In this document: in pieces, positions 1 to 64,000 of the stretch
Position numbering within the stretch: the first letter of the stretch is position 1
How the letters are laid out: every line of letters starts with the position of its first letter
From: Chlorobium sp.
GTDB taxonomy: Bacteria > Bacteroidota > Chlorobiia > Chlorobiales > Chlorobiaceae
NCBI GenBank assembly: GCA_005862285.1
Contig: SZXW01000010.1
Coordinates: 496,001 to 560,000 of the forward strand
Length of the DNA stretch: 64,000 bases
Direction: 5' to 3'
Notes under the pieces: generated by a model
What the model saw: only the letters and a program-made list of their open reading frames with translations
Told to the model about the DNA's origin: nothing
The model's database searches: none
Made by a program: the position numbers and the translations under genes

Positions 1-145
1 CGAGCTAACCCTTGAAAATCACGGGCAAACCGGAAAGAACTTTTTTTCTGCCTCTTTTTTTCGGTATTTTTAATTATACACTTTTCTTTTCCCGGTTGTA
101 AACATGGGCTCTGTATCCTTCAATAAACAAAACAGGAGGTTCCTC

Positions 146-919
146 ATGTCAAAGATTCTCTCGCTCCTAACCGCAGCAATCTTCCTGGCTTTTTTATCTC
201 CCCGGTCAGTCGAGGCAAAAAATGCAAACCTCAAACTGGACCCGCGAACTGCTTTGGGCGCCTATACGGGAATGGTTGAAGAACATTTCGCCGGTATTTT
301 GCGTACCGTAAAAATTATCGCGTTGACGGATGAGGCAAAATCAGGAAAGTGGGAATCGGTAAAACCCCTTCTCGATGAGTTCAGCAAAGAGCTTCCGACC
401 GATGCGACAACATGGTATGCAATGCCTGACGGCAGTTACTATACAACGGAATCCGGCACGCTCAACAGCCAGAACCTGAAAGACCGGCCCTATTTCTCAA
501 GGATTCTTGCCGGTCAGGACGTTCTTGGAGATCTCGTGATCAGCAAGGCAACAGGTCATCGTTCGGTGATCGTAGCCAGCCCGGTAACTGTGAACGGAAA
601 AGTTGTTGCGGCTATCGGCATTTCAGTGAGGGTTCACCTGATTTCAGATATTGTCGCCGCTCAATTGAACCTCCCGGACAACACCTATTTCTATGCGCTC
701 GACCCGGAAACGAAAATCGTCCTTCACAAATATGCAGAACGTATGTTCAAGACCGTAAGCGATGTCGGGGATGAAAGCCTCGGTAACGAATTCAGGACTG
801 CCATGAATAAAAACGAGGGAGTTTTCGACTACAAGCTAAACGGAAAGAAAATGACATCGATATTCAGAAAATCTACTGCACTGGGATGGTATTTCTTCAT
901 TGCCCAGGAAAAGAAGTGA
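146..919 (+). CDS. Secreted Cache (dCache/PDC-type) sensor-domain protein without output domain
   Basis: The product is 257 aa. Residues 1-24 form a typical signal peptide ending in VEA, and the rest reads as a periplasmic Cache ligand-binding domain with elements such as WYAMPDGSYYT, RPYFSRILAG and SVIVASPV. These domains normally sit outside chemoreceptors, histidine kinases and diguanylate cyclases and bind small ligands. Here the protein stops right after the Cache fold (LGWYFFIAQEKK), with no second membrane helix or signalling domain. The start chosen is the ATG at 146 because an AGGAGG lies just upstream (134-139); a frame-compatible upstream ATG at 104 would add 14 residues before the signal peptide. 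It may work as a soluble binding protein for a separate receptor (inference). Confidence 0.8.
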   Translation: MSKILSLLTAAIFLAFLSPRSVEAKNANLKLDPRTALGAYTGMVEEHFAGILRTVKIIALTDEAKSGKWESVKPLLDEFSKELPTDATTWYAMPDGSYYTTESGTLNSQNLKDRPYFSRILAGQDVLGDLVISKATGHRSVIVASPVTVNGKVVAAIGISVRVHLISDIVAAQLNLPDNTYFYALDPETKIVLHKYAERMFKTVSDVGDESLGNEFRTAMNKNEGVFDYKLNGKKMTSIFRKSTALGWYFFIAQEKK

Positions 920-931
920 CAATGCTCTCGA

Positions 932-965
932 GGACAGGCGGACCGGATTAAAGGACTGCCTGTCC
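932..965. terminator. Hairpin between convergent genes
   Basis: Perfect 8-bp inverted repeat (GGACAGGC, 932-939, and GCCTGTCC, 958-965) just after the Cache gene and facing the 3' end of the FMN reductase gene. There is no strong T-run, so it is terminator-like rather than a textbook intrinsic terminator. Confidence 0.45.
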
Positions 966-995
966 AATCGTTAAAACTTTCCGGTGCTCATCAAT

Positions 996-1007
996 CCCCC
1001 CCCCCCC
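996..1007. repeat. 12-base poly-C homopolymer tract
   Basis: An uninterrupted run of 12 C lies three bases beyond the stop codon of the minus-strand FMN reductase gene, in the convergent intergenic gap. Length change here would not alter either protein. Confidence 0.9.
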
Positions 1008-1010
1008 GGT

Positions 1011-1565
1011 TCATCCTTTCGCATGCTGCTTGACCCATGAAACGAAACGGTCCATCCAGTTCTGCATGAACTGTCTGCTCGCCTCCCCGATCGATCCGTC
1101 TTCGAGGAACAATCCTTCCTTTGCCTGAATGAAAGCTTCCGGCTGCCCAAACGCAGGTACGTCGAGATAGGAAAGAATATTCCGGAGATGCTGCTGGGCT
1201 AGGGCCGTACCGATAGCGCCGCTCGAAATGCCCAGTATGCCGGCGGGCTTCCCCTTCCAGACGCTTTGTCCGTAAGGACGTGACGCATGGTCGATCGCAT
1301 TTTTCAGCACACCGGGAACAGAGCGGTTATATTCGGGGGTAACGAAAAGCAAGCCGTCCGCTTCACCGATCTCCGATTTCAGCCGCCTTACAGCATCGCA
1401 GGGGTTTGTTTCGTCATCCTGGTTGTAGAGCGGCAGATCATCGATCCGCACCCGGCTGAATGAAAAATCCGGCGGGGCCAGCCGTATCAGCGCTTCTGCA
1501 AGCCGCCGGTTCAACGACTCTTTCCTGATACTGCCGATAATACATGCAATCCTGTAATGGTCCAT
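1011..1565 (-). CDS. NADPH-dependent FMN reductase family protein
   Basis: The 184 aa product is a flavodoxin-like NAD(P)H:FMN/quinone reductase. The N-terminal phosphate-binding loop reads IIGSIRKESLNRRLA (about residues 9-23). The middle has the family signature TPEYNRSVPGVLKNAIDHASRP (quoted in part: TPEYNRSVPG, then KNAIDHASRP), followed by GILGISSGAIGTALAQ. Such enzymes use FMN to reduce quinones, chromate or azo compounds in the cytoplasm; the substrate cannot be told from sequence. The length is normal for the family. It lies 45 bp downstream of, and on the same strand as, the YgiD-like dioxygenase gene, so the two may be co-transcribed. Confidence 0.88.
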   Translation of the reverse strand: MDHYRIACIIGSIRKESLNRRLAEALIRLAPPDFSFSRVRIDDLPLYNQDDETNPCDAVRRLKSEIGEADGLLFVTPEYNRSVPGVLKNAIDHASRPYGQSVWKGKPAGILGISSGAIGTALAQQHLRNILSYLDVPAFGQPEAFIQAKEGLFLEDGSIGEASRQFMQNWMDRFVSWVKQHAKG

Positions 1566-1610
1566 GATAGTTCGATTTTAACTGTTATCATCATTCAATT
1601 GCACATGCTG

Positions 1611-2390
1611 TCAGCCCACTCTGACGCAGAGCATCGACAGCGAACCGCCCTCGATACCTTCAACCGGAAAAGAGATCTCTTCATTTTTGTTCCGCTGGGC
1701 AAGAATATAAAGCAGCGGCAGAAAATGATCGGGGGAAGGGACCGAAAGATTCGCATCGTTTCCAAGATTCCGGTAATCGACAAGTTCCCGGTCTCTGCCT
1801 TCAAGCATGAGCTGCCTTGCTTTTCCTTCGAACCGTGCCGCCCAGTCGAACGGTGGTGCATTCCCGTCGCCCCAGAGATACGTATGGAGGTTATGCACAA
1901 GGTTCCCGCTCCCGGCTATCAGGATCCCCTCATCGCGCAGGGACTGCAGCATGCGGCCGGTTTCGTAATGAAACTCCGGACCTTTCCTCCTGTCGATGCT
2001 GAGCTGCACTACCGGAATATCAGCGTCAGGAAACATATGGCAGAGCACTGCCCAGACACCGTGATCGAGACCGCGGTTCAAATCCATACGCACATCGAGC
2101 GGTTCGAGAAGCTGCTGCACCCTTGCCGCAAGTCCGGGGTTACCCGGTGCCGGATAAACCATCTCGAACAGCCCGCGTGGAAACCCGTAAAAATCATGAA
2201 TGGTTTCAGGATTCGTGCTTCCTGTTACCGCAAGGTCGTTGACATACCAGTGCGCCGATATGGCAATTATCGCTTCAGGCCGGGGTATCGACAAACCGAA
2301 GCGCCGCCACCCTTCAGTACAGGCATTGGATTCAAGGGCGTTCATCGGGTTTCCGTGCCCGAAAAAAATGGCAGGCATTCTTTTCTCCAT
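1611..2390 (-). CDS. ygiD: Extradiol dioxygenase of the YgiD/4,5-DOPA dioxygenase family
   Basis: A 259 aa class III (LigB-type) extradiol ring-cleaving dioxygenase. The metal-binding histidines typical of YgiD are visible in FFGHGNPMNAL (near residue 12), AISAHWY (near 47) and GLDHGVWAVLCHMFP (near 112-126), and the C-terminal half has GSGNLVHNLH with a further conserved histidine. Known relatives cleave catechols such as DOPA using Fe2+ or Zn2+; the substrate in an anaerobic phototroph is unclear, since the reaction needs oxygen. The start MEKRMPAIFFGHG is the only sensible one. The gene diverges from the amidotransferase gene across a 252-bp gap in which I saw no other gene. Confidence 0.85.
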   Translation of the reverse strand: MEKRMPAIFFGHGNPMNALESNACTEGWRRFGLSIPRPEAIIAISAHWYVNDLAVTGSTNPETIHDFYGFPRGLFEMVYPAPGNPGLAARVQQLLEPLDVRMDLNRGLDHGVWAVLCHMFPDADIPVVQLSIDRRKGPEFHYETGRMLQSLRDEGILIAGSGNLVHNLHTYLWGDGNAPPFDWAARFEGKARQLMLEGRDRELVDYRNLGNDANLSVPSPDHFLPLLYILAQRNKNEEISFPVEGIEGGSLSMLCVRVG

Positions 2391-2642
2391 TGCAGAACCT
2401 CCGGTTTATGATATCATGTTCCCTGTGAGAGATCCGTTTCAACCCCTGAAACGATATCCGGAAAAAGTATGAACGGAATCGTTCACCGTAAAGAACAAAT
2501 ACATTATCGCGGTTTTTACCGTTCACTCTTTTTCTATTTTCAGGAAAAAAGCATTTTCATATCTGTCCCGGAAGCTTTTTATACCTGGAAAATATCAACA
2601 TCACCATTACCCTGACGTTCAGCAATATTATCGGCTCACCAC

Positions 2643-3359
2643 ATGGCACATCCGCTTCTGATCATCAAAAACATCACCCGCGAGGGTCCCGGCCTTCTTG
2701 AAAACGCCCTCCATACACATGGCATCGCGTCACTGACAGCCGATATTTCAAGAGGTGATGAGTTCCCCGATCCGGGAAATTTCAAGGCCCTTTTCGTGCT
2801 CGGTGGCCCGTCGAGCGCCAATGACGATACCCCCGTCATGAATCGGCAGCTCAGGCAGATTGAAAAAGCGCTCTCTGATGAAATCCCCTTCCTCGGCATC
2901 TGCCTCGGGATGCAGACCCTCGTGAAGGCAGGCGGAGGAAAAGTCCTGAAATGCCCGGAGAAGGAAACGGGATTCATCGATCCCGAAGGCGTTCCGTACC
3001 GGATCGATCTTACAGAAGCCGGTTTTGAAGATCCTCTTTTTGCGGGCCTCGGAAAAAGTTTTCCGGTTTTCCAGCTCCACGGCGAAACCGTCGAGCTGCC
3101 CAAGAGCGGTATGCAAATGCTGGCAACGGGCTCCCGATGCCAGGTCCAGGCGGTAAGGGCGGGAAAAAACGCCTACGGCCTGCAATGCCATTTCGAACTT
3201 ACACAAGAAATGTTTTTCAGCTGGCTCGATAACGACGCAGACCTGAAAACCATGGACCGGAACCTTCTCACCCGTCAGTTCGAAGAACTGAGGGAAGAGT
3301 ATACTGCAACAGGACTGGCACTCATGAACAATTTTCTGCGGATCGCGGGCCTTGCCTGA
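2643..3359 (+). CDS. Class I glutamine amidotransferase (GMP synthase-like GATase domain)
   Basis: The 238 aa product is a stand-alone class I GATase. The nucleophile elbow FLGICLGMQTL carries the catalytic Cys near residue 82, and the His and Glu of the triad are seen in LQCHFELTQEMFFSW near residue 180. Such proteins hydrolyse glutamine to feed ammonia to a partner, or act as peptidase-like gamma-glutamyl hydrolases; no partner synthetase is adjacent. The stop overlaps the start of the photolyase gene by 8 bp, so the two are almost certainly translated from one message. Confidence 0.85.
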   Translation: MAHPLLIIKNITREGPGLLENALHTHGIASLTADISRGDEFPDPGNFKALFVLGGPSSANDDTPVMNRQLRQIEKALSDEIPFLGICLGMQTLVKAGGGKVLKCPEKETGFIDPEGVPYRIDLTEAGFEDPLFAGLGKSFPVFQLHGETVELPKSGMQMLATGSRCQVQAVRAGKNAYGLQCHFELTQEMFFSWLDNDADLKTMDRNLLTRQFEELREEYTATGLALMNNFLRIAGLA

Positions 3360-4713
3360 ACCGGATACATTACCGGTCGATCCGCGCCGGATCACGCTTC
3401 TGAATGAATGCGCCTATATTGGGGGGCCGGTGCTCTACTGGATGTCGCGCGACCAGAGGGTGAGAAACAACTGGGCGCTGCTCTTCGCACACCATAAAGC
3501 CGCGACCCGGAAACAGCCTTTAACGGTGGTCTTCACGCTCGCACCCTCTTTTCCCGGAGCTGCTCCGGCCCACTACCGCTTCATGCTCGAAGGTCTGCAG
3601 GAAATAGAAACCGGCCTCGGAAAGCTCAACATCCCTTTCACGCTTCTCTTCGGCGAACCGGAGAAAGTGCTTCCCGATTATCTCGACAAAACTGGTGCAG
3701 GGATAGTGGTAAGTGATTATTCCCCTCTGAAGATCTCAAGGGGATGGAAGTCAGCCGTCGCGAAAAACATTACGGTGCCGCTTTACGAGGTCGATACCCA
3801 CAACATCGTTCCATGCCGGATCGCTTCAGAGAAACAGGAGTTTTCGGCAAGAACGCTGCGCCCGAAAATCACTGCGATGCTTGGCGAGTTTCTGAGGCCA
3901 TTCCCGGATTTGAAACCACTGCCTTATCCATTTGCCGATCATTCGAACGATTGGCGTAAAGCGTTCGAGTTCGCGGATTCCATGCATGACTCAACTCCCG
4001 CAGGCTGGCCTGTGCCGGGTGAGAATGCCGCCAAACTTTGCCTTGAATCGTTCATTTCCGGAGGGCTTCACCGTTATTCGGAAAAGCGCAACGATCCCAA
4101 TGCCTGTGCTGTTTCGAACCTTTCGCCATACCTGCATTTCGGCCAAATCAGCGCTCAGAGCGTCGCCCTTCGGGTAATAACGGCCGGAGCATCCGAGGCC
4201 GATACCGCGGCGTTTCTCGAAGAGCTTATCGTTCGAAGGGAGCTTTCTGAAAATTACTGTCACTACAACGCCCGTTACGACACATACGACGGCATACCGG
4301 CATGGGCCCGTGCAACACTCGATCTCCACTCGCGAGACCCGCGGGATTATATCTACGGTGAGGAAGCATTCGAAAAGGCCGCTACCCATGACAGGCTCTG
4401 GAACGCAGCCCAGAGGGAACTTCTCGAAACCGGAAAGATTCACGGCTACATGCGTATGTACTGGGCGAAGAAAATACTCGAGTGGAGTGAAACCCCGAGG
4501 ATGGCTTTCGAGACGGCACTTAAGCTGAACGACCGCTTCGCACTTGACGGGAGAGACCCGAACGGCTATACGGGAGTGGCCTGGTCGATAGGAGGAGTGC
4601 ACGACCGGCCCTGGTTCGAGAGGCCGGTCTATGGCAAAATCCGCTACATGAACGCTTCCGGCTGTGCGAGAAAGTTCGATGTTGAAAAATACATCAATCG
4701 TTTCGGGTGCTGA
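3352..4713 (+). CDS. phr: Class II deoxyribodipyrimidine photolyase
   Basis: The 453 aa product repairs cyclobutane pyrimidine dimers with light, using reduced FAD. It has the N-terminal Rossmann-like antenna domain (VLYWMSRDQRVRNNWALLFA near residue 27) and the class II FAD-binding C-terminus, with HGYMRMYWAKKILEW near residue 365 and LNDRFALDGRDPNGYTGVAW near residue 390. The reading frame opens with TTG at 3352, overlapping the amidotransferase stop; the first ATG would remove conserved N-terminal sequence, so TTG is favoured. UV repair suits an organism that lives by capturing light. The 3' end converges on rnr with only 12 bp between them. Confidence 0.92.
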   Translation: MPEPDTLPVDPRRITLLNECAYIGGPVLYWMSRDQRVRNNWALLFAHHKAATRKQPLTVVFTLAPSFPGAAPAHYRFMLEGLQEIETGLGKLNIPFTLLFGEPEKVLPDYLDKTGAGIVVSDYSPLKISRGWKSAVAKNITVPLYEVDTHNIVPCRIASEKQEFSARTLRPKITAMLGEFLRPFPDLKPLPYPFADHSNDWRKAFEFADSMHDSTPAGWPVPGENAAKLCLESFISGGLHRYSEKRNDPNACAVSNLSPYLHFGQISAQSVALRVITAGASEADTAAFLEELIVRRELSENYCHYNARYDTYDGIPAWARATLDLHSRDPRDYIYGEEAFEKAATHDRLWNAAQRELLETGKIHGYMRMYWAKKILEWSETPRMAFETALKLNDRFALDGRDPNGYTGVAWSIGGVHDRPWFERPVYGKIRYMNASGCARKFDVEKYINRFGC

Positions 4714-4725
4714 AACCCTTCGAAC

Positions 4726-7155
4726 TCACTCCAGGGCAAGATCGATTGTGCGCCGATCGATGTCTACGCTGTGCACCTTGACTTTCAGGCGCTTGCCTAT
4801 CTGCAGCTTTTTCTTCTTGCGCTTGCCGATAAGCGAATAGGTCGCCTCGTCATACTCGTAATAGTCATCGGTGAGGTTGCGCATGTGCACCATTCCCTCG
4901 ATCGCGAAATCGACCAGCCTGACATAAATGCCATAATCGGTTGCGCCGGAAATCACGCCGGGATAGACCTTGCCGACATGGCTTGCCATATATTCGACCT
5001 GCTTGAGCTTGATTGACTCGCGCTCGGCCTCGGTAGCGCTTTTCTCGCGTTCGTTGGATATCTGGGAAACGGTGCTGATCTTCTCGGCAAGCTCCTTGAG
5101 CCTGGCATCGGATATTTTCTTCCGTTTCTTCCTCAGGCCCTCGTATTCAAAGAGCAGCCGGTGCACCAGCAGGTCGGGGTAACGCCTGATGGGAGAGGTA
5201 AAATGCGTGTAGTGTTCGAACCCGAGGCCGAAATGCCCTCCGTTCTCGCCGGTATAGATCGCCTTGGACATGCAGCGAAGCACGAGCTCGTTGACCAGGA
5301 ACTCGATATTCGACCCTTTCACCTGCTGCAGCAGCTGACGCAATGCCCTGGCTGAAACGATAGGCCCCTCTTTCGAACGGTTGATCTTCAGGTCGAAACC
5401 AAGCCGCTTGACAAAATTGGCGAGGATCAGCACCTTTTCCTGCTGGGGAGCGTCATGGACCCTGTAGATGACAGGCCGGGAACCCTTCTTCTCTACCTTG
5501 AAGTTCTTCGTGAGGTATTCTGCAACCTTGCGATTTGCAAGCAGCATGAACTCCTCGATGAGACGGTGGCTGCCGAGCCGCTCTTTCTTCATGACCTCGA
5601 GGGGTTCGCCGTTCTTGCCGAGCCTGAAACGCACTTCCTCGGTCTCGAAATCGAGTCCGCCATGACTGAAGCGTTTTTCGCGAAGGATAATGCTCAGACG
5701 TTCGAGAAGCTGCAGTTCGGTTACGTAATCACCCTCCCCTCTCGTGAGGATCTCTTCGACATCTTCGTAGGTAAAACGCCGTTTCGAATGAATGACGGTC
5801 TTGTGAAACTCGTGTTTGTGGATTTCTCCTTCAGCGCTCATGGTGAAAAACACCGAGTAAGCCATCCGGTCCACGCCGGGATTGAGGCTGCAGACCTGTT
5901 CGGAAAGCCTTGCAGGGAGCATCGGAATGACACGGTCAACCAGATAGACCGAAGTTGCGCGTTTCAGGGCTTCACGGTCGAGCGGCGAGTTTTCCGGTAC
6001 GTAATGGGAAACATCGGCAATATGTACTCCGATCGAATACATACCTTTCTCGAGGCTCTCGACCGAAAGGGCGTCGTCGAAATCCTTCGCATCGACAGGA
6101 TCGATGGTGAAAACGGTCTTGTCCCGGATATCAAGCCTCCCTTCAAGGTCCTTGTCCGAAATACCTTCGCGGATGGATGCTGCGTAATCAAGCAGTGGCT
6201 TGTCGAAGGTTTCGTCGATGCCTTTGCTTCTTGCGATCGCGCTTACTTCGGCCATAGAATCTCCGGCCTTGCCGAGAACTTCCAGCACTTTGCCCTGGAT
6301 AATACCTTCCTTGCTGAAATCGAGCTCGCCGATCAGCACTTTCAGGCCGTCGCCTGCTTTCGGGGCAAATTTGATCGGCACCACGATTTCCGGCAGGATC
6401 TTGCGCACATCGGGCTTGAGGGTGAACTTGCGGTTCGCCTTGACAAGAGTGCCGATGATTGTGGTAATCTTGCGTGACAGCACCTTCATGATGATGCCTT
6501 CGCACCGCTCGTGGGGAGTGGATTTTCTGGTATATGTTTCCGGCACCTTGGTGATGACCACTTCGACTTCATCACCGTGGATGGCGGCATTGATGTCGCC
6601 CGCCTTGATGAATACGTCGTCGTCGAACCCTTCGACATCGACGAAACCGTAACCGTTCGGGTGCGTGGAAATATGGCCGGTATAGCTCTGGTTGACCTTG
6701 TACCGCTCCTTGCCGTCCACCGGAAAAGGCTTTGCCAGCTCGATGACCTCTTCGAAGGTCGCCGGTTCCGTTCCGGACATACCATAGCAGCGGTTGGAGT
6801 CCTTGTCGACTACCCCTTCCTCCTGAAGCTTGTGAAGAACATACCAGAAACCGGGAAGCTGCCAGGACTCCGTGTAACCGAGCATTCTGGCGATGTCGAG
6901 GGACCGGAAGCGTTCGCCTTCACGATCGGAGAAAAAATTGATGATTTCGGAGGCGAGTGAGCTTTCACCGCGCCTGAAAAGAAATTCGTTGATGAGGATA
7001 TGGTCGTTCGGCCGCACACGCTCGCCGCTGACCTGAGGTGATTTTCGCGAGCTCCTCCGAGCCTTTTGTTCTTTCTGTGCTTTCTGCTCCTTCGGTACGG
7101 ACTGTTCAGTCTGTCCGGAAGGTTTTAATTTCCGCCTGTTGCGCTGTCTTGCCAC
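4726..7155 (-). CDS. rnr: Ribonuclease R
   Basis: The 809 aa enzyme is a processive 3'-5' exoribonuclease of the RNase II superfamily that degrades structured RNA. Domains in order: a basic low-complexity N-terminus (residues 1-45, rich in K, Q and R), a winged-helix segment (about 50-125), cold-shock domains (about 145-310, with [17 protein letters not shown]), the RNB catalytic domain with [15 protein letters not shown] (near residue 355, the metal-binding aspartates), and a C-terminal S1 domain ([15 protein letters not shown] near 735). Length is normal. The codon at the expected start is GTG (7155); an ATG a few codons upstream is closed by TAG. It is monocistronic as far as can be seen and diverges from the FISUMP gene. 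Confidence 0.95.
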
Positions 7156-7443
7156 TACATTCCATCATTTTTGCCGGGGGTTCGTGATACTCGAGAAACC
7201 TCGAGACGGTAAACCGTTCCGGCCCGTTCAGTCAAAACTTTTTCAAACTTTCTGAAGTTAATATGAGAATAAATCAGCAAAAAACCAGCGTCACGGCCGA
7301 ATTGACTGAACCGTACTTATCCGGTTGCAAGTAATAAAGTCCACGGAAAAACACATGCCGGGAAAGTAAGGTTGTGCAATTTTCCGGTTAAGGGGATAAT
7401 CCGGATGAAAATGTCCTCACAATAACATTAAAGAACAAACATA

Positions 7444-8142
7444 ATGAAAAGAAACCACAAAACACCCTTGAAAGCTGTAATTATCCTTTTAATTGCCGCT
7501 GTTATTCCATTTTTAACAGTAAACGCCAAAACACCAAAACGCCAAAACACAAGCAAACAAAACGCAAGCAAACAAAACGGCAGCAAAATCGTCACTATCG
7601 CAGGGCACGAGTGGATGGTAGAAAACCTTGCCGTCGACCATTACAGGAACGGCGACCCCATTCCAATGGTTGAAGATCCTGAACAATGGGTCCAGCTCAC
7701 TACCGGCGCATGGTGTTATTACGAAAACAGGAGCGAAAACGGCGTGACATACGGCAAACTTTATAACTGGTATGCAGTCAACGATCCTCGCGGACTCGCT
7801 CCCGAAGGATGGCATGTAGCGACCGACAACGAATGGAACGATATCGTCGCAGCCCTTGGCGGTGAAAAAGCTGCCGGCACCAGGCTTAAATCGACGGTAC
7901 TCTGGAAAACCTCTCTTGTCGGCTCCGACAACAGTTCCGGATTTACCGCCATCCCGTCCGGATACCGCAGCAGCAACGGCACGTTCTCACTGCTTGGAAC
8001 CAACAGCAGCTTCTGGACTGCAACTGAAGAAAACGCCTATTCCGCATGGTACCGTGACATGTACAACAGCTACTCGGCGGTTTACCGCATATCGACAAGC
8101 AAAACGCAAGGTTTTGCCGTTCGCTGCGTAAAAAACTATTGA
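7444..8142 (+). CDS. Secreted FISUMP-domain protein
   Basis: The product is 232 aa. Residues 1-28 are a signal peptide (ending TVNA), followed by a short Lys/Gln/Asn/Ser linker made of near-repeats, then a domain matching the Fibrobacter succinogenes major paralogous domain. Its hallmarks are all present: EWMVENLAV (about 58-66), GKLYNWYAV (about 103), LAPEGWHVATDNEWN (about 118), GFTAIPSGYR (about 163), FWTATE (about 190) and the terminal GFAVRCVKN. This fold is found in secreted proteins of Fibrobacteres, Bacteroidetes and Chlorobi, and its function is unknown. It diverges from rnr across 288 bp in which I recognise nothing else. A strong hairpin follows the stop. Confidence 0.85.
   Translation: MKRNHKTPLKAVIILLIAAVIPFLTVNAKTPKRQNTSKQNASKQNGSKIVTIAGHEWMVENLAVDHYRNGDPIPMVEDPEQWVQLTTGAWCYYENRSENGVTYGKLYNWYAVNDPRGLAPEGWHVATDNEWNDIVAALGGEKAAGTRLKSTVLWKTSLVGSDNSSGFTAIPSGYRSSNGTFSLLGTNSSFWTATEENAYSAWYRDMYNSYSAVYRISTSKTQGFAVRCVKNY
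7551..7580 (+). repeat. 15-bp tandem repeat in the linker of the FISUMP protein
   Basis: AAGCAAACAAAACG followed by C or G occurs twice head to tail (7551-7565, 7566-7580), preceded at 7524-7550 by further CCAAAAC-type repeats. The unit is a multiple of three, so copy-number change would lengthen or shorten the linker (repeating SKQN) without breaking the frame. Confidence 0.75.
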
Positions 8143-8174
8143 CAGGCGCTATCCGACTTCATAGTGTTGTATAA

Positions 8175-8214
8175 AGCCGGCAAGAGAAATCAACAGGAAC
8201 CTCTCTTGCCGGCT
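8175..8214. terminator. Hairpin after the FISUMP gene
   Basis: A perfect 12-bp inverted repeat, AGCCGGCAAGAG (8175-8186) with CTCTTGCCGGCT (8203-8214), lies 33 bp after the stop codon. No long T-run follows, so termination strength is uncertain. Confidence 0.6.
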
Positions 8215-8474
8215 GATTCTCTACCTCGGAGGAGCGATTGCACTCGTTATCGCAGGGTTCAACTTTCACACTGAATTCATGCAATAGAGCGGCATGTAAC
8301 GAGAAGTGACTCTTCTATGATTCTGCCTATTTATGATTTACAGGATTTATTAGACTCGACACAATGTTTGATTAATGTTGAACGTTGGTGGTATTTTCCT
8401 TTAACGGGTACTGAATTCTGTCACCTTTTTTACCCTGACATCGGATTCATGAATAAACACACGGAGTGTGTTTT
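8215..8474. other. Intergenic stretch before the GH65 gene
   Basis: No convincing gene. A reading frame ending at 8286 gives a hydrophobic peptide (LILYLGGAIALVIAG) but has no start codon, so it may be a gene remnant or chance. The 3' end holds the ribosome-binding site of the GH65 gene (GGAG, 8463-8466). Confidence 0.4.
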
Positions 8475-10838
8475 ATGGTACAGGGTTATTTTAAAAATAC
8501 AGATACAGTTCCTTCCTTTACCGAAGAATTGCTCTCACTCTCTTCCGAAGAGTGGTTATTGAGACGCAAAGGCTTTCGGAATTCCGAAAAAAGCATCCAG
8601 GTCAACGAGTCACTGCTGACCATTGGAAACGGCTACCTCAATATCCGGGGAAGCCTTGAAGAACTGCCTCACGGACATTGCGGCGGCATGTATATCAGCG
8701 GGATTTACGACAAGTCGGAGGCTGCGGTCGAAGAACTTGTCAAATGTCCCATGTGGACCGATGTATCGGTCTGGAGCGACGGGCACAAATTCTGCCTCTC
8801 GACCTGCGAAGCCATCTCTCATGAGCAGGTTCTCGACATGCGAAAAGGCATACTCCATCGCAGAACCACCTTCAGAAATCCCCATGGAAAAATCATAACG
8901 CTCGAGACCATCCGTCTTGTCTTCATGCACGATGATCATCTTGGTTACATGCTTGTCAAAATCATGCCAACAAATTTTTCCGGACCAATCCGGGTTTTCA
9001 CCGGCCTGAACGGCGAGGTATACAACAGGGGCTATTTCCGGCATGAAACACTCAAACATCTTCATCTCGAAAGAATCGAACGAGGCCGGACATTCATGTA
9101 CCTCGAGATGAAAACCCGTGAACGAGGAATTCGTATTTCGGAAGCAGCATCCTGGAAGCTTATCTATCCGACAAGTAACAATCACCGGGCCGAGCCAAGG
9201 ATCTACGGTGAAAAGTTTACCAACGAAATCACCATCGATGCGGTAAAAGGAACAAACTATGTATTTGAAAAACTTGCAGTTGTCCTGACAAGCCGGGAAA
9301 TCGAAGCAGACAAGATGTTCAAGAGAACTGTCTGCAGGCTGAAATCCTATATCCGCAGCGGCGTCAATACGGAATTGCATTCCCATCTCGATGCATGGGA
9401 GAAAAAATGGAAGCAGGCAGATATCGTGATCAACGGAGACGAAAAAGCTCAGCATGCATTGCGTTACAATATCTATCAGCTTCTGATAAACGGTCCGACA
9501 AGGCCCGCCAGCATTGGCGCCAAATTCCTGAGTTCCGAAGGTTATCTCGGACATATTTTCTGGGATACGGAAATCTTCATCCTTCCGTTTTTCATTTACA
9601 ATTTCCCGCAGATAGCCAGAAATATGCTCCTCTACCGGTACAATACCCTCGACGGGGCAAGGAAAAACGCTTTGAAAACAGGTTACCTCGGCGCCAAATA
9701 TGCATGGGAATCCGCAACGACGGGTGAGGATGTAACCCCGAGGTTCGCAACAAAACTTGAAAGGACGATACGGCTTATTTATACAGGGATGGAGGAGGAC
9801 CATATTGTTTCAGATGTCATTTACGGCGTAGAGAAGTACTTCCGCGTCACGGGCGATGTGCAATTTCTGCTCGACCATGGGCTCGAAATGGTTTTTCTCA
9901 CTGCACAGTTTTGGGCATCGAGAGTTGTCAGGAACGGCAAACATTATGAAATCAGGTGTGTTATCGGCCCTGACGAGTTTCATGAACACATCAATAACAA
10001 TGCCTATACCAATTTCATGGTACGCTGGCATTTGAGACTTGCGTTCCTGCTATACACATACATGCGCAAAAACAATCCCCTCTTCCTCGATGAACTTGAT
10101 GAAAAGATTGGTCTGCGACAAAAAGAGGCAGAGACCTGGCTTGTGATCAGCCGGAACATGAAGCTGAATTATAATCCGGAAACCAGGCTTTATGAACAAT
10201 TCGACGGTTACTTCGCACTCAGGGATTATGTCATCGACGCATTCGACCGGAAAAGCCACCCTCTGCTGCCGCGCGGAGTCAATTCCCGCAGCATACAGTC
10301 GACCCGGCTCATCAAGCAGGCCGATGTCCTTGCGATGATGTTGCTCTATCCCTGTGCCTTCACCGACGAGGAAAAAATTGCCAATTTCGATTTTTATGAG
10401 CCACGTACTGCCCATAAGTCCTCCCTGAGCCACTGCATGCACTCCATGATGGGCCTGGCTGCCGGCCGTCGTTCGAAGGCTTACAGCTATTTCATGAAAA
10501 CAGCTCTTTTCGATCTGGAAAACCTCCATGAAAACACCGCGTTTGGCATTCATGCCGCAGCAGCCGGAGGTACGTGGCAAACGGCAGTTTATGGTTTCGG
10601 AGGGCTTTCAATCAAATCAGATCGCTTGATATTGAAACCATGGCTGCCGAAAAAATGGGAAAGCCTCTCATTCAGGGTCCACTGGAAAGAAAGAATGGTT
10701 GCTGTTACGGTTTACCATGAAAAGATTGAAATCCTGATCTCATCAGAAGAAGAACAATCACTCCCGCTTAACCTATACAATAAAACATATACACTCGTTA
10801 CCAACCGAAGCTATGAATTTCCTTACAGTGCCTCATAA
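8475..10838 (+). CDS. Glycoside hydrolase family 65 protein (maltose/trehalose/kojibiose phosphorylase type)
   Basis: The 787 aa protein has the full GH65 architecture: an N-terminal beta-sandwich (about 1-260), linker helices, an (alpha/alpha)6 barrel catalytic domain (about 310-690) and a C-terminal beta domain. Barrel signatures include FWDTEIFILPFF near residue 362, KYAWESATTGEDVTP near 412 and IGPDEFHEH near 498, where the Glu is the family's general acid. Most relatives split an alpha-linked disaccharide with phosphate to glucose and beta-glucose 1-phosphate; the linkage used cannot be read from sequence. The ATG at 8475 is chosen over the GTG at 8466 because a GGAG stands 8 bases before it. 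The gene stands alone, with no phosphoglucomutase next to it. Confidence 0.9.
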   Translation: MVQGYFKNTDTVPSFTEELLSLSSEEWLLRRKGFRNSEKSIQVNESLLTIGNGYLNIRGSLEELPHGHCGGMYISGIYDKSEAAVEELVKCPMWTDVSVWSDGHKFCLSTCEAISHEQVLDMRKGILHRRTTFRNPHGKIITLETIRLVFMHDDHLGYMLVKIMPTNFSGPIRVFTGLNGEVYNRGYFRHETLKHLHLERIERGRTFMYLEMKTRERGIRISEAASWKLIYPTSNNHRAEPRIYGEKFTNEITIDAVKGTNYVFEKLAVVLTSREIEADKMFKRTVCRLKSYIRSGVNTELHSHLDAWEKKWKQADIVINGDEKAQHALRYNIYQLLINGPTRPASIGAKFLSSEGYLGHIFWDTEIFILPFFIYNFPQIARNMLLYRYNTLDGARKNALKTGYLGAKYAWESATTGEDVTPRFATKLERTIRLIYTGMEEDHIVSDVIYGVEKYFRVTGDVQFLLDHGLEMVFLTAQFWASRVVRNGKHYEIRCVIGPDEFHEHINNNAYTNFMVRWHLRLAFLLYTYMRKNNPLFLDELDEKIGLRQKEAETWLVISRNMKLNYNPETRLYEQFDGYFALRDYVIDAFDRKSHPLLPRGVNSRSIQSTRLIKQADVLAMMLLYPCAFTDEEKIANFDFYEPRTAHKSSLSHCMHSMMGLAAGRRSKAYSYFMKTALFDLENLHENTAFGIHAAAAGGTWQTAVYGFGGLSIKSDRLILKPWLPKKWESLSFRVHWKERMVAVTVYHEKIEILISSEEEQSLPLNLYNKTYTLVTNRSYEFPYSAS

Positions 10839-11009
10839 AAAACAATACGGAATATAGTAGCAGGCGAATGCCGAATAATATCGGAACAGATTCAAATACA
10901 ATAAGTAACCGTGACTGCACCAGAAAAACCGGGCTTATTGAATATCAGTTAATAAATAACATAGTCGAAAAATGATCAGCAAATATGAATGATATAAACG
11001 ATTTATTCA

Positions 11010-11630
11010 ATGTATGAAGTAAATGAAACGGTCCGCATCGAATCATTCAGTGATGCAGTTTTTGCAATAGCGATGACATTGCTTGTTATTGAAATCAAGG
11101 TGCCGGGCCACGAGCAGGTTGCGAAAACAGGATTATTGTATTCTCTGATTGATATCTGGCCAAGTTATCTTGCATTTTTAACAAGTTTTGTCACCGTCCT
11201 CGTTCTTTGGGTTCATCACCAGAGGATTTTTGCGATACTCAACAAATATGATCATAAGTTATTTTACTATAATGGACTATTACTTCTGTTCGTTACGTTC
11301 ATACCTTTTCCGACAGCGTTATTGGCTGAATTCCTGCTGTATCGTGAAGCAAAAGTGGCCGCTAACTTTTATACCGGAATATTCCTGGCTATCTCAATCT
11401 CGTATGATTTGCTCTGGCGGCATGTATCAAAGCGTCTGCTGTCAAAAGATGCAATAATCCTGAAAAAAGAGGAGGCTATCGAAATCACGAAGCAATATAA
11501 ATTCGGGCCACCGCTTTATTTGCTCGCATTTGGAGTGTCTTTTTTATCTGAGCCATTGAGTATCACTATATGCTTGTTGCTGGCATTGTTTTTCGCTCTC
11601 CGTGGATGGCCTTTCAAAGAACTCAAATAA
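11010..11630 (+). CDS. TMEM175/DUF1211 family putative potassium channel
   Basis: The 206 aa membrane protein opens with the family's pore-helix signature: RIESFSDAVFAIAMTLLVIEI at about residues 9-29 (FSDAVFAIAMT is the invariant core). Hydrophobic stretches follow near residues 48-70, 82-103, 117-135 and 174-200, giving the usual six-helix pattern in compact form. Bacterial members form K+-conducting channels as tetramers of single repeats. The gene stands alone, 171 bp after the GH65 gene on the same strand; nothing in the gap suggests a shared role. Confidence 0.88.
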   Translation: MYEVNETVRIESFSDAVFAIAMTLLVIEIKVPGHEQVAKTGLLYSLIDIWPSYLAFLTSFVTVLVLWVHHQRIFAILNKYDHKLFYYNGLLLLFVTFIPFPTALLAEFLLYREAKVAANFYTGIFLAISISYDLLWRHVSKRLLSKDAIILKKEEAIEITKQYKFGPPLYLLAFGVSFLSEPLSITICLLLALFFALRGWPFKELK

Positions 11631-11799
11631 ATTTTTGTACCCTATTTAAACAGCGCGTTCAAGGGAACCTGGAAAAATCAGGAATCCCTTTGCCCCAGTG
11701 CTGAGCAGGCTTGAGCATGATACAAGGGAGATCACCGGGATGGTTGACGTTTCAAGAAGGGAAGCAAAGTGATTACGATATACCTGTCTGAGTTTGCGT
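11631..11799. other. Non-coding stretch, possible gene remnant
   Basis: A + strand frame without start codon ends at 11772 and reads NPFAPVLSRLEHDTREITG, then MVDVSRREAK. It resembles the tail of a real protein but I do not recognise it. Nothing else is seen. Confidence 0.25.
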
Positions 11800-11970
11800 T
11801 TAGCTGAATTTTGAAGACCCTGAATTACCGGAGGTCTTTCTGGTACGGTTTTCCGTTTTATTCCGCCTGCTTTTTACTCTTATCCAGACAATACAATAGG
11901 CGCCTGCCACAAAGATGATCCAAACAAAAAGAAAATAGATATCGGCTCGTTCAAATACTTCGATGGTCAT
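11800..11970 (-). CDS. Small single-span membrane protein, 56 aa
   Basis: An ATG-started frame of 56 codons, too short for most gene finders. The layout is coherent: a short acidic N-terminus (MTIEVFERAD), one clear transmembrane helix (about residues 11-30, IYFLFVWIIFVAGAYCIVWI), then a positively charged, Arg/Lys/Asn-rich tail of 26 residues. By the positive-inside rule the tail would be cytoplasmic. No family is recognised, and no strong Shine-Dalgarno sequence is seen. It lies 53 bp downstream of another hydrophobic frame on the same strand (12024-12150), which suggests a small membrane-protein pair. Confidence 0.45.
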   Translation of the reverse strand: MTIEVFERADIYFLFVWIIFVAGAYCIVWIRVKSRRNKTENRTRKTSGNSGSSKFS

Positions 11971-12023
11971 TCTGGGAAAGATTAGGGGTTAACAAACCAT
12001 TACCTTGTCTTTCGGGTAATGCA

Positions 12024-12150
12024 TTACTTAAAAAACATGTATAGGGGTAACAGAATCACCATAGAAAAACATATCATTAAGACCGCCACAAGATATGCCT
12101 GAAACTGGTTGTAAATGTATTCAGCTGATTTGGCTTACATTTTCAGTCAT
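12024..12150 (-). pseudogene. Possible small membrane protein interrupted by a frameshift
   Basis: Two overlapping minus-strand frames make sense only together. An ATG at 12150 gives MTENVSQIS and then stops at TGA. The frame one base away is open from just after a TAA at 12135-12137 to a TAA at 12024-12026 and reads SAEYIYNQFQ, then a helix AYLVAVLMICFSMVILLPLY ending FFK. Joined, they would give a protein of about 41 residues with a short polar head and one transmembrane helix. Either a single-base frameshift has broken the gene, the second frame uses an unusual start, or this is chance. Confidence 0.3.
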
Positions 12151-12310
12151 ATCAGGGTTTTTTCTCCAACTCTCACTTCGTCCGCTTTATAAAACAAAGC
12201 TATCAAACAGACGGCTCAATCCCAAAATAATTTCTTTCGACATGCGCCATTATCCTGTTCCAGGATTTAAACATTGGAACGGTTACTGGTTGTGATATCC
12301 GGGACTTTTT

Positions 12311-13819
12311 TCAGGCCGTATCTGCAACCGGTTCTGTCTGCTTGAGATGCAGCTGGCAGACCTTACGAAAATGATGCCCGTAAATTGCCAGTGTTACCGC
12401 AAGCGGCAGTGCCCGGGGATTTTTGAAAAATGTCCATACCAGCATTTTCCAGTACTGGAACCGTTCCTTTCCTATAATGCCGAGCAGCACGATAGAGCGG
12501 AAAAAAGCGACAAGCTGATTCATCCTGATGCTGCTCTTCAATTCCGGTACCCGGTATTCTTCAAGAAGAATTCGCATACGCCGATAATAGTGCTTGGGGG
12601 CATACAGATAGCGCATCATCCTCATGTACCCTTTCCGCAGGATATCGGAACCCATGCTCGGTATAATGTTTGTATTGCCGTCGGCATTGTCACCGCTTAA
12701 CGTGTTCAACAGGCGTCCTTCGCTTTTCATCCGTTCATACAGTTTTGTGCCCGGCAGAGCCTGAAGAATGCCGACCATGGCAGTTACAATTCCGCTGTTC
12801 TGGATAAACTCGATCTGTCTCCGGAATGTCGAGGGGGTATCACTGTCGAACCCAACGATAAAGCCGCCCATGACCTCCATACCGGCATGCTGTATCTGCC
12901 TTATGTTGTCAAGCAGGTTCCTCGACGTATTGTGCTGCTTGCCGCAACTCTTGAGAGCAAAATTATCGGGTGTTTCGATGCCGATGAAGACCTGGTTGAA
13001 ACCTGCCTGAACCATGAGGTCCATCAATTCCGGATCGTCGGCAAGATTGATCGAACATTCCGTATAGTACTGGTTTGTCACATCGTTCGACTGCCGCCAT
13101 GCGATCAGTTCGGGAAGAAGCTGTTTTTTCAGGTATGATTTATGGACGATAAAATTATCGTCGACAAAAAAGACCGTGCCTTTCCATCCTATCTTCCGGA
13201 GCCCTTCAAGCTCATCGATAATCTGGGCACTGGTTTTTATGCGTATTTTATGGCCGAACAGCGTGGTGATATTACAGAAGTCGCATTGGTATGGGCAGCC
13301 CCTTGAAAACTGGATCGCCATGGATGCATATTTCTTTATTTCAAGTATTTCCCACTGTGGAACAGGAGTGCTGGTGATTTCAGGAAAGAGCTCATTTTTA
13401 TAGAATCTTTTCGGTACTCCGTTGTGGAGATCTTCAAGGAAAGCCGGCAGGGTAAGTTCAGCTTCATTGAGCACGAAATGATCGACGCCGGGAAACTCTT
13501 CATGGCATGAGGTGAACAATGGGCCTCCGGCGACAACTTTTATTCCGGCATGAAGACATCGATCGATAACTTCACGGGCGGAGTGCTGCTGCACAGCCAT
13601 GGCACTGACAAAAACCATATCGGCCCATGCAAGATCGTTTGCTTTAAGCGGTCTGACGTTAAGATCAACCAGCCGACGTTCCCAATCTTCAGGCAGCATC
13701 GACGCTACGGTGAGCATTCCAAGCGGAGGCAGAGCCGCTTTTTTTCCGACAAATTTCAGCGCGTGTTTGAAGCTCCAGAACGTATCGGGAAATTCAGGGT
13801 AGATGAGCAGGATTTTCAT
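12311..13819 (-). CDS. B12-binding-domain radical SAM protein (DUF4070 type)
   Basis: The 502 aa protein has an N-terminal cobalamin-binding Rossmann domain (about 1-150; PPLGMLTVASMLPEDW near residue 36), a radical SAM barrel whose 4Fe-4S cysteines are in CPYQCDFC near residues 174-181, and a C-terminal DUF4070-like region (MRMMRYLYAPKHYYRR near 410). Known relatives are methylases and rearrangement enzymes acting on unreactive carbons, including hopanoid and bacteriochlorophyll methylases; the substrate here is not identifiable. An AAAGGAGG stands about 11 bases before the ATG at 13819. It is on the same strand as, and 207 bp downstream of, the GT4 glycosyltransferase gene. Confidence 0.87.
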   Translation of the reverse strand: MKILLIYPEFPDTFWSFKHALKFVGKKAALPPLGMLTVASMLPEDWERRLVDLNVRPLKANDLAWADMVFVSAMAVQQHSAREVIDRCLHAGIKVVAGGPLFTSCHEEFPGVDHFVLNEAELTLPAFLEDLHNGVPKRFYKNELFPEITSTPVPQWEILEIKKYASMAIQFSRGCPYQCDFCNITTLFGHKIRIKTSAQIIDELEGLRKIGWKGTVFFVDDNFIVHKSYLKKQLLPELIAWRQSNDVTNQYYTECSINLADDPELMDLMVQAGFNQVFIGIETPDNFALKSCGKQHNTSRNLLDNIRQIQHAGMEVMGGFIVGFDSDTPSTFRRQIEFIQNSGIVTAMVGILQALPGTKLYERMKSEGRLLNTLSGDNADGNTNIIPSMGSDILRKGYMRMMRYLYAPKHYYRRMRILLEEYRVPELKSSIRMNQLVAFFRSIVLLGIIGKERFQYWKMLVWTFFKNPRALPLAVTLAIYGHHFRKVCQLHLKQTEPVADTA

Positions 13820-14026
13820 TGCAGTATTCCACCTCCTTTTGAATTACTATCCGGATGTACCAGACAGACTATCAGGACAGAGAGGCGGCAGTTTATATCC
13901 GGCGACCTCAGTTCCTTTATGTTCAAGCGTTGATCCATGGCATTGTTCAAATAACTATTCCGCTGATTCCGGTCATCTTTATGCATCCAGTCATCAGTTC
14001 GCTATCGGGTACGATCTGCCTCCGGA

Positions 14027-15124
14027 TCAGCGGAATACTCCGGCCCCGTTGAGGAGCAAAGGAGTCAATATTGCCTGCTTTTTCTGATTCTTCCGCTGCA
14101 GGCTGTAATAGAGTTCTTCGTAATTATCCACCATCTCTTCCAGTGAAAACCGCCGCTCGAATTCATCCCGGCAGGCTTTCCTCGATATCCGGCCGATATT
14201 GCGTATGGCTTCGATGAAGTCCATCCGGCTGTCACAGATAAACCCGGTTTTACTGTGGGTGATCACTTCCGGTGCCGAACCACATCCCCTGACGATCACC
14301 GGAGTGCCGCAGGCAAGGGCCTCGATCATCACCAGGCCGAATGGTTCCGGCCAGTCTATCGTGTTGAGCAGCGCCTTCGCGTTTTTCAGCAACTCGACCT
14401 TGCGCCGGTCATCGACTTCACCGACATAGTCGATCAGCGGATGATCAAGCAGCGGTCTGATTTTTCTGTCGAAATATCCCTGGTCGGTCGGGTCAATTTT
14501 CGCGGCGATTTTCAGCGGGATATTGCATGCCCTCGCAAGCATGATCGCCTGCTCAGGCCTTTTCTCTTCGGAAAAACGCCCCAGATACAGGAAATAATCT
14601 CCCGGTTTCTCATTGTACTCGAAACAGGATTCGGGATAGCCGTGATAGATGGTTTTTTCCCAGTTGATTGCCGGTACCGGAAGCCGCTGCGAATCACTGA
14701 TGGAGACATATGCCATATTCGGGTACAGGCGCAGCATATCACTGTAATTGCCGACATCAAGCCGGCCGTGCATCGTCAGAACGGTTGGTATCGTGGTCTT
14801 GTAGGCATATGGCAGGGTCAGGTACTCGAGATGCGAATGTATGATGTCGAACTCTTCAAGCATTTTCTCATACACCCTGCTCAGCATCATCATGGAGACG
14901 ACTACAGGCGAATACCCTTTTCTGCCAAGACGGAGGGCTTCACTTATCGGTGCGACAAGCCGTGCACTGGTGATGGAATCTCCCGAGGCAAACAGGGTGA
15001 CGTCATGCCCTTTCGCGACAAGACCTTCGGTCAGATAGTAGACAACTCTCTCCGTCCCTCCGTATTTTTTCGGAGGGACCCGCTCTACCAGCGGTGCAAT
15101 TTGGGCTATTCTGAGTTTTTTCAT
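14027..15124 (-). CDS. GT4-family glycosyltransferase
   Basis: The 365 aa product is a GT-B fold glycosyltransferase of family 4. The N-terminal domain begins IAQIAPLVERVPPKKYGGTERVV, of which PPKKYGGTERVVYYLTEGL (about residues 18-36) is the acceptor-side loop of the family. The C-terminal nucleotide-sugar domain has FLYLGRFSEEKRPEQAI near residue 178 and the E-x7-E type motif PFGLVMIEALACGTPVI near residue 260. It probably adds a sugar to a lipid, glycan or small acceptor in the cytoplasm; donor and acceptor are unknown. It ends 207 bp before the radical SAM gene and follows the ECF-like gene by 15 bp, so these genes may form one transcript. Confidence 0.88.
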   Translation of the reverse strand: MKKLRIAQIAPLVERVPPKKYGGTERVVYYLTEGLVAKGHDVTLFASGDSITSARLVAPISEALRLGRKGYSPVVVSMMMLSRVYEKMLEEFDIIHSHLEYLTLPYAYKTTIPTVLTMHGRLDVGNYSDMLRLYPNMAYVSISDSQRLPVPAINWEKTIYHGYPESCFEYNEKPGDYFLYLGRFSEEKRPEQAIMLARACNIPLKIAAKIDPTDQGYFDRKIRPLLDHPLIDYVGEVDDRRKVELLKNAKALLNTIDWPEPFGLVMIEALACGTPVIVRGCGSAPEVITHSKTGFICDSRMDFIEAIRNIGRISRKACRDEFERRFSLEEMVDNYEELYYSLQRKNQKKQAILTPLLLNGAGVFR

Positions 15125-15139
15125 ATTGCAGCTTCCCTC

Positions 15140-15583
15140 TTAATTGAAATGAAAGAAAGGGAGTGAGCAGCCCACAGTGAACATTCCACTCGCGAGCGAC
15201 TGGCGACCTGTAGACAACCATAATCTTATGGTGTTGAGAGGTTTTCCGATTATTTTCGATATGTCATTGTGTTTCAGCCCGGGAATTTCGGAAAGCAATA
15301 CGGAGAGTTTTATATCAGCAAACCGCTCGCGTAACGACATCCCCTGCGGTTCTTTCCGTTTAAACGGTGATTTCGGCCTGGAACATGACATACCCTCATC
15401 TAATTTCAGCAATAAACACTCCCTGAATATCCTGAATACTTCACGTTCAGGAGTGTTGCTTTCAACATTAAGATAGGTAGAGTAAACAAGCTCGCTTGCG
15501 GACTTCTCGGTGCCGGTCATCCAGTAGGCAAGACTGTAGATATCATCCATCAAATCCGCCGGTGATCTTTTTTTCCTGATCAT
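15140..15583 (-). CDS. Short ECF-sigma-like protein
   Basis: The 147 aa product has two helical regions that resemble ECF sigma factors. Residues 10-45 (DDIYSLAYWMTGTEKSASEL) look like sigma region 2, and residues 95-135 (LSEIPGLKHNDISKIIGKPL, then NTIRLWLSTGRQSLA) look like the region 4 helix-turn-helix that contacts the -35 element. It is shorter than usual and region 2 is divergent, so it may be a degenerate or specialised sigma factor. ATG at 15583 is chosen because a GAGGAG lies 5 bases upstream; a TTG at 15631 would add 16 residues. No anti-sigma gene is adjacent. Confidence 0.6.
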   Translation of the reverse strand: MIRKKRSPADLMDDIYSLAYWMTGTEKSASELVYSTYLNVESNTPEREVFRIFRECLLLKLDEGMSCSRPKSPFKRKEPQGMSLRERFADIKLSVLLSEIPGLKHNDISKIIGKPLNTIRLWLSTGRQSLASGMFTVGCSLPFFHFN

Positions 15584-15743
15584 TTCAGCTCCTCTTATCG
15601 GGTTAAAGCCCACTTCAACCCCTGTTTTCAAGTCAATATCATGTCACTTTTTCGATCGGAAGTTTACCCGGCATCTCTTTTCCTTCGACAGGCAAAATTC
15701 GGAGTATCCTTCACCCTTTCTTCATTTGTTTTTGCCAGCCAGA

Positions 15744-16013
15744 TCATGAATTCCTGGAGCCCAATGAACTCAAAGTTCTCTGCAATCCGTCCTTGAGATG
15801 CACCCATGCACCCTCTACGGCATCGAACACTTTTTTCAGTTTCAAAATGGCCGAATCAATCACGCGCTCAAAGGTGTCGATCTGATCGGCATATCTGACG
15901 TGAACTTCATCTTCCATCTTTTGTTCTTTTGCAATCAATTCAGCCAAGCTCGCCTGGACAAGCTCCAGTTCGGGCTCTGTTCTATTTTTGTAAGCGTCCA
16001 TGATGCTGATCAT
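15744..16013 (-). CDS. Small helical protein of unknown function
   Basis: 89 aa, charged and predicted helical: residues 13-75 are rich in Glu, Lys, Leu and Ala, with heptad-like spacing (ELVQASLAELIAKEQKMEDE, then FERVIDSAILKLKKVFDAVE). No signal peptide or transmembrane helix. The start is well supported by AAGGAG 4 bases before the ATG at 16013. I recognise no family; it could be a coiled-coil partner or a small regulator. It sits between the ECF-like gene and the PAS/winged-helix regulator on the same strand. Confidence 0.6.
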   Translation of the reverse strand: MISIMDAYKNRTEPELELVQASLAELIAKEQKMEDEVHVRYADQIDTFERVIDSAILKLKKVFDAVEGAWVHLKDGLQRTLSSLGSRNS

Positions 16014-16279
16014 GTATCTCCTTGGTTTAATAGTGTCAATAACTTCACGTGAAAATACATACCGATCATGATCGCCTGGTTTCTTTCTTTCGAACGATCA
16101 ACACCCCTGGAGTTATCATCCGATTCTCGTTTTAATCCGGTATCGATGATCTGTTGAACATGAGCGTCTGCAACTGAATGCGTCGACCCTCCGAAATGAA
16201 TGACAATGATTGCTAAAACGAATCAGAACTCCCACGCTTCTTTTTCCTGCAAACCCGGGGATCGAGAAGGATCAGCAAA
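16014..16279. other. Intergenic stretch
   Basis: No gene, hairpin or repeat that I can support, apart from the ribosome-binding site of the small minus-strand gene at its left edge and an AAGGA at its right edge before the possible small + strand frame. Confidence 0.4.
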
Positions 16280-16465
16280 ATGACCGCAATGGCTGAGAGG
16301 GTCGGATATCACCATTTATACAAGCGCTATTTATTTACAGGAATAATTTTTCTATCTGCTATTTATTTTTTCATGTACTTTAAAAAACAAAGAAAAAAAA
16401 CAATAAGTTTCACCCGGCAGGGTGATTTTCAGGAAACAATCACTCTCTTCGTTATGCTGGACTAA
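16280..16465 (+). CDS. Possible small membrane peptide, 61 aa
   Basis: A 61-codon frame with an AAGGA 8 bases before its ATG. It encodes one hydrophobic helix (about residues 18-34, LFTGIIFLSAIYFFMYF) followed by a basic patch (KKQRKK). No family is recognised and the C-terminus is unremarkable. It ends 17 bp before the 3' end of the convergent regulator gene. It could be a real membrane peptide or a chance frame in an AT-rich gap. Confidence 0.3.
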   Translation: MTAMAERVGYHHLYKRYLFTGIIFLSAIYFFMYFKKQRKKTISFTRQGDFQETITLFVMLD

Positions 16466-16482
16466 TAAACGCTGTGATGGAA

Positions 16483-17460
16483 TTATTCAGCTGCAAATGA
16501 AAGAAGGCAATTCTTGTAGTTGATCAAGGCATCACGACCCTTCAGAGTTATCCGGTAAATGGTTTGAGGCTTGCGTGCCTGGAAATCCTTGTCGCAGCTG
16601 ATATACTCTGTAGACTCGAGTATCCGCATGTGAACGCTTAAATTTCCGTCCGTTGTCCTGACTTTCTTTCTGATATCGACAAAACTCGCCTCATTTACGC
16701 TATGAAGGTACGACATCACGGCAAACCGGATTCTGGAATGAATGACTTTGTCAAGCAGATTATGATTGAAATCAGAATCTGCACCCGCTCCTTTTCTCTG
16801 CAGTTTTGTCATCCTGTCATGAATCAAAAGCTTCTGAGGACTGGCGTCCTCTTTTTCGACATGCTGTTGCGTGCTCAAATCCGATATGACCGCACGACAC
16901 TCCCTGCCATTACTGCTTTGCACGGCAACAATACGCACCTTATGACCATGTTCGGGAGCAGCTGCACCTGAAAGGTACCTGTCCGCAGAAGAAGCATGTG
17001 TCCCGGCAACCAGGAGGGTAACCTCACAATGTTCGTGATCTCTGCTGCTGAACACCCTCTCCAGCATCGCATTGAACTGAGGAACGTCATCTGAAACAAT
17101 AAACATTCCCAATCGATTGCCCATCAGACTGGAACGGTCCACACCAAGCAGCTGTGTCGCCGTCAGATTTGCCTTGAGTATCTTTCCTGTTCTGTCAAGG
17201 GTCAGATAGGCAAGCGGAGCGAAGTCGTAAAGTTCCGTGTAGGATTCCAGACTTTCCTCCAGGTTCAGCCTCGTCTGAAGCAGTTCATCCTGCTGCATTT
17301 CAAGCTCGATCTGGTAAACCGCCAGCTCATGAACAACCCGCTGCATTTCTTCTTTTGAAGCGGGAATGGCAAATTTTTTCTTAAGTCCGAGTTTGAGCAT
17401 TGCTTCAGCTTTGTGGCGTAATGCCTCTAACTCCGAAGGAGGTGTACTAATTTTTTTCAT
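16483..17460 (-). CDS. PAS domain / winged-helix transcriptional regulator
   Basis: The 325 aa protein has a helical N-terminus (residues 1-70) with a Glu/Gln-rich coiled coil (LAVYQIELEMQQDELLQTRL), a PAS domain (about 74-170; YDFAPLAYLTLDRTGKILKA), a variable linker, and a C-terminal winged-helix DNA-binding domain (about 233-325) of the ArsR/MarR-like single-domain type, with FVDIRKKVRTTDGNLSVHMR as the recognition region. It probably represses or activates genes in response to a signal sensed by the PAS domain. Its start overlaps the stop of the CheB/CheR hybrid gene by 4 bp (ATGA), and an AAGGA precedes it, so the two are translationally coupled and likely work together. Confidence 0.8.
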   Translation of the reverse strand: MKKISTPPSELEALRHKAEAMLKLGLKKKFAIPASKEEMQRVVHELAVYQIELEMQQDELLQTRLNLEESLESYTELYDFAPLAYLTLDRTGKILKANLTATQLLGVDRSSLMGNRLGMFIVSDDVPQFNAMLERVFSSRDHEHCEVTLLVAGTHASSADRYLSGAAAPEHGHKVRIVAVQSSNGRECRAVISDLSTQQHVEKEDASPQKLLIHDRMTKLQRKGAGADSDFNHNLLDKVIHSRIRFAVMSYLHSVNEASFVDIRKKVRTTDGNLSVHMRILESTEYISCDKDFQARKPQTIYRITLKGRDALINYKNCLLSFAAE

Positions 17461-20400
17461 AATGGTTTTTCCTTCTTTTTGAAAGCTGACGGAAGGGCTT
17501 TTGGAGAGGTGATTTCATGAAACGTCACGTAGACCTGATAAGGTGCCGACATACCGTCCCTGAACCTTGGAAGCGCGTTGATGCTGATCCAGCGGCAGGT
17601 GTTGTTGCCCGGATGGAAAACACCCATGACGACCCCTCTCACAGGTTGAGCAGTCCCCAATGCGATAAAGGCAGGATGCTCTTCGAACGGAAAATCGGAA
17701 CCATCCTGCCGAACGGTTTTCCAGCGAAGTTCCATTGCGGTTTTTCCCTGCATCTCGTCCCTTGAATAACCCAAAATACGTTCCGCTTCATGATTAGTCC
17801 TCAGAATTTTTCCTTCCGGATCCTGAAAAATAGCTCCCTCAGGTATCGCATCAAATAAAAATCGGAAACTTTCCTCGCATTCTTCCCTTGCCCTTTCAGC
17901 CTCTTTACGGCAGGTATTGTCCGATGCGACCATGATCACTCCGATCGTTTCACCGTTTCCGTTTTTCAGCGGTTTTGAGACGAGTTCATAAAAACGGCTG
18001 CATCCGTTTGCAAGCTGAACCGTCAGGTCCCGGCAAAAAGTATTACCTTTGGCAAAAACTTCCCTGTTGACCTCCCTGAGTTCTTTAAAATGCAATTCAT
18101 CAGGAAGCTCATCATCACGTCTTCCTGTAAAATCAGGTCTGAACATCTCATGCCGTGGATCGCAAAGCCAAGTGAAGCGAAACTCCCTGTCAAAAACCGC
18201 AACAATGATGTTCGAACTTTCAATTGCTGTTCGAAAACGGTTTTCGTTCTCCCTGAGATTCTCTTCGAGATTCTTTGCCTCAGTGATGTCGCTGAACGTG
18301 ATCACCAGCCCGATAATCCTGTTTTCCTGGGTACGATAAGGCATGATCTTCACGTTGAACCACCGGCCATTGGTAGCCGGAACCTGTTTTTCACAGAAAA
18401 TCAGGGTCTGAATGACCTCCCTTGCATCTTCAGCAAGATCAGGGTAATGCAAATCCGTCACGATATCGGTTATGGGCCGCCCGACATCGCTTGCAATCAG
18501 CTTGATGATGCTGGTTGTCCTTGTGGTGAAGCGACGGATATTGAGGGAATCGTCAAGGAACAGTGTGGCAATATCCGTACTGTTAAGCAGGTTTTTCATG
18601 TCGTTGTTTACCTGCGAAAGATCTCTCACTTTCGACTGCAGCTCATGGTTGACTGTCTGCAGTTCCTCGTTCATCGACTGCATCTCCTCTTTGGAAGTTG
18701 TCAGTTCCTCATTGGTGCTCTGCAGTTCTTCATTGGCCGACAGCATCTCTTCATTTGTGGATTTGAGCTCTTCCTGGGAAGTCTCCATCTCTTCGCGGAT
18801 GCTCAGAATCTCATCCCTGGCCATGCTCAGTTCCTGATGAAGTGATGTCAACCGGTTTCCGGCGGCATCTGAAAAAGAGGTATCCGGCAAGATTTCGCCG
18901 GAAACATTGTCATCGTCCTTAAATACAATTAAAATGAGGCCTCGCAAGGCGTCAGGCGCTTCAAGCGGCTCTATCGTGAGATTGACCGTCTGAGTGTCGC
19001 CATTCATTCCCAGGGTCAGGCCTTTCCTGGTTACAGCGGTTTTTTGACGGAGCGCATTCCTGAACAGAAGATCCAGTTCAAAGCGCAGACCTTCCCGGGC
19101 CATGGCAAAAATATTCCAGTTTGCCTTGCCTGCCGCAGGTTCAATATACTTTCCCGTGTGACCGCAGATATAGATGATATCCCCCTTGTCATTCGTCAGG
19201 ACCGCGGCAGGTGCATAATGCTGGAGAAGAAAGCGGTCAACCAGCGTCTGCAGGTTCAGAGAAGAGCTTTTTGAACTTGATTGTTCGGCCGCCACATCCG
19301 GGAAAGCCGGCAGTGCACGAACAAATGCAAAGGGTAAATCAAGCGGTTCCGAACGTCCGTTCGGCTGAAGCCTGCAGAAAAGACGGGTTTTACTGTCAAG
19401 CGGCCTGAAAAGATTGGAAAAGGAGCCGATACTCTCCGCACTTCCAAGAAAAAGAAACCCTCCGGGATTGAGGCTGTAGTGAAAAAGCGGAATCAGCTTT
19501 TTCTGGAGGTCCTGCTCCATATAGATAAGCAGGTTCCGGCACACAAGAATGTCGAGTTTGATGAAGGGAGGGTCCATGATGACATTCTGGGGAGCAAATA
19601 CCACCGTTTCACGGATCTCCCTCGATATTCTGAACCCGTTATCTTCACTTTCAAAGAAACGCCGCAGCCTTTCCTGTGATACATCAGCCGTGATGTTCAA
19701 TGGAAAGAATCCGGTACGTGCCTTGTCGATGGCATCCTTGTCAAGATCGGTTGCAAATATCTGAAGCTTGAACGTTCCGATAGGCTTGACCGCTTCCAGC
19801 GTTTCCCTGAATATGATAGCCAGCGAATAGGCTTCCTCTCCGGTAGAGCATCCTGCTATCCAGGCACGCAGAATACCGCCTGACGGCCGGGAAACGAGAA
19901 GTGACGGTATTACCCTTGTTTTCAGGACTTCCCACATCTCCGGATCGCGGAAAAAACTCGTTACCCCGATCAGAAGTTCCTTGAAAAGCAACAAGGTTTC
20001 ATGGGGATTAGCTTGCAGAAAGCGCACATAGTCTGCAATCCTTTCAATCTGATGAATGCCCATACGCCTTTCGATACGGCGATAGATCGTGCTTTTTTTA
20101 TAGAGTGAAAAATCCTGACCGGTGTGCGCGCGTAAAAGGATCACCACTTTTTCAAGAGCACTCAAAGCCTTGTCTTCAAGCGGAGATTCATGTTTGATAA
20201 CGGAATGAACATGTTTCAGGTATGCAATGATTTTGTCCGGCAGCTCTTCCGCCGGTGCTATTACATCCGCCAGGCCGGTATCGATCGCGCTGCGCGGCAT
20301 CCCGTCAAATTTGGCGGTTGACGGATCCTGGATAAAAACACCGCCGCCTTTTTCTTTTATTGCGGACAAACCGAGCCTTCCGTCTGAACCCATGCCCGAA

Positions 20401-20846
20401 AGAATCACTCCGATGCTCTGCTGCTGCATATCGTAAGCCAGAGAACGGAAAAAATAATCGATGGGAAGCCGTAATCCCCTGGGCTCAGCAGGATCGAGAA
20501 GATGCAATATCCCGTGGAGCATCGACAAATCCTTGTTGGGGGGAATAACATAAACATGATCCGGCTCAACCGCCATGCGGTCACTGACCTGGACCACAGG
20601 CATTTCGGTAGTCCTTTGCAGCAATTCCGGCAGGAGATCCTTGTGTGTAGGATCAAGATGCTGAACGATAACAAAAGCCATACCGCATCTCGAGGGAACA
20701 TTCTTGAGGAATATTTCCATAGCCTCGAGTCCTCCGGCTGAAGCACCGATACCTATGACAGGAAAAGAGAAATCAGCTTTATGCAATTCATTGCTGAATT
20801 CAGGCTTCAGGGTTTTACGGCGGCCTGCCGTTTCTTTCTTTGCCAT
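17457..20846 (-). CDS. CheB-CheR hybrid protein with PAS domains, no kinase domain
   Basis: The 1129 aa protein fuses several modules. Residues about 28-210 are a CheB methylesterase (catalytic Ser in IGASAGGLEAM near 36, His in IVQHLDPTHKDLL near 63, Asp in LSGMGSDGRLG near 157). Residues about 230-500 are a CheR methyltransferase (VTSFFRDPEMW; SAM site IAGCSTGEEAYSLAI; VFAPQNVIMDPPFIKLDIL). A PAS-like segment follows, then a long Glu/Ser/Asn-repeat coiled coil (about 670-740, with repeating EELQSTNEELTTSKEEM units) and three PAS domains to the end. Many homologues continue into a histidine kinase or GGDEF domain; this one stops after PAS. No receptor or other Che gene is near. The output partner is probably the overlapping PAS/winged-helix gene. 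Confidence 0.9.
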   Translation of the reverse strand: MAKKETAGRRKTLKPEFSNELHKADFSFPVIGIGASAGGLEAMEIFLKNVPSRCGMAFVIVQHLDPTHKDLLPELLQRTTEMPVVQVSDRMAVEPDHVYVIPPNKDLSMLHGILHLLDPAEPRGLRLPIDYFFRSLAYDMQQQSIGVILSGMGSDGRLGLSAIKEKGGGVFIQDPSTAKFDGMPRSAIDTGLADVIAPAEELPDKIIAYLKHVHSVIKHESPLEDKALSALEKVVILLRAHTGQDFSLYKKSTIYRRIERRMGIHQIERIADYVRFLQANPHETLLLFKELLIGVTSFFRDPEMWEVLKTRVIPSLLVSRPSGGILRAWIAGCSTGEEAYSLAIIFRETLEAVKPIGTFKLQIFATDLDKDAIDKARTGFFPLNITADVSQERLRRFFESEDNGFRISREIRETVVFAPQNVIMDPPFIKLDILVCRNLLIYMEQDLQKKLIPLFHYSLNPGGFLFLGSAESIGSFSNLFRPLDSKTRLFCRLQPNGRSEPLDLPFAFVRALPAFPDVAAEQSSSKSSSLNLQTLVDRFLLQHYAPAAVLTNDKGDIIYICGHTGKYIEPAAGKANWNIFAMAREGLRFELDLLFRNALRQKTAVTRKGLTLGMNGDTQTVNLTIEPLEAPDALRGLILIVFKDDDNVSGEILPDTSFSDAAGNRLTSLHQELSMARDEILSIREEMETSQEELKSTNEEMLSANEELQSTNEELTTSKEEMQSMNEELQTVNHELQSKVRDLSQVNNDMKNLLNSTDIATLFLDDSLNIRRFTTRTTSIIKLIASDVGRPITDIVTDLHYPDLAEDAREVIQTLIFCEKQVPATNGRWFNVKIMPYRTQENRIIGLVITFSDITEAKNLEENLRENENRFRTAIESSNIIVAVFDREFRFTWLCDPRHEMFRPDFTGRRDDELPDELHFKELREVNREVFAKGNTFCRDLTVQLANGCSRFYELVSKPLKNGNGETIGVIMVASDNTCRKEAERAREECEESFRFLFDAIPEGAIFQDPEGKILRTNHEAERILGYSRDEMQGKTAMELRWKTVRQDGSDFPFEEHPAFIALGTAQPVRGVVMGVFHPGNNTCRWISINALPRFRDGMSAPYQVYVTFHEITSPKALPSAFKKKEKPL

Positions 20847-21316
20847 GGGTTTGCTTTTTAGCTTATATGGCTTTATTACGGTTTAAGCATTATTAATCCG
20901 GCGATTAAAACTGTCAATCCTGGTCAGCAACAATAGCTTTGATCCTGTCATTCTGAGGCCGATGCAGTCGGCCGAAGAATCCATAAATTATTGTATAGTA
21001 ACTAAATGGGTTCTTCATTACGCTACGCTTCATTGCGCAATGACAGACCCGTTGCATGGATTTTTTTGCGACTTATTGTTGCCTTAGCAATAATGATATT
21101 GACATCCCCGTATCTCTCTTTGCCAACCTATATAATCCAATGTTTCGGGATTATATGACCTTCCATGAATGATCCGATGAGTTGCAAACGATCCTGACTC
21201 TTTGTACCGGCAAGCTTTGGCAGATACAAAAATATTCAAGGCAATAAAATAATACTCAAAACTTTTCAGAAACAAGATATACCAAAAATATGAATTGAAA
21301 CGACAGGCACTCTTTT
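20847..21316. other. Intergenic stretch with palindrome and possible remnants
   Basis: Apart from the palindrome, a minus-strand frame at 21084-21275 (63 codons, with ATHRIIHGRSYNPETLDYIG) is not recognisable and has no clear ribosome-binding site. It may be a remnant like the corA piece beside it. Confidence 0.3.
20945..21046. repeat. MITE-like imperfect palindrome
   Basis: The segment starts CTGTCATTCTGAGGC...CGAAGAATCC and ends GGGTTCTTCA...GCAATGACAG, so its arms are inverted copies (CTGTCATT with AATGACAG, GAAGAATCC with GGGTTCTTC). It lies upstream of the CheB/CheR gene in a gap with decayed genes. Such palindromes are commonly dispersed non-autonomous elements or REP-like repeats; other copies are not visible in this window. 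Confidence 0.55.
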
Positions 21317-21514
21317 CAGAACCATTTCCTTGTCCGGAAATACACGATCATGCCGGTGAAAATCAGCCAAGTAGAGCATCATCGCATAAAATCCCCAGGA
21401 CTGTTCGAGCCCGGAATTGACGCGGAAATTCATGCAGTATACGCCGGAAGAAAGGAAATGGGTATCAAGACCATCGCGATGACGGCCAATCACTTTCATT
21501 ATTTCGCGCAAATC
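21317..21514 (-). pseudogene. corA: corA 3'-end remnant, left copy
   Basis: Read in shifting frames, this stretch encodes the end of a CorA magnesium transporter. EIMKV is followed in another frame by VIAMVLIPISFLPAYT, then MNFRVNSGLEQSWGFYAMML, then a further shift into the last helix and a degraded terminus. GMN and the following WGFYAMM-type helix are hallmarks of CorA, but at least two frameshifts and the lost stop rule out function. The nearby DNA also holds a second partial match to the WGFYA segment (21497-21513). It begins immediately after the modC stop codon and matches the remnant upstream of modA. Confidence 0.75.
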
Positions 21515-21529
21515 GCATAAAAGCCCCAT

Positions 21530-22612
21530 TCAACAGGCGATTAAATGCATTTTGCTAACCCCCAGTCGAAGGAAAGCAGAAGCCTTGATTGCCGCATACA
21601 ATTCGCTGCCTGCGACGATCTCCAGTTCCTGTGCCGCAGCTTTCACCACTTCGGCAATCAGCCTTTCTCCTCCATTGTCCAGTTCTACTCCGATTCTTTT
21701 TCCGGAAACGAAGGTTCCGACAACACGGCATTTCAGAAGATTGCGGGCACTGATGGCCTCGGGATGCTTTTTAAAAAGAATGATGTCTTTTGAAGAAAGC
21801 TCGAATAGCGCTTCATGCTCGTCACAGCCATCAGAAATCAGGAGGTTTTCCTGCCCCCAGGGATAGGAGTACAGTTCGCCGACACGCTCAGGGCTGGATA
21901 ATTTCAGCAGATTGATATAGCCGTAGGGGCTTTCTCCCATACGTGCTCGGGCAAGCTGGTCGGAAGGGATTGGTTCGGAAACTTTTCCTCCGGAAACGAC
22001 CAGCACCTGCTCCGCCATCAGGCGCATTTCCATAAGCGAATGAGAAATGAAGAGATACGGTATCGCAAACTGTTCGCTGACGCTTTTCAGATAAGGAATG
22101 ATCTGGAACCTGAGAGTGTCATCGAGGGCTGAAAGCGGCTCATCCATCAGAAGCAGTCGCGGATTTGAAAGAATGGCTCTCCCGAGAGCCACGCGCTGTT
22201 TCTCGCCTCCGGAAAGATTATTGATACTGCGGTCAAGCAAGGGTGCTATCTGCAGAACGTCTGCAAGACGATTGAAATCAATCCTGCGATGTTCACGGGC
22301 ACAACGCTTATATCCATAGAGCAGGTTGTGCTTCACATCCAGATGAGCAAAGAGTTCATGCTGCTGGAATACCATGGCAATCCGGCGCCTCGAAGGCGGC
22401 AGGTCGATGCCTTGTGCAGTGCTGAACAGGGTCTCTCCATCCAGTGTTATTTCCCCCTGATCAGGTTTGACCAGGCCGGCAAGCATCCCGACAAGGGTTG
22501 ATTTTCCGCTGCCTGATACGCCGAATATGCCGATACGATCTCCGGCAACCGTGATATCTGAAGCAAGATGAAAAGAACCGTACTCTTTCTGAACAAACAG
22601 GGAAAGATTCAT
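21530..22612 (-). CDS. modC: Molybdate ABC transporter ATP-binding protein
   Basis: The 360 aa ATPase drives molybdate import. The N-terminal ABC domain has Walker [13 protein letters not shown] near residue 34, Q-loop [12 protein letters not shown] near 80, signature [17 protein letters not shown] near 133 and Walker [12 protein letters not shown] near 155. Residues about 230-360 carry the regulatory part, including a TOBE (molybdate-binding) domain. Its start overlaps the modB stop by 4 bp. The last residues (SKMHLIAC) end exactly where the corA remnant begins, so the original C-terminus may have been altered by a few residues. Molybdate serves nitrogenase and molybdopterin enzymes in green sulfur bacteria. 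Confidence 0.93.
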
Positions 22613-23301
22613 CGCTCGGTCTGGATGACGTTCCTGATATTCGGTTGCCAGACATACAGTGCAAGCAGTGCCAGGAACGAAAATATCAGCAATACTGCCG
22701 CCATATGATAAGCCTCATTGTATTCCAGCGCTTCGACATGATCATAGATCTGGACCGATGCAACCCGGGTAACCCCCGGAATATTGCCTCCGATCATCAG
22801 CACGACACCGAATTCACCAACAGTATGAGCAAAAGTAAGGATCGACGCTGTCAGCAAACCGGGTCGTGCCAGCGGCAAGGCTACCGTGAAAAAAGCATCG
22901 AGCTTCGATGCCCCGAGTGACGCCGCAACCTGTACAGGTCTTTTTCCTATAGCTTCAAAAGCATTCTGGAGAGGTTGGACCATGAATGGAAGCGAGTAAA
23001 AAACAGATGCAACCACCAACCCCCAGAAAGTAAACGGTAACAGACCTATTCCTGCAGCTTTCGTGATCATCCCGACCGGACCGCGCGGCCCCATGGCCAA
23101 CAACATATAAAAACCAAGCACTGACGGAGGAAGAACGAGCGGCAAGGCAACAACTGCGCCAACTGGGCCTTTCAGACGTGAAGAAGCAGTCGCCAGCCAC
23201 CAGGCAAGAGGAGTGCCGAGAAGCAGGAGAATGAAGGTGACAACGCCTGCAAGCCTGAGTGTCAGCCAGATTGCCTGAAGATCATTTTCTGCAAGAAACA
23301 T
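22609..23301 (-). CDS. modB: Molybdate ABC transporter permease
   Basis: The 230 aa inner-membrane protein has five or six hydrophobic helices starting at residue 12 ([20 protein letters not shown]). The permease EAA loop that docks the ATPase is recognisable as [20 protein letters not shown] near residue 127, followed by [15 protein letters not shown], which is typical of ModB. It lies 12 bp after modA and overlaps modC by 4 bp, so modABC is one operon on the minus strand. The length is normal for the family. Confidence 0.93.
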
Positions 23302-23313
23302 GATTGCTCCGTT

Positions 23314-24093
23314 CTATCGTCCCTTGGCTTCACCCGGCAGCGCAAAGCCATACCTGGACATGATTGAGCGGACTTTTTTTGCGTTCATATAGGTTGCGAA
23401 TGTTTTCGCCAGAGGTTTGTCTGAGCCGGCCTTCGTGATAATAAAACCTTGCTCAAGAGGCTGATGAAGTTTTTCCGGAATGAGATAATAACCGCCTCTT
23501 TTCGACAGTTCGGGATTGAGTGCGAGTGACAAGGCAATGATACCGATCTGGGCATTACCGCTTTGAACATATTGAGCGGTCTGGGCAATATTTTCACCAA
23601 AAACAAGTTCGGGCTGCAGCTTGTCCCATAAGCCCGATGCCCTGAGGGCTTCTTCTGCCCGTTTACCATAAGGAGCATGTTGAGGATTGGCTATGGCAAT
23701 CCTGCTTATCCCGGGATTGGTGAGACTGGCCAGGGTCATTTTTGAAGCGTCCATTTCACTGCTCCACAGCACAATCCTTCCGATAGCGTATGGCTGGACC
23801 GCAGAAGCCGCAAATCCATTGGAGGCAAGTTCTTTCGGAAACGAAATATCGGCAGAAAAGAAGATGTCGAAGGGAGCACCCTGTTGAATTTGAGTAAAGA
23901 ATTTACCGGAAGAACCATAGGTCACGATAATGGTGTCTGTCGGGTGTTCCTGCTTGAAACCGGAAACGATCTCGTCCATGGCGAATTTCAAGTCTGCCGC
24001 TGCGGCTATTGAAAGCTGATCGGCTTTGACGACAGGGGGTACAGAGATGATCAACAAACTTAACAAAATAATACAAAGACCAAATCGTTTCAT
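23314..24093 (-). CDS. modA: Molybdate-binding periplasmic protein
   Basis: The 259 aa product has a signal peptide (residues 1-24, ending VVKA) and a ModA-type binding domain: SIAAAADLKFAMDEIV at about residues 28-43, VTYGSSGKFFTQIQQGAPFD near 60 (oxyanion-contact loop), FFSADISFPKEL and AIANPQHAPYGKRAEE near 130. It delivers molybdate or tungstate to ModBC. It is the first gene of the operon; the 210-bp gap upstream holds no other gene, and I could not pick out a ModE-type operator with confidence. Upstream of the gap lies the second corA remnant. Confidence 0.93.
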   Translation of the reverse strand: MKRFGLCIILLSLLIISVPPVVKADQLSIAAAADLKFAMDEIVSGFKQEHPTDTIIVTYGSSGKFFTQIQQGAPFDIFFSADISFPKELASNGFAASAVQPYAIGRIVLWSSEMDASKMTLASLTNPGISRIAIANPQHAPYGKRAEEALRASGLWDKLQPELVFGENIAQTAQYVQSGNAQIGIIALSLALNPELSKRGGYYLIPEKLHQPLEQGFIITKAGSDKPLAKTFATYMNAKKVRSIMSRYGFALPGEAKGR

Positions 24094-24305
24094 AACAATA
24101 TAAATTTAAGAGATATAGGCTTTATTCCTGAATTTTCGATATGCATTGATGAATATAACGATTTTAATGTCTGAATCAAACGGCTGTTCCCGAGTACTGG
24201 ACAAAACAATGAAGGGGCGAAAACACTTTGTTTCTGCCGACGTGAAAGCATTTATCGAGACCATCAGAATCAGCCGTAAAAGCACTCATGTCCGGTGTTT
24301 TTTCA

Positions 24306-24436
24306 CTAAAACCATTTCCTTGTCCGGAAATACACGATCATCCCGATAAAGATCAGCCCCATGAAGAGCATCATCGCATAAAAACCCCAGGACAGATCAA
24401 GCCCCGGTATGACATGGAAATTCATGCCGTATACGC
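24306..24436 (-). pseudogene. corA: corA 3'-end remnant, right copy
   Basis: An open stretch encodes the very C-terminus of Cor[21 protein letters not shown], then MMLFMGLIFIGMIVYFRTRK, WF and a TAG stop at 24306-24308. This includes the GMN motif and the last transmembrane helix, but nothing upstream of the GMN. The 5' boundary is abrupt at 24436, inside the end of the xfp coding region. The left copy near 21.4 kb is similar but more decayed, so the two flank modABC as direct repeats. Confidence 0.8.
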
Positions 24437-26821
24437 TGTTCCTTTCCATTTCCAGTTCCTGATTTCCGGCATATCCTCTCCATGCTGGCGGATATACTCT
24501 TTGTGGGCTACCAGGCAGTCACGCACATACTGTTTGATGTAAGCCGCCCTCCCGCGGAACTTCGGCACACGGTCAACCACGTCGGCAACGAGATGGAAGC
24601 GGTCGAGGTCGTTCATGACCACCATATCGAAGGGGGTACTGGTGGTTCCCTCCTCCTTGTAACCGCGCACGTGCAGGTTGTCGTGGTTCGTCCTGCGGTA
24701 GGTTAGCCGGTGGATAAGCCACGGATAGCCGTGATAGGCAAAAATAACAGGTTTGTCCCGGGTGAAGATATCGTCGAAATCCCTGTCCGAAAGGCCGTGG
24801 GGGTGCTCCTCCCTCGGCTGCAGCGCCATGAGGTCGACAACGTTCACGACGCGGATGCGTATATCGGGAATTTTCTCCCGCAGAATTTCCACCGCCGCAA
24901 GCGTTTCGAGTGTAGGGACGTCACCAGCGCAGGCCATCACGACGTCGGGCTCCCCTTCAGGAGCATCGTTCGAAGCCCACTCCCATATCCCAGCCCCTTT
25001 CGTGCAGTGGCGGACGGCCGATTCCATGTCGAGCCACTGCCATGCAGGCTGCTTGCCTGCAACAATCACATTGATGTAGTTGCGTGAACGCAGGCAGTGG
25101 TCGGTCACGCAAAGAAGCGTATTGGTGTCTGGAGGAAGGTAAACCCTGATAACGCCCCCTTTCTTGTTCACGACATGGTCGATGAAGCCCGGGTCCTGAT
25201 GGGAAAACCCGTTGTTGTCCTGCCGCCAGACATGCGAGGTCAAAAGGTAGTTGAGCGAGGCAATCGGACGCCTCCACGCTATTTCCCGAGTTACCTTCAG
25301 CCACTTGGCATGCTGGTTGAACATCGAATCGACGATGTGGATGAATGCCTCATAACACGAAAACAGGCCGTGCCTGCCGGTCAGCAGGTAACCTTCGAGC
25401 CACCCCTGGCAGGTGTGCTCCGAAAGGATTTCCATTACCCTTCCGTTCCGGGAAAGATGATCGTCAAACGGGTAAGTTCTGTCCATCCAGGTGCGCCCGG
25501 TAACCTCGAACAGCGCATCGAGACGGTTCGAAGCGGTCTCGTCAGGACCGAACACACGGAAGCTTGCCTCATGCAGGTTCATCTTCATGATATCCCTGAG
25601 GAAAAAACCCATATGCCTTGTGGCTTCAGCTTCAATGGAACCGGGCGAAGGCAGTTCGACTGCGTAGTCCCGGAAATCGGGCATATGCAGCGATTTCAGC
25701 AGGAAACCACCATTCGCATGAGGATTGTCCCCCATTCTCCGCTGCCCGGCCGGGGCAAGGGCTTTCAACTCAGGCCTCAAAGCACCCGAATCCGTGAACA
25801 GTTCCTCGGGCCTGTAGCTTCTCATCCACTCTTCGAGAAGCTTCAGATGTGCCGGGTTTTCCCGGACTGAGGTAAACGGAACCTGGTGGGAGCGCCAGAA
25901 ATCCTCCGTTTTTTTGCCGTCCACCTCTTTCGGCCCGGTCCACCCCTTGGGGGAACGCAGCACGATCATTGGCCACAAGGGCCTTTCATTCAGTCCGTGC
26001 TGCCGCGCTTCGAGCTGTATTCCGGCGATTTCGTCGAGGCACGCGTCAAGCGCGGCGGCCATTTGCTGATGCATGGCGAGCGGTTCCGAACCCTCCACGA
26101 AATATGGTTTATAGCCGTAACCGACGAGAAGGCTCTCCAGCTCGTCGTGCGGGATGCGGGCAAGGATTGCCGGGTTGGCGATCTTGTACCCGTTGAGGTG
26201 CAGGATCGGAAGCACCGCCCCGTCGCGGGCCGGATTGAGGAACTTGTTCGAATGCCAGGAGGTGGCGAGAGGACCGGTCTCGGCTTCACCGTCCCCCACC
26301 ACGCATGCGGCCAGAAGATCGGGATTGTCGAACACCGCGCCGAATGCATGGGAAAGCGCGTAGCCAAGCTCTCCGCCTTCGTGGATGGATCCCGGGGTTT
26401 CGGGAGCGACATGGCTCGGGATGCCGCCAGGGAAGGAGAACTGCCTGAAAAGGCGTTTCATGCCTGCAGCGTTTTCGGATATATCGGGATAATATTCGCT
26501 GTATGTACCCTCCATCCAGACGTTCGCGACAATGGCGGGACCGCCGTGGCCGGGACCAGTCACATAAATCACGTTGAGGTCCCTTTGAAGGATGGCACGG
26601 TTCAGGTGTGCATAGATGAAATTGAGACCAGGGGAGGTTCCCCAGTGGCCAAGAAGGCGGGGCTTGACATGTTCCGGCTTGAGGGGCTCCCTCAGCAGCG
26701 GGTTGTCCATGAGATAGATCTGACCGACTGAGAGATAGTTGGCAGCCCTCCACCAGGCATCGATAAGGTGAAAATCGTCTGCGGCAAGCGCTCCTTCCGC
26801 GGAAAGCGGATATTGGTCCAT
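24422..26821 (-). CDS. xfp: Phosphoketolase (xylulose 5-phosphate / fructose 6-phosphate)
   Basis: The 799 aa thiamine-diphosphate enzyme splits xylulose 5-phosphate or fructose 6-phosphate with phosphate, giving acetyl phosphate plus a shorter sugar phosphate. Signatures include [20 protein letters not shown] near residue 65, [17 protein letters not shown] near 130, and the cofactor-binding [19 protein letters not shown] near 178. The C-terminus is odd: after [10 protein letters not shown] the last four residues (AYTA) and the stop are read from corA-like DNA that belongs to the adjacent remnant, so the native stop was lost in a rearrangement. Activity is probably unaffected. The 39-bp gap to ackA upstream indicates an operon whose two enzymes form an acetyl-phosphate to ATP route. 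Confidence 0.93.
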
Positions 26822-26860
26822 GGTTCAGGTTTTGAATTACATAAAATTGATTTGCCGGAT

Positions 26861-28060
26861 TCAGGAAAATCCTTCACTCTCTTCCAGCTTTTTCAGGGTA
26901 TGCCTGACTATGACGATTTCCTCGTTCGTTTTTATTACCCGCACCGTCACCCGTGATCCGCCTTCCGAAATCAGGGGTGCGGAAACACGATTTCTCCCGG
27001 TGTCGATTGTGATACCGAGGAAATCCAGCCCCTCGCATATCCGGGCCCGGATTTCCGGGGAGTTAGCGCCGATCCCACCGGAAAACACAATGGTATCGAT
27101 ACCACCCATCGCTGCCGCATAGGAACCGACACACTGCTTCGCCCTGTAACAGAACATCTCAACAGCTTCCCGGGCTTTAAGGTTCTCCGTTTCCTTTGCA
27201 AGCAGTACCTGCATGTCATCGCTGATGCCGGAAATACCGAGCAGGCCGGAACGCAGGTTGACCATCTCCTTGATTTCGCCGGGCGACATCCTGTCGCGCA
27301 GCAGCAGGAAAAGGATAACGCCGGGATCGAGATCGCCGGTTCGGGTGCTCATGACGAGGCCGCCTGCAGGGGAAAACCCCATGCTCGTATCGATGCTTTT
27401 GCCCTCTTTCACGGCAGCCATGCTTGCCCCGTGGCCGAGGTGCGCAAGGATCACCTTTCCCATTGCGGCTGTACGGCCTCCCTGGCGTTCGAGCTCACTC
27501 ATGAGATACTCATACGAAAGACCATGAAAGCCGTAGCGCAGCACCCCCTGCATCCTCACCTCTCCGGGCAGCGGGTAAAAACGGGCAAAGGAAGGCATCG
27601 AGGAATGGAACGATGTATCGAAGCAGGCCACCTGGGGCGTGCCGGGAAGCACTTCCCATACATGCCGCACGGCGCCGAGGGCCGGAGGCAGATGCTCCGG
27701 GGCATAGAGGGAAAGCTCATCGAGTGAAATGAGAATTTCAGGCGTGAGGATAACCGGACCGGCAAAATCAGGTCCGCCGTGCACTATGCGGTGCCCTATG
27801 GCATCCAGCTTATCGGGTAAATGAGAAAGAAGCCACGAAAAAACATGTCCGCATGCCGCGGAGTAGTCTTCATGAGAGGCACCTTCATCCGCAAGCACCC
27901 CGCCGCTTCCGTCCCTGACGGCAAACCTGCCCCCATCCCTGCCGATCCGGTCGAGCGAACCGGTCAACAGAAGTTTTTCCTCCGCACCGATTTCGTACAG
28001 AGAAAACTTGATGCTCGAAGAACCCGTGTTGAGTGCCAGTATTTTTTTCGTCGGTTTCAT
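26861..28060 (-). CDS. ackA: Acetate kinase
   Basis: The 399 aa cytoplasmic enzyme interconverts acetyl phosphate plus ADP with acetate plus ATP. Family motifs are present in order: LALNTGSSSIKFSLYE (about residues 7-22), RIVHGGPDF (about 88), FDTSFHSSMP (about 145), LAHLGHGASM (about 202), MSTRTGDLDPG (about 235) and VFSGGIGANSPEIR near 325. ATG at 28060 is chosen because an AGGA lies 6 bases upstream; a TTG at 28090 would add 10 residues lacking in the family. It precedes xfp in the same orientation. Confidence 0.95.
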   Translation of the reverse strand: MKPTKKILALNTGSSSIKFSLYEIGAEEKLLLTGSLDRIGRDGGRFAVRDGSGGVLADEGASHEDYSAACGHVFSWLLSHLPDKLDAIGHRIVHGGPDFAGPVILTPEILISLDELSLYAPEHLPPALGAVRHVWEVLPGTPQVACFDTSFHSSMPSFARFYPLPGEVRMQGVLRYGFHGLSYEYLMSELERQGGRTAAMGKVILAHLGHGASMAAVKEGKSIDTSMGFSPAGGLVMSTRTGDLDPGVILFLLLRDRMSPGEIKEMVNLRSGLLGISGISDDMQVLLAKETENLKAREAVEMFCYRAKQCVGSYAAAMGGIDTIVFSGGIGANSPEIRARICEGLDFLGITIDTGRNRVSAPLISEGGSRVTVRVIKTNEEIVIVRHTLKKLEESEGFS

Positions 28061-28264
28061 TGCCATTCCTGAGAATTTCCGCCTGTTCAATTCAACCGTT
28101 TCCGCAATGGTAATTAATTTAGAACATAAACCTGTTATCTTTTTGATGACTGAACACGTCTATTCTTGCGAATTTTTAAATATTTCCTTGATTTTTACAA
28201 TTTGACCCCCTGATGTTTCCGGAAACAGGTTTTGTCATTTTCATCATTTAACAGAAAACATCCG

Positions 28265-28984
28265 ATGAAAGCTGCCGGCTACATAAAATATATCCTTGTG
28301 CTCATGAGCGCAGGATTTCTCACCTTTGCTGCAATAAACTGGCAGGATACCCGATCGTTCATTGCAAAAGCATATAGGGCGAAGGGAACCGTCGTGAACA
28401 TGGTTCATGGCCGATCGAAAAAATCGAAGGCTGTTCGGCCGGTTGTGCATTTCACCGACCGTTCGGGCAGGACAATTGTATTCATATCTCAAACAGGCAG
28501 TGACCCGCCTGCCTTCGCAAAAGGGGAAACCGTGAACGTTCTCTACCAGCCGGAAATACCCGAAAATGCGAGGATTGATACTCTTTTTCAGCTCTGGGGC
28601 CTGACCATTCTTTCAGGCATCACTGGAGGCATATTTTTCCTTGCAGGGGGCGGCATGTTCGTCATTCCGATGATGAAAAAGCGGCAGGAAAACTATCTGA
28701 AACAAAACGGAACCGCCATTGAAACCCGTCTTCATGCCGTTATTCACAGGACTTCGGTAAGGGTTGGGGGAAAAAGCCCGTACCAGATCCTCTCCGAATG
28801 GGTAAATCCTGCAAACGGCAAATTGCATGTTTTCAAAAGCAGGAATATCTGGTACGACCCGTCACTCATGATCATGACTGAAAAGATCAGGGTGTTCATC
28901 AAAAAGAACGATCCGAAGAAATATGTTGTCGACCTCTCTTTCCTGCCGGATAAACCCGATCAGGATATGGGCCATAACCATTAG
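28265..28984 (+). CDS. DUF3592 membrane protein
   Basis: The 239 aa product has a first hydrophobic helix at about residues 7-26 (YILVLMSAGFLTFAAINW), an extracytoplasmic beta-rich segment with the DUF3592 pattern (AKGTVVNMVHG, PVVHFTDRSGRTIVF, GETVNVLYQPEIPENARID), and a second helix at about residues 112-138 (LTILSGITGGIFFLAGGGMF). A second related segment follows (IRVFIKKNDPKKYVVDL near 210). Function of the family is unknown. ATG at 28265 is chosen as it leads directly into the first helix; an earlier ATG at 28232 would add 11 polar residues. The stop overlaps the convergent Mut7-C gene by 4 bp. Confidence 0.75.
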   Translation: MKAAGYIKYILVLMSAGFLTFAAINWQDTRSFIAKAYRAKGTVVNMVHGRSKKSKAVRPVVHFTDRSGRTIVFISQTGSDPPAFAKGETVNVLYQPEIPENARIDTLFQLWGLTILSGITGGIFFLAGGGMFVIPMMKKRQENYLKQNGTAIETRLHAVIHRTSVRVGGKSPYQILSEWVNPANGKLHVFKSRNIWYDPSLMIMTEKIRVFIKKNDPKKYVVDLSFLPDKPDQDMGHNH

Positions 28985-29784
28985 GAGGCGCAAGTTTCAG
29001 AAAGACGGCGGATAAGCTCGTTGAGACGATGGAAATGTGATCCTTCCCAGAAAATCTTCCCGCAGCCGGCACACCGGGCAAAACGCTGGAAATACAAACG
29101 GGTTTTCGGCTCGAGCTCTGCATCGATTTCTTCTTTCGTTACGCCATGCAGCTCTCCATTGCAGGATGCACAGCGGGTAAATGGTTTCAGTTCATCGAGC
29201 AGCCTGTACCGGCGGATCACCTCCATCACCTGCTCCAAATGATCGGATGATTTCACGAGGTACCCGTAACGGACGCTGTTGTGCATCAGCAGGTACCGGT
29301 CACGGGTCAGCAGAACGCGCCCTTCGTTTAGGTTGACAGCAACCAGTTCTTCATCGCTGTAATCGTTGCGGTAGCTGACATCGAGACCGAGGATGCGCAT
29401 TTTCCTTGCCATTTTTCCGAGATGCACGTCCGCAACGAATTGAGCACGGGGAAGCGCCCTTTCCTGCAGATGATGAGCTTCCTGAATGTGAGAATTTGCA
29501 AGAAACGGATAAACGCAGATCCGGTCGCAGTCTTCGACATGACAGCTGAAATCACATGACTTGCCGTTGACGGTTATGATATCGACTTCGGTATGGGGCA
29601 CCCCGAATGATTCGATGATATCCTTTACCGTCGTCCGGTGTTCGAGGCTTTTCGAAAGCATCGCGCCCCGCAGATCTTTGCGCAGGAAAACCTGCAGCTG
29701 CTCATGAAATGCCGGAAAAACAGTGATCATGGATACAAATGCAAGACCTTCATTATCCTGATTTTCAATATACAATCCCTGCAT
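28981..29784 (-). CDS. Mut7-C RNase-domain protein with N-terminal ubiquitin-like domain
   Basis: The 267 aa protein has an N-terminal beta-grasp/ubiquitin-like segment (about residues 12-95; VKDIIESFGVPHTEVDIITV), then the Mut7-C (PIN-fold-like) nuclease domain, beginning FVADVHLGKMARKMRILGLD near residue 117 and continuing with VLLTRDRYLLMH, and last a zinc ribbon with paired cysteines CASC and CAGC (near residues 203 and 238). Mut7-C proteins are predicted RNases, and a beta-grasp fusion is common in bacteria, but the substrate is unknown. Its start overlaps the MEMO-family gene, so it belongs to the same operon as the AmmeMemoRadiSam genes. Confidence 0.85.
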   Translation of the reverse strand: MQGLYIENQDNEGLAFVSMITVFPAFHEQLQVFLRKDLRGAMLSKSLEHRTTVKDIIESFGVPHTEVDIITVNGKSCDFSCHVEDCDRICVYPFLANSHIQEAHHLQERALPRAQFVADVHLGKMARKMRILGLDVSYRNDYSDEELVAVNLNEGRVLLTRDRYLLMHNSVRYGYLVKSSDHLEQVMEVIRRYRLLDELKPFTRCASCNGELHGVTKEEIDAELEPKTRLYFQRFARCAGCGKIFWEGSHFHRLNELIRRLSETCAS

Positions 29785-30616
29785 AACCGACCCCGGAAGT
29801 GAACCAGGTATCCGGCTCCTGATCGTAACTGCTCGTATAGCCGACCAGGTAACCCATTTCTATGCCGCTTTCACGGACAGCTGCAAGCAGGGCGGCAAGA
29901 GCGCCCGGTCCGCAGGCATTCCGGCAGGCAAATGCTTCAGGCACAATCCCTTCGGCGTCGGCTCGCAGCAGCCGGTCGATCATCCTGCGGTCATTTTGCC
30001 GCATCCATCTCTCGGCATCCGGTCCGGTCCCTTCAGGAGCGAAGCCGTAATCCGCACCGTAATGGGTAAGATCGCTCGACGCGAGCAGTACAACAGGAGA
30101 GCGCAACTCGCTGAGCAGCTCCCCGATCCTCCGCCCGAGCAGCACTGCAGAATCATCGGCACCGGCGATTATGGGAACGATCCTGATATCCGGCCTGAAA
30201 TATTTCAGCATGGGGCATAGCACCTCGATGGAATGCTCATACCGGTGGGCGGACGTGTCTGGAAAAAGAAGCTCCGACGCCCGATCGAAGATCATCGACC
30301 CCAGCTCTGCATCGATCACGAGATTTCCAAGCGGTGTTTCCCACGCTCCCTCCGCATAGAGGCAGTGACGGTTCTGGCCGGTGTGGTCCGATCCGAACAC
30401 AATGCATCTTTCCGGATCGCTGTGCAGGAAAAGGGTTTTGAGCGTCCTTGCCGCGATCCTGCCGGAATAGGACCAGCCCGCATGCGGCAACACGGCCGCC
30501 GTCAGTTTTTGCGGAATACCGCCGGGAGGTTCAAAATCCTTGAGGAATTCCCGGATTTGAGCGGCGCAATCTCCGAGATAGAAATTCCTGGCAACCGGTT
30601 TACGGATTTCTGTCAT
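29765..30616 (-). CDS. amrB: AmmeMemoRadiSam system protein B (MEMO1 family)
   Basis: The 283 aa product is a MEMO-family protein, related to class III non-haem iron dioxygenases. Typical sequences are AAVLPHAGWSYSGRIAARTL near residue 42, GSDHTGQNRHCLYAEGAWET near 77 and HSIEVLCPMLKYF near 128, each with a His that can line the metal site. The ATG at 30616 is chosen because GGAGAAGG lies upstream; a longer frame opens 60 codons earlier but lacks family similarity and runs inside the neighbouring gene. It overlaps the radical SAM gene by 17 bp and the Mut7-C gene by 20 bp. The third member of the usual trio, AMMECR1 (system protein A), is not in the window. Confidence 0.85.
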   Translation of the reverse strand: MTEIRKPVARNFYLGDCAAQIREFLKDFEPPGGIPQKLTAAVLPHAGWSYSGRIAARTLKTLFLHSDPERCIVFGSDHTGQNRHCLYAEGAWETPLGNLVIDAELGSMIFDRASELLFPDTSAHRYEHSIEVLCPMLKYFRPDIRIVPIIAGADDSAVLLGRRIGELLSELRSPVVLLASSDLTHYGADYGFAPEGTGPDAERWMRQNDRRMIDRLLRADAEGIVPEAFACRNACGPGALAALLAAVRESGIEMGYLVGYTSSYDQEPDTWFTSGVGYAGIVY

Positions 30617-31670
30617 TGCTGCCTTCTCCTGATACGGGAAACCGTCCCGGAAGGATTGTTCTGCAGGATGGACAGGCCGCACCTGCAATAACGATCCGCA
30701 CGGATGAATAAGGCTCCCTGATGACAAGCGGTTTTCCACATGAAGGACAGCAGGTATCCCGCCCCTCCTGCATTGCCGTATTTCCGGTATAGACATACTT
30801 CAAACCGGTTTCCAGCGCAATCTCACGGCTGCGAATCAGGGTCTCGCGGGAAGTCGAAGGATGCGACGACATCCTGTAGTCACCGTGAAACGCCGTCAGG
30901 TGAAGCGGAACAGTGTTGCCCAGTTCGGCGGCAATGAAACCCGCAAGAGCCCTGATTTCATCCGGACTGTCGTTTTCTCCGGGTATCAGGAGCGTCGTTA
31001 TTTCGACCCAGACGCTCGTTGCCGAAGCAAGCCATCTGAGCGTTTCAAGAACAGGCGCAAGACGGGAGCCGGTCAGTTTATGGTAGAAACGTTCCGTAAA
31101 ACTCTTAAGATCGACATTTGCGGCATCGATATCCCTGAAAATTTCCTCACGTGCTTCAGGTGAAACGTAACCATTGGTCACCATAACGTTTTTCAACCCC
31201 TCCCGGCGGGCAATGGAAGCAACCTCCGTCATCCATTCGCCGAAAACGACCGGTTCGTTATAGGTATATGCTATCCCCCGGCTTTTGGTACGGACCGCCA
31301 TACCGACAAGTTCTTCAGCCGACCAAATCCTGCTTTCCGTGAAATCTTCCTCCGGCCTGCTGATCTCCCAGTTCTGGCAATACATGCAGGCCATGTTGCA
31401 ACCGAGCGTACCGAAGCTCAGCACCGATGATCCGGGATAGAAATGATAGAGCGGTTTCTTTTCCACAGGATCGACCGACAAGCCGACGGCATTTCCGTAA
31501 GCGGTAGTGTAAAGACGTCCTCCCCTGTTGCGCCTGACAAAACAGAACCCCCGCTTGCCTGCTGCAATGCGGCAGTACCTTGCGCATAGCCGGCAATCGA
31601 CGCTCCCGTCCCTCGTATGTTCATACCAGCGGGCCGTAAAACCTTCGGCAATGTCATTTTCACTGATCAT
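30600..31670 (-). CDS. amrS: AmmeMemoRadiSam system radical SAM enzyme
   Basis: The 356 aa protein resembles pyruvate formate-lyase activating enzymes. The 4Fe-4S cluster CxxxCxxC is in GCNMACMYCQNWEISRP near residues 92-100. Upstream, CRLCARYCRIAAGKRGFC (about 22-39) supplies further cysteines, and the C-terminus ends with CCPSCGK and ACPSC pairs that suggest a zinc ribbon. This family is part of the conserved AmmeMemoRadiSam gene set, whose reaction is not established. It is the first gene of an operon with amrB and the Mut7-C protein, and diverges from the methyltransferase gene across about 160 bp. Confidence 0.88.
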   Translation of the reverse strand: MISENDIAEGFTARWYEHTRDGSVDCRLCARYCRIAAGKRGFCFVRRNRGGRLYTTAYGNAVGLSVDPVEKKPLYHFYPGSSVLSFGTLGCNMACMYCQNWEISRPEEDFTESRIWSAEELVGMAVRTKSRGIAYTYNEPVVFGEWMTEVASIARREGLKNVMVTNGYVSPEAREEIFRDIDAANVDLKSFTERFYHKLTGSRLAPVLETLRWLASATSVWVEITTLLIPGENDSPDEIRALAGFIAAELGNTVPLHLTAFHGDYRMSSHPSTSRETLIRSREIALETGLKYVYTGNTAMQEGRDTCCPSCGKPLVIREPYSSVRIVIAGAACPSCRTILPGRFPVSGEGSNDRNP

Positions 31671-31908
31671 ACGTCAACTCCGCTGTTACATTCAACCCGG
31701 AGGTTATCGCGGCAATTCCTGTGCATGCAGTTGCGAAATGCACCGTCCATATTACCTATAACCGGATTTATCGAGGACAAATAACCCTGGTAATGAAAAA
31801 ACAGGTAAAGGCTTTTCATTTACCTTTTTCATGAATTCTTGCATGGAAGCGAAAAAAAAGTTTAGATATGGAAAACGATCCGACAAGACACAATCCCTGA
31901 ACAGGTTC

Positions 31909-32544
31909 ATGCAGGCAAAAGAACATTGGGAAAAAATTTATTCCGAAAAAGCTCCGGATTCCCTGAGCTGGTTTCAGGAACAAGCCGGTCCTTCTCTGAA
32001 ACTGACAAGAGAAGCTGCCGCTTCGGAATCATCCGCAATCATCGATGCCGGCGGGGGTGCATCCGCGCTTGTCCGGGACCTCATGAAAGCGGGTTACACC
32101 AACCTTACGGTACTCGACCTTTCAGGATCGGCCCTCGAAGCGGCAAAAGCGCAAGCCGGAAGTGCGGCGGAAAATATTCGATGGATCGAAGATGATGTAC
32201 TCACCTGCAGACTGCCCGAAAAATCGTTCGATATCTGGCATGACCGGGCGGTTTTTCATTTCCTCACCCTTGAAACGGACCGGATTGCCTATCGGGAAAA
32301 GGTGCTTGGAGCACTGAAACCATGCGGATATCTGATCATGGCGGTCTTTGCCGAAGACGGACCGGAAAAATGCAGCGGGCTTCCTGTCGTGCGTTATTCT
32401 CCGGAACGATTGTCGGAAGCTCTCGGAAAGTCATTCACCCTGCTTCATCACGAGGATGATTTCCACCGGACGCCGTCAGGGAACGTTCAGCATTTCATTT
32501 TCTGCACCTTCCAGCTGACCACGTTACCCGATGACAGCCGGTGA
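31909..32544 (+). CDS. Class I SAM-dependent methyltransferase
   Basis: The 211 aa protein opens MQAKEHWEKIYSEKAPDSLS, a common head for this group, and has the SAM-binding motif IIDAGGGASALVRDLM near residue 44, an acidic strand LTVLDLSGSALEAA near 66 and the catalytic-side motif FDIWHDRAVFHFL near 106. The substrate is unknown; similar proteins act on small molecules such as thiols or metalloids. The start at 31909 is chosen for family fit; a longer ATG-start at 31831 would add 26 basic residues. Confidence 0.8.
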   Translation: MQAKEHWEKIYSEKAPDSLSWFQEQAGPSLKLTREAAASESSAIIDAGGGASALVRDLMKAGYTNLTVLDLSGSALEAAKAQAGSAAENIRWIEDDVLTCRLPEKSFDIWHDRAVFHFLTLETDRIAYREKVLGALKPCGYLIMAVFAEDGPEKCSGLPVVRYSPERLSEALGKSFTLLHHEDDFHRTPSGNVQHFIFCTFQLTTLPDDSR

Positions 32545-32703
32545 AAATTCCCGCATACCTTGTGTGAGAAAAATATTTCACGTTAGGATCCGCTTCGGCA
32601 AAGTTTTTCTGCTGTATTTTTTGTATTATTGAAGCGTTCCCCCCTTGCCACGTATGAAAAACAATATCGAATAACGAAAAGCTTACGCAAGGACTCACGG
32701 ATC

Positions 32704-33564
32704 ATGCTGAAAACACTGATTGTCTATTTTTCCCAGGGCGGAACTACTGCGAAGGTTGCAGAAACGATTGCCTTCGGGCTCCGCAACGCGGGACAGAAAG
32801 TCCAGCTCCACAATATCAGGGATGGCGCTCCGAGGGACATCGAAGGTTATGACGCCATAGGCATTGGCACGCCCGCATATTATTTCAGGCCGGCCTTCAA
32901 CATAACGGAGTATATCAGAAGCCTCGGCGATCTCCATGGCATGCAGGTCTTCGTTTTCACCCTTTACGGCACTTACCCCGGCGCTACGGGCAACGATATC
33001 CGCAAGACACTCTCTTCCGCGGGGGCGGAGGAAATCGGTTATTTCAAGTGCAGAGGTGCCGATTTTTTCAATGGCTACCTCAGGGAGGGATACCTTTTTT
33101 CCGCCGACAACCCTTCGGCAGATGAACTCAGGCAGGCGGAAAGGTTCGGGAAAACAGTTGCCGGGATCATGTCCGGCAGGGCTTACGTTCCTCCTCCCGA
33201 AGATCCGGAACTGCCGCTGATGTACCGTATTGAACGGCTGCTGTCGAGCCGATGGCTTGTGAACCGCATCTATTACAGGCTCTTCAGCGTCAAACGGGAC
33301 AGGTGCACGGCGTGCAACATCTGCGTACAGATCTGCCCGACACAGAATATCTCGGCCGATTCTTCGGGCCGCCCGGTATGGAAAAAGAACTGCCTGCTCT
33401 GCGTATGCTGTGAAATGAAGTGCCCGGAAGAGGCAATCACTTCACCGTTAAGCTGGCCCATCTTCTATCCGGCCATCCTGTACAACGTTAACCGGGCATC
33501 GAACGATCCTTCCATATCTCACGTCAAGGTCAGGTTATCCAGGGGAGAAACCAGCAGGGTGTAA
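32704..33564 (+). CDS. EFR1-type protein: flavodoxin domain plus two 4Fe-4S clusters
   Basis: The 286 aa protein has a flavodoxin domain at residues 1-165 (LKTLIVYFSQGGTTAKVAET as the FMN phosphate loop; GIGTPAYYFRPAF and FTLYGTYPGATG as further flavin contacts). After a linker, a double ferredoxin domain shows CTACNICVQICP (about residues 203-214) and CLLCVCCEMKCP (about 230-241). Such proteins carry electrons in anaerobes; partner unknown. The ATG at 32704 lets the first strand start at residue 3; a longer frame from 32629 has no family support. It converges on the GyrI-like gene. Confidence 0.85.
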   Translation: MLKTLIVYFSQGGTTAKVAETIAFGLRNAGQKVQLHNIRDGAPRDIEGYDAIGIGTPAYYFRPAFNITEYIRSLGDLHGMQVFVFTLYGTYPGATGNDIRKTLSSAGAEEIGYFKCRGADFFNGYLREGYLFSADNPSADELRQAERFGKTVAGIMSGRAYVPPPEDPELPLMYRIERLLSSRWLVNRIYYRLFSVKRDRCTACNICVQICPTQNISADSSGRPVWKKNCLLCVCCEMKCPEEAITSPLSWPIFYPAILYNVNRASNDPSISHVKVRLSRGETSRV

Positions 33565-33600
33565 ATAAAGCCTGTCCTGCCCGCCAGACTCAAGGGCAGC

Positions 33601-34209
33601 TCAATCGAACGGCTGGCGGACGATGGTTTTCCATTTTTCCGGGGCGGCCCGCCGGATATCGCTCAGGTATATTTCATGATGCCTGCCGCTCCTTGTGCCG
33701 ATCGAATCGATGAACCTGTGCACTTTTTCAATTGCCGGGCCTTCTTCTGAAAACGGACCGATATGCATGATCTGTGCGCACCTGCCTTCAGTAAACCGTT
33801 CATAACGAATCAGGGAAAGCGCTGCCGGGTTTTTCTTTTTTGCGACTTCGGCAATTGACTGTTCGATAAGGTCAGATGAGACAAAATCCGGCTGCATGAT
33901 CATCACGGTCCATTTCCACTTCGATTTGTCCCCGTCCGAAAAACTCGACATATCGTCAGCCCACCAGAGCGTTTCGAGCGGCATGACACCATAATCGATG
34001 GCTTCAGGACCATTGCGGAGCATGAATTTGGCGGAATAAGCGACAGCGAACAAAGCTTCGATCGCTTCAGCGAACTTTTGCGAGGTATTCGGGTCACCCT
34101 CCCCGTCAACCATGAGGTAAGCCATTTCAGGTATATCAACCAGCACTGCCTCTTTGGAAGGAGCATGGTAAAGATATCGAAGCTCTTTTTTCAAATCTCT
34201 TTTTGTCAT
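33601..34209 (-). CDS. GyrI-like small-molecule binding protein
   Basis: The 202 aa protein has two repeats of a GyrI/SOUL-like fold. AYLMVDGEGDPNTSQKFAEA near residue 28 is the typical first strand and helix, and CAQIMHIGPFSEEGPAIEKV near residue 145 the second. Such domains bind small molecules and are often fused to AraC or MerR DNA-binding domains; this one is free-standing, with no DNA-binding region. Some stand-alone members act as hydrolases of cyclopropanoid electrophiles. The function here is unknown. Confidence 0.8.
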   Translation of the reverse strand: MTKRDLKKELRYLYHAPSKEAVLVDIPEMAYLMVDGEGDPNTSQKFAEAIEALFAVAYSAKFMLRNGPEAIDYGVMPLETLWWADDMSSFSDGDKSKWKWTVMIMQPDFVSSDLIEQSIAEVAKKKNPAALSLIRYERFTEGRCAQIMHIGPFSEEGPAIEKVHRFIDSIGTRSGRHHEIYLSDIRRAAPEKWKTIVRQPFD

Positions 34210-34409
34210 CGGTGTTTCAGGATTTCTTTAAAATTGCCGAACCGTTTCCCTTGTTTCAGGATTTTTCCCATATTTGAAAATACGAATAAATTACCTGTTC
34301 TGTCTCGAAGAGATCTGAAGTAAAAGAAGAAAGACCGGAGCGCACCTTACGGTTTTCGTTCTTTATATGTATCTTTTTACAGCCTGTGAAAACCTTCACC
34401 CTCGAGATC

Positions 34410-35717
34410 ATGCAATCCTATTTCAATTTTCAGGAGCATCGCACGACCTACCGGCAGGAAATACTGGCAGGTATCACGACTTTCTTCACACTTTCATACA
34501 TCATTATCGTCAATCCGGCCATTCTTGAAGCAGCCGGAATCCCGAAAGGTGCATCGATGACGGCGACAATCCTGACATCGATATTCGGAACGCTTCTCAT
34601 GGGAATTTACGCAAAACGTCCTTTCGCTGTCGCACCATACATGGGCGAAAACGCGTTTATAGCCTATACAGTCGTAAAAACACTCGGATACTCATGGCAG
34701 ACCGCAATGGCTGCGATATTCATCAGCGGTGTTCTTTTCACGCTGATCACGCTCGGAGGACTTCGCCAATGGCTTGCAAAAGCGATTCCCGGTTCGCTGA
34801 AACACAGTTTTTCCGTCGGTATCGGTCTTTTCCTCGCGTTCCTCGGCCTGAATGACATGGGCATCATAAGCCTCGGCGTCCCCGGCGCTCCGGTCCAGCT
34901 AGCCAACATTGCGAAACTGCCGGTGCTGATCAGCCTTCTGGGACTGCTTATCACCGCTGTGCTGCTCATTCAGAAGGTAACCGGGGCAATTCTTGCCGGC
35001 ATGGCTGTAACGACCGCGGTATTCCTGCTCACCGGGCTGATCCCCTTGCCGCCGACCGTGTTCAGCATGCCTCCCTCAATAGAACCGATCTTCATGAAAA
35101 TAGATGTGAACGGCGCATTGACCTGGGGATTCGCAGGCGTCATCACGAGCGTTCTGATCATGGATTTCGTCGACACCATGGGAACCCTTTTCGGATTGTC
35201 TTCGAGGGCCAACCTGCTCGACGAGGAGGACAACCTGCCTGAAATCGAAAAACCCATGCTGGTCGATGCCTTGTCGACAATTGCCGCAGCGCTGTTCGGC
35301 ACAACCACAGCCGGGGTTTACATTGAATCGGCCGCCGGTATCGAACAGGGTGGAAAAACAGGGTTCACCGCGCTTGTTGTCGCCTTACTGTTCGCGCTCG
35401 CACTGTTCTTTTCACCGATACTCACCATCGTTCCACCTTATGCGTACGGCCCCGCTCTCGTTGTCGTGGGCATGTTCATGATGCATTCGGCGACAAAATT
35501 CAATTTCAGTGATTACAGCGAACTGCTTCCTGCATTCCTCACGATCGTTCTCATGATTTTCACGTTCAATATCGGAGTCGGCATAACCGCAGGTTTCATC
35601 GCTTACGTTTTGCTGAAGCTCTTTACCGGCAGGATCAGCGAAGTGCGGCTCGGGATGTGGATTCTTGCCCTGCTTTCATTTACCTTTTATCTGTTTTACC
35701 CATACCATCAACCCTGA
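34410..35717 (+). CDS. NCS2 family purine permease (AzgA-like)
   Basis: The 435 aa protein has about 12-14 membrane helices and the AzgA branch signatures: EILAGITTFFTLSYIIIVNP near residue 16, FAVAPYMGENAFIAYTVV near residue 73, and FVDTMGTLFGLSSRANLL near residue 256 in the substrate region. Known relatives import hypoxanthine, guanine, adenine or xanthine with protons. ATG at 34410 is preferred; a GTG at 34386 would add 8 residues. It is followed after 6 bp by a nitrilase-family amidase, so the pair may handle uptake and amide cleavage of nitrogen compounds (inference). Confidence 0.88.
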   Translation: MQSYFNFQEHRTTYRQEILAGITTFFTLSYIIIVNPAILEAAGIPKGASMTATILTSIFGTLLMGIYAKRPFAVAPYMGENAFIAYTVVKTLGYSWQTAMAAIFISGVLFTLITLGGLRQWLAKAIPGSLKHSFSVGIGLFLAFLGLNDMGIISLGVPGAPVQLANIAKLPVLISLLGLLITAVLLIQKVTGAILAGMAVTTAVFLLTGLIPLPPTVFSMPPSIEPIFMKIDVNGALTWGFAGVITSVLIMDFVDTMGTLFGLSSRANLLDEEDNLPEIEKPMLVDALSTIAAALFGTTTAGVYIESAAGIEQGGKTGFTALVVALLFALALFFSPILTIVPPYAYGPALVVVGMFMMHSATKFNFSDYSELLPAFLTIVLMIFTFNIGVGITAGFIAYVLLKLFTGRISEVRLGMWILALLSFTFYLFYPYHQP

Positions 35718-35723
35718 GCATCA

Positions 35724-36584
35724 ATGCTGAAAGCGAAACTGCGTATTGCCCAGATCGACTGCACACTTGCCAACTTCGGCGAGAACCTTGAACAGCACTG
35801 CATTCTTGCCGAAGATGCCATACGGGACGGCGCCGATGCCATCGTTTTCCCTGAACTGTCCCTCTCAGGCTACAACGTCCAGGATGCCGCGCAGGATATC
35901 GCCATGCATATCGATGATGCCCGGTTAAATACGCTTCGCGAACTGAGCGGAAAAATCACCATCATCTGCGGCGGTATCGAACTGAGCGAGGATTACGGTG
36001 TTTACAACTCGGCTTTCATGTTCGAAGACGGTGCAGGAAAAAGCATCCACCGCAAAATCTATCTGCCAACCTACGGCATGTTCGAGGAACTGAGATATTT
36101 TTCTGCCGGACAGCATATCAAGGCGTTGAACTCGAGAAGGCTCGGCAGGATCGGAGTAGCTATCTGCGAAGATTTCTGGCATGTCTCGGTACCCTATCTT
36201 CTGGCACATCAGGGCGCTCAGCTGCTTTTCGTGCTCATGTCAAGCCCGCTCAGGCTTTCGCCGGGCAGCGGTACACCGGCTATCGTCACCCAGTGGCAGA
36301 CCATCGCATCGACTTACGCATTCCTGTTCAGCAGTTATGTGGCCTGTGTAAACCGTGTCGGTAACGAGGACAGTTTCACCTACTGGGGAAATTCATCGCT
36401 TACAGGACCTGAAGGGAACGTAGTCTGTGCCGCCCCGCTGTTCGAAAAGCATGTCATGGACACGCTGATCGATTTTGCCGATATCAAACGGTCACGTCTG
36501 CAATCTTCGCATTTTCTCGATGAGGATCTCAGGCTGATAAGTGCTGAACTGAACGATATCACTGGCCGATACAGGCGTCAATAA
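35724..36584 (+). CDS. Carbon-nitrogen hydrolase (nitrilase superfamily, NAD synthetase glutaminase-like)
   Basis: The 286 aa amidase has the Glu-Lys-Cys triad: Glu in IVFPELSLSGYNVQDAAQDI near residue 44, Lys in SIHRKIYLPTYGMF near residue 113 and Cys in VAICEDFWHVSVPYL near residue 148. The pattern PELSLSGYNVQD recalls the N-terminal glutaminase half of glutamine-dependent NAD synthetase, but the synthetase half is absent, so it acts alone or with a separate ammonia-dependent NadE. It directly follows the purine permease gene (6-bp gap). Confidence 0.83.
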   Translation: MLKAKLRIAQIDCTLANFGENLEQHCILAEDAIRDGADAIVFPELSLSGYNVQDAAQDIAMHIDDARLNTLRELSGKITIICGGIELSEDYGVYNSAFMFEDGAGKSIHRKIYLPTYGMFEELRYFSAGQHIKALNSRRLGRIGVAICEDFWHVSVPYLLAHQGAQLLFVLMSSPLRLSPGSGTPAIVTQWQTIASTYAFLFSSYVACVNRVGNEDSFTYWGNSSLTGPEGNVVCAAPLFEKHVMDTLIDFADIKRSRLQSSHFLDEDLRLISAELNDITGRYRRQ

Positions 36585-36695
36585 GTTTTAAAACAGCTGT
36601 AAACCCGGCAGGAAAAGCCGGAAACACTTTGTGTCAGTAAACCTGCACAAGCAGGGAAAATCTACGATAACCCAACACAATCCGGGAGGTCTGGA

Positions 36696-37919
36696 ATGAA
36701 AAAGAGTGCAGCGAAAAAATCATGGACGGTAATGGTGTACATGGCAGGCGACAACAACCTCGATCCCGAAGGTTCTCTGGATCTGCGTGAAATGAAAAAG
36801 GTGGGATCGACCGACGATCTCAATATCATTGCGCAGTTCGACCGGGCCGCCGGACATGTCGCGAGGAGATACTATGTGCGCAAGGGAGGAATCGTGACGG
36901 GCGACGCAGTCGCCTCTCTCGGCGCTGTCAACACCGGAGACCCGGCAAGCCTTCTTGATTTCATCCAGTGGGGCATCGAAAACTATCCTGCGGAAAGGTA
37001 TCTGCTGGTGCTCTGGAACCATGGACAGGGATGGGATGATACGGATATCTATGCCGATGAGCGCTATCGCAGCCTGCGGCGCCTTGCCAGCAGGCCGACC
37101 CGGCACTCGTTTTTCAGGTCACCTCAGCGGAAGATACTGCAGAAAGCGATCAACAATCAGGAATACCGTGCAATTCTGCTCGACGACAACGCCAAGGACT
37201 TTCTCGACAACCAGGAGATGAAGAAAGTGCTTGCCGATACTGCGAAAAAACTTGGACGAAAGCTTGACATCCTCGGTATGGATGCCTGCCTCATGAGCAT
37301 GGCCGAGGTCGGGTACCAGATTTCCGACAGCACGGAATATACCGTCGGATCGGAGCAGACGGAACCGGGAAACGGCTGGCCGTACAATACCATTCTTGCC
37401 GCTCTTGCGAAAAATCCGGGAATGAGCCCGAAAGACCTCAGCAATCTGATCGTGGACAAATATATCGCTTCGTACCCCGACAAGGAAGCGGTAACCATGT
37501 CGTCCTGCGATCTTTCAAAAGCGGGGTCTCTCGCCAATGCCGTTGCCGGACTTGCTTCAGACCTCAGTTCGAACCTCGGCGATGTCACTCTCCAGCAGGC
37601 AATACAGAGCGTTCGCAACAAGGTTCAATCCTATGATGTGACAGACAATATAGACCTGGTCGATTTCTGCTCGCTGCTTGCGAAAAGCGGTGTCAACGAA
37701 ACCATAAAGAAAGCCTGCCAGAATGTGATCACCGAAGTGCAGAACGGTTATGTCCTGAAACAGGGTTTCAGGAACAAATCCATGAAAAACTCCAACGGCG
37801 TGGCGATCTATTTTCCACTGACTACCGTATCGCCCTTGTACCCGAAGCTTGAATTCAGCAAAAAAACCGGCTGGGACTCATTCCTCGCCGATTACAATAA
37901 GGCCATCAGGAGCCGATGA
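36696..37919 (+). CDS. C11 (clostripain-like) cysteine peptidase
   Basis: The 407 aa protein begins KKSWTVMVYMAGDNNLDPEG, a usual head for peptidase family C11. The catalytic His is in LLVLWNHGQGWDDTD near residue 110 and the catalytic Cys in DILGMDACLMSMAEVGYQI near residue 197. There is no N-terminal signal peptide, so the location is unclear (cytoplasmic, or exported by a non-classical route). Clostripain-type enzymes cut after Arg or Lys and often autoprocess. A GGGAGG stands 6-11 bases before the ATG. Confidence 0.87.
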   Translation: MKKSAAKKSWTVMVYMAGDNNLDPEGSLDLREMKKVGSTDDLNIIAQFDRAAGHVARRYYVRKGGIVTGDAVASLGAVNTGDPASLLDFIQWGIENYPAERYLLVLWNHGQGWDDTDIYADERYRSLRRLASRPTRHSFFRSPQRKILQKAINNQEYRAILLDDNAKDFLDNQEMKKVLADTAKKLGRKLDILGMDACLMSMAEVGYQISDSTEYTVGSEQTEPGNGWPYNTILAALAKNPGMSPKDLSNLIVDKYIASYPDKEAVTMSSCDLSKAGSLANAVAGLASDLSSNLGDVTLQQAIQSVRNKVQSYDVTDNIDLVDFCSLLAKSGVNETIKKACQNVITEVQNGYVLKQGFRNKSMKNSNGVAIYFPLTTVSPLYPKLEFSKKTGWDSFLADYNKAIRSR

Positions 37920-37967
37920 ATTTTCAATTTCAGCAAATTATTACAACAGTTCACCGGGAGCAGAGAT

Positions 37968-38366
37968 ATGATAAAGAAATATGGTTTCGGCAAAGCCGTT
38001 TCGTTGCCTTTTGCCGCAGCTTACGAACAACTCACCAAGACCCTGCAGGATGAAGGATTCGGCATCGTCATGGAAATCAATGTCTCCGAAACATTGAAAA
38101 ACAAGATCAACCATGATATGCCGCCATACCGCATTCTTGGCGCATGCAAGCCGCCGTTCGCCAAACGTGCGATCGAAGCCGATCCTTCGATAGGAATTCT
38201 GCTGCCATGCAATATCGTGATCAGGGAGGATGCCGAGGGAGTAGTTCATATCGAGTTCATGGATACAACGGCCATTCTTCCGCTCGCTGAAAATGAGGAA
38301 ATCGACGGGATAGCAGATGAAATCCGCGTGAAACTGGAACGGGTCATGGAGGCTCTAACACAATAA
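37968..38366 (+). CDS. DUF302 domain protein
   Basis: The 132 aa protein is a single DUF302 domain: an alpha/beta fold with EQLTKTLQDEGFGIVMEIN at about residues 26-44, PYRILGACKPPFAKRAIEAD near 61 and IGILLPCNIVIREDAEG near 85. The function is not established; several members are linked to oxidative or sulfur-compound stress. It lies 48 bp downstream of the C11 peptidase gene on the same strand. Confidence 0.85.
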   Translation: MIKKYGFGKAVSLPFAAAYEQLTKTLQDEGFGIVMEINVSETLKNKINHDMPPYRILGACKPPFAKRAIEADPSIGILLPCNIVIREDAEGVVHIEFMDTTAILPLAENEEIDGIADEIRVKLERVMEALTQ

Positions 38367-38455
38367 ATTAGTGCCTGCCGGGATTACCGGTGTTCCCGTC
38401 AAATCCGGAACGTATACCTTTCACTACCGAAAAACTGAAAAAAGCAAAACGCTCT

Positions 38456-38487
38456 CCCGCCTGCATTCAACTATGCCTGCAGGCGGG
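38456..38487 (-). terminator. Intrinsic terminator of ispE
   Basis: A perfect 10-bp stem (CCCGCCTGCA 38456-38465 with TGCAGGCGGG 38478-38487) lies 31 bp beyond the ispE stop. In the minus-strand direction it is followed by a T-rich tract (GCGTTTTGCTTTTTTC), the classical arrangement. Confidence 0.75.
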
Positions 38488-38517
38488 GACAAGCATGTCA
38501 CTTCCTGCGCGTACCGT

Positions 38518-39393
38518 TCATTCCTGATCCATGGAGAAGCCTTTCGGGGTGTGGCTTGTACGGCACCTGGACGAAAAGCACTTCATGGCTTCGAGCGCAT
38601 CCGACTCCTGTTCGAAAAGGCCGAATACCGCGGACCCGCTGCCGGAAAGAGAAGCAAAAACGCTTCCGGATTCGAGCAACGCGGTTTTTACCTCCCGGAC
38701 GGCCGGAAAATGATCGAAGACCGCAGCTTCGAAGTCGTTTTCAAATGCCGGAAAATTCTCCTTTTTCCCGTCAAGGCACAGCTCGCGCAGAAGCGACCTG
38801 AGATCGGGAACCTGACGGTCGAACCGCCTGTAGAAATTCCTGTATGCCCAGACCGTTGCGATATGTTCTTCGGGAAAAACCGTAACGATGTGATACGGCA
38901 GGGTGAAACCGAGATCTTCAAGCTCATCCCCGATTCCCTTTGCAAATGCAAGCGATTTCATTTCAAGAAAATACGGCACATCTGCCCCCAGGGAAACCGC
39001 CAGGGCATGCAGTTCGGCCGGAGAGGTGTCGATCTGCCACAGCCTGTTCAGCACACGAAGGACGGTTGCGGCATCGCTGCTTCCTCCTCCGAGCCCGGCT
39101 CCGAAAGGCACCTGCTTATTAAGGCGTATGGCAACTCCTTTCGTGGTACCGGAAAATGTTTTCAGGGATTTCGCCGCCCTGATGCACAGGTTGCTGTCGT
39201 CAACAGGCAGCGAAACGTTTGTACAGCTCATCGAAATGTCATCCGAATCGGAAAATTCCAGCACATCGTACCAGTTGATCGGAGCAAAAACGGTCTCGAG
39301 GGTATGATAACCATCCTCTCGCTTCCCGGTGATGAGAAGCCCGAGGTTGATTTTCGCGAAAGCTTTTACGGATAGTGGAAGCATGGAATGCAA
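38518..39393 (-). CDS. ispE: 4-diphosphocytidyl-2-C-methyl-D-erythritol kinase
   Basis: The 291 aa GHMP-family kinase phosphorylates CDP-ME in the MEP isoprenoid pathway, which in a green sulfur bacterium feeds carotenoids, quinones and the tail alcohol of bacteriochlorophyll. Signs are AFAKINLGLLITGKREDGYH at about residues 11-30 and the ATP-binding loop VPFGAGLGGGSSDAATVLRV near residues 92-110, with SGSGSAVFGLFE near 250 as the third motif. The start MHSMLPLSVKAFAK has a second ATG three codons on; both are possible. The gene diverges from the SPOR protein gene. Confidence 0.94.
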   Translation of the reverse strand: MHSMLPLSVKAFAKINLGLLITGKREDGYHTLETVFAPINWYDVLEFSDSDDISMSCTNVSLPVDDSNLCIRAAKSLKTFSGTTKGVAIRLNKQVPFGAGLGGGSSDAATVLRVLNRLWQIDTSPAELHALAVSLGADVPYFLEMKSLAFAKGIGDELEDLGFTLPYHIVTVFPEEHIATVWAYRNFYRRFDRQVPDLRSLLRELCLDGKKENFPAFENDFEAAVFDHFPAVREVKTALLESGSVFASLSGSGSAVFGLFEQESDALEAMKCFSSRCRTSHTPKGFSMDQE

Positions 39394-39474
39394 TTGATTT
39401 TATAGAGAAATATTTGGCATATTGAAAGATGAACAGCCGCATGGAAACACCTTGAAAGAAATAACCGCACTTCG

Positions 39475-40197
39475 ATGCTTTCACATCAGACGCGCTCGAT
39501 CCTTCTCAATATCACTGCTATCCTCGGCATGGTGATTTCTGTTTCACTTGCAGGCACATCACCTGTCAAAGCCGCCAGTGAAATCTCCAATGCTCCGTTC
39601 ATCCTGAAATGTGTCGATGAAGATAAAGTTTATTTATTAGAAAATATCCGGCAAAAAGTCACCCGGCCGGCGGAAAAAACAATTATCGAGGCACTTCTTT
39701 CGGAAGACGGTCCGAAAGCGGTGGCTCTTTTTAAAAAGCAGTTGAAAGATTATCCCGACCCGGAACTTGACCGCATCAGTACATCAAGGATAACGGCTTA
39801 CAATCGTGTTCTGAACAGCAGCGTTCCACCGCCGCAGGTTCCCGGTTCAGTCCAGAACACTTCCGGAAATGCCAATGTGAAATCCCCTTCGAGACGGGAC
39901 ACGATAACTCAGAAGGTTGCAAACCGCACGCAAACAGTTGACCAACCCGCAGCAAATACGAGAAAAGAAAACGAGACGAAAAAAAACGGCGCGTTCACCT
40001 TGCAGTTCGGCAGCTTCGGTAGTGCTAAAAATGCCGAAACGCTTGCAAAAAAAATATCATTTTATGAAAAAGCTGAAATTGTCCAGCAGGGCACAGTTTA
40101 TAAAGTCCGTCTCTCAAACTCCTTCACTTCGAGCGAAGAGGCTGCCGACGGTGCACGAAAGCTGCCATTCCAGGCTATTGTCGTTCCGGTCAGGTAA
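39475..40197 (+). CDS. Exported SPOR-domain protein
   Basis: The 240 aa product has a signal peptide (residues 1-33, ending VKAAS) and a low-complexity Pro/Asn/Thr-rich middle (about 118-172) leading to a C-terminal SPOR domain (about 175-240), with FTLQFGSFGSAKNAETLAKK and TVYKVRLSNSFTSSEEAADG. SPOR domains bind peptidoglycan strands stripped of stem peptides, often at the division site. It lies 36 bp upstream of a sigma-54 activator gene in the same direction, with which it may be co-transcribed. Confidence 0.83.
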   Translation: MLSHQTRSILLNITAILGMVISVSLAGTSPVKAASEISNAPFILKCVDEDKVYLLENIRQKVTRPAEKTIIEALLSEDGPKAVALFKKQLKDYPDPELDRISTSRITAYNRVLNSSVPPPQVPGSVQNTSGNANVKSPSRRDTITQKVANRTQTVDQPAANTRKENETKKNGAFTLQFGSFGSAKNAETLAKKISFYEKAEIVQQGTVYKVRLSNSFTSSEEAADGARKLPFQAIVVPVR

Positions 40198-40233
40198 ACA
40201 TCCCGTTCGGTGCAGAGAAAAGCAGGAACGTTT

Positions 40234-41385
40234 ATGAGACGAAATGTCGCAATTATAGGCCAGTCACCGCTGATCACACAGCTCAAGCAGCTTGCCCTCC
40301 AGGTCGCCGAAACCGATATCCCGGTCCTTATCATCGGAGAAACGGGGTCCGGCAAGGAAGTCCTCGCCCGTTTCATCCACGCTCACAGCAAAAGGGCCGA
40401 CAAGAGCTTCATACCTGTCAATTGCGGAGCCATACCGTCAGGAATTCTCGAGTCTGAACTTTTCGGCCATGAAAAAGGTGCATTTACCGGTGCAGTACAA
40501 AGCCGGAAAGGATATTTCGAAAGCGCCGACAGGGGAACGATCTTCCTCGACGAGATCGGTGAAATGCCTCTCGAAACCCAGGTAAAATTTCTAAGGGTTA
40601 TTGAAACCGGAGAATTCCAGCGGGTAGGATCATCTGAAACGGTCTATTCCGATGCACGGATCATTGCCGCAACAAACAAGAATATGTACCAGGCCGTTGC
40701 GGAAAAAAATTTCAGGGAGGACCTGTTCTACCGTCTGCGAAGCGTCGAACTGCAGTTGCCGCCGCTCAGGGAAAGAGGGCGGGATATTCTTCTGCTCGCC
40801 GAAAATTTCGTCCATGAGTCGGAACACAAGCACGGCATCGTGTTTGAAGGGTTCAGCCCGGAAGCAACCGAGATACTGATGCGGTATCCGTGGCCGGGAA
40901 ACGTCCGGGAACTGAAAAATCTCATCGAGTCGCTGCTTGTACTGGAAAAGGGAAATTATATCACACCCGTGATCCTCGAAAAACATCTCGTACAGCGAAA
41001 CAGGTATAAAAGCCTGGTCCATGATCCGTCAAAATCGGAAAAGCATGAAATGCATGTGATTTACAGCAATATCCTGCAGCTTCGGCAGGAAGTGGGCGAA
41101 ATCCGCCAGATGCTCCAGCACCTTCTGCATGCACGGTCACAGCCGCCTCTCCTTCTGCCCGAATCTTCAGAATTATCGTATTCCCGGAGAGAACCTGTCG
41201 AACCCGTGCAGTCCGGAAGTGTTCCTAAAAAGGAAAGCGCAGTCATGCACACCCTTGACGATGTGGAAAAGAAAACGATTTCCGAAGCTCTCGAATCGTG
41301 TCAGGGCAACAAAAGAAAAGCCGCGCGGCTCCTTGGCATAACGGAAAGAACGCTCTACAGGAAAATCAAGGCCTACGGATTGTAG
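40234..41385 (+). CDS. Sigma-54-dependent transcriptional activator without receiver domain
   Basis: The 383 aa AAA+ protein is of the NtrC/PspF class. The central ATPase has Walker A IIGETGSGKEVLAR near residue 39, the sigma-54 contact loop with GAFTGA near residue 88, Walker B GTIFLDEIGEMP near residue 107 and WPGNVRELKNLIESL near 221. The C-terminus is a Fis-type helix-turn-helix (SEALESCQGNKRKAARLLGI, then TERTLYRKIKAYG). It lacks the N-terminal receiver or sensor domain, so activity is probably controlled by a partner protein or by expression. ATG at 40234, with AGGA 6 bases before it, is preferred to GTG at 40210. Confidence 0.9.
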   Translation: MRRNVAIIGQSPLITQLKQLALQVAETDIPVLIIGETGSGKEVLARFIHAHSKRADKSFIPVNCGAIPSGILESELFGHEKGAFTGAVQSRKGYFESADRGTIFLDEIGEMPLETQVKFLRVIETGEFQRVGSSETVYSDARIIAATNKNMYQAVAEKNFREDLFYRLRSVELQLPPLRERGRDILLLAENFVHESEHKHGIVFEGFSPEATEILMRYPWPGNVRELKNLIESLLVLEKGNYITPVILEKHLVQRNRYKSLVHDPSKSEKHEMHVIYSNILQLRQEVGEIRQMLQHLLHARSQPPLLLPESSELSYSRREPVEPVQSGSVPKKESAVMHTLDDVEKKTISEALESCQGNKRKAARLLGITERTLYRKIKAYGL

Positions 41386-41394
41386 CGTTTGCCA

Positions 41395-43014
41395 TCATGC
41401 TTTTCTGAAACGGCCGGTCAAGGCTGCAGCAAGAAGAACCAGGCAAATCACAACAAGAATTTTCGGAAAGAGATCCGGATGAAGCGTATAAAAGCTCATA
41501 CGGCTCTCGAGGGGAACCTCTGCAGTGAGGGTGCCTTCCTGCCACCAGGGCATTGCGGAAATCGTCCGCCCGAATTTGTCGATGAACTCCGTAAGGCCGG
41601 TATTGGCACACCGTGCAAGTGCCCTCCGGTTTTCAATACAGCGCATCCGTCCTATCGCAAGGTGCTGATAAGGGCCGTAAGATTTGGAATACCAGCCATC
41701 GTTTGTAACAAGTGTAAGGAACCGGGCGCCTTTCAGGACAAATTCCGAAACAAGACCGGGAAATATGGATTCATAGCAAATGACATCCGCTGTGAGCACC
41801 TTCCCGTAGCGCAGCGACTCAAGCTGCATGATCGTGGTATCGGTCCCTTTCCCCCAGCTTTTCAGGCCTGCAAGGGAAAAATTGAGCTTTTCAAGCCAGG
41901 GAATATACTCCACATAGGGAACACGTTCCGCGAAAGGCACAAGGCGCATCTTGTGGTATACCTGGGGGGCATCCCTGCCGGGCAGAAGCAGCATCGACGC
42001 GTTGAATGTCTCGAAGGAACCGTTTCTCAAACCGCCCGCAGCAACCGGATTGTCAGGGTCGCGGTGACTTCCGGACGGATAATAGACCACATCCGAAAAA
42101 CCCGAAAGCAGGGCTGTATCCCATTTCCTCAACGAGCCATGCAAAGAGTTCAGGTCATTTTCATAGGTGGAATCGAGAATATAGAACGGTATGGCGGTTT
42201 CAGGCCAGATCACCAGTTCAGGGCGGTTTTCGCGAACAGCCCTGTCGGTTATCCGGTAATACCGCTCCATGATATCGGTGCTGTTATACCTCTCCCATTT
42301 CTTGTACGGATCGATATTCGGCTGGACCAGGGTTACCCTCAGATGCCTCTCCTCGCCCGATGCGACCGCCTCTGTTTGAAAAACAATCGACGCATAGAGC
42401 AGAGGAAGAACAACCATGACGGCCATGGCGGCAAGACAGCGCACCGTCTCCTTCCTCTGGCCGGTCAGGGCAAGAACGGCAAGAACATTGAAGGAAAGCA
42501 GCCAGAAACTGATACCCCATACACCGGTTATATCGGCATACTGGACCATGAAATTGAGGTTTGCCTGTGAATTCCCGAGGGTTAACCATCCAAGGGAGAG
42601 GTCCTGCTGCATATAGGCCCACTCCCAGGCAACCCAGAGAAACGGGAGGGAAACAAGTGCAAAACGGTAACCCGCCATTTTCTTGAAGGCAAAAAAAGCA
42701 AGCAGTGGGGTTGTAAGGAACAACGACTGGATGAGGATCGTGAGAATCCCGCCCGGAAGGGTTGCAAGCGATACCCACCAGAGCGAGATGATACAGAAAA
42801 CAAGCATGCAGGGATAAACCCGCCGGAACAGTTCACTTGCTTTTTCGACTGTCCTGAGAGAAATCAGCAGGGGAACGAGCGCGATCCATGCAAGAATCTC
42901 GAGGCGTATGAACGGATAAGTCGGAAATGAAATACCGAGAAGCACACCGCTCAAAAGCGGGCCGTAATGACGCGATCCGTTTCCCATGACTGCAGTCCGC
43001 AAAAAAGAAGTCAT
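41395..43014 (-). CDS. lnt: Apolipoprotein N-acyltransferase
   Basis: The 539 aa inner-membrane enzyme adds the third acyl chain to lipoproteins. The first ~200 residues hold several membrane helices (FPFIRLEILAWIALVPLL type), followed by a nitrilase-like periplasmic domain with Glu in LVIWPETAIPF near residue 268, Lys in VYHKMRLVPFAERVPY near residue 355, and the catalytic Cys in ADVICYESIFPGLVSEFV near residue 410. The ending RFRKA is normal. Of use here because the AT-rich island encodes a lipoprotein, a potential substrate. It diverges from fmoA. Confidence 0.93.
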   Translation of the reverse strand: MTSFLRTAVMGNGSRHYGPLLSGVLLGISFPTYPFIRLEILAWIALVPLLISLRTVEKASELFRRVYPCMLVFCIISLWWVSLATLPGGILTILIQSLFLTTPLLAFFAFKKMAGYRFALVSLPFLWVAWEWAYMQQDLSLGWLTLGNSQANLNFMVQYADITGVWGISFWLLSFNVLAVLALTGQRKETVRCLAAMAVMVVLPLLYASIVFQTEAVASGEERHLRVTLVQPNIDPYKKWERYNSTDIMERYYRITDRAVRENRPELVIWPETAIPFYILDSTYENDLNSLHGSLRKWDTALLSGFSDVVYYPSGSHRDPDNPVAAGGLRNGSFETFNASMLLLPGRDAPQVYHKMRLVPFAERVPYVEYIPWLEKLNFSLAGLKSWGKGTDTTIMQLESLRYGKVLTADVICYESIFPGLVSEFVLKGARFLTLVTNDGWYSKSYGPYQHLAIGRMRCIENRRALARCANTGLTEFIDKFGRTISAMPWWQEGTLTAEVPLESRMSFYTLHPDLFPKILVVICLVLLAAALTGRFRKA

Positions 43015-43254
43015 CTGAACATCAAGAATTTATTCGCCTGAAAAAAAAGAAATAGAAATTATTGAACCTTCACGTCGAAGTGATGCAAGTATACGTTATT
43101 TAAAATGATGTGAACACCGTCAGGAACATATTTTACTTTAATTATTGATTTTTATTCTTTGAATTTGTTTCAAGCTGTTATTTAACAGGAATAACGTGCA
43201 AGGACTTCCTGATAATATCCAATTTCAACGCCACCAGAAAAAGGAGAACTGACT
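43015..43254 (+). promoter_or_regulatory. fmoA upstream region, long AT-rich leader
   Basis: A 240-bp gap between the divergent lnt and fmoA genes, AT-rich over 43070-43190, with AAAGGAG 7 bases before the fmoA ATG as a strong ribosome-binding site. It must hold the fmoA promoter; I could not assign a -10/-35 pair with confidence. Confidence 0.5.
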
Positions 43255-44355
43255 ATGGCTCTTTTCGGCACAAAAGACACCACCACCGCACACTCGGATT
43301 ATGAAATAATCCTTGAGGGCGGCGCGAGCTCATGGGGTAAAATTAAAGGCCGCGCGAAAGTGAACGTGCCTCCGGCCCTGCCCCTTCTGCCCGCAGACTG
43401 CAACGTCAAAATCAATGTAAAACCTCTGGATCCTGCAAAAGGTTTCGTAAGGTTTTCTGCTGTTATTGAGTCAATCGTCGACAGCACAAAAAACAAGCTG
43501 GTTGTGGAAGCTGACATAGCCAATGAAACCAAAGAGAGAAGAATCTGTGTCGGCGAAGGAACGGTTTCCGTCGGCGATTTCTCTCATGCGTTCTCCTTCG
43601 AAGGTTCCGTCGTCAATCTCTTCTACTATCGTTCCGACGCTGTCCGCAGAAACGTTCCTAACCCGATCTATATGCAGGGCCGTCAGTTCCATGACATCAT
43701 CATGAAAGTGCCCCTCGACAACAACGATGTCATCGACACTTGGGAAGGCACCCTGAAAGCCCTTCAGTCAACCGGCTCATTCAATGACTGGATCCGTGAG
43801 TTCTGGTTTATCGGACCTGCCTTCACCGCACTGAACGAAGGCGGTCAGAGAATTTCCAAGATCGAAGTCAACAGCATCGGCACCCAGAGCGGCGACAAAG
43901 GCCCCGTAGGTGTAACAAGATGGCGTTTCTCTCACGGCGGCTCCGGTATCGTGGATTCCATTGCACGCTGGGCAGAACTCTTCCCGTCAGACAAGCTCAA
44001 CAAACCGGCATCGGTCGAAGCTGGTTTCCGTTCCGACTCCCAGGGTATCGAAGTTAAGGTTGACGGCGAATTCCCGGGCGTATCGGTCGATGCAGGCGGC
44101 GGTCTCCGCAGGATCCTGAACCACCCGCTCATTCCGCTGGTACACCACGGCATGGTCGGAAAATTCAACGACTTCACCGTCGATACCCAGCTCAAGATCG
44201 TTCTTCCAAAAGGATACAAGGTCCGCTATGCGGCTCCTCAGTTCCGTTCACAGAACCTCGAGGAATATCGCTGGAGCGGAGGCGCTTATGCACGTTGGGT
44301 CGAGCACGTCTGCAAGGGCGGCACCGGACAGTTCGAAGTCCTTTACGCTCAGTAA
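43255..44355 (+). CDS. fmoA: Fenna-Matthews-Olson bacteriochlorophyll a protein
   Basis: The 366 aa product matches the FMO antenna protein along its whole length, starting ALFGTKDTTTAHSDYEIILE. FMO forms trimers, each subunit enclosing seven or eight bacteriochlorophyll a molecules, and passes excitation from the chlorosome baseplate to the type I reaction centre. Pigment-ligating histidines are visible in GRQFHDIIMKV near 146 and NHPLIPLVHHGMVG near 291-300. Length and motifs are complete, so it is functional. It is the gene that identifies the host as a green sulfur bacterium. It is probably highly expressed: it has a strong ribosome-binding site and a near-perfect terminator. Confidence 0.98.
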   Translation: MALFGTKDTTTAHSDYEIILEGGASSWGKIKGRAKVNVPPALPLLPADCNVKINVKPLDPAKGFVRFSAVIESIVDSTKNKLVVEADIANETKERRICVGEGTVSVGDFSHAFSFEGSVVNLFYYRSDAVRRNVPNPIYMQGRQFHDIIMKVPLDNNDVIDTWEGTLKALQSTGSFNDWIREFWFIGPAFTALNEGGQRISKIEVNSIGTQSGDKGPVGVTRWRFSHGGSGIVDSIARWAELFPSDKLNKPASVEAGFRSDSQGIEVKVDGEFPGVSVDAGGGLRRILNHPLIPLVHHGMVGKFNDFTVDTQLKIVLPKGYKVRYAAPQFRSQNLEEYRWSGGAYARWVEHVCKGGTGQFEVLYAQ

Positions 44356-44375
44356 AAACATCAGTCATTCATCAG

Positions 44376-44414
44376 ACAGAAAAACCGGCAAAAAGCCGGT
44401 TTTTCTGTTTTTTC
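44376..44414. terminator. Intrinsic terminator between fmoA and the MerR gene
   Basis: A perfect 14-bp stem (ACAGAAAAACCGGC 44376-44389 with GCCGGTTTTTCTGT 44395-44408) around a five-A loop, followed by TTTTTT on the + strand. The A-rich 5' side gives a T-rich tail on the other strand too, so it can stop both fmoA and the convergent MerR gene. Confidence 0.9.
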
Positions 44415-44424
44415 TATATACCGT

Positions 44425-44826
44425 TTATCCGAGCAGCTGAAGAATATCTTCTATCTCTTCCTTGATTTCCTGGAGCAGCAGCATTCGCCGTTCATCGACG
44501 ACATCATGCTTTTTCTTCTCCTGGCCTATCTTCTTCTGAAGTTTCAGTATTTCAGTGATCTTATGATCCTCTTCGCTGTCGCGAATGATTCCTTTCACAA
44601 TTTCGCTGGCTTTGCCAAGCTTGTACCCCTTTTCATGGACCAGTTCCTTGATATTGAGTACCATGGCAATATCCCGGTTGGTATACCGCCTGTTCCCTCT
44701 CGTGTCCCTTGCCGGAGCAAGTTCGGTGAAGAAACTTTCCCAGTACCTGAGAAGATATGCAGGAACTCCGGCTATTTTACTGACCTCGCTGATCGTGTAA
44801 TAGTTTTTGCTGGACTCGAATGCCAT
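44425..44826 (-). CDS. MerR-family transcriptional regulator
   Basis: The 133 aa protein has a MerR winged-helix (about residues 8-75): YYTISEVSKIAGVPAYLLRY for the helix-turn-helix and wing, then RRYTNRDIAMVLNIKELVHE. Residues 95-133 are a charged coiled coil (ILKLQKKIGQEKKKHDVVDE) for dimer formation. No metal- or ligand-binding cysteines are present, so the signal is unknown. Homologues with this layout are widespread in Chlorobi and Bacteroidetes. It converges on fmoA; there is no evidence that it regulates fmoA. Confidence 0.87.
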   Translation of the reverse strand: MAFESSKNYYTISEVSKIAGVPAYLLRYWESFFTELAPARDTRGNRRYTNRDIAMVLNIKELVHEKGYKLGKASEIVKGIIRDSEEDHKITEILKLQKKIGQEKKKHDVVDERRMLLLQEIKEEIEDILQLLG

Positions 44827-44895
44827 AACAGGATATAATGGATGAAGTTTTGTTTTCGATATACTTATTAATAAATCTGATCATTTCCTTTCACA

Positions 44896-45540
44896 TCAAC
44901 TCACAATACTTTCTGCCATAAGCTCGGCCTGACGGATCACCAGTTATGTGGCACTCTCTTGAGCATCCGGAGGATATCCATACTTCGTAAGCAAGCGGCG
45001 GATCGTTCGGCGCATATCGTCCCGAACCGTCTCCCGCTTTGTCCAATCGAGGGTGGCTTTGGATTTGATCCGGTCAGAAAGCTCTCTCGCAATCAGCTTG
45101 AGCGTCTCGTCCTGCATGACCTGACGGGCCGATTCATTATCTGCGAGCGCATCGTAGAACGCAACTTCCTCTTCATTGAGGCCTGACGACTTACCCTTCT
45201 CCACCTCACATCGAATGGTCCTGGCAAGACCGATCAGCTCCTCGATAACCTGAGCTGTCGTAATGGCACGGTTGATGTAACGTGTCAATGTGGTTTCGAG
45301 AGATTCACGAAATCCCCGCGACTGCACGATATTAACGCGTTCACGGCAGCGAATCTGGTCGTCAAGCTCTGATGACTGTTTTGCTCTACTGGAGACGAAA
45401 CCCTTCCTGTCGATCCCTTTGACATATAAAAGAAACGTGTCGATATTGGTCACGGATTTCGACACATAATCAAAACGTGTCGATGGCATCAACAGGTCAT
45501 GGGAACATGTCGATCCGACGTCTGACAATTGACAGATCAT
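44896..45540 (-). pseudogene. hsdR: Type I restriction enzyme R subunit, 3'-end remnant
   Basis: From about codon 50 the frame matches the C-terminal helical part of HsdR (DUF3387-type): RYINRAITTAQVIEELIGLA, EEEVAFYDALADNESARQV, ELSDRIKSKATLDWTKRETV and LTKYGYPPDAQESAT. The DEAD-box motor and nuclease parts are absent. A TAA at 44944-44946 stops the frame, but reading past it continues the family tail (LVIRQAELMAESIVS) to a TGA at 44896, so this is a nonsense mutation. The first ~45 codons ([20 protein letters not shown]...) do not fit HsdR. It overlaps the end of the Fic gene by 4 bp. Confidence 0.8.
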
Positions 45541-46628
45541 GGATGTCCCTCCTTGAGCAGGTCGAGCAGGACGAGGTTCACGTAGATACGCTCACGCCCT
45601 GCCATCTCGCTGGAAAGGATGCCTGCATCTTCAAGAGCACGGAGGTAGTCGGCGGCGGTCTGGCGTTTGGCGATTCCAGCATCGACCAGGAATGAGATCT
45701 TGGTGTATGGCTGGTGGAATATAAGTTCAACAAGCTCTTTTGTGTAGATCCTCGGCAGATCGCGGCGAACAAGCTCGATAGTCTGGTCGAGCAGTTGACG
45801 GATGGAGAGGATGCGACCGGCGGTCCAGCGTGCAGTCTCCTCTACGCCACGGAGCATGAAAACAATCCAGGATTCCCAAGCCTGCCCTTTGGAAACTTCG
45901 AGAAGCAGACGATAGTACTCCCTCTTGTTCCTGATAATATAACCGCTGAGGTAGAGCACCGGGAGATCGAGCAAACCGGCGTGAATAAGGTAGAGGATAT
46001 TGAGAATTCGGCCGGTGCGCCCATTGCCGTCGGAAAAGGGGTGAATGGCTTCGAACTGGTAGTGGGCCACGGCCATGCGAATCAGCTCATCCGGACCGTC
46101 ATTTGAGGACAGCCAGGAGACAAGATTCTCAAGCTTCCCGGAAATGAGATCTCCTCCGCTCGGCGGTGTGTAATAGACTTCACGGGTTTGGGAGTTTCCG
46201 ATGAACACATCCTCGCCGACCTGGCGGAAATCGACCTTTTCGTCACTTAGAATCGAGCATATGTCGCTGAACAACTCCACGGAAAGACCACGTTTCCTGA
46301 CAACCTCATATCCCCTGTGCAGAGCGGTGCGGTATCGAAGGACTTCTTTGGTTTGCGGGTCGGCAGACCTTGCTTCGTCCAGTGCAGCCCTAAAAAGGGC
46401 GTCACGCGTAGTCAGGATATTCTCGATCTCGGAACTGGCCTGGGCTTCCTGAAGCGGAATGGCGTTGATCAGGATTGCCTGATCGGGGATCAGGCCGCCC
46501 GCTCCTTTCAACTCGGCCAGCGCACGGGTTGCCCTGAGGCATTGCTTCAGCACCGGAGCGGTCTCGATGTCCTCCCGGGGAGGCAACGAAGGCAACGCAT
46601 CAAAAGGAATATTGGGATCAAAGGTCAT
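45537..46628 (-). CDS. Fic-domain protein (AMPylator type)
   Basis: The 363 aa protein is a complete class II-like Fic protein. The inhibitory helix motif S-x-x-x-E-N is present in [11 protein letters not shown] near residue 73, and the Fic active-site loop [19 protein letters not shown] near residue 200 contains the catalytic His and the ATP-binding GNGR. A C-terminal winged-helix-like region follows ([20 protein letters not shown] near 325). Fic enzymes transfer AMP to hydroxyl groups of target proteins; the inhibitory helix keeps them off. It sits between remnants of hsdM and hsdR, a common place for fic in type I restriction loci, and is the only intact gene left there. ATG at 46628 is preferred to the frame start at 46670. 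Confidence 0.88.
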
Positions 46629-46827
46629 ATCCCAGCCCCACCAGCTTCGCCCGACGAGCCTCAAAAGCATCAGATATATACTTGAGAAAAATCAGGCCAA
46701 GCACAACATGCTTGTATTCCGCTGCATCAATAGAGCCGCGAAGCTTGTCAGCCGCCTGCCAAAGCTCCTCCGGGTCGATCCCCAGCTCTCCGGCGGTTAT
46801 GATTTGCTCGTCAGTATTAGCTAACAT
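46618..46827 (-). pseudogene. hsdM: Type I restriction methylase subunit, 5'-end remnant
   Basis: The 69-codon frame starts like HsdM ([20 protein letters not shown], then [20 protein letters not shown] and [13 protein letters not shown]) but breaks off after about 62 residues into out-of-frame sequence ending VGLGYDL. The methylase domain and target-recognition subunit are missing. It overlaps the fic start by 11 bp, so the deletion has joined the hsdM head to the region just before fic. Confidence 0.85.
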
Positions 46828-47413
46828 GTTTATTATTATCTATTTGGTCGGGTGCAGAGTGGCTAACTTAAACAGTCTTATTTCTGTAAGACAAGTTCGT
46901 AAATCGGTACAGTCTTTTAGACATCCTGTTATTTTAAATCGGCAATTTCACTACGGCAAAAAATCACCCTACGAGAGGCAATATTCCAAATAACGTATTT
47001 TCTAAAAACACTTTCCCATAAATCACACTGACAAGACAGCTGGCTCCTTTCAAATCATGAGAATTATCCGGGTTTAATCTGATTCTTCAATTGAAAATAT
47101 ACCTCAATTATTGAGTGAATTTTCAAGTACAATGTTATCTGTTTATTACTGTTACTGTTATCACTTCTATAAATATAGATTACGTCTTATTTTTAAAGAC
47201 TTTGTTGTTTTAGGTTTTATTACCCGGAACACATCAGAAAATATAACCGAGATAAATCTTTTGTTCTGATCTGATAAGCTGTTGCACATTTCAAGTCTTA
47301 ACTTGAAGCGACAGATATCATTAAATCATTAAAATTTATACAATTAATAAGCTTTAAAAGTTATTGGAGATAATTTTATACATTACTACCGTCACTTCAA
47401 AAACCTATGACGG
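46828..47413. other. AT-rich intergenic region between the restriction remnant and the ABC gene
   Basis: 586 bp with no gene I can support. It must contain the promoters of the divergent hsdM head and the ABC transporter. The composition is more AT-rich than the neighbours, in keeping with decayed sequence. Confidence 0.4.
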
Positions 47414-49165
47414 ATGAAAAACCTGCTCAGCCTTAAACCCTACCTGCTCAGGTACAGAAAAAACCTCCTTACAGGCTTCGTATTCATCGTCCTGACGAAT
47501 TTTTTTGCCATCATCGGACCAAAATACATAGGAATTGCCATTGATACAATGAACAGGCCGTTCAAAATAGGCTCTGTTACCGCTGCTGTCGGTTTCTATG
47601 TGTTTTATGCAATCCTGAGCGGTTTTTTTCTGTTTCTCGTACGCCAGAAAATCATCGTCACGTCACGGCTTATCGAATACGATCTCAAAAACGATTATTA
47701 CCGCCATCTGCAGAAACTGTCGAGATCGTTCTTCAATACAACCACGACCGGAGAACTCATTTCAAGAGGCACCAATGACCTCAATGCTATCAGGGAATTT
47801 CTCGGTCCCGGCATCATGTATTCATGCAATACTTTTTTCCGGCTCCTTTTTGCCCTGATCGCCATGATCGCCCTTTCGCCAAAACTGACCTTCTTTGCAC
47901 TTCTCCCCGCTCCGATCCTTAGCTATTCGGTCTACAAGATCGGCAGCAACATGCAGAAGCGCACGAAAAGCATTCAGGAGAGCTATGCCGCAATAACCAA
48001 TCTGGTACAGGAGAACCTCTCCGGCATACGGATCGTGAAAAGCTATGTCAGAGAAACTTTTGAAGTAAAACGTTTCGAAGATCTTAACAGGGATTATTAC
48101 CGGAAAAACCTTTCTCTCGCAAAACTTGAGGCGCTGTTCTATGCTTTTCTTACCGCCCTAACGGCATTCTCGCTTCTGCCAGTCGTCTGGGTCGGAGGTC
48201 TGAGCGTCATCGAGGGCAGTATGACCATCGGAGGAATCGCACAGTTTATCGTCTATGTATCCATGCTGACATGGCCGATCATTTCGATCGGTTGGGTTAC
48301 CAGCATTATCCAGAGAGCATCCTCCGCTCAGGTCCGGCTCAATGAAATTTTCCATACAAAACCGGACATCACCGCCAATGAAGGTATTTCGCCATCCGTC
48401 AAAACCTTTCAGGGATCGCTTTCTTTCCGCGATGTGAGTTTTCATTACCCAGGCCATGAAAACCATCCGATCCTGAAACATATCTCGCTCGATATCGCTC
48501 CAGGTTCCAGAGTCGCTATCGTTGGGGCTACAGGCTCGGGCAAAACGACACTGGTGAACCTTATACCGAGACTCTACGACCCTGTCGCCGGATCTGTCCT
48601 GATTGACGGGATCGACAACAGGCTCCTGCCTCTGGAAACTCTCAGGGAACAGATCGGGTTTGTCCCGCAGGTCAATTTCCTCTTTTCGGATACCATTGAA
48701 AACAACATCAACTGGGGAAGCCGCAACGATGACGTGAACGATGTGATTGACGCAAGCAGGATCGCCATGCTTCATGACGATGTCGTCGATTTTCCAGACG
48801 GGTTCAAAACCATGCTTGGAGAAAAAGGCATCAATCTTTCCGGCGGACAGAAACAGCGGGCATGCATTTCAAGAGCTGTCGCATGGAAACCGCGAGTGCT
48901 TGTGCTCGATGATGCGCTTTCGGCCGTCGATACCGGAACGGAAGCCCGGATTTTCGAGGCGCTGCTGCAGAAACTTCCCGATACTACGATCATCCTTATC
49001 AGCCACAGGATTTCAACGGTGAAAAACTGCGACCGCATCATCGTTCTCAAGGATGGCTCCATTGCAGAAAGCGGAACCCATGAAGAGCTGCTGAAGCAGC
49101 AGCATCTCTATGCCGAACTTTACAACCAACAGCTCCTCGAGGAGGAAATCCTCTCAATCTCATAA
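47414..49165 (+). CDS. ABC exporter, membrane and ATPase domains fused
   Basis: The 583 aa half-transporter has six membrane helices in residues 1-320 (beginning [19 protein letters not shown]) and an ATPase domain at about 335-583: Walker [17 protein letters not shown] near 377, signature [17 protein letters not shown] near 475, Walker [15 protein letters not shown] near 495 and the His switch ILISHRIST near 530. It would work as a dimer, exporting lipids, drugs or peptides. The layout is like MsbA and multidrug exporters. The start ATG at 47414 is well placed before the first helix. Its last six bases overlap the convergent purT end. Confidence 0.9.
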
Positions 49166-50341
49166 ACTCGCCTGCTCACTCTCGACCCTCACCTTTTTCG
49201 CGTTGGCGATCGCTTTTGCTTTCAGTGCAGCGATATCGCTGTCCGGTTCGTCATAAACAAGCGCCACACCCATTCGCCTGTAGGGACGCGTACTCGGCTT
49301 GCCGAAAATGCGAATGTCGGTGCGAGGTTCTTTCAGGGCATCTTCCACACCGGTATAAGCAGGATTTCCGCCCTCTTTGCCGGCAAGGATCACGGCGCTT
49401 GCGCCAGCCTTCAGCAGCTCGATTTCAGGAATGGGAAGGTCGAGTACAGCCCGGGCATGCAGCTCGAACTCGTTCAGGTTCTGCGTTCCGGCAAGAGTTA
49501 CCATGCCGGTATCATGAGGACGCGGAGAAAGTTCGGAAAAATATATCCCGTCATCCGCAAGGAAAAATTCTACCCCCCAGATGCCGGCACCAGTCAGCGA
49601 TCGGGTTACTTTATCTGCTATTTCCCGCGCCTCTTTCAGATCTGCGTAGCTGATAACGCATGGCTGCCAGCTTTCCTGGTAATCCCCGCGTTCCTGGCGA
49701 TGCCCTATCGGAGGGCAGAACAGCGTTTCGCCGTTTTTCCGGGTCACGGTAAGCAGCGTTATTTCCGTATGAAAATTCACGAACGATTCCACGATCACTT
49801 CCGCGATGTCGCCGCGCTTGCCGCTCTGCGAATAACTCCAGGCTTTTTCGATCTCCTCTTCCGTTCTGATCACGGACTGGCCCTTGCCCGACGAGCTCAT
49901 CAGGGGTTTAACAACACAGGGCAGCCCCAGCTCACAGGCCGCCGATCTGAGCTCTTCGAGCGTAGAGGCATAACGATAGTCCGCCGTTCGAAGACCGAGC
50001 TCCTTCGAGGCCAGATCTCGTATCGCCCTTCGGTTCATGGTGAAATTCGCCGCACGGGCCGAAGGAACAACCTGTATCCCCTGCTTTTCATAGTCATAAA
50101 AGCGCTCAGTACGAATCGCCTCGATTTCAGGAACAATAACATCTGGCCGGTGTTTCGCAACAATGGCATCGAGCGCTGCACCATCGAGCATGTTGATCAC
50201 TTCACGTTCATCGGCAACCTGCTGTGCCGGTGCATCGTTGTAACTGTCGACGGCAATCACATATTGACCAAGGCGTTTTGCCGCAATGACGAATTCCCTG
50301 CCGAGTTCTCCGCTGCCGAGCAGCATGATTTTCTTTGCCAT
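49160..50341 (-). CDS. purT: Formate-dependent phosphoribosylglycinamide formyltransferase
   Basis: The 393 aa ATP-grasp enzyme makes formyl-GAR from GAR, formate and ATP in purine synthesis. Features: N-terminal Rossmann part [20 protein letters not shown] near residue 6, ATP-binding [15 protein letters not shown] near 153, formate/GAR region [19 protein letters not shown] near 211 and [17 protein letters not shown] near 268. The length is full. It offers an alternative to the folate-dependent PurN. Confidence 0.95.
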
Positions 50342-50407
50342 CCCGATATTTAATTATTAAAAGTTGACTTCAATTTATCCTGTCCCGAAACTTCAGGCAG
50401 GGATGAC

Positions 50408-50821
50408 TTACAAGGTAATCTTTCTTCTCAGGTTCTTGATTTCCGAATGAGCGGTCTTGCTTTCAAGGCGTTTTTCCTTCGATGCCGAAGTCGGTTTCGT
50501 TGGCTTCCGCTTTGCCGGAACATCCAGTGAACGCTGGAGCAGGACCTGAAAACGGTGCAGCGCGTCTTCACGATTCTTCACCTGTGAACGGAAACGCTGT
50601 GCCTTGATTACAATGATACCTTCGGCGGTGATGCGCCGGTCCTTCAGCTTCATCAGCCTTTCCTTAACCTCATCCGGAAGAGAAGAGGCCCGGATATCGA
50701 AATGAAGATGCACCGCAGTTTCAACCTTGTTGACATTCTGACCGCCGGCACCCTGTGAACGCATCGTCTGCAAGCGGATCTCCCGGTCAGGTATCTTTAT
50801 GGAACGGCTTATATACAGCAT
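50408..50821 (-). CDS. arfB: Peptidyl-tRNA hydrolase of the ArfB family
   Basis: The 137 aa protein has the class I release-factor catalytic loop: RSQGAGGQNVNKVETAVHLH at about residues 21-40, with the GGQ tripeptide at 26-28, and a basic C-terminal tail (residues 105-137, rich in K and R) that enters the mRNA channel of stalled ribosomes. It releases peptides from non-stop ribosomes. A 28-bp piece of its coding sequence (50723-50750) is found again at 56933-56960. It lies 27 bp after the HAD gene. Confidence 0.92.
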   Translation of the reverse strand: MLYISRSIKIPDREIRLQTMRSQGAGGQNVNKVETAVHLHFDIRASSLPDEVKERLMKLKDRRITAEGIIVIKAQRFRSQVKNREDALHRFQVLLQRSLDVPAKRKPTKPTSASKEKRLESKTAHSEIKNLRRKITL

Positions 50822-51111
50822 CGCTTCAGCAGTGAATCATAAACCCGATTAAAAATCCCCCAGTTCTTCAAAAGCCCGCGTCCAGCCGGTGAAAAGGTGC
50901 GCAGGTATTCCGCAAGCATCCGCACACCGGCAGTTATCCTCACGGTCATCGATCAGCAGAAACTCATCCGGTTGCCTGGAGCACACGCTGCCAAGAATTT
51001 GATGGAATGCCCCGGGTTCACGCTTGAGATAACCATGCTCATAGGAAAGCAGGTATCTGTCCGCCTGTTTGAGAACCGGAAAATTATTGAGCAGGAAAGT
51101 GAAATGCAGCG
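50723..51111. repeat. Source of the duplicated arfB-HAD segment
   Basis: Bases 50723-50750 (within arfB) and 50927-51111 (within the HAD gene) recur joined together at 56933-57139. The 176 bp between them are missing from the copy; the six bases CCGGCA are present at both ends (50745-50750 and 50927-50932), as expected for a microhomology-mediated deletion. Confidence 0.9.
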
Positions 51112-51442
51112 GATCTGTATCGCTCGTGATCCAGATCGCATGACGGTCGCGGAACCTCAGAAGGGCGTCTTCTATACCCTCCTTGAGCGTAAATATATCC
51201 TGCCAGGCCGTTTTCAGCTCATTGACAGGCATCCTGCGGATATCGGGATCACCGGCTATCATGGAGAGATACTCTGCCGGAGCGACAAGTCCCTTGTCGA
51301 ACATCAGTTTGACTTCGCTCACACAATAGCGGTGGAAAAGCGTTTCAGCCCCTGCTGCTCCATGCAGTGAAACCGAACTGCAGAACTTATTAAAATCGAC
51401 TTCAACGATCACATTGCCGATATCCAGCAGAATAATACCCAT
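50849..51442 (-). CDS. HAD-family phosphatase (YihX-like)
   Basis: The 197 aa protein begins ILLDIGNVIVEVDFNKF; the D-x-G-N form of HAD motif I is that of YihX-type sugar phosphatases rather than the usual D-x-D. Motif II (WITSDTDPLH near residue 105), the Lys of motif III (SYEHGYLKREPGAF near 140) and motif IV (LIDDREDN near 165) are present. The substrate is unknown, probably a sugar phosphate. The part covering residues about 111-172 is duplicated at 56955-57139. It is followed by arfB on the same strand. Confidence 0.85.
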   Translation of the reverse strand: MGIILLDIGNVIVEVDFNKFCSSVSLHGAAGAETLFHRYCVSEVKLMFDKGLVAPAEYLSMIAGDPDIRRMPVNELKTAWQDIFTLKEGIEDALLRFRDRHAIWITSDTDPLHFTFLLNNFPVLKQADRYLLSYEHGYLKREPGAFHQILGSVCSRQPDEFLLIDDREDNCRCADACGIPAHLFTGWTRAFEELGDF

Positions 51443-51480
51443 TGTTGTCTCGAAGTTGATCGCTTAAATGAAAATTCTGC

Positions 51481-52788
51481 TCATTGAGCCTCTTCACGCA
51501 AGATAATCGTCAGCAAGGTAAATATCACGGCGCCGAAAAAACTCGCAGAAAGCATGATACGCAGAACCCTGACATCCTGGATAGCCTGGGGCGCGAAAGT
51601 CCGTATCTGTGAGAAACCCTGGGTAACGAGCAATCCGTAAGCAATCGCAAAAGTCATGAACCGCCCTTTATTCAAAGAATTGAGCAGCAGTTCGTCGAAA
51701 ACCACTGCAAGCGGGAGGAGAAAAAGCATATAATAGTGGTACCATGAAATCGGGGACGCGAGAATCATGAAGCAGACAAGCAGCACGATATCCAGATCTT
51801 CACCTTTTCCCTTATCCTGCATGGTTTCCGGCCGCCTGCGCATTGCTCGGACAACCCCTGCGAGCAGAATGAACACCAGCAGGTAACGCAGGAGTGTGAC
51901 CTGCTGAGACGAGCCGACCATTTCCCATCCGTTGACATCACCCGTTGTTAAAGCGTGAAGCAGAAAACCGTTTATCGACTGGTTGTTGAAGGCAGCTATC
52001 CCGCCGGACTTCAACTGCATCAGAACTAACGTTACATAGGCCTGTATACCGGCCGGCCCGGTCGTCACCCAGCTTGCGGCAACTATCGCAATGGCGCCGG
52101 CAAGCATCCCTGCCACCACTTTCCATTCCCGGCGCCACACATAGTAGATAATGAAGAGCGCCGGTGTGAATTTCAGGGGAACGATGAGGCCGAAAACGGC
52201 ACCGGCAGGAAACTTCCATCCCTTTTTCAGGAAGTAATAAGACATGGTAAAGCAAAACAGCACAAGAGCCGAGATATTTCCGAGCCAGAGATTATCGAAT
52301 ACCGGCTGGAACGTCAGGCAAATGAAAATGATCCATGCATTGCGCAAGCCGGAAAACCGCGGATCCCCACTCCACGGTCGAGCCAGCACGATGAAAAGGA
52401 TTGCCAGACAGGTGAGCACACTGTTGATTGCAAACCAGATCCGGGCCGCTATGATGTAATCCATGCGGGACAAGGGAACAAATATCCAGGCATAAGCTGC
52501 AGGATATAGCCAGGCAGTCGCCAGAGGACTCCGGGGAAAGTAAAAGTGCTGAAAGTGATCCAGGTACGCTTTTGAACTTGTTATGAGCTCGGCCCCTGAC
52601 AGAGGAAAAAGATCCGCAGTACTGCCTGAATCGAGCAGCTTTCCTGCAACGTAATAGGGCGAAAAATCAATGGCGAATATCGGGTTGCCGATACTGTTGA
52701 TGCTGTGATACATGAAAAAGGAGACAGCGAATGCGGCAAGGAGCAGTGCGCTCAGTGCGGTGAAATTGCCGCCTGCTTGATTGTTCAT
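51481..52788 (-). CDS. GT87/DUF2029 membrane glycosyltransferase
   Basis: The 435 aa protein has about ten membrane helices and the pattern of GT87 mannosyltransferases: DFSPYYVAGKLLDSG near residue 43 (catalytic Asp in the first loop), LWLGNISALVLFC near 185, and LKFTPALFIIYYVWRREWKV near 215. Known members use polyprenyl-phosphate sugars as donor outside the membrane. ATG at 52788 is chosen because GGAGG lies 8 bases before it; the frame runs 68 codons upstream without membrane-protein character. It lies 39 bp from the HAD gene end. Confidence 0.82.
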   Translation of the reverse strand: MNNQAGGNFTALSALLLAAFAVSFFMYHSINSIGNPIFAIDFSPYYVAGKLLDSGSTADLFPLSGAELITSSKAYLDHFQHFYFPRSPLATAWLYPAAYAWIFVPLSRMDYIIAARIWFAINSVLTCLAILFIVLARPWSGDPRFSGLRNAWIIFICLTFQPVFDNLWLGNISALVLFCFTMSYYFLKKGWKFPAGAVFGLIVPLKFTPALFIIYYVWRREWKVVAGMLAGAIAIVAASWVTTGPAGIQAYVTLVLMQLKSGGIAAFNNQSINGFLLHALTTGDVNGWEMVGSSQQVTLLRYLLVFILLAGVVRAMRRRPETMQDKGKGEDLDIVLLVCFMILASPISWYHYYMLFLLPLAVVFDELLLNSLNKGRFMTFAIAYGLLVTQGFSQIRTFAPQAIQDVRVLRIMLSASFFGAVIFTLLTIILREEAQ

Positions 52789-52948
52789 TGTACAATCCTC
52801 CGTTTTGTCATGTTTGCATTGATATATATCTTTTTCCTGAAAATTTCCCGTCCCATGTTGCGGAAAATACAGTAGAAACAATATAGTACTTATGACAACG
52901 AACTCCGGGCAGATAAAAAGAAACTGTCTCAGGGGATATTTCCTGAAA

Positions 52949-53274
52949 TCATCGCCCTTCATGCGTGCATACTTGGCGAGATAGATCGGCATCGATAATC
53001 GGATACCTGCCCCGCCCGTTCAATTTCATAAGGTTCCCCGTTCCGTTCTCGAAGAACTCCTTCTGCCACCGGTAGAAGAAGACGGTTGGCTGCAGCTTGT
53101 ATTGGTCGCATAGGTCAGAAACCGGTATTCGGTCAACCAGATGCCGTTTGAGGATGAAAACCTTCTCTTGTGGGGTGTAATTTTTTCGATGTTTGCGCAT
53201 GGTGAATTTCTCCGTTTTTGTACGCTAACTCAAACGGCGGAATTCTCCAATTCACGCTGAACCAAAACAGGTCA
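52949..53274 (-). mobile_element. Truncated IS (IS3-family-like) remnant
   Basis: An 83-codon frame (52949-53200) begins MRKHRKNYTPQEKVFILKRH and runs through VSDLCDQYKLQPTVFFYRWQ, the helix-turn-helix head of an IS3-family OrfA transposase. After about 53 residues (KEFFENG) the similarity ends and the frame goes into unrelated sequence. Upstream, 53201-53274 looks like the IS end (CCAAAACAGGTCA at 53262-53274, TG-ended on the minus strand). The remaining transposase and other end are absent, so it is dead. The AT-rich island begins at once beyond it. Confidence 0.7.
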
Positions 53275-53494
53275 CTACAGATATCAAAACTGTATCATTT
53301 TATATCTTGATTAATATTAATAAAAAATAAATCTATTAAATAAAATATTTAGTATTAATGAAGTGTATGCAATAAAATCAAACAATTGCATGGCGATTAT
53401 ATGCTCTATTACGCATAGCATATAAATAATTTATATACTGTTTTATATTAAGATTAAGAAAGGGGAGAATATATTAAAATCCGATCAAATGCGT

Positions 53495-54058
53495 TTATTT
53501 GTTTTCGATATCACGAACCTTTTGATCCATCATATATGAGTTAGTATACTCAGGGTCAAATGAATAACTTTGTATCTTCCAGTATTTTGCCCGTTCTATG
53601 TCACAAACCTTTAAATCCATCATATATGCATTAGTATACTCAGGGTCAAATGAATAACTTTTTGTTTTCAAATATTTTGTATGATTTATATCTTTAATTT
53701 TATAATAACGATATTTATTTTCTATATGATTTCGGTAAATATAATTGCAAAATAATTTTGATGTTTTGATCTCTGTTCCTTTAAGCTGATTTGATTTATT
53801 ATATTTAGAGTCAGAATCGCTATAAATAATATTTGAATTGTTTGTGTAAGTTTTTGTTCCCATTTTGCCTGTGTATGGATTTATATTTCCATATGTTGAC
53901 CAATTATTTTGAAATACTCAATCCGGATTAGATCTATAGTGAGGCATAACATAAGTTCCATTTTGTCTAAAATACCCTCTAACATGAACATCAGCTAATA
54001 CTATATTATAAATCAAAATAAATATTATACTTATTTGGTAATATAATATATTCCTCAT
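53495..54058 (-). pseudogene. Secreted repeat protein gene interrupted by an in-frame TGA
   Basis: An ATG at 54058 starts a frame with a signal-peptide-like head (MRNILYYQISIIFILIYNIV, then LA) and the block DVHVRGYFRQNGTYVMPHYR SNPD, followed by a TGA at 53918-53920. The same frame then continues with NNWSTYGNINPYTGKMGTKT and runs to 53495. The two sides together match a widespread short secreted motif (GYYR-NGTYV-PHYR...N-STxGNxNPYTG), so the TGA (probably from GGA, Gly) interrupts one gene of 188 codons. The C-terminal third has two 30-residue tandem repeats. Translation from ATG at 53863 could still give a 122 aa piece, but without the signal peptide. Confidence 0.7.
53498..53677 (-). repeat. 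Two 90-bp tandem repeats at the end of the secreted-protein pseudogene
   Basis: Two adjacent 90-bp units encode KYLKTKSYSFDPEYTNAYMM... and KYWKIQSYSFDPEYTNSYMM..., 30 residues each and mostly identical. The DNA is close enough (for example TTAGTATACTCAGGGTCAAA in both) to indicate recent duplication. Confidence 0.85.
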
Positions 54059-54201
54059 TAGTCTTAATATTAGAATCTTTATAAGGGGTGATATACTTCC
54101 AGTATCTTTATTAAAATTACATCAGGAATTGACTATGCACCACGCAAAACTTCACTAAGAATACCAACTTATTATGAGCTATTGAATTTATGTTTATTGT
54201 C
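53864..54201. other. Upstream part of the interrupted gene and gap
   Basis: Up to 54058 this is the 5' half of the interrupted secreted-protein gene. From 54059 to 54201 I see only AT-rich sequence without a gene. Confidence 0.4.
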
Positions 54202-54639
54202 TTAAGTATTAGGTTGTGTTACTTTAAATAACGAAGAATTTTGTGATGAAGTAGGCTTTTGCTGAATATTGGTTAATTGTGATTTTCTGTTTTTAATTTT
54301 ATTTTCAATATTTTTCTTCGACACTTTGTCTTTTTGATTTATAATAAAAAAAATAATTCCTCCAATTATACCGGCAATTCCAAAAGAAATATTTATAAGA
54401 AATGACCATGTTGGTGATTTCTTATAAATCACACTACTTAATTCTATTAAAGTATTTATTATACTTGGAATAGCTAAGGCAAACCAAAACAAATAATTGC
54501 CCCTATTATCGCTACCATATGAATTAATAAGCATATTTAAATCATTGTCATCAACAGTATATTCTATCTTGGTAGAATCGAAGAAAATAACTCTCTTTAA
54601 ATATGTTTCATCAGTACTATTAGTGGCTTTCTCACTCAT
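54202..54639 (-). CDS. Two-helix membrane protein of unknown family
   Basis: 145 aa, AT-rich codons (many Asn, Ile, Lys, Ser). A soluble N-terminus of about 48 residues (YLKRVIFFDSTKIEYTVDDN) is followed by two membrane helices (about 49-72, NYLFWFALAIPSIINTLIEL, and 80-101, WSFLINISFGIAGIIGGIIF), then a Lys/Asn/Ser-rich tail. No family recognised. It is 12 bp from the next gene upstream and clearly part of the same island operon. Confidence 0.6.
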   Translation of the reverse strand: MSEKATNSTDETYLKRVIFFDSTKIEYTVDDNDLNMLINSYGSDNRGNYLFWFALAIPSIINTLIELSSVIYKKSPTWSFLINISFGIAGIIGGIIFFIINQKDKVSKKNIENKIKNRKSQLTNIQQKPTSSQNSSLFKVTQPNT

Positions 54640-54651
54640 AATTGTATCTCT

Positions 54652-55038
54652 TTATGGTTTTATATAAAGAGTTGATTTCGCTAACAATATCCCATCTATT
54701 TGTAAATTTATATAATATTCCCCGTAATTTTTAAACTCACAACCTATAACATTAACAATTATGTTCATGTTGAAAGTATCGTTACCATCAAAATCATTAA
54801 ACTCTATTTCTTGACCTTCCAAAGCACTAAATATTACATTATTATTCTGCATTATTTTTACGTCTACTTTATGAATACCTATTTCATTTTTTTTGTAGCG
54901 TATTATTCCGATGATATAAAAGCAAGGCAATGCAACCGGTATCACTTCTGAGTTTATAGAATTAAATGTACCTAATATATTAAGCTTGCCTCGAGAGTCA
55001 TTTGCACCATCACATGAAAGAAATGCTTCTACAATCAT
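54652..55038 (-). CDS. Small beta-rich protein, DUF6941-like
   Basis: 128 aa, no signal peptide. It opens IVEAFLSCDGANDSRGKLNI LG, a head I associate with DUF6941 (VEAFLLCD-x-A-x(3)-GGKLNILG type), and ends with a beta strand LLAKSTLYIKP. The fold is probably a beta-sandwich; DUF6941 proteins are of unknown function and are scattered across bacteria in mobile regions. It lies between the two-helix membrane protein and the 89 aa protein, on the same strand. Confidence 0.6.
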   Translation of the reverse strand: MIVEAFLSCDGANDSRGKLNILGTFNSINSEVIPVALPCFYIIGIIRYKKNEIGIHKVDVKIMQNNNVIFSALEGQEIEFNDFDGNDTFNMNIIVNVIGCEFKNYGEYYINLQIDGILLAKSTLYIKP

Positions 55039-55106
55039 GAATACTCCTGTATTTGTTTTATAATTTTTTAATCTTATTGAAAAAATACTCCTGTATAAAA
55101 AAATAA

Positions 55107-55376
55107 TCAGCTTTGCAGTGTTATTGTAAAAACAATATTTTCACTATCATCTATATCTTCATTAATGCGATAATTTCTTCTAATAAAAAATAATATAATT
55201 GAGAATTCAACAGTTTTTCTTCTTGCAGGTGTTAAATCATCTAAATCAATATTTGCAAAATTATCATTAAATGAAAAGAAATTGTCTTGTGTTAAAAAGA
55301 ATGATAAACTTCCTTCCTCAAGTAATCTTCTTAATAAAGCATTGTTAGAAGTTGTCGCAAAATCGAGAGGTTCCAT
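55107..55376 (-). CDS. Small acidic protein of unknown function
   Basis: 89 aa, acidic, soluble: MEPLDFATTSNNALLRRLLE at the head, FSFNDNFANIDLDDLTPARR in the middle and NRINEDIDDSENIVF-type sequence at the end. No family, signal peptide or membrane helix is recognised. It lies 68 bp upstream of the DUF6941-like gene on the same strand and may be the first gene of a three-gene unit. Confidence 0.5.
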   Translation of the reverse strand: MEPLDFATTSNNALLRRLLEEGSLSFFLTQDNFFSFNDNFANIDLDDLTPARRKTVEFSIILFFIRRNYRINEDIDDSENIVFTITLQS

Positions 55377-55663
55377 AGTAAAATTATTTATAGTTAATAA
55401 AACCTATAGATATTATCATTTATTCATTTGAAGTTACGTAACAAAGAACAAAAAAAACCATCAGCATTTACATTCAGCATACATTGTGCATAATTTCAAA
55501 AAGATAAGATAAATTAGACATAATATCATCATGACAAACCGTCCTCTTTCTTGAGCAAAGAGAGACTTCACAACATTATAATTTAATAGCGTCCCAAAAA
55601 TTTAAAAATATAAAATAGATTCTCTATTATTAACAATCTATATTATAGTAAAGAGAGTTATTG
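55377..55663. other. AT-rich gap inside the island
   Basis: Nothing but AT-rich sequence; a promoter for the small operon to its left is likely here. No repeat or RNA seen. Confidence 0.4.
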
Positions 55664-56671
55664 TTATTGCCCATAAACTTCGATTATTTTTCCATCATCA
55701 CCAAATACATATCTTACAACGCTATTTTGTGTTATAGTTCTGTTTTGCTTTAAGTTTTGATATGTATATATAGTATTTAATAAGTATGTTAAGTTGTCAA
55801 TTTTTTCAATGCTCTGTATATTGTTTTTTGAGTTTGAAGTTATACCCCATATATGCTGATAACGATTAATTAATTGTGTTTTTTTAGGATTTGTTATATC
55901 CCAGTATCTTGTCATATTATCAGAATAATATTGAATTATTGTGTCAATATTTCTACTATCTTCAGCGTTAACTATCGACCTAATAATATTTGTATAATTA
56001 TCATTTATTTTTGTTTCGTTTTCTAACGGATAAGCAGGTACTTCATTTGATTCTTGAACTTGTGGTTCTGTTGGTGCTTGTTGAACGACATTTAGAGGTT
56101 CTTTAATTTTTTTCTCAATTTCACTTCGTTGAGCAGAAGCACAACACTCTATCAATTCATCACTCCATAGAATTACTTCATTGTCATATATTTTTTTTAA
56201 TAAAGCTATATTTCTATATGATAATGATTTCTTTTCTGGATAAACTTCAGTACCATCTTTAATTTCTCCAATTACGCCATACCACCCAGCATTAAAGGTA
56301 TTATCAACATTAATAATAAATTCTTGCTTAAACTGAATATGTTTAATATTTGATAAATGATTATCTGATGTATTATCTGAATCAGTTGAATTATTAGCCT
56401 TATCCAAATCTATATTAGCAATAACAGTAACAATACGCCTTCCATTTTCACTCTTACTGGAATTCCATTGTACTTTATTAAAATACTTATAATTATCAAA
56501 TGCTTGACCAACAGTAAGTGTATTATCAAATTTTAAAACACCATCTTTTATAATAGATACATCTTTATCAATTATTGGAGTATTGACTTTATTACAAGCT
56601 GTTAATAAAGCAATAAAACCTAATAGTGTTATTAGATTTAAGATAGAATATTTATTAAATATAGATTTCAT
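55664..56671 (-). CDS. Lipoprotein with SnoaL-like C-terminal domain
   Basis: 335 aa. Signal peptide residues 1-25 end in the lipobox LLTAC (Cys about 26), so it is a probable lipoprotein acylated via Lgt, Lsp and Lnt. Residues 30-190 form an unrecognised domain (FDNYKYFNKVQWNSSKSENG; GWYGVIGEIKDGTEVYPEKK). A Pro/Gln/Glu linker (about 195-220) leads to a C-terminal domain with IIQYYSDNMTRYWDITNPKK and VVRYVFGDDGKIIEVYGQ, which resembles SnoaL/NTF2-like folds. Function unknown. It is the largest and rightmost gene of the AT-rich island. Confidence 0.65.
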   Translation of the reverse strand: MKSIFNKYSILNLITLLGFIALLTACNKVNTPIIDKDVSIIKDGVLKFDNTLTVGQAFDNYKYFNKVQWNSSKSENGRRIVTVIANIDLDKANNSTDSDNTSDNHLSNIKHIQFKQEFIINVDNTFNAGWYGVIGEIKDGTEVYPEKKSLSYRNIALLKKIYDNEVILWSDELIECCASAQRSEIEKKIKEPLNVVQQAPTEPQVQESNEVPAYPLENETKINDNYTNIIRSIVNAEDSRNIDTIIQYYSDNMTRYWDITNPKKTQLINRYQHIWGITSNSKNNIQSIEKIDNLTYLLNTIYTYQNLKQNRTITQNSVVRYVFGDDGKIIEVYGQ

Positions 56672-56932
56672 TGCGTTTATTTGGCTAAATATATATAAAA
56701 AATGAAACCGATTAACTCATTTGAATGGCTATATGCGGCAGTACTTTTAATAGAGAAACTATCAAGTGCCAAAAGAAAAAGATGTAGGGTATCTTTAACA
56801 ATGCAAGTATAAAACGTTAAGACGTTATTAATACTTCCTTAGAAGTTACTCAAAAAAGAACAAAATAAGAACTTTAGATAGTGCCAATATTATACTTTGT
56901 ATGGCTTCTCAAAAAAACTGTTAAATAGACAT
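56672..56932. other. Right edge of the AT-rich island
   Basis: AT-rich sequence with no gene I can support. A GC-balanced composition resumes abruptly at 56933, where the duplicated arfB segment begins. Confidence 0.5.
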
Positions 56933-57153
56933 AACCTTGTTGACATTCTGACCGCCGGCAGTTATCCTCACCATCATCGATCAGCAGAAACTCATCCGGT
57001 TGACTGGAGCGCACGCTGCCAATAATTTGATGGAATGCCTCGGGTTCACGCTTGAGATAACCATGCTCATAGGAAATCAGGTATCTGTCCGCCTGTTTGA
57101 GAACCGGAAAATTATTGAGCAGGAAAGTGAAATGCAGCGAATGTGTGTCGCTG
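56933..57153. repeat. Duplicated, internally deleted arfB-HAD fragment flanking the island
   Basis: Bases 56933-56960 are identical to 50723-50750 in arfB; bases 56955-57139 match 50927-51111 in the HAD gene with seven differences by my count over 185 bases. The two are joined at CCGGCA, which is present once here and at both source sites, so 176 bp plus one copy of CCGGCA (182 bp) were lost. A 105-codon minus-strand frame (56874-57191) runs through it and carries the HAD middle region (FLLNNFPVLKQADRYLISYE) without motif I; it is non-functional. Orientation is the same as the source, a direct repeat with about 6.2 kb spacing. Confidence 0.9.
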
Positions 57154-58140
57154 TCACGCTGGAATCTGCTTTTTTTTCTTTTCGATTTCATTGCGCGGCC
57201 CGGTTGACCTCACCTGCATGAAACGTTGAAGAACATCGAACCAGAAAGGCGCACCAAGAGAAATGGCAAATATACTGACAAGAAGGCCGGCAATCTTGGT
57301 GGCAACATCAGTAAGCGTTTTTCTTGCTGTCCACCATCCCCTCCAGCCCAGGGAAAGACCGGCGGATTCACTGAAATGTATAGCGGTGTCATATGCAGCC
57401 TGCGCTGCCTCGTATTTCGAGTCAGCTTCGGTTATTGATTGTGGCGTTGACGTTTTATCTTTCTTCAGCTTCTCTGTTTCAGCCTTTCTCTTTTCGAGCA
57501 GTTCGCCCGCATTTTTTACCATTGCCGCCCTCGTATCCGGTTTTGAGGAAAGCGAAGCAACAAGGTTTACCGAATCAACGTTTGCAAAGATTACAAGTGC
57601 TGACGAAACCGCTATCGAGATAGTCTGCTGCCGGCGTTTGAACCATCCTGAAGTACGGCCCATAACCGCATTGAAATGCGTTTCGACAGCTTTCCGAAAA
57701 GCTGCGGCATCACCTTCAGCCTGTAAAACCAGCGCATGAAGAAGACCTTTGATACGGTTTTTCTCACCCTCCAGGGATTTGCCCGGCAATGCATTGACTG
57801 CATCCGGGAGTGACAGGGTATCATCGTGAGATACAAGCAGTGCTTCCACAACCCTGCCGACAAGTTCCGGCGGAATGTAGGAGGGAAGGTCCCTGCCTCC
57901 TTTCCTTTTATCCCTGCTGAGCGATTGAATCAGCGGATGCTCGAAAAATGCTGCAGCAAAGGCTTTTTTTTCAGAAATATCTCCTGCAAGAAATTCATTC
58001 ATCGCTGTTTCGAGAAACGAGCTCCGCAGTGAAAGCAGAGCTGCCACAGCTTCGACAATAGAGGTGCAGGCCAGCCCGAAAACGAGGTAGACCGTCACCA
58101 GGCCAATCATGACATCGAGCATTTCCAGTCCAAACATCAT
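57154..58140 (-). CDS. Three-helix membrane protein of unknown function
   Basis: The 328 aa protein has a first helix at about residues 8-33 (VMIGLVTVYLVFGLACTSIV), a soluble part containing FFEHPLIQSLSRDKRKGGRD and LPSYIPPELVGRVVEALL, then a hydrophobic segment near 173-195 (QQTISIAVSSALVIFANVDS), a Lys/Glu-rich helix, and a last helix near 284-303 (IAGLLVSIFAISLGAPFWFD). I recognise the pattern (HPLI...PSYIP...SGWFKRR) as a family spread in many bacteria without known function. An AGGAGGAG precedes the ATG. Its stop codon lies exactly where the duplicated repeat ends, so its last residues (KKKKQIPA) may have been rewritten by the rearrangement. Confidence 0.75.
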   Translation of the reverse strand: MMFGLEMLDVMIGLVTVYLVFGLACTSIVEAVAALLSLRSSFLETAMNEFLAGDISEKKAFAAAFFEHPLIQSLSRDKRKGGRDLPSYIPPELVGRVVEALLVSHDDTLSLPDAVNALPGKSLEGEKNRIKGLLHALVLQAEGDAAAFRKAVETHFNAVMGRTSGWFKRRQQTISIAVSSALVIFANVDSVNLVASLSSKPDTRAAMVKNAGELLEKRKAETEKLKKDKTSTPQSITEADSKYEAAQAAYDTAIHFSESAGLSLGWRGWWTARKTLTDVATKIAGLLVSIFAISLGAPFWFDVLQRFMQVRSTGPRNEIEKKKKQIPA

Positions 58141-58443
58141 CTCCTCCTGTTTTTTGATCCGGTATGAAAGATATATAGCAAGCTTGTTTCAACCGTGAGG
58201 ACCATCCTGCTGCCCTTTCCGGTAAAAGCGACTAAGAAAAACCGTAACCAGGAAAATATTTCTCCTGACTGTTCTCTTATTTGAACTGAATGGTGAGTAT
58301 GAAGGGGCCGGACTGCCTTGTTTATTATGGGGTCCGGTTTTCAATTGTTAATATACTGCATACATTGTTTTTAACAAAAACACCATCCATCAAACCCGGC
58401 TGAAGATGGGCTGTTTCGCTTGAAATTACATGGAATTCCCGCT
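58141..58443. other. Divergent intergenic region
   Basis: About 300 bp between two divergent genes. A weak 6-bp hairpin (CCGGAC 58308-58313 with GTCCGG 58332-58337) followed by TTTT is present. No gene seen. Confidence 0.35.
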
Positions 58444-59040
58444 ATGAAATTGATTATATTCCGAAGGAACTCTACCACTCCAACCCCCTCTGCCATGAAC
58501 ATTTTTATGACGAGAGCCAATTCGCTCTTCATGATTATTCTGCTTTCTCTGACCGTAACCGTGAAAGCGCAAGCAATGGATGGATATGAAACCGCCGGAG
58601 ATATCTTTTCGGTAGCATTACCGGTTGCTGCCGCAGGATATGCACTTTCCATCGATGACCATTCAGGGCTGCTGCAGTTCGCCGCTTCCGAAGCTCTCAC
58701 CTTCGGTGCTACCTATGGATTGAAATATATCATAAACGAAAAAAGACCGAATGGCGGAGACCACTCTTTCCCTTCAGGTCATACCGCCGTTTCCTTCGCT
58801 TCGGCAGAGTTTGTCCGTGAACGATACGGATGGAATTACGGGATACCGGCATATGTCATCGCTACCTTTGTGGGTATCAGCCGGATAGAATCGGACAATC
58901 ATTTCACGCATGACGTACTTGCAGGAGCTGCGATAGGAATTGGCAGCAGCATGCTCTTCACCACTCCATACAAGGGTTGGAACCTCAAACCGCATGTAGC
59001 AAGCAACTATTATGGTGTCTCCCTGCATGGATCATGGTAA
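58444..59040 (+). CDS. PAP2-family phosphatase, exported
   Basis: 198 aa from ATG at 58444; a second ATG at 58495 would give a more usual signal peptide (ANSLFMIILLSLTVTVKA, cleaved after the A). The acid phosphatase motifs are complete: K-x6-RP in KYIINEKRPNGG, PSGH in HSFPSGHTAVSF and SR-x5-H-x3-D in SRIESDNHFTHDVLAG. PAP2 enzymes dephosphorylate lipids such as undecaprenyl or phosphatidyl-glycerol phosphates in the periplasm or at the membrane. It is followed after 33 bp by a methyltransferase gene in the same direction. Confidence 0.87.
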   Translation: MKLIIFRRNSTTPTPSAMNIFMTRANSLFMIILLSLTVTVKAQAMDGYETAGDIFSVALPVAAAGYALSIDDHSGLLQFAASEALTFGATYGLKYIINEKRPNGGDHSFPSGHTAVSFASAEFVRERYGWNYGIPAYVIATFVGISRIESDNHFTHDVLAGAAIGIGSSMLFTTPYKGWNLKPHVASNYYGVSLHGSW

Positions 59041-59073
59041 ATCATATCGAACATTTTTCAGCAATCCGGACAA

Positions 59074-59874
59074 ATGAGCAATTTCACCGATATTTCGAAA
59101 TTCTACCAGCATGCGGCCGAGTTGCAGAAATCCGCCGGCGAGCAGCTTTTCAGTATGACCCCAATCGGCAAATCGGACGATGTGCTCGATCTTGGCTGCG
59201 GTCCGGGACATCTTGCGGCAGCGATCAGAAAACTGACCGAAGGCAGGGTCACCGGCATCGATCCATCTCCAGGCATGATCGCCAAGGCATCTGCAGCCTA
59301 CCCCGACGAGCGAATCACTTTTCTTGTCGGTGACGCAGAAAACCTCGGCATGCATGAAGAGTTCGACGTGATCTTCTGCAACTCGACACTGCAATGGTTC
59401 CGTGATCTCGACAGGGCGATTGCCAACTGCTGCCGGGCCCTCCGTTCCGGAGGACGGATGGCCGTGCAGGCACCGGCAACGCACAATTACTGCCCCAATT
59501 TCATCCATGCAGCCGAGGCAATGCTCGATGACGAGTCCACGCAGAGCACCTTCCGGAATTTCCGGTCGCCGTGGGTATTTTTCGATACCGCTGAGGAATA
59601 CTCGGCTGTTTTCGAACTGGCAGGATTCAGTGTGGTGACTTCCGAAATCAGGGAGATGATGATGCTCTGCCCGCCTGAAAAAGTCTTCGGGATGTTCGAA
59701 ACCAGTGCGGCTGCCGCATACTTCAACGAGGAGTGCTACATCGGCCCGTTTCCCCCGGACTACATCGAAAATGCCCGCAGGGTTATCGCCCGCGACTTCT
59801 CATCACAGGCCGGGGAGGACAACCTTGTCAGGCTTGCATTTTCAAGGATCTATCTGCTCGCCGAAAAACCGTAA
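59074..59874 (+). CDS. SAM-dependent methyltransferase (trans-aconitate / BioC-like group)
   Basis: The 266 aa protein has the class I methyltransferase core: SAM motif VLDLGCGPGHLAAAIRKL near residue 38, GIDPSPGMIAKASAAYPD near 63, FLVGDAENLGM near 85 and FCNSTLQWFRDLDRAI near 100. The STLQWF pattern is typical of trans-aconitate methyltransferase and BioC-like proteins. The C-terminal part (GFSVVTSEIREMMMLCPPEK) is less conserved. The substrate cannot be read; a carboxyl-group acceptor is possible. No biotin genes are nearby. Confidence 0.82.
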   Translation: MSNFTDISKFYQHAAELQKSAGEQLFSMTPIGKSDDVLDLGCGPGHLAAAIRKLTEGRVTGIDPSPGMIAKASAAYPDERITFLVGDAENLGMHEEFDVIFCNSTLQWFRDLDRAIANCCRALRSGGRMAVQAPATHNYCPNFIHAAEAMLDDESTQSTFRNFRSPWVFFDTAEEYSAVFELAGFSVVTSEIREMMMLCPPEKVFGMFETSAAAAYFNEECYIGPFPPDYIENARRVIARDFSSQAGEDNLVRLAFSRIYLLAEKP

Positions 59875-59887
59875 AACTTATACATGC

Positions 59888-61315
59888 TCAGGCAAGAGAT
59901 TCGAGCTGCCGGCCGAGGTCCTTGCGGGCCATGCTGTACATGTGCACGTAGAGAAGGTTGAACATGAGCACGGCGGAACGCAGCCGGGGGGCTTTCATTG
60001 CGCGCCTGAGCGCGTTGGGTACCGTGAACACCCGTTCGGTCATAGCGGTGTAGCTGGGAATGAACTGCTTCAGCGGAACGCTCTTCGGAATGTAGAGCAT
60101 CTCCTGCGCCCATGAAAAGCGGAACGCATCATGGTCGTACGGATCGGGGATCAGCCGACCTTCCGCGGCGAGCCGGTCGAACACGGCGGTACCTGGAATA
60201 GGCCGCAGAAGGTTGATTCCGGGCACATCCACACCGGTCTCTTCGATAAACTCCTCGAGCATCGCAGGCATATCGAGCGAATCCCCGTCCAGTCCGTAAA
60301 TGAAACTGCCGTAAACACAGATGCCCGCTTCACGGATGTTTCTGATGCATGCCGACTGGCGGGCCGCTGGGTTATGGAATTTCTGGTGGGCGTGGTTGCT
60401 CCGGTCGGCGAGGCTTTCGATGCCGATCAGGAGCGCGCCGCACCCCGACCGCGAAAATGCTTCGAGCAGCTTCGGTTTTTCGCCGAGGGCAGTCGTAGCC
60501 TGGCCGACCCAGCTTATCCCGTAAGGAATGAGCTCGGTAAAAAGCTTTTCGGCATAGGCCTCATCGGCATTGACGGTATCGTCGAGAAAGAAGAAAATCC
60601 GTTTGTCCTCTTTCAGGAAGGTTTCGACCTCTTTTACAACACTGCCGATGCTGCGATGGCGCAGCCGATGGCCGTTCATCACATGCACGTTGCAGAAATC
60701 GCAGTTGTAGGGGCACCCCCTCGTGGTCTGGACAACGTTGGTGGTGAAATAGCTCGGGATATCGAGCGCGTTTTTCGATACCGGCCGGTCGATGCCGAGA
60801 TCGGGATAGGTTTCGACACGGTACTCGGGTTTCAGATGCCCCGCAAGCAGGTCGCGCTGCACCTCTTCCCAGATATCGTCGGCCTCGCCTATCACAAGGG
60901 CGTCGCCATGCTCGCGGCAGCGGTCGGGAAAGACCGTCACATAAGGTCCTCCGAGCACGACCCTGATCCCTTTCGAGCGCAGGAGGCGGGCAAGTTCGAA
61001 AGCAGGCTTCACCGCTCCGGTCTGGACGCTGATGCCCGCCATATCCCAGTGCCGGTCGAGAGGAAGCTTTTCGAAACGCAGATCACAGATGGACTGGCTC
61101 ACTCCCTGAACCTTCCGGGAGCTGAGGATCATCAGGGAAAGGGGCGGGATGGCAAACTGAGCACGCCGTATGATATTGCTCATGGCGGCATCCTTCAACG
61201 AGCTGAACACATTGCGTTTCACCATGGCGCTGTCAAGATGCGATGCACCGTCCACACCGCTGTCGGCCTGAATAAAAATCAGCAATACCTGTTTTTCCGC
61301 CATATCCCCAATCAC
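59888..61315 (-). CDS. B12-binding-domain radical SAM protein, second in window
   Basis: The 475 aa protein has an N-terminal B12-binding-like region (about 60-190; [20 protein letters not shown]) and a radical SAM core with [11 protein letters not shown] near residues 199-209, [19 protein letters not shown] near 245 and [17 protein letters not shown] near 295. It resembles BchE/BchQ/BchR-type enzymes and other B12 methylases, but I cannot assign one. The start is a GTG at 61315 overlapping the mutS stop, or an ATG four codons later (61303) with GGGG close by. It overlaps the mutS end by 4 bp and so is translated from the mutS message. Confidence 0.85.
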
Positions 61316-63933
61316 CGGTATTTGACCCCTTTGCGTGCAATATCCTGCAGTTTTTTCAGCTCGAGAAGGGCGTCGATCGGCGCAAGCCGGTCGATATCGA
61401 TAGCCTCTACTTCCTGACGCAGCAGATTGTCTGCCTCCTCGAACAGACTGATCTGCATGCTTTTCAGTCCAGAGGGCCGGTCTGGCGGAATTTCAATTTC
61501 ACGTTTTTCCATACCGGCAAGGATCTCCCGGGCACGTTCTATAACTTCCGCAGGCATACCGGCCATTTTCGCCACCTCGATACCGTAACTGTTGTCGGAA
61601 GCTCCTCTGACAATCTTTCGCAGAAAGATCACCTTGTCGAGGGTTTCCACAACGGTGGCGTTGTAGTTGACCACGCCCGCAAGACGTCCCTCGAGTTCTG
61701 CAAGCTCATGGTAGTGCGTGGCGAAAAGTGTCCGCGCCCCGATGGAATGGCAGATGTATTCGCTCATGGACCAGGCGATGGACATGCCGTCGAAAGTGCT
61801 GGTCCCGCGACCGATCTCGTCGAGCAGTAGAAGGCTTTTCGATGTGGCATTGTTGAGAATGCTGGCCGCCTCGTTCATCTCGACGAGGAAAGTACTCTCG
61901 CCTGATGTGATGTTGTCCGACGCACCTACCCTCGTGAAAATCCGGTCGACAAGCCCTATCTCCGCCCGTTCCGCCGGCACGAAGCTCCCCGCCTGGGCAA
62001 GCAGCACGATCAGCCCGGTCTGGCGCAGGAACGAGCTCTTGCCGGCCATGTTCGGCCCCGTGATGATCAGCATCCGCTGCCGTTCATCGAAAGTGCAGTC
62101 GTTTGCCACATAGGGCTCGTCCGGGCTCATGATCCTTTCGAGCACCGGATGGCGGCCGCCTGCGATCGAGAGTTTTTCATGCTCCATGATTTCAGGCTTG
62201 CGGTAGCCATAGAGTTCTGCACACAACGCGAACGAAGCAAGCGCATCGATCTCGGCAATTACAGCCGCATTCTGCTGGATATCGGAAGCAAGTGCGGCAA
62301 TGTCGGCGCAGAGTTCGTGGAAAAGCCGGGCTTCGAGCGCGAGGCTTCGTTCTTCGGCGTTGAGAATCTTTTCCTCGTACTCCTTCAATGCCGGAATGGT
62401 GAATCGCTCGGCATTCACAAGGGTCTGCTTCTTCTCGTAATAGGACGGCACCTTGTCGAGGTTCGCCCTGCTGATTTCGATATAGTAGCCGAAAACCTTG
62501 TTGAACTGCACCTTCAGCGACGAGATCGAGGTGTTGGCCCGTTCTTCCTGCTGAATCTGCATAAGACGGTCTTTCGCGCTCGAAGCGATGGTCCGAAGGT
62601 CGTTAAGTTCGGCATTGAAGCCTTCCCGCATATATCCCCCGTCCCGCATCGACGCGCCAGACTCCGGATCGATGGCTGAATCGATGCGCTGTGCAAGTTC
62701 CGGAAGGGGCCTGAGCGCAGCGGAAAGATGACGGAGCCGTGATGCGAGAGCGCCGCCGATGATCTCCTGGAGGAGAGGCACTGCCTGCAGGGAAAGTCCG
62801 AGCTGTCGCACCTCCCTCGGTATGGTGCGGAAGGTGGCGATACGCGCCAGGGAGCGTTCGAGGTCATTGATGGCCGACAACTGTTCGCGAAGAGCGTCCC
62901 TGGCCGGTTTCGATTCCTTCAGCTCTTCGACCGCGTCAAGCCGCAGCCGGATATCGCCGGCCCTGCGCATCGGCCTTTGCAGCCACCGGCGGATGAGCCT
63001 CGCCCCCATCGGGTTGCAGGTACGGTCCATTACCTGGAGAAGGCTGCCGCTGACACTGCCGTCCTGCATGGAAGAGATGATCTCGAGGTTCCGTTTGGTC
63101 TGCAGGTCGAGCATCATGTATTCGCCGCTCTGCACCTCCCTGATGCGGGTGATATACTGAAGCCTGTTCTGTCGGGTCTCTTCGAGGTACTGAAGAATGA
63201 CGCCCGCAGCAACCTTTCCCGCACGGTTCCCCTCGATGCCGAACCCTTTCAGCGAGTGGGTTTTGAACTGCCTTGCGATCACCTCTGCGGTGTGGTCTTC
63301 GCTGAACATCCATGAATCGAGCTCCGTAACGAGCATGTCGGACGGAAATGATTTTTTCAGAGGTTCGAACCGTTCTCTTTCGTCTGCCGATACGAGGACC
63401 TCCGAAGGATGCAGCGAAAGAATGAAATCCCTGAGCTCTTCGTATGAAAAGGTTGCGATGCTGAATTCGGCGGTCGTCACGTCGATGAAAGCCACCCCTG
63501 CAAGCAGTTTCCTTCCTTCCTTGAGAAACGCTACCGCGCAAAGGTAGTTGTTGTGCCGGTCGTCGAGAATCTTGTCGCTGTAGGTAATCCCTGGAGTGAT
63601 GATATCGGTGATCTCCCTGCGTACGATCCCCTTTGCGGAAGCAGGATCTTCCACCTGGTCACAAACCGCCACCTTGTACCCTCTCTTGACAAGTTTCGCG
63701 ATATAACCTTCGCTCGCATGATGGGGAAAGCCTGCCATTGGAATGTCTGCGGTTCTTTTCGTTAGCACGATGTTCAGAACGGCCGAAACTTCCCTGGCGT
63801 CATCGAAAAAAGTCTCGTAGAAATCACCGACCCGGAAAAGCAGAAGGTAATCAGGGTATCGTTCCTTGACCTCGAGATACTGCCGCATCATCGGAGAATG
63901 ATCTTTCTGCGATATACCCTCTTCTCTGCCCAT
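61312..63933 (-). CDS. mutS: DNA mismatch repair protein MutS
   Basis: The 873 aa ATPase recognises mismatches. The mismatch-contact motif is in [18 protein letters not shown] near residue 34. The lever and clamp domains follow ([20 protein letters not shown] near 285). The C-terminal ATPase has Walker [18 protein letters not shown] near 622, Walker [18 protein letters not shown] near 697 and [11 protein letters not shown] near 735. Length is normal. No mutL is adjacent; the overlapping downstream gene is a radical SAM enzyme. Confidence 0.97.
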
Positions 63934-64000
63934 ATCGAGTTTTCAGTGATTTATACCTTTCAGGAACGAAATGCCACCCTGCAAAAAGAAGCTAATCCAG

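Follow-up and report, generated by a model that had tools for sequence, protein, structure and literature searches.

The window, i.e. the whole stretch of 64,000 nucleotides that was analysed, carries on its minus strand an intact arfB gene (50408-50821) for the alternative ribosome rescue aminoacyl-tRNA hydrolase and, beside it, an intact gene for a HAD-family phosphatase (50849-51442). The former was recognized by NCBIfam NF006718 (E = 4.7e-55) and Pfam RF-1, the latter by weak HAD/glucose-1-phosphatase-like matches, and both had been described as intact in a first-pass annotation made from the letters alone. An orthologue of the HAD gene adjoins arfB in many genomes of the genus. Further along the window lies a short sequence (56933-57153) made of pieces of these two genes, followed by a membrane-protein-like gene (57154-58140, minus strand). 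The latter was 87% identical to a gene that adjoins HAD (G008:C27:33299-34279) in the closest relative in the comparison, the Chlorobiaceae MAG G008 of ~89% DNA identity.

Structure of the Chimeric Copy

The arfB piece (arfB', 56933-56960, minus strand) was identical in 28 of 28 positions (100%; repeat D14 of the repeat finder) to 50723-50750, a stretch that falls at the GGQ motif of arfB. The HAD piece (HAD', 56955-57152, minus strand) matched HAD 50927-51124 in 188 of 198 positions (95%; repeat D1). The fusion of a 28-bp arfB piece to a HAD piece had been noticed in the first-pass annotation, and it was borne out by the repeat finder and by a genome-wide search (15 contigs, 2.6 Mb), where the chimera matched its two source places only (E = 4.7e-86 and 2.0e-7). 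The alignment of the source region with the copy, which had been suggested as a check, returned the arfB match at 56933-56960. The HAD piece had been given a length of 185 bp with seven differences; this count was exact, but the match extended 13 bp further, with 10 differences over the full 198 bp. Both pieces lay on the same strand as their sources, at start-to-start distances of 6210 bp (arfB) and 6028 bp (HAD).

The two pieces were joined at a common CCGGCA (56955-56960), and the join could be placed anywhere within these six letters. Relative to the intact arfB-HAD locus, 182 bp were skipped. Microhomology of at least 6 bp occurred in 0.2% of random joins with deletions of 100-300 bp in this region (chance 0.002). 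The join had the form of a microhomology-mediated deletion: an identical CCGGCA was found at both ends of the deletion, one copy was left and 182 bp were removed.

A second deletion join (57153-57160), between HAD' and the 3' end of the gene that follows, was recognized by comparison with G008. It carries a new stop codon, and the 57154-58140 gene ends in KKKKQIPA-stop versus KKRELPKDLNKK-stop in G008, the C-terminal residues (KDLNKK in G008) having been lost at the join. Read from the island, the right flank consists of arfB' (28 bp), HAD' (198 bp) and the next gene in their ancestral order and orientation, with two gaps of 182 bp and ~460 bp. The larger gap corresponds to ~318 bp of HAD and the 141-bp spacer; besides removing the beginning of HAD' and the intergenic sequence, this deletion shortened the 57154-58140 gene at its end. 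The first-pass annotation had proposed that arfB-HAD was duplicated, that the copy underwent a microhomology-mediated deletion and that it is linked to the island. All three points were supported, but the second deletion had gone unseen.

Comparison with Related Genomes

In G008, arfB is followed by HAD, and a spacer of 141 bp separates HAD from the orthologue of the 57154-58140 gene. The GT87 glycosyltransferase gene, insertion sequence (IS) fragment, AT-rich island and chimeric copy, which lie between HAD and this gene in the window, are absent there. Positions 47376-51443 and 57169-64000 were collinear with G008 at ~88-89% identity and adjoin each other in that genome, which thus has an empty site with a single arfB-HAD copy. 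Such a site, at which GT87 or a neighbouring gene would continue straight to 57154, had been proposed as a check by genome comparison; the empty site was found, but GT87 itself was missing from it. The lack of both insert and copy in G008 indicates that the inserted DNA is ~51465-56932, about 5.5 kb made of GT87, the IS fragment and the AT-rich island.

A second arfB-HAD copy or the insert was found in none of the 65 genus genomes searched, none of which was closer than ~89% DNA identity, so that the absence of a longer copy among them does not refute the duplication. A copy in the absence of the island, which had been named as evidence against the earlier reading, was likewise not found among these 65 genomes.

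The spot beside HAD seems to have gained genes more than once. In another relative, G009, the matched part of the radical SAM gene that adjoins mutS follows within ~300 bp of HAD, and the 57154-58140 gene, the PAP2 gene and the methyltransferase gene are missing there. In the window and in G008, the segment 57154-59874 (membrane-protein-like gene, PAP2-type phosphatase and methyltransferase) lies between HAD and the radical SAM gene; this segment probably entered the same spot in an earlier insertion, or was lost in G009.

Two other features of the neighbourhood were recorded. A second insert of ~2.5 kb (44871-47375) was absent from G008, G009, G012 and G021, where its flanks meet directly; one of its genes belongs to the Fic family (PADLOC SoFic, E 1e-113), and it also contains a piece similar to the C-terminal portion of a type I restriction enzyme. 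A dispersed repeat with the core CTTCGCTCCGCTCGGAATGAC was observed at 20889-21093 of the window and at L028 10362-10550, with tens of copies each in G000 and G008. One copy of this repeat lies between arfB and HAD in G008, and none is found there in the window.

The Inserted DNA

The left edge of the insert was placed approximately at 51465-51480, where similarity to the region upstream of HAD in G008 fades in the alignment. The GT87 gene (51481-52788, minus strand, 51% GC; Pfam PF09594, E 2.5e-36) was matched neither in G008 nor in the other genus genomes searched, and within the phylum its matches were all distant, as were those to plasmids (25-29% identity). It had been left outside the island in the first-pass annotation, a placement that did not hold, as its absence from G008 makes it part of the insert; original chromosomal status was ruled out by its absence from G008 and the other genus genomes searched. 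The truncated IS end (53042-53268, minus strand, with a weak IS66 TnpA-like match) abuts the AT-rich part and was 98% identical to a piece on contig C12 of the same genome and 94% identical to a piece in G008. The AT-rich island (53269-56932, 26% GC) contains orphan ORFs, a DUF6941 protein, a 2TM protein and a lipoprotein-like ORF. A match to the DUF6941 gene was found in one further genome of the phylum among 296 searched. The mixed composition of the insert (51% and 26% GC) may reflect arrival in more than one step.

Within the island, two tandem 90-bp units, 83% alike, were observed at 53504-53683 inside an orphan ORF, where they encode the repeated motif YSFDPEYTNxYMMD. The last ~115 residues of the lipoprotein-like ORF (55664-56671) were 40-47% identical to proteins of several other Chlorobiaceae; despite these relatives, its DNA is as AT-rich as the remainder of the island.

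In 40 relatives the DNA of the insert was absent, save for the IS piece, the arfB/HAD matches and a weak 145-bp match in G012. A phage, plasmid or viral source was considered for the chimera, the island and the DUF6941 gene, and no match was found in plasmid, phage or viral collections. No IS was seen at 51465 or 56932, the sole truncated IS end lying inside the insert; the locus therefore lacks the paired terminal IS that, along with a short target duplication, mark IS-bounded transposition. At no less than 743 bp (arfB 50723 through the HAD start at ~51465), the duplicated stretch is far longer than a transposon target-site duplication. Nor did the locus resemble an integrative element with att sites, the repeat being a mosaic of two gene pieces. 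Site-specific integration at the arfB GGQ region, with the 28-bp repeat as att, was rejected, since the intact HAD that separates the repeats is ancestral, as G008 shows, and the insert ORFs scanned included no integrase.

It was also considered that a circle carrying an arfB-HAD stretch, GT87 and the island had integrated by a single crossover (Campbell type), followed by decay of the right repeat. Such an event predicts direct repeats around the insert in exactly the observed order, and the locus does resemble insertion-with-duplication or single-crossover repeats in that the acquired block lies between an intact and a partial direct copy. It differs from them in that no integrase or att-like core was recognized and only a minor part of the right copy is left. 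Moreover, no replication, integrase or mobilisation gene was recognized among the insert ORFs scanned, the circle would already have had to carry the arfB-HAD of this very host, and the collections of mobile DNA gave no match to island or chimera. Integration of a circle was judged quite unlikely.

Divergence and Age of the Copy

The differences between HAD' and HAD were polarised with G008 as the outgroup. Of the 10, nine had arisen in the copy and a single one in the source. No such polarity could be assigned for arfB', as all 28 bp are the same in arfB, in the copy and in G008. Among the nine derived changes eight were nonsynonymous and one synonymous, against a neutral expectation of 78% nonsynonymous. 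The same segment of intact HAD differed from G008 in 13 synonymous and 5 nonsynonymous codons. The nonsynonymous to synonymous ratios of 8:1 in the copy and 5:13 in the intact gene were significantly different (Fisher p = 0.004), and the pattern in the copy fits the neutral expectation, i.e. a loss of coding constraint. Since nearly all differences were derived in the copy and nearly all of these were nonsynonymous, the substitution pattern indicates that HAD' is an unconstrained pseudogene which arose after the split from G008. The copy came from the lineage's own HAD; an origin from the HAD of another lineage was not favoured, because all but one of this HAD's own differences from G008 are common to the copy. 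The chimera is now without function.

On a scale given by the dS of 0.40-0.45 for mutS and an ABC transporter, the age of the duplication would be roughly 0.2 of the branch since the G008 split, with an approximate range of 0.1-0.4 by counting error. The event had earlier been called recent. This holds in a relative sense, as the nine derived substitutions, most of them nonsynonymous, amount to ~1/5 of the neutral change since the split from G008.

The same data bear on a possible assembly artefact, in which the chimera and the boundary of the island would stem from misjoined reads. Such a join should reproduce its source exactly, whereas the copy shows 10 differences and a clear pseudogene pattern. 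The locus is far from the ends of contig C1, and synteny with G008 holds on both of its outer flanks. An artefact was therefore given almost no probability.

Proposed Origin of the Copy

We proposed that the chimera is the decayed right copy of a direct duplication which flanks the ~5.5 kb acquired insert and is linked to it, an explanation we consider probable. Beyond the insert lies a second copy of flanking DNA in direct orientation, as in a duplication relic. According to this proposal, direct copies of a stretch of at least 743 bp would have come to lie on either side of the new DNA, with duplication and insertion forming one event: replication or repair would have strayed onto foreign DNA and restarted ~740 bp behind the point of departure. 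The right copy, being redundant, would then have lost 182 bp between its two CCGGCA repeats and a further ~460 bp as far as the stop codon of the gene that follows, and would have accumulated substitutions free of constraint. We infer a single event, a template switch onto foreign DNA, as the shortest account.

An identical end structure, collinear right flank included, would result if a tandem duplication of arfB-HAD came first, foreign DNA was later inserted at or near the join of the copies and the right copy decayed. Tandem duplications are common in bacteria, and when unselected they are usually lost quickly by recombination. This order of events needs two independent events at one spot, and the duplication alone was found in none of the 65 genus genomes; it was regarded as unlikely.

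The short pieces themselves could also have been written by repair synthesis at the right end of the insert, in which template switching at microhomologies would have copied one snippet of 28 bp and another of 198 bp; a full second copy would then never have existed. Such templated insertion, known from template-switch repair in E. coli (PMC3161906), agrees with the 6-bp microhomology and with two short pieces whose sources lie 6 kb away. The pieces, however, keep their ancestral order and orientation and end in the ancestral next gene, which random switches would not achieve, whereas a duplicated flank with deletions gives this collinearity for free. Templated insertion was thus considered improbable. 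The locus is like the microhomology deletion and template-switch junctions of E. coli (PMC3161906) in its 6-bp microhomology and in having nearby pieces at a rearrangement border; it is unlike them in that the event is old and took place in a green sulfur bacterium that has no experimental parent strain. Literature searches for short-patch double illegitimate recombination and for integration by natural transformation found nothing.

The first-pass annotation had taken the copy as a mark of how the island arrived. This is plausible but an association only, as the genomes compared included no close strain with an intermediate state. If the copy was formed together with the insertion, its age would also date the insertion.

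The scar is ordinary and of a common type, it is well explained in kind, and it changes no view of the function of any gene. Its polarity is clear: a close relative shows the empty site, and the window shows the insert together with an incomplete, dead duplicate of the flanking genes. The locus suggests that a genome block in which no integrase is recognisable can be acquired together with a local duplication. A wider reading, that green sulfur bacteria regularly capture foreign DNA by replication switching onto incoming DNA and resuming several hundred bp behind, is a doubtful generalization to which we give a low probability. If it were true, direct duplications of flanking genes would be left to decay, and this locus would be one datable example.
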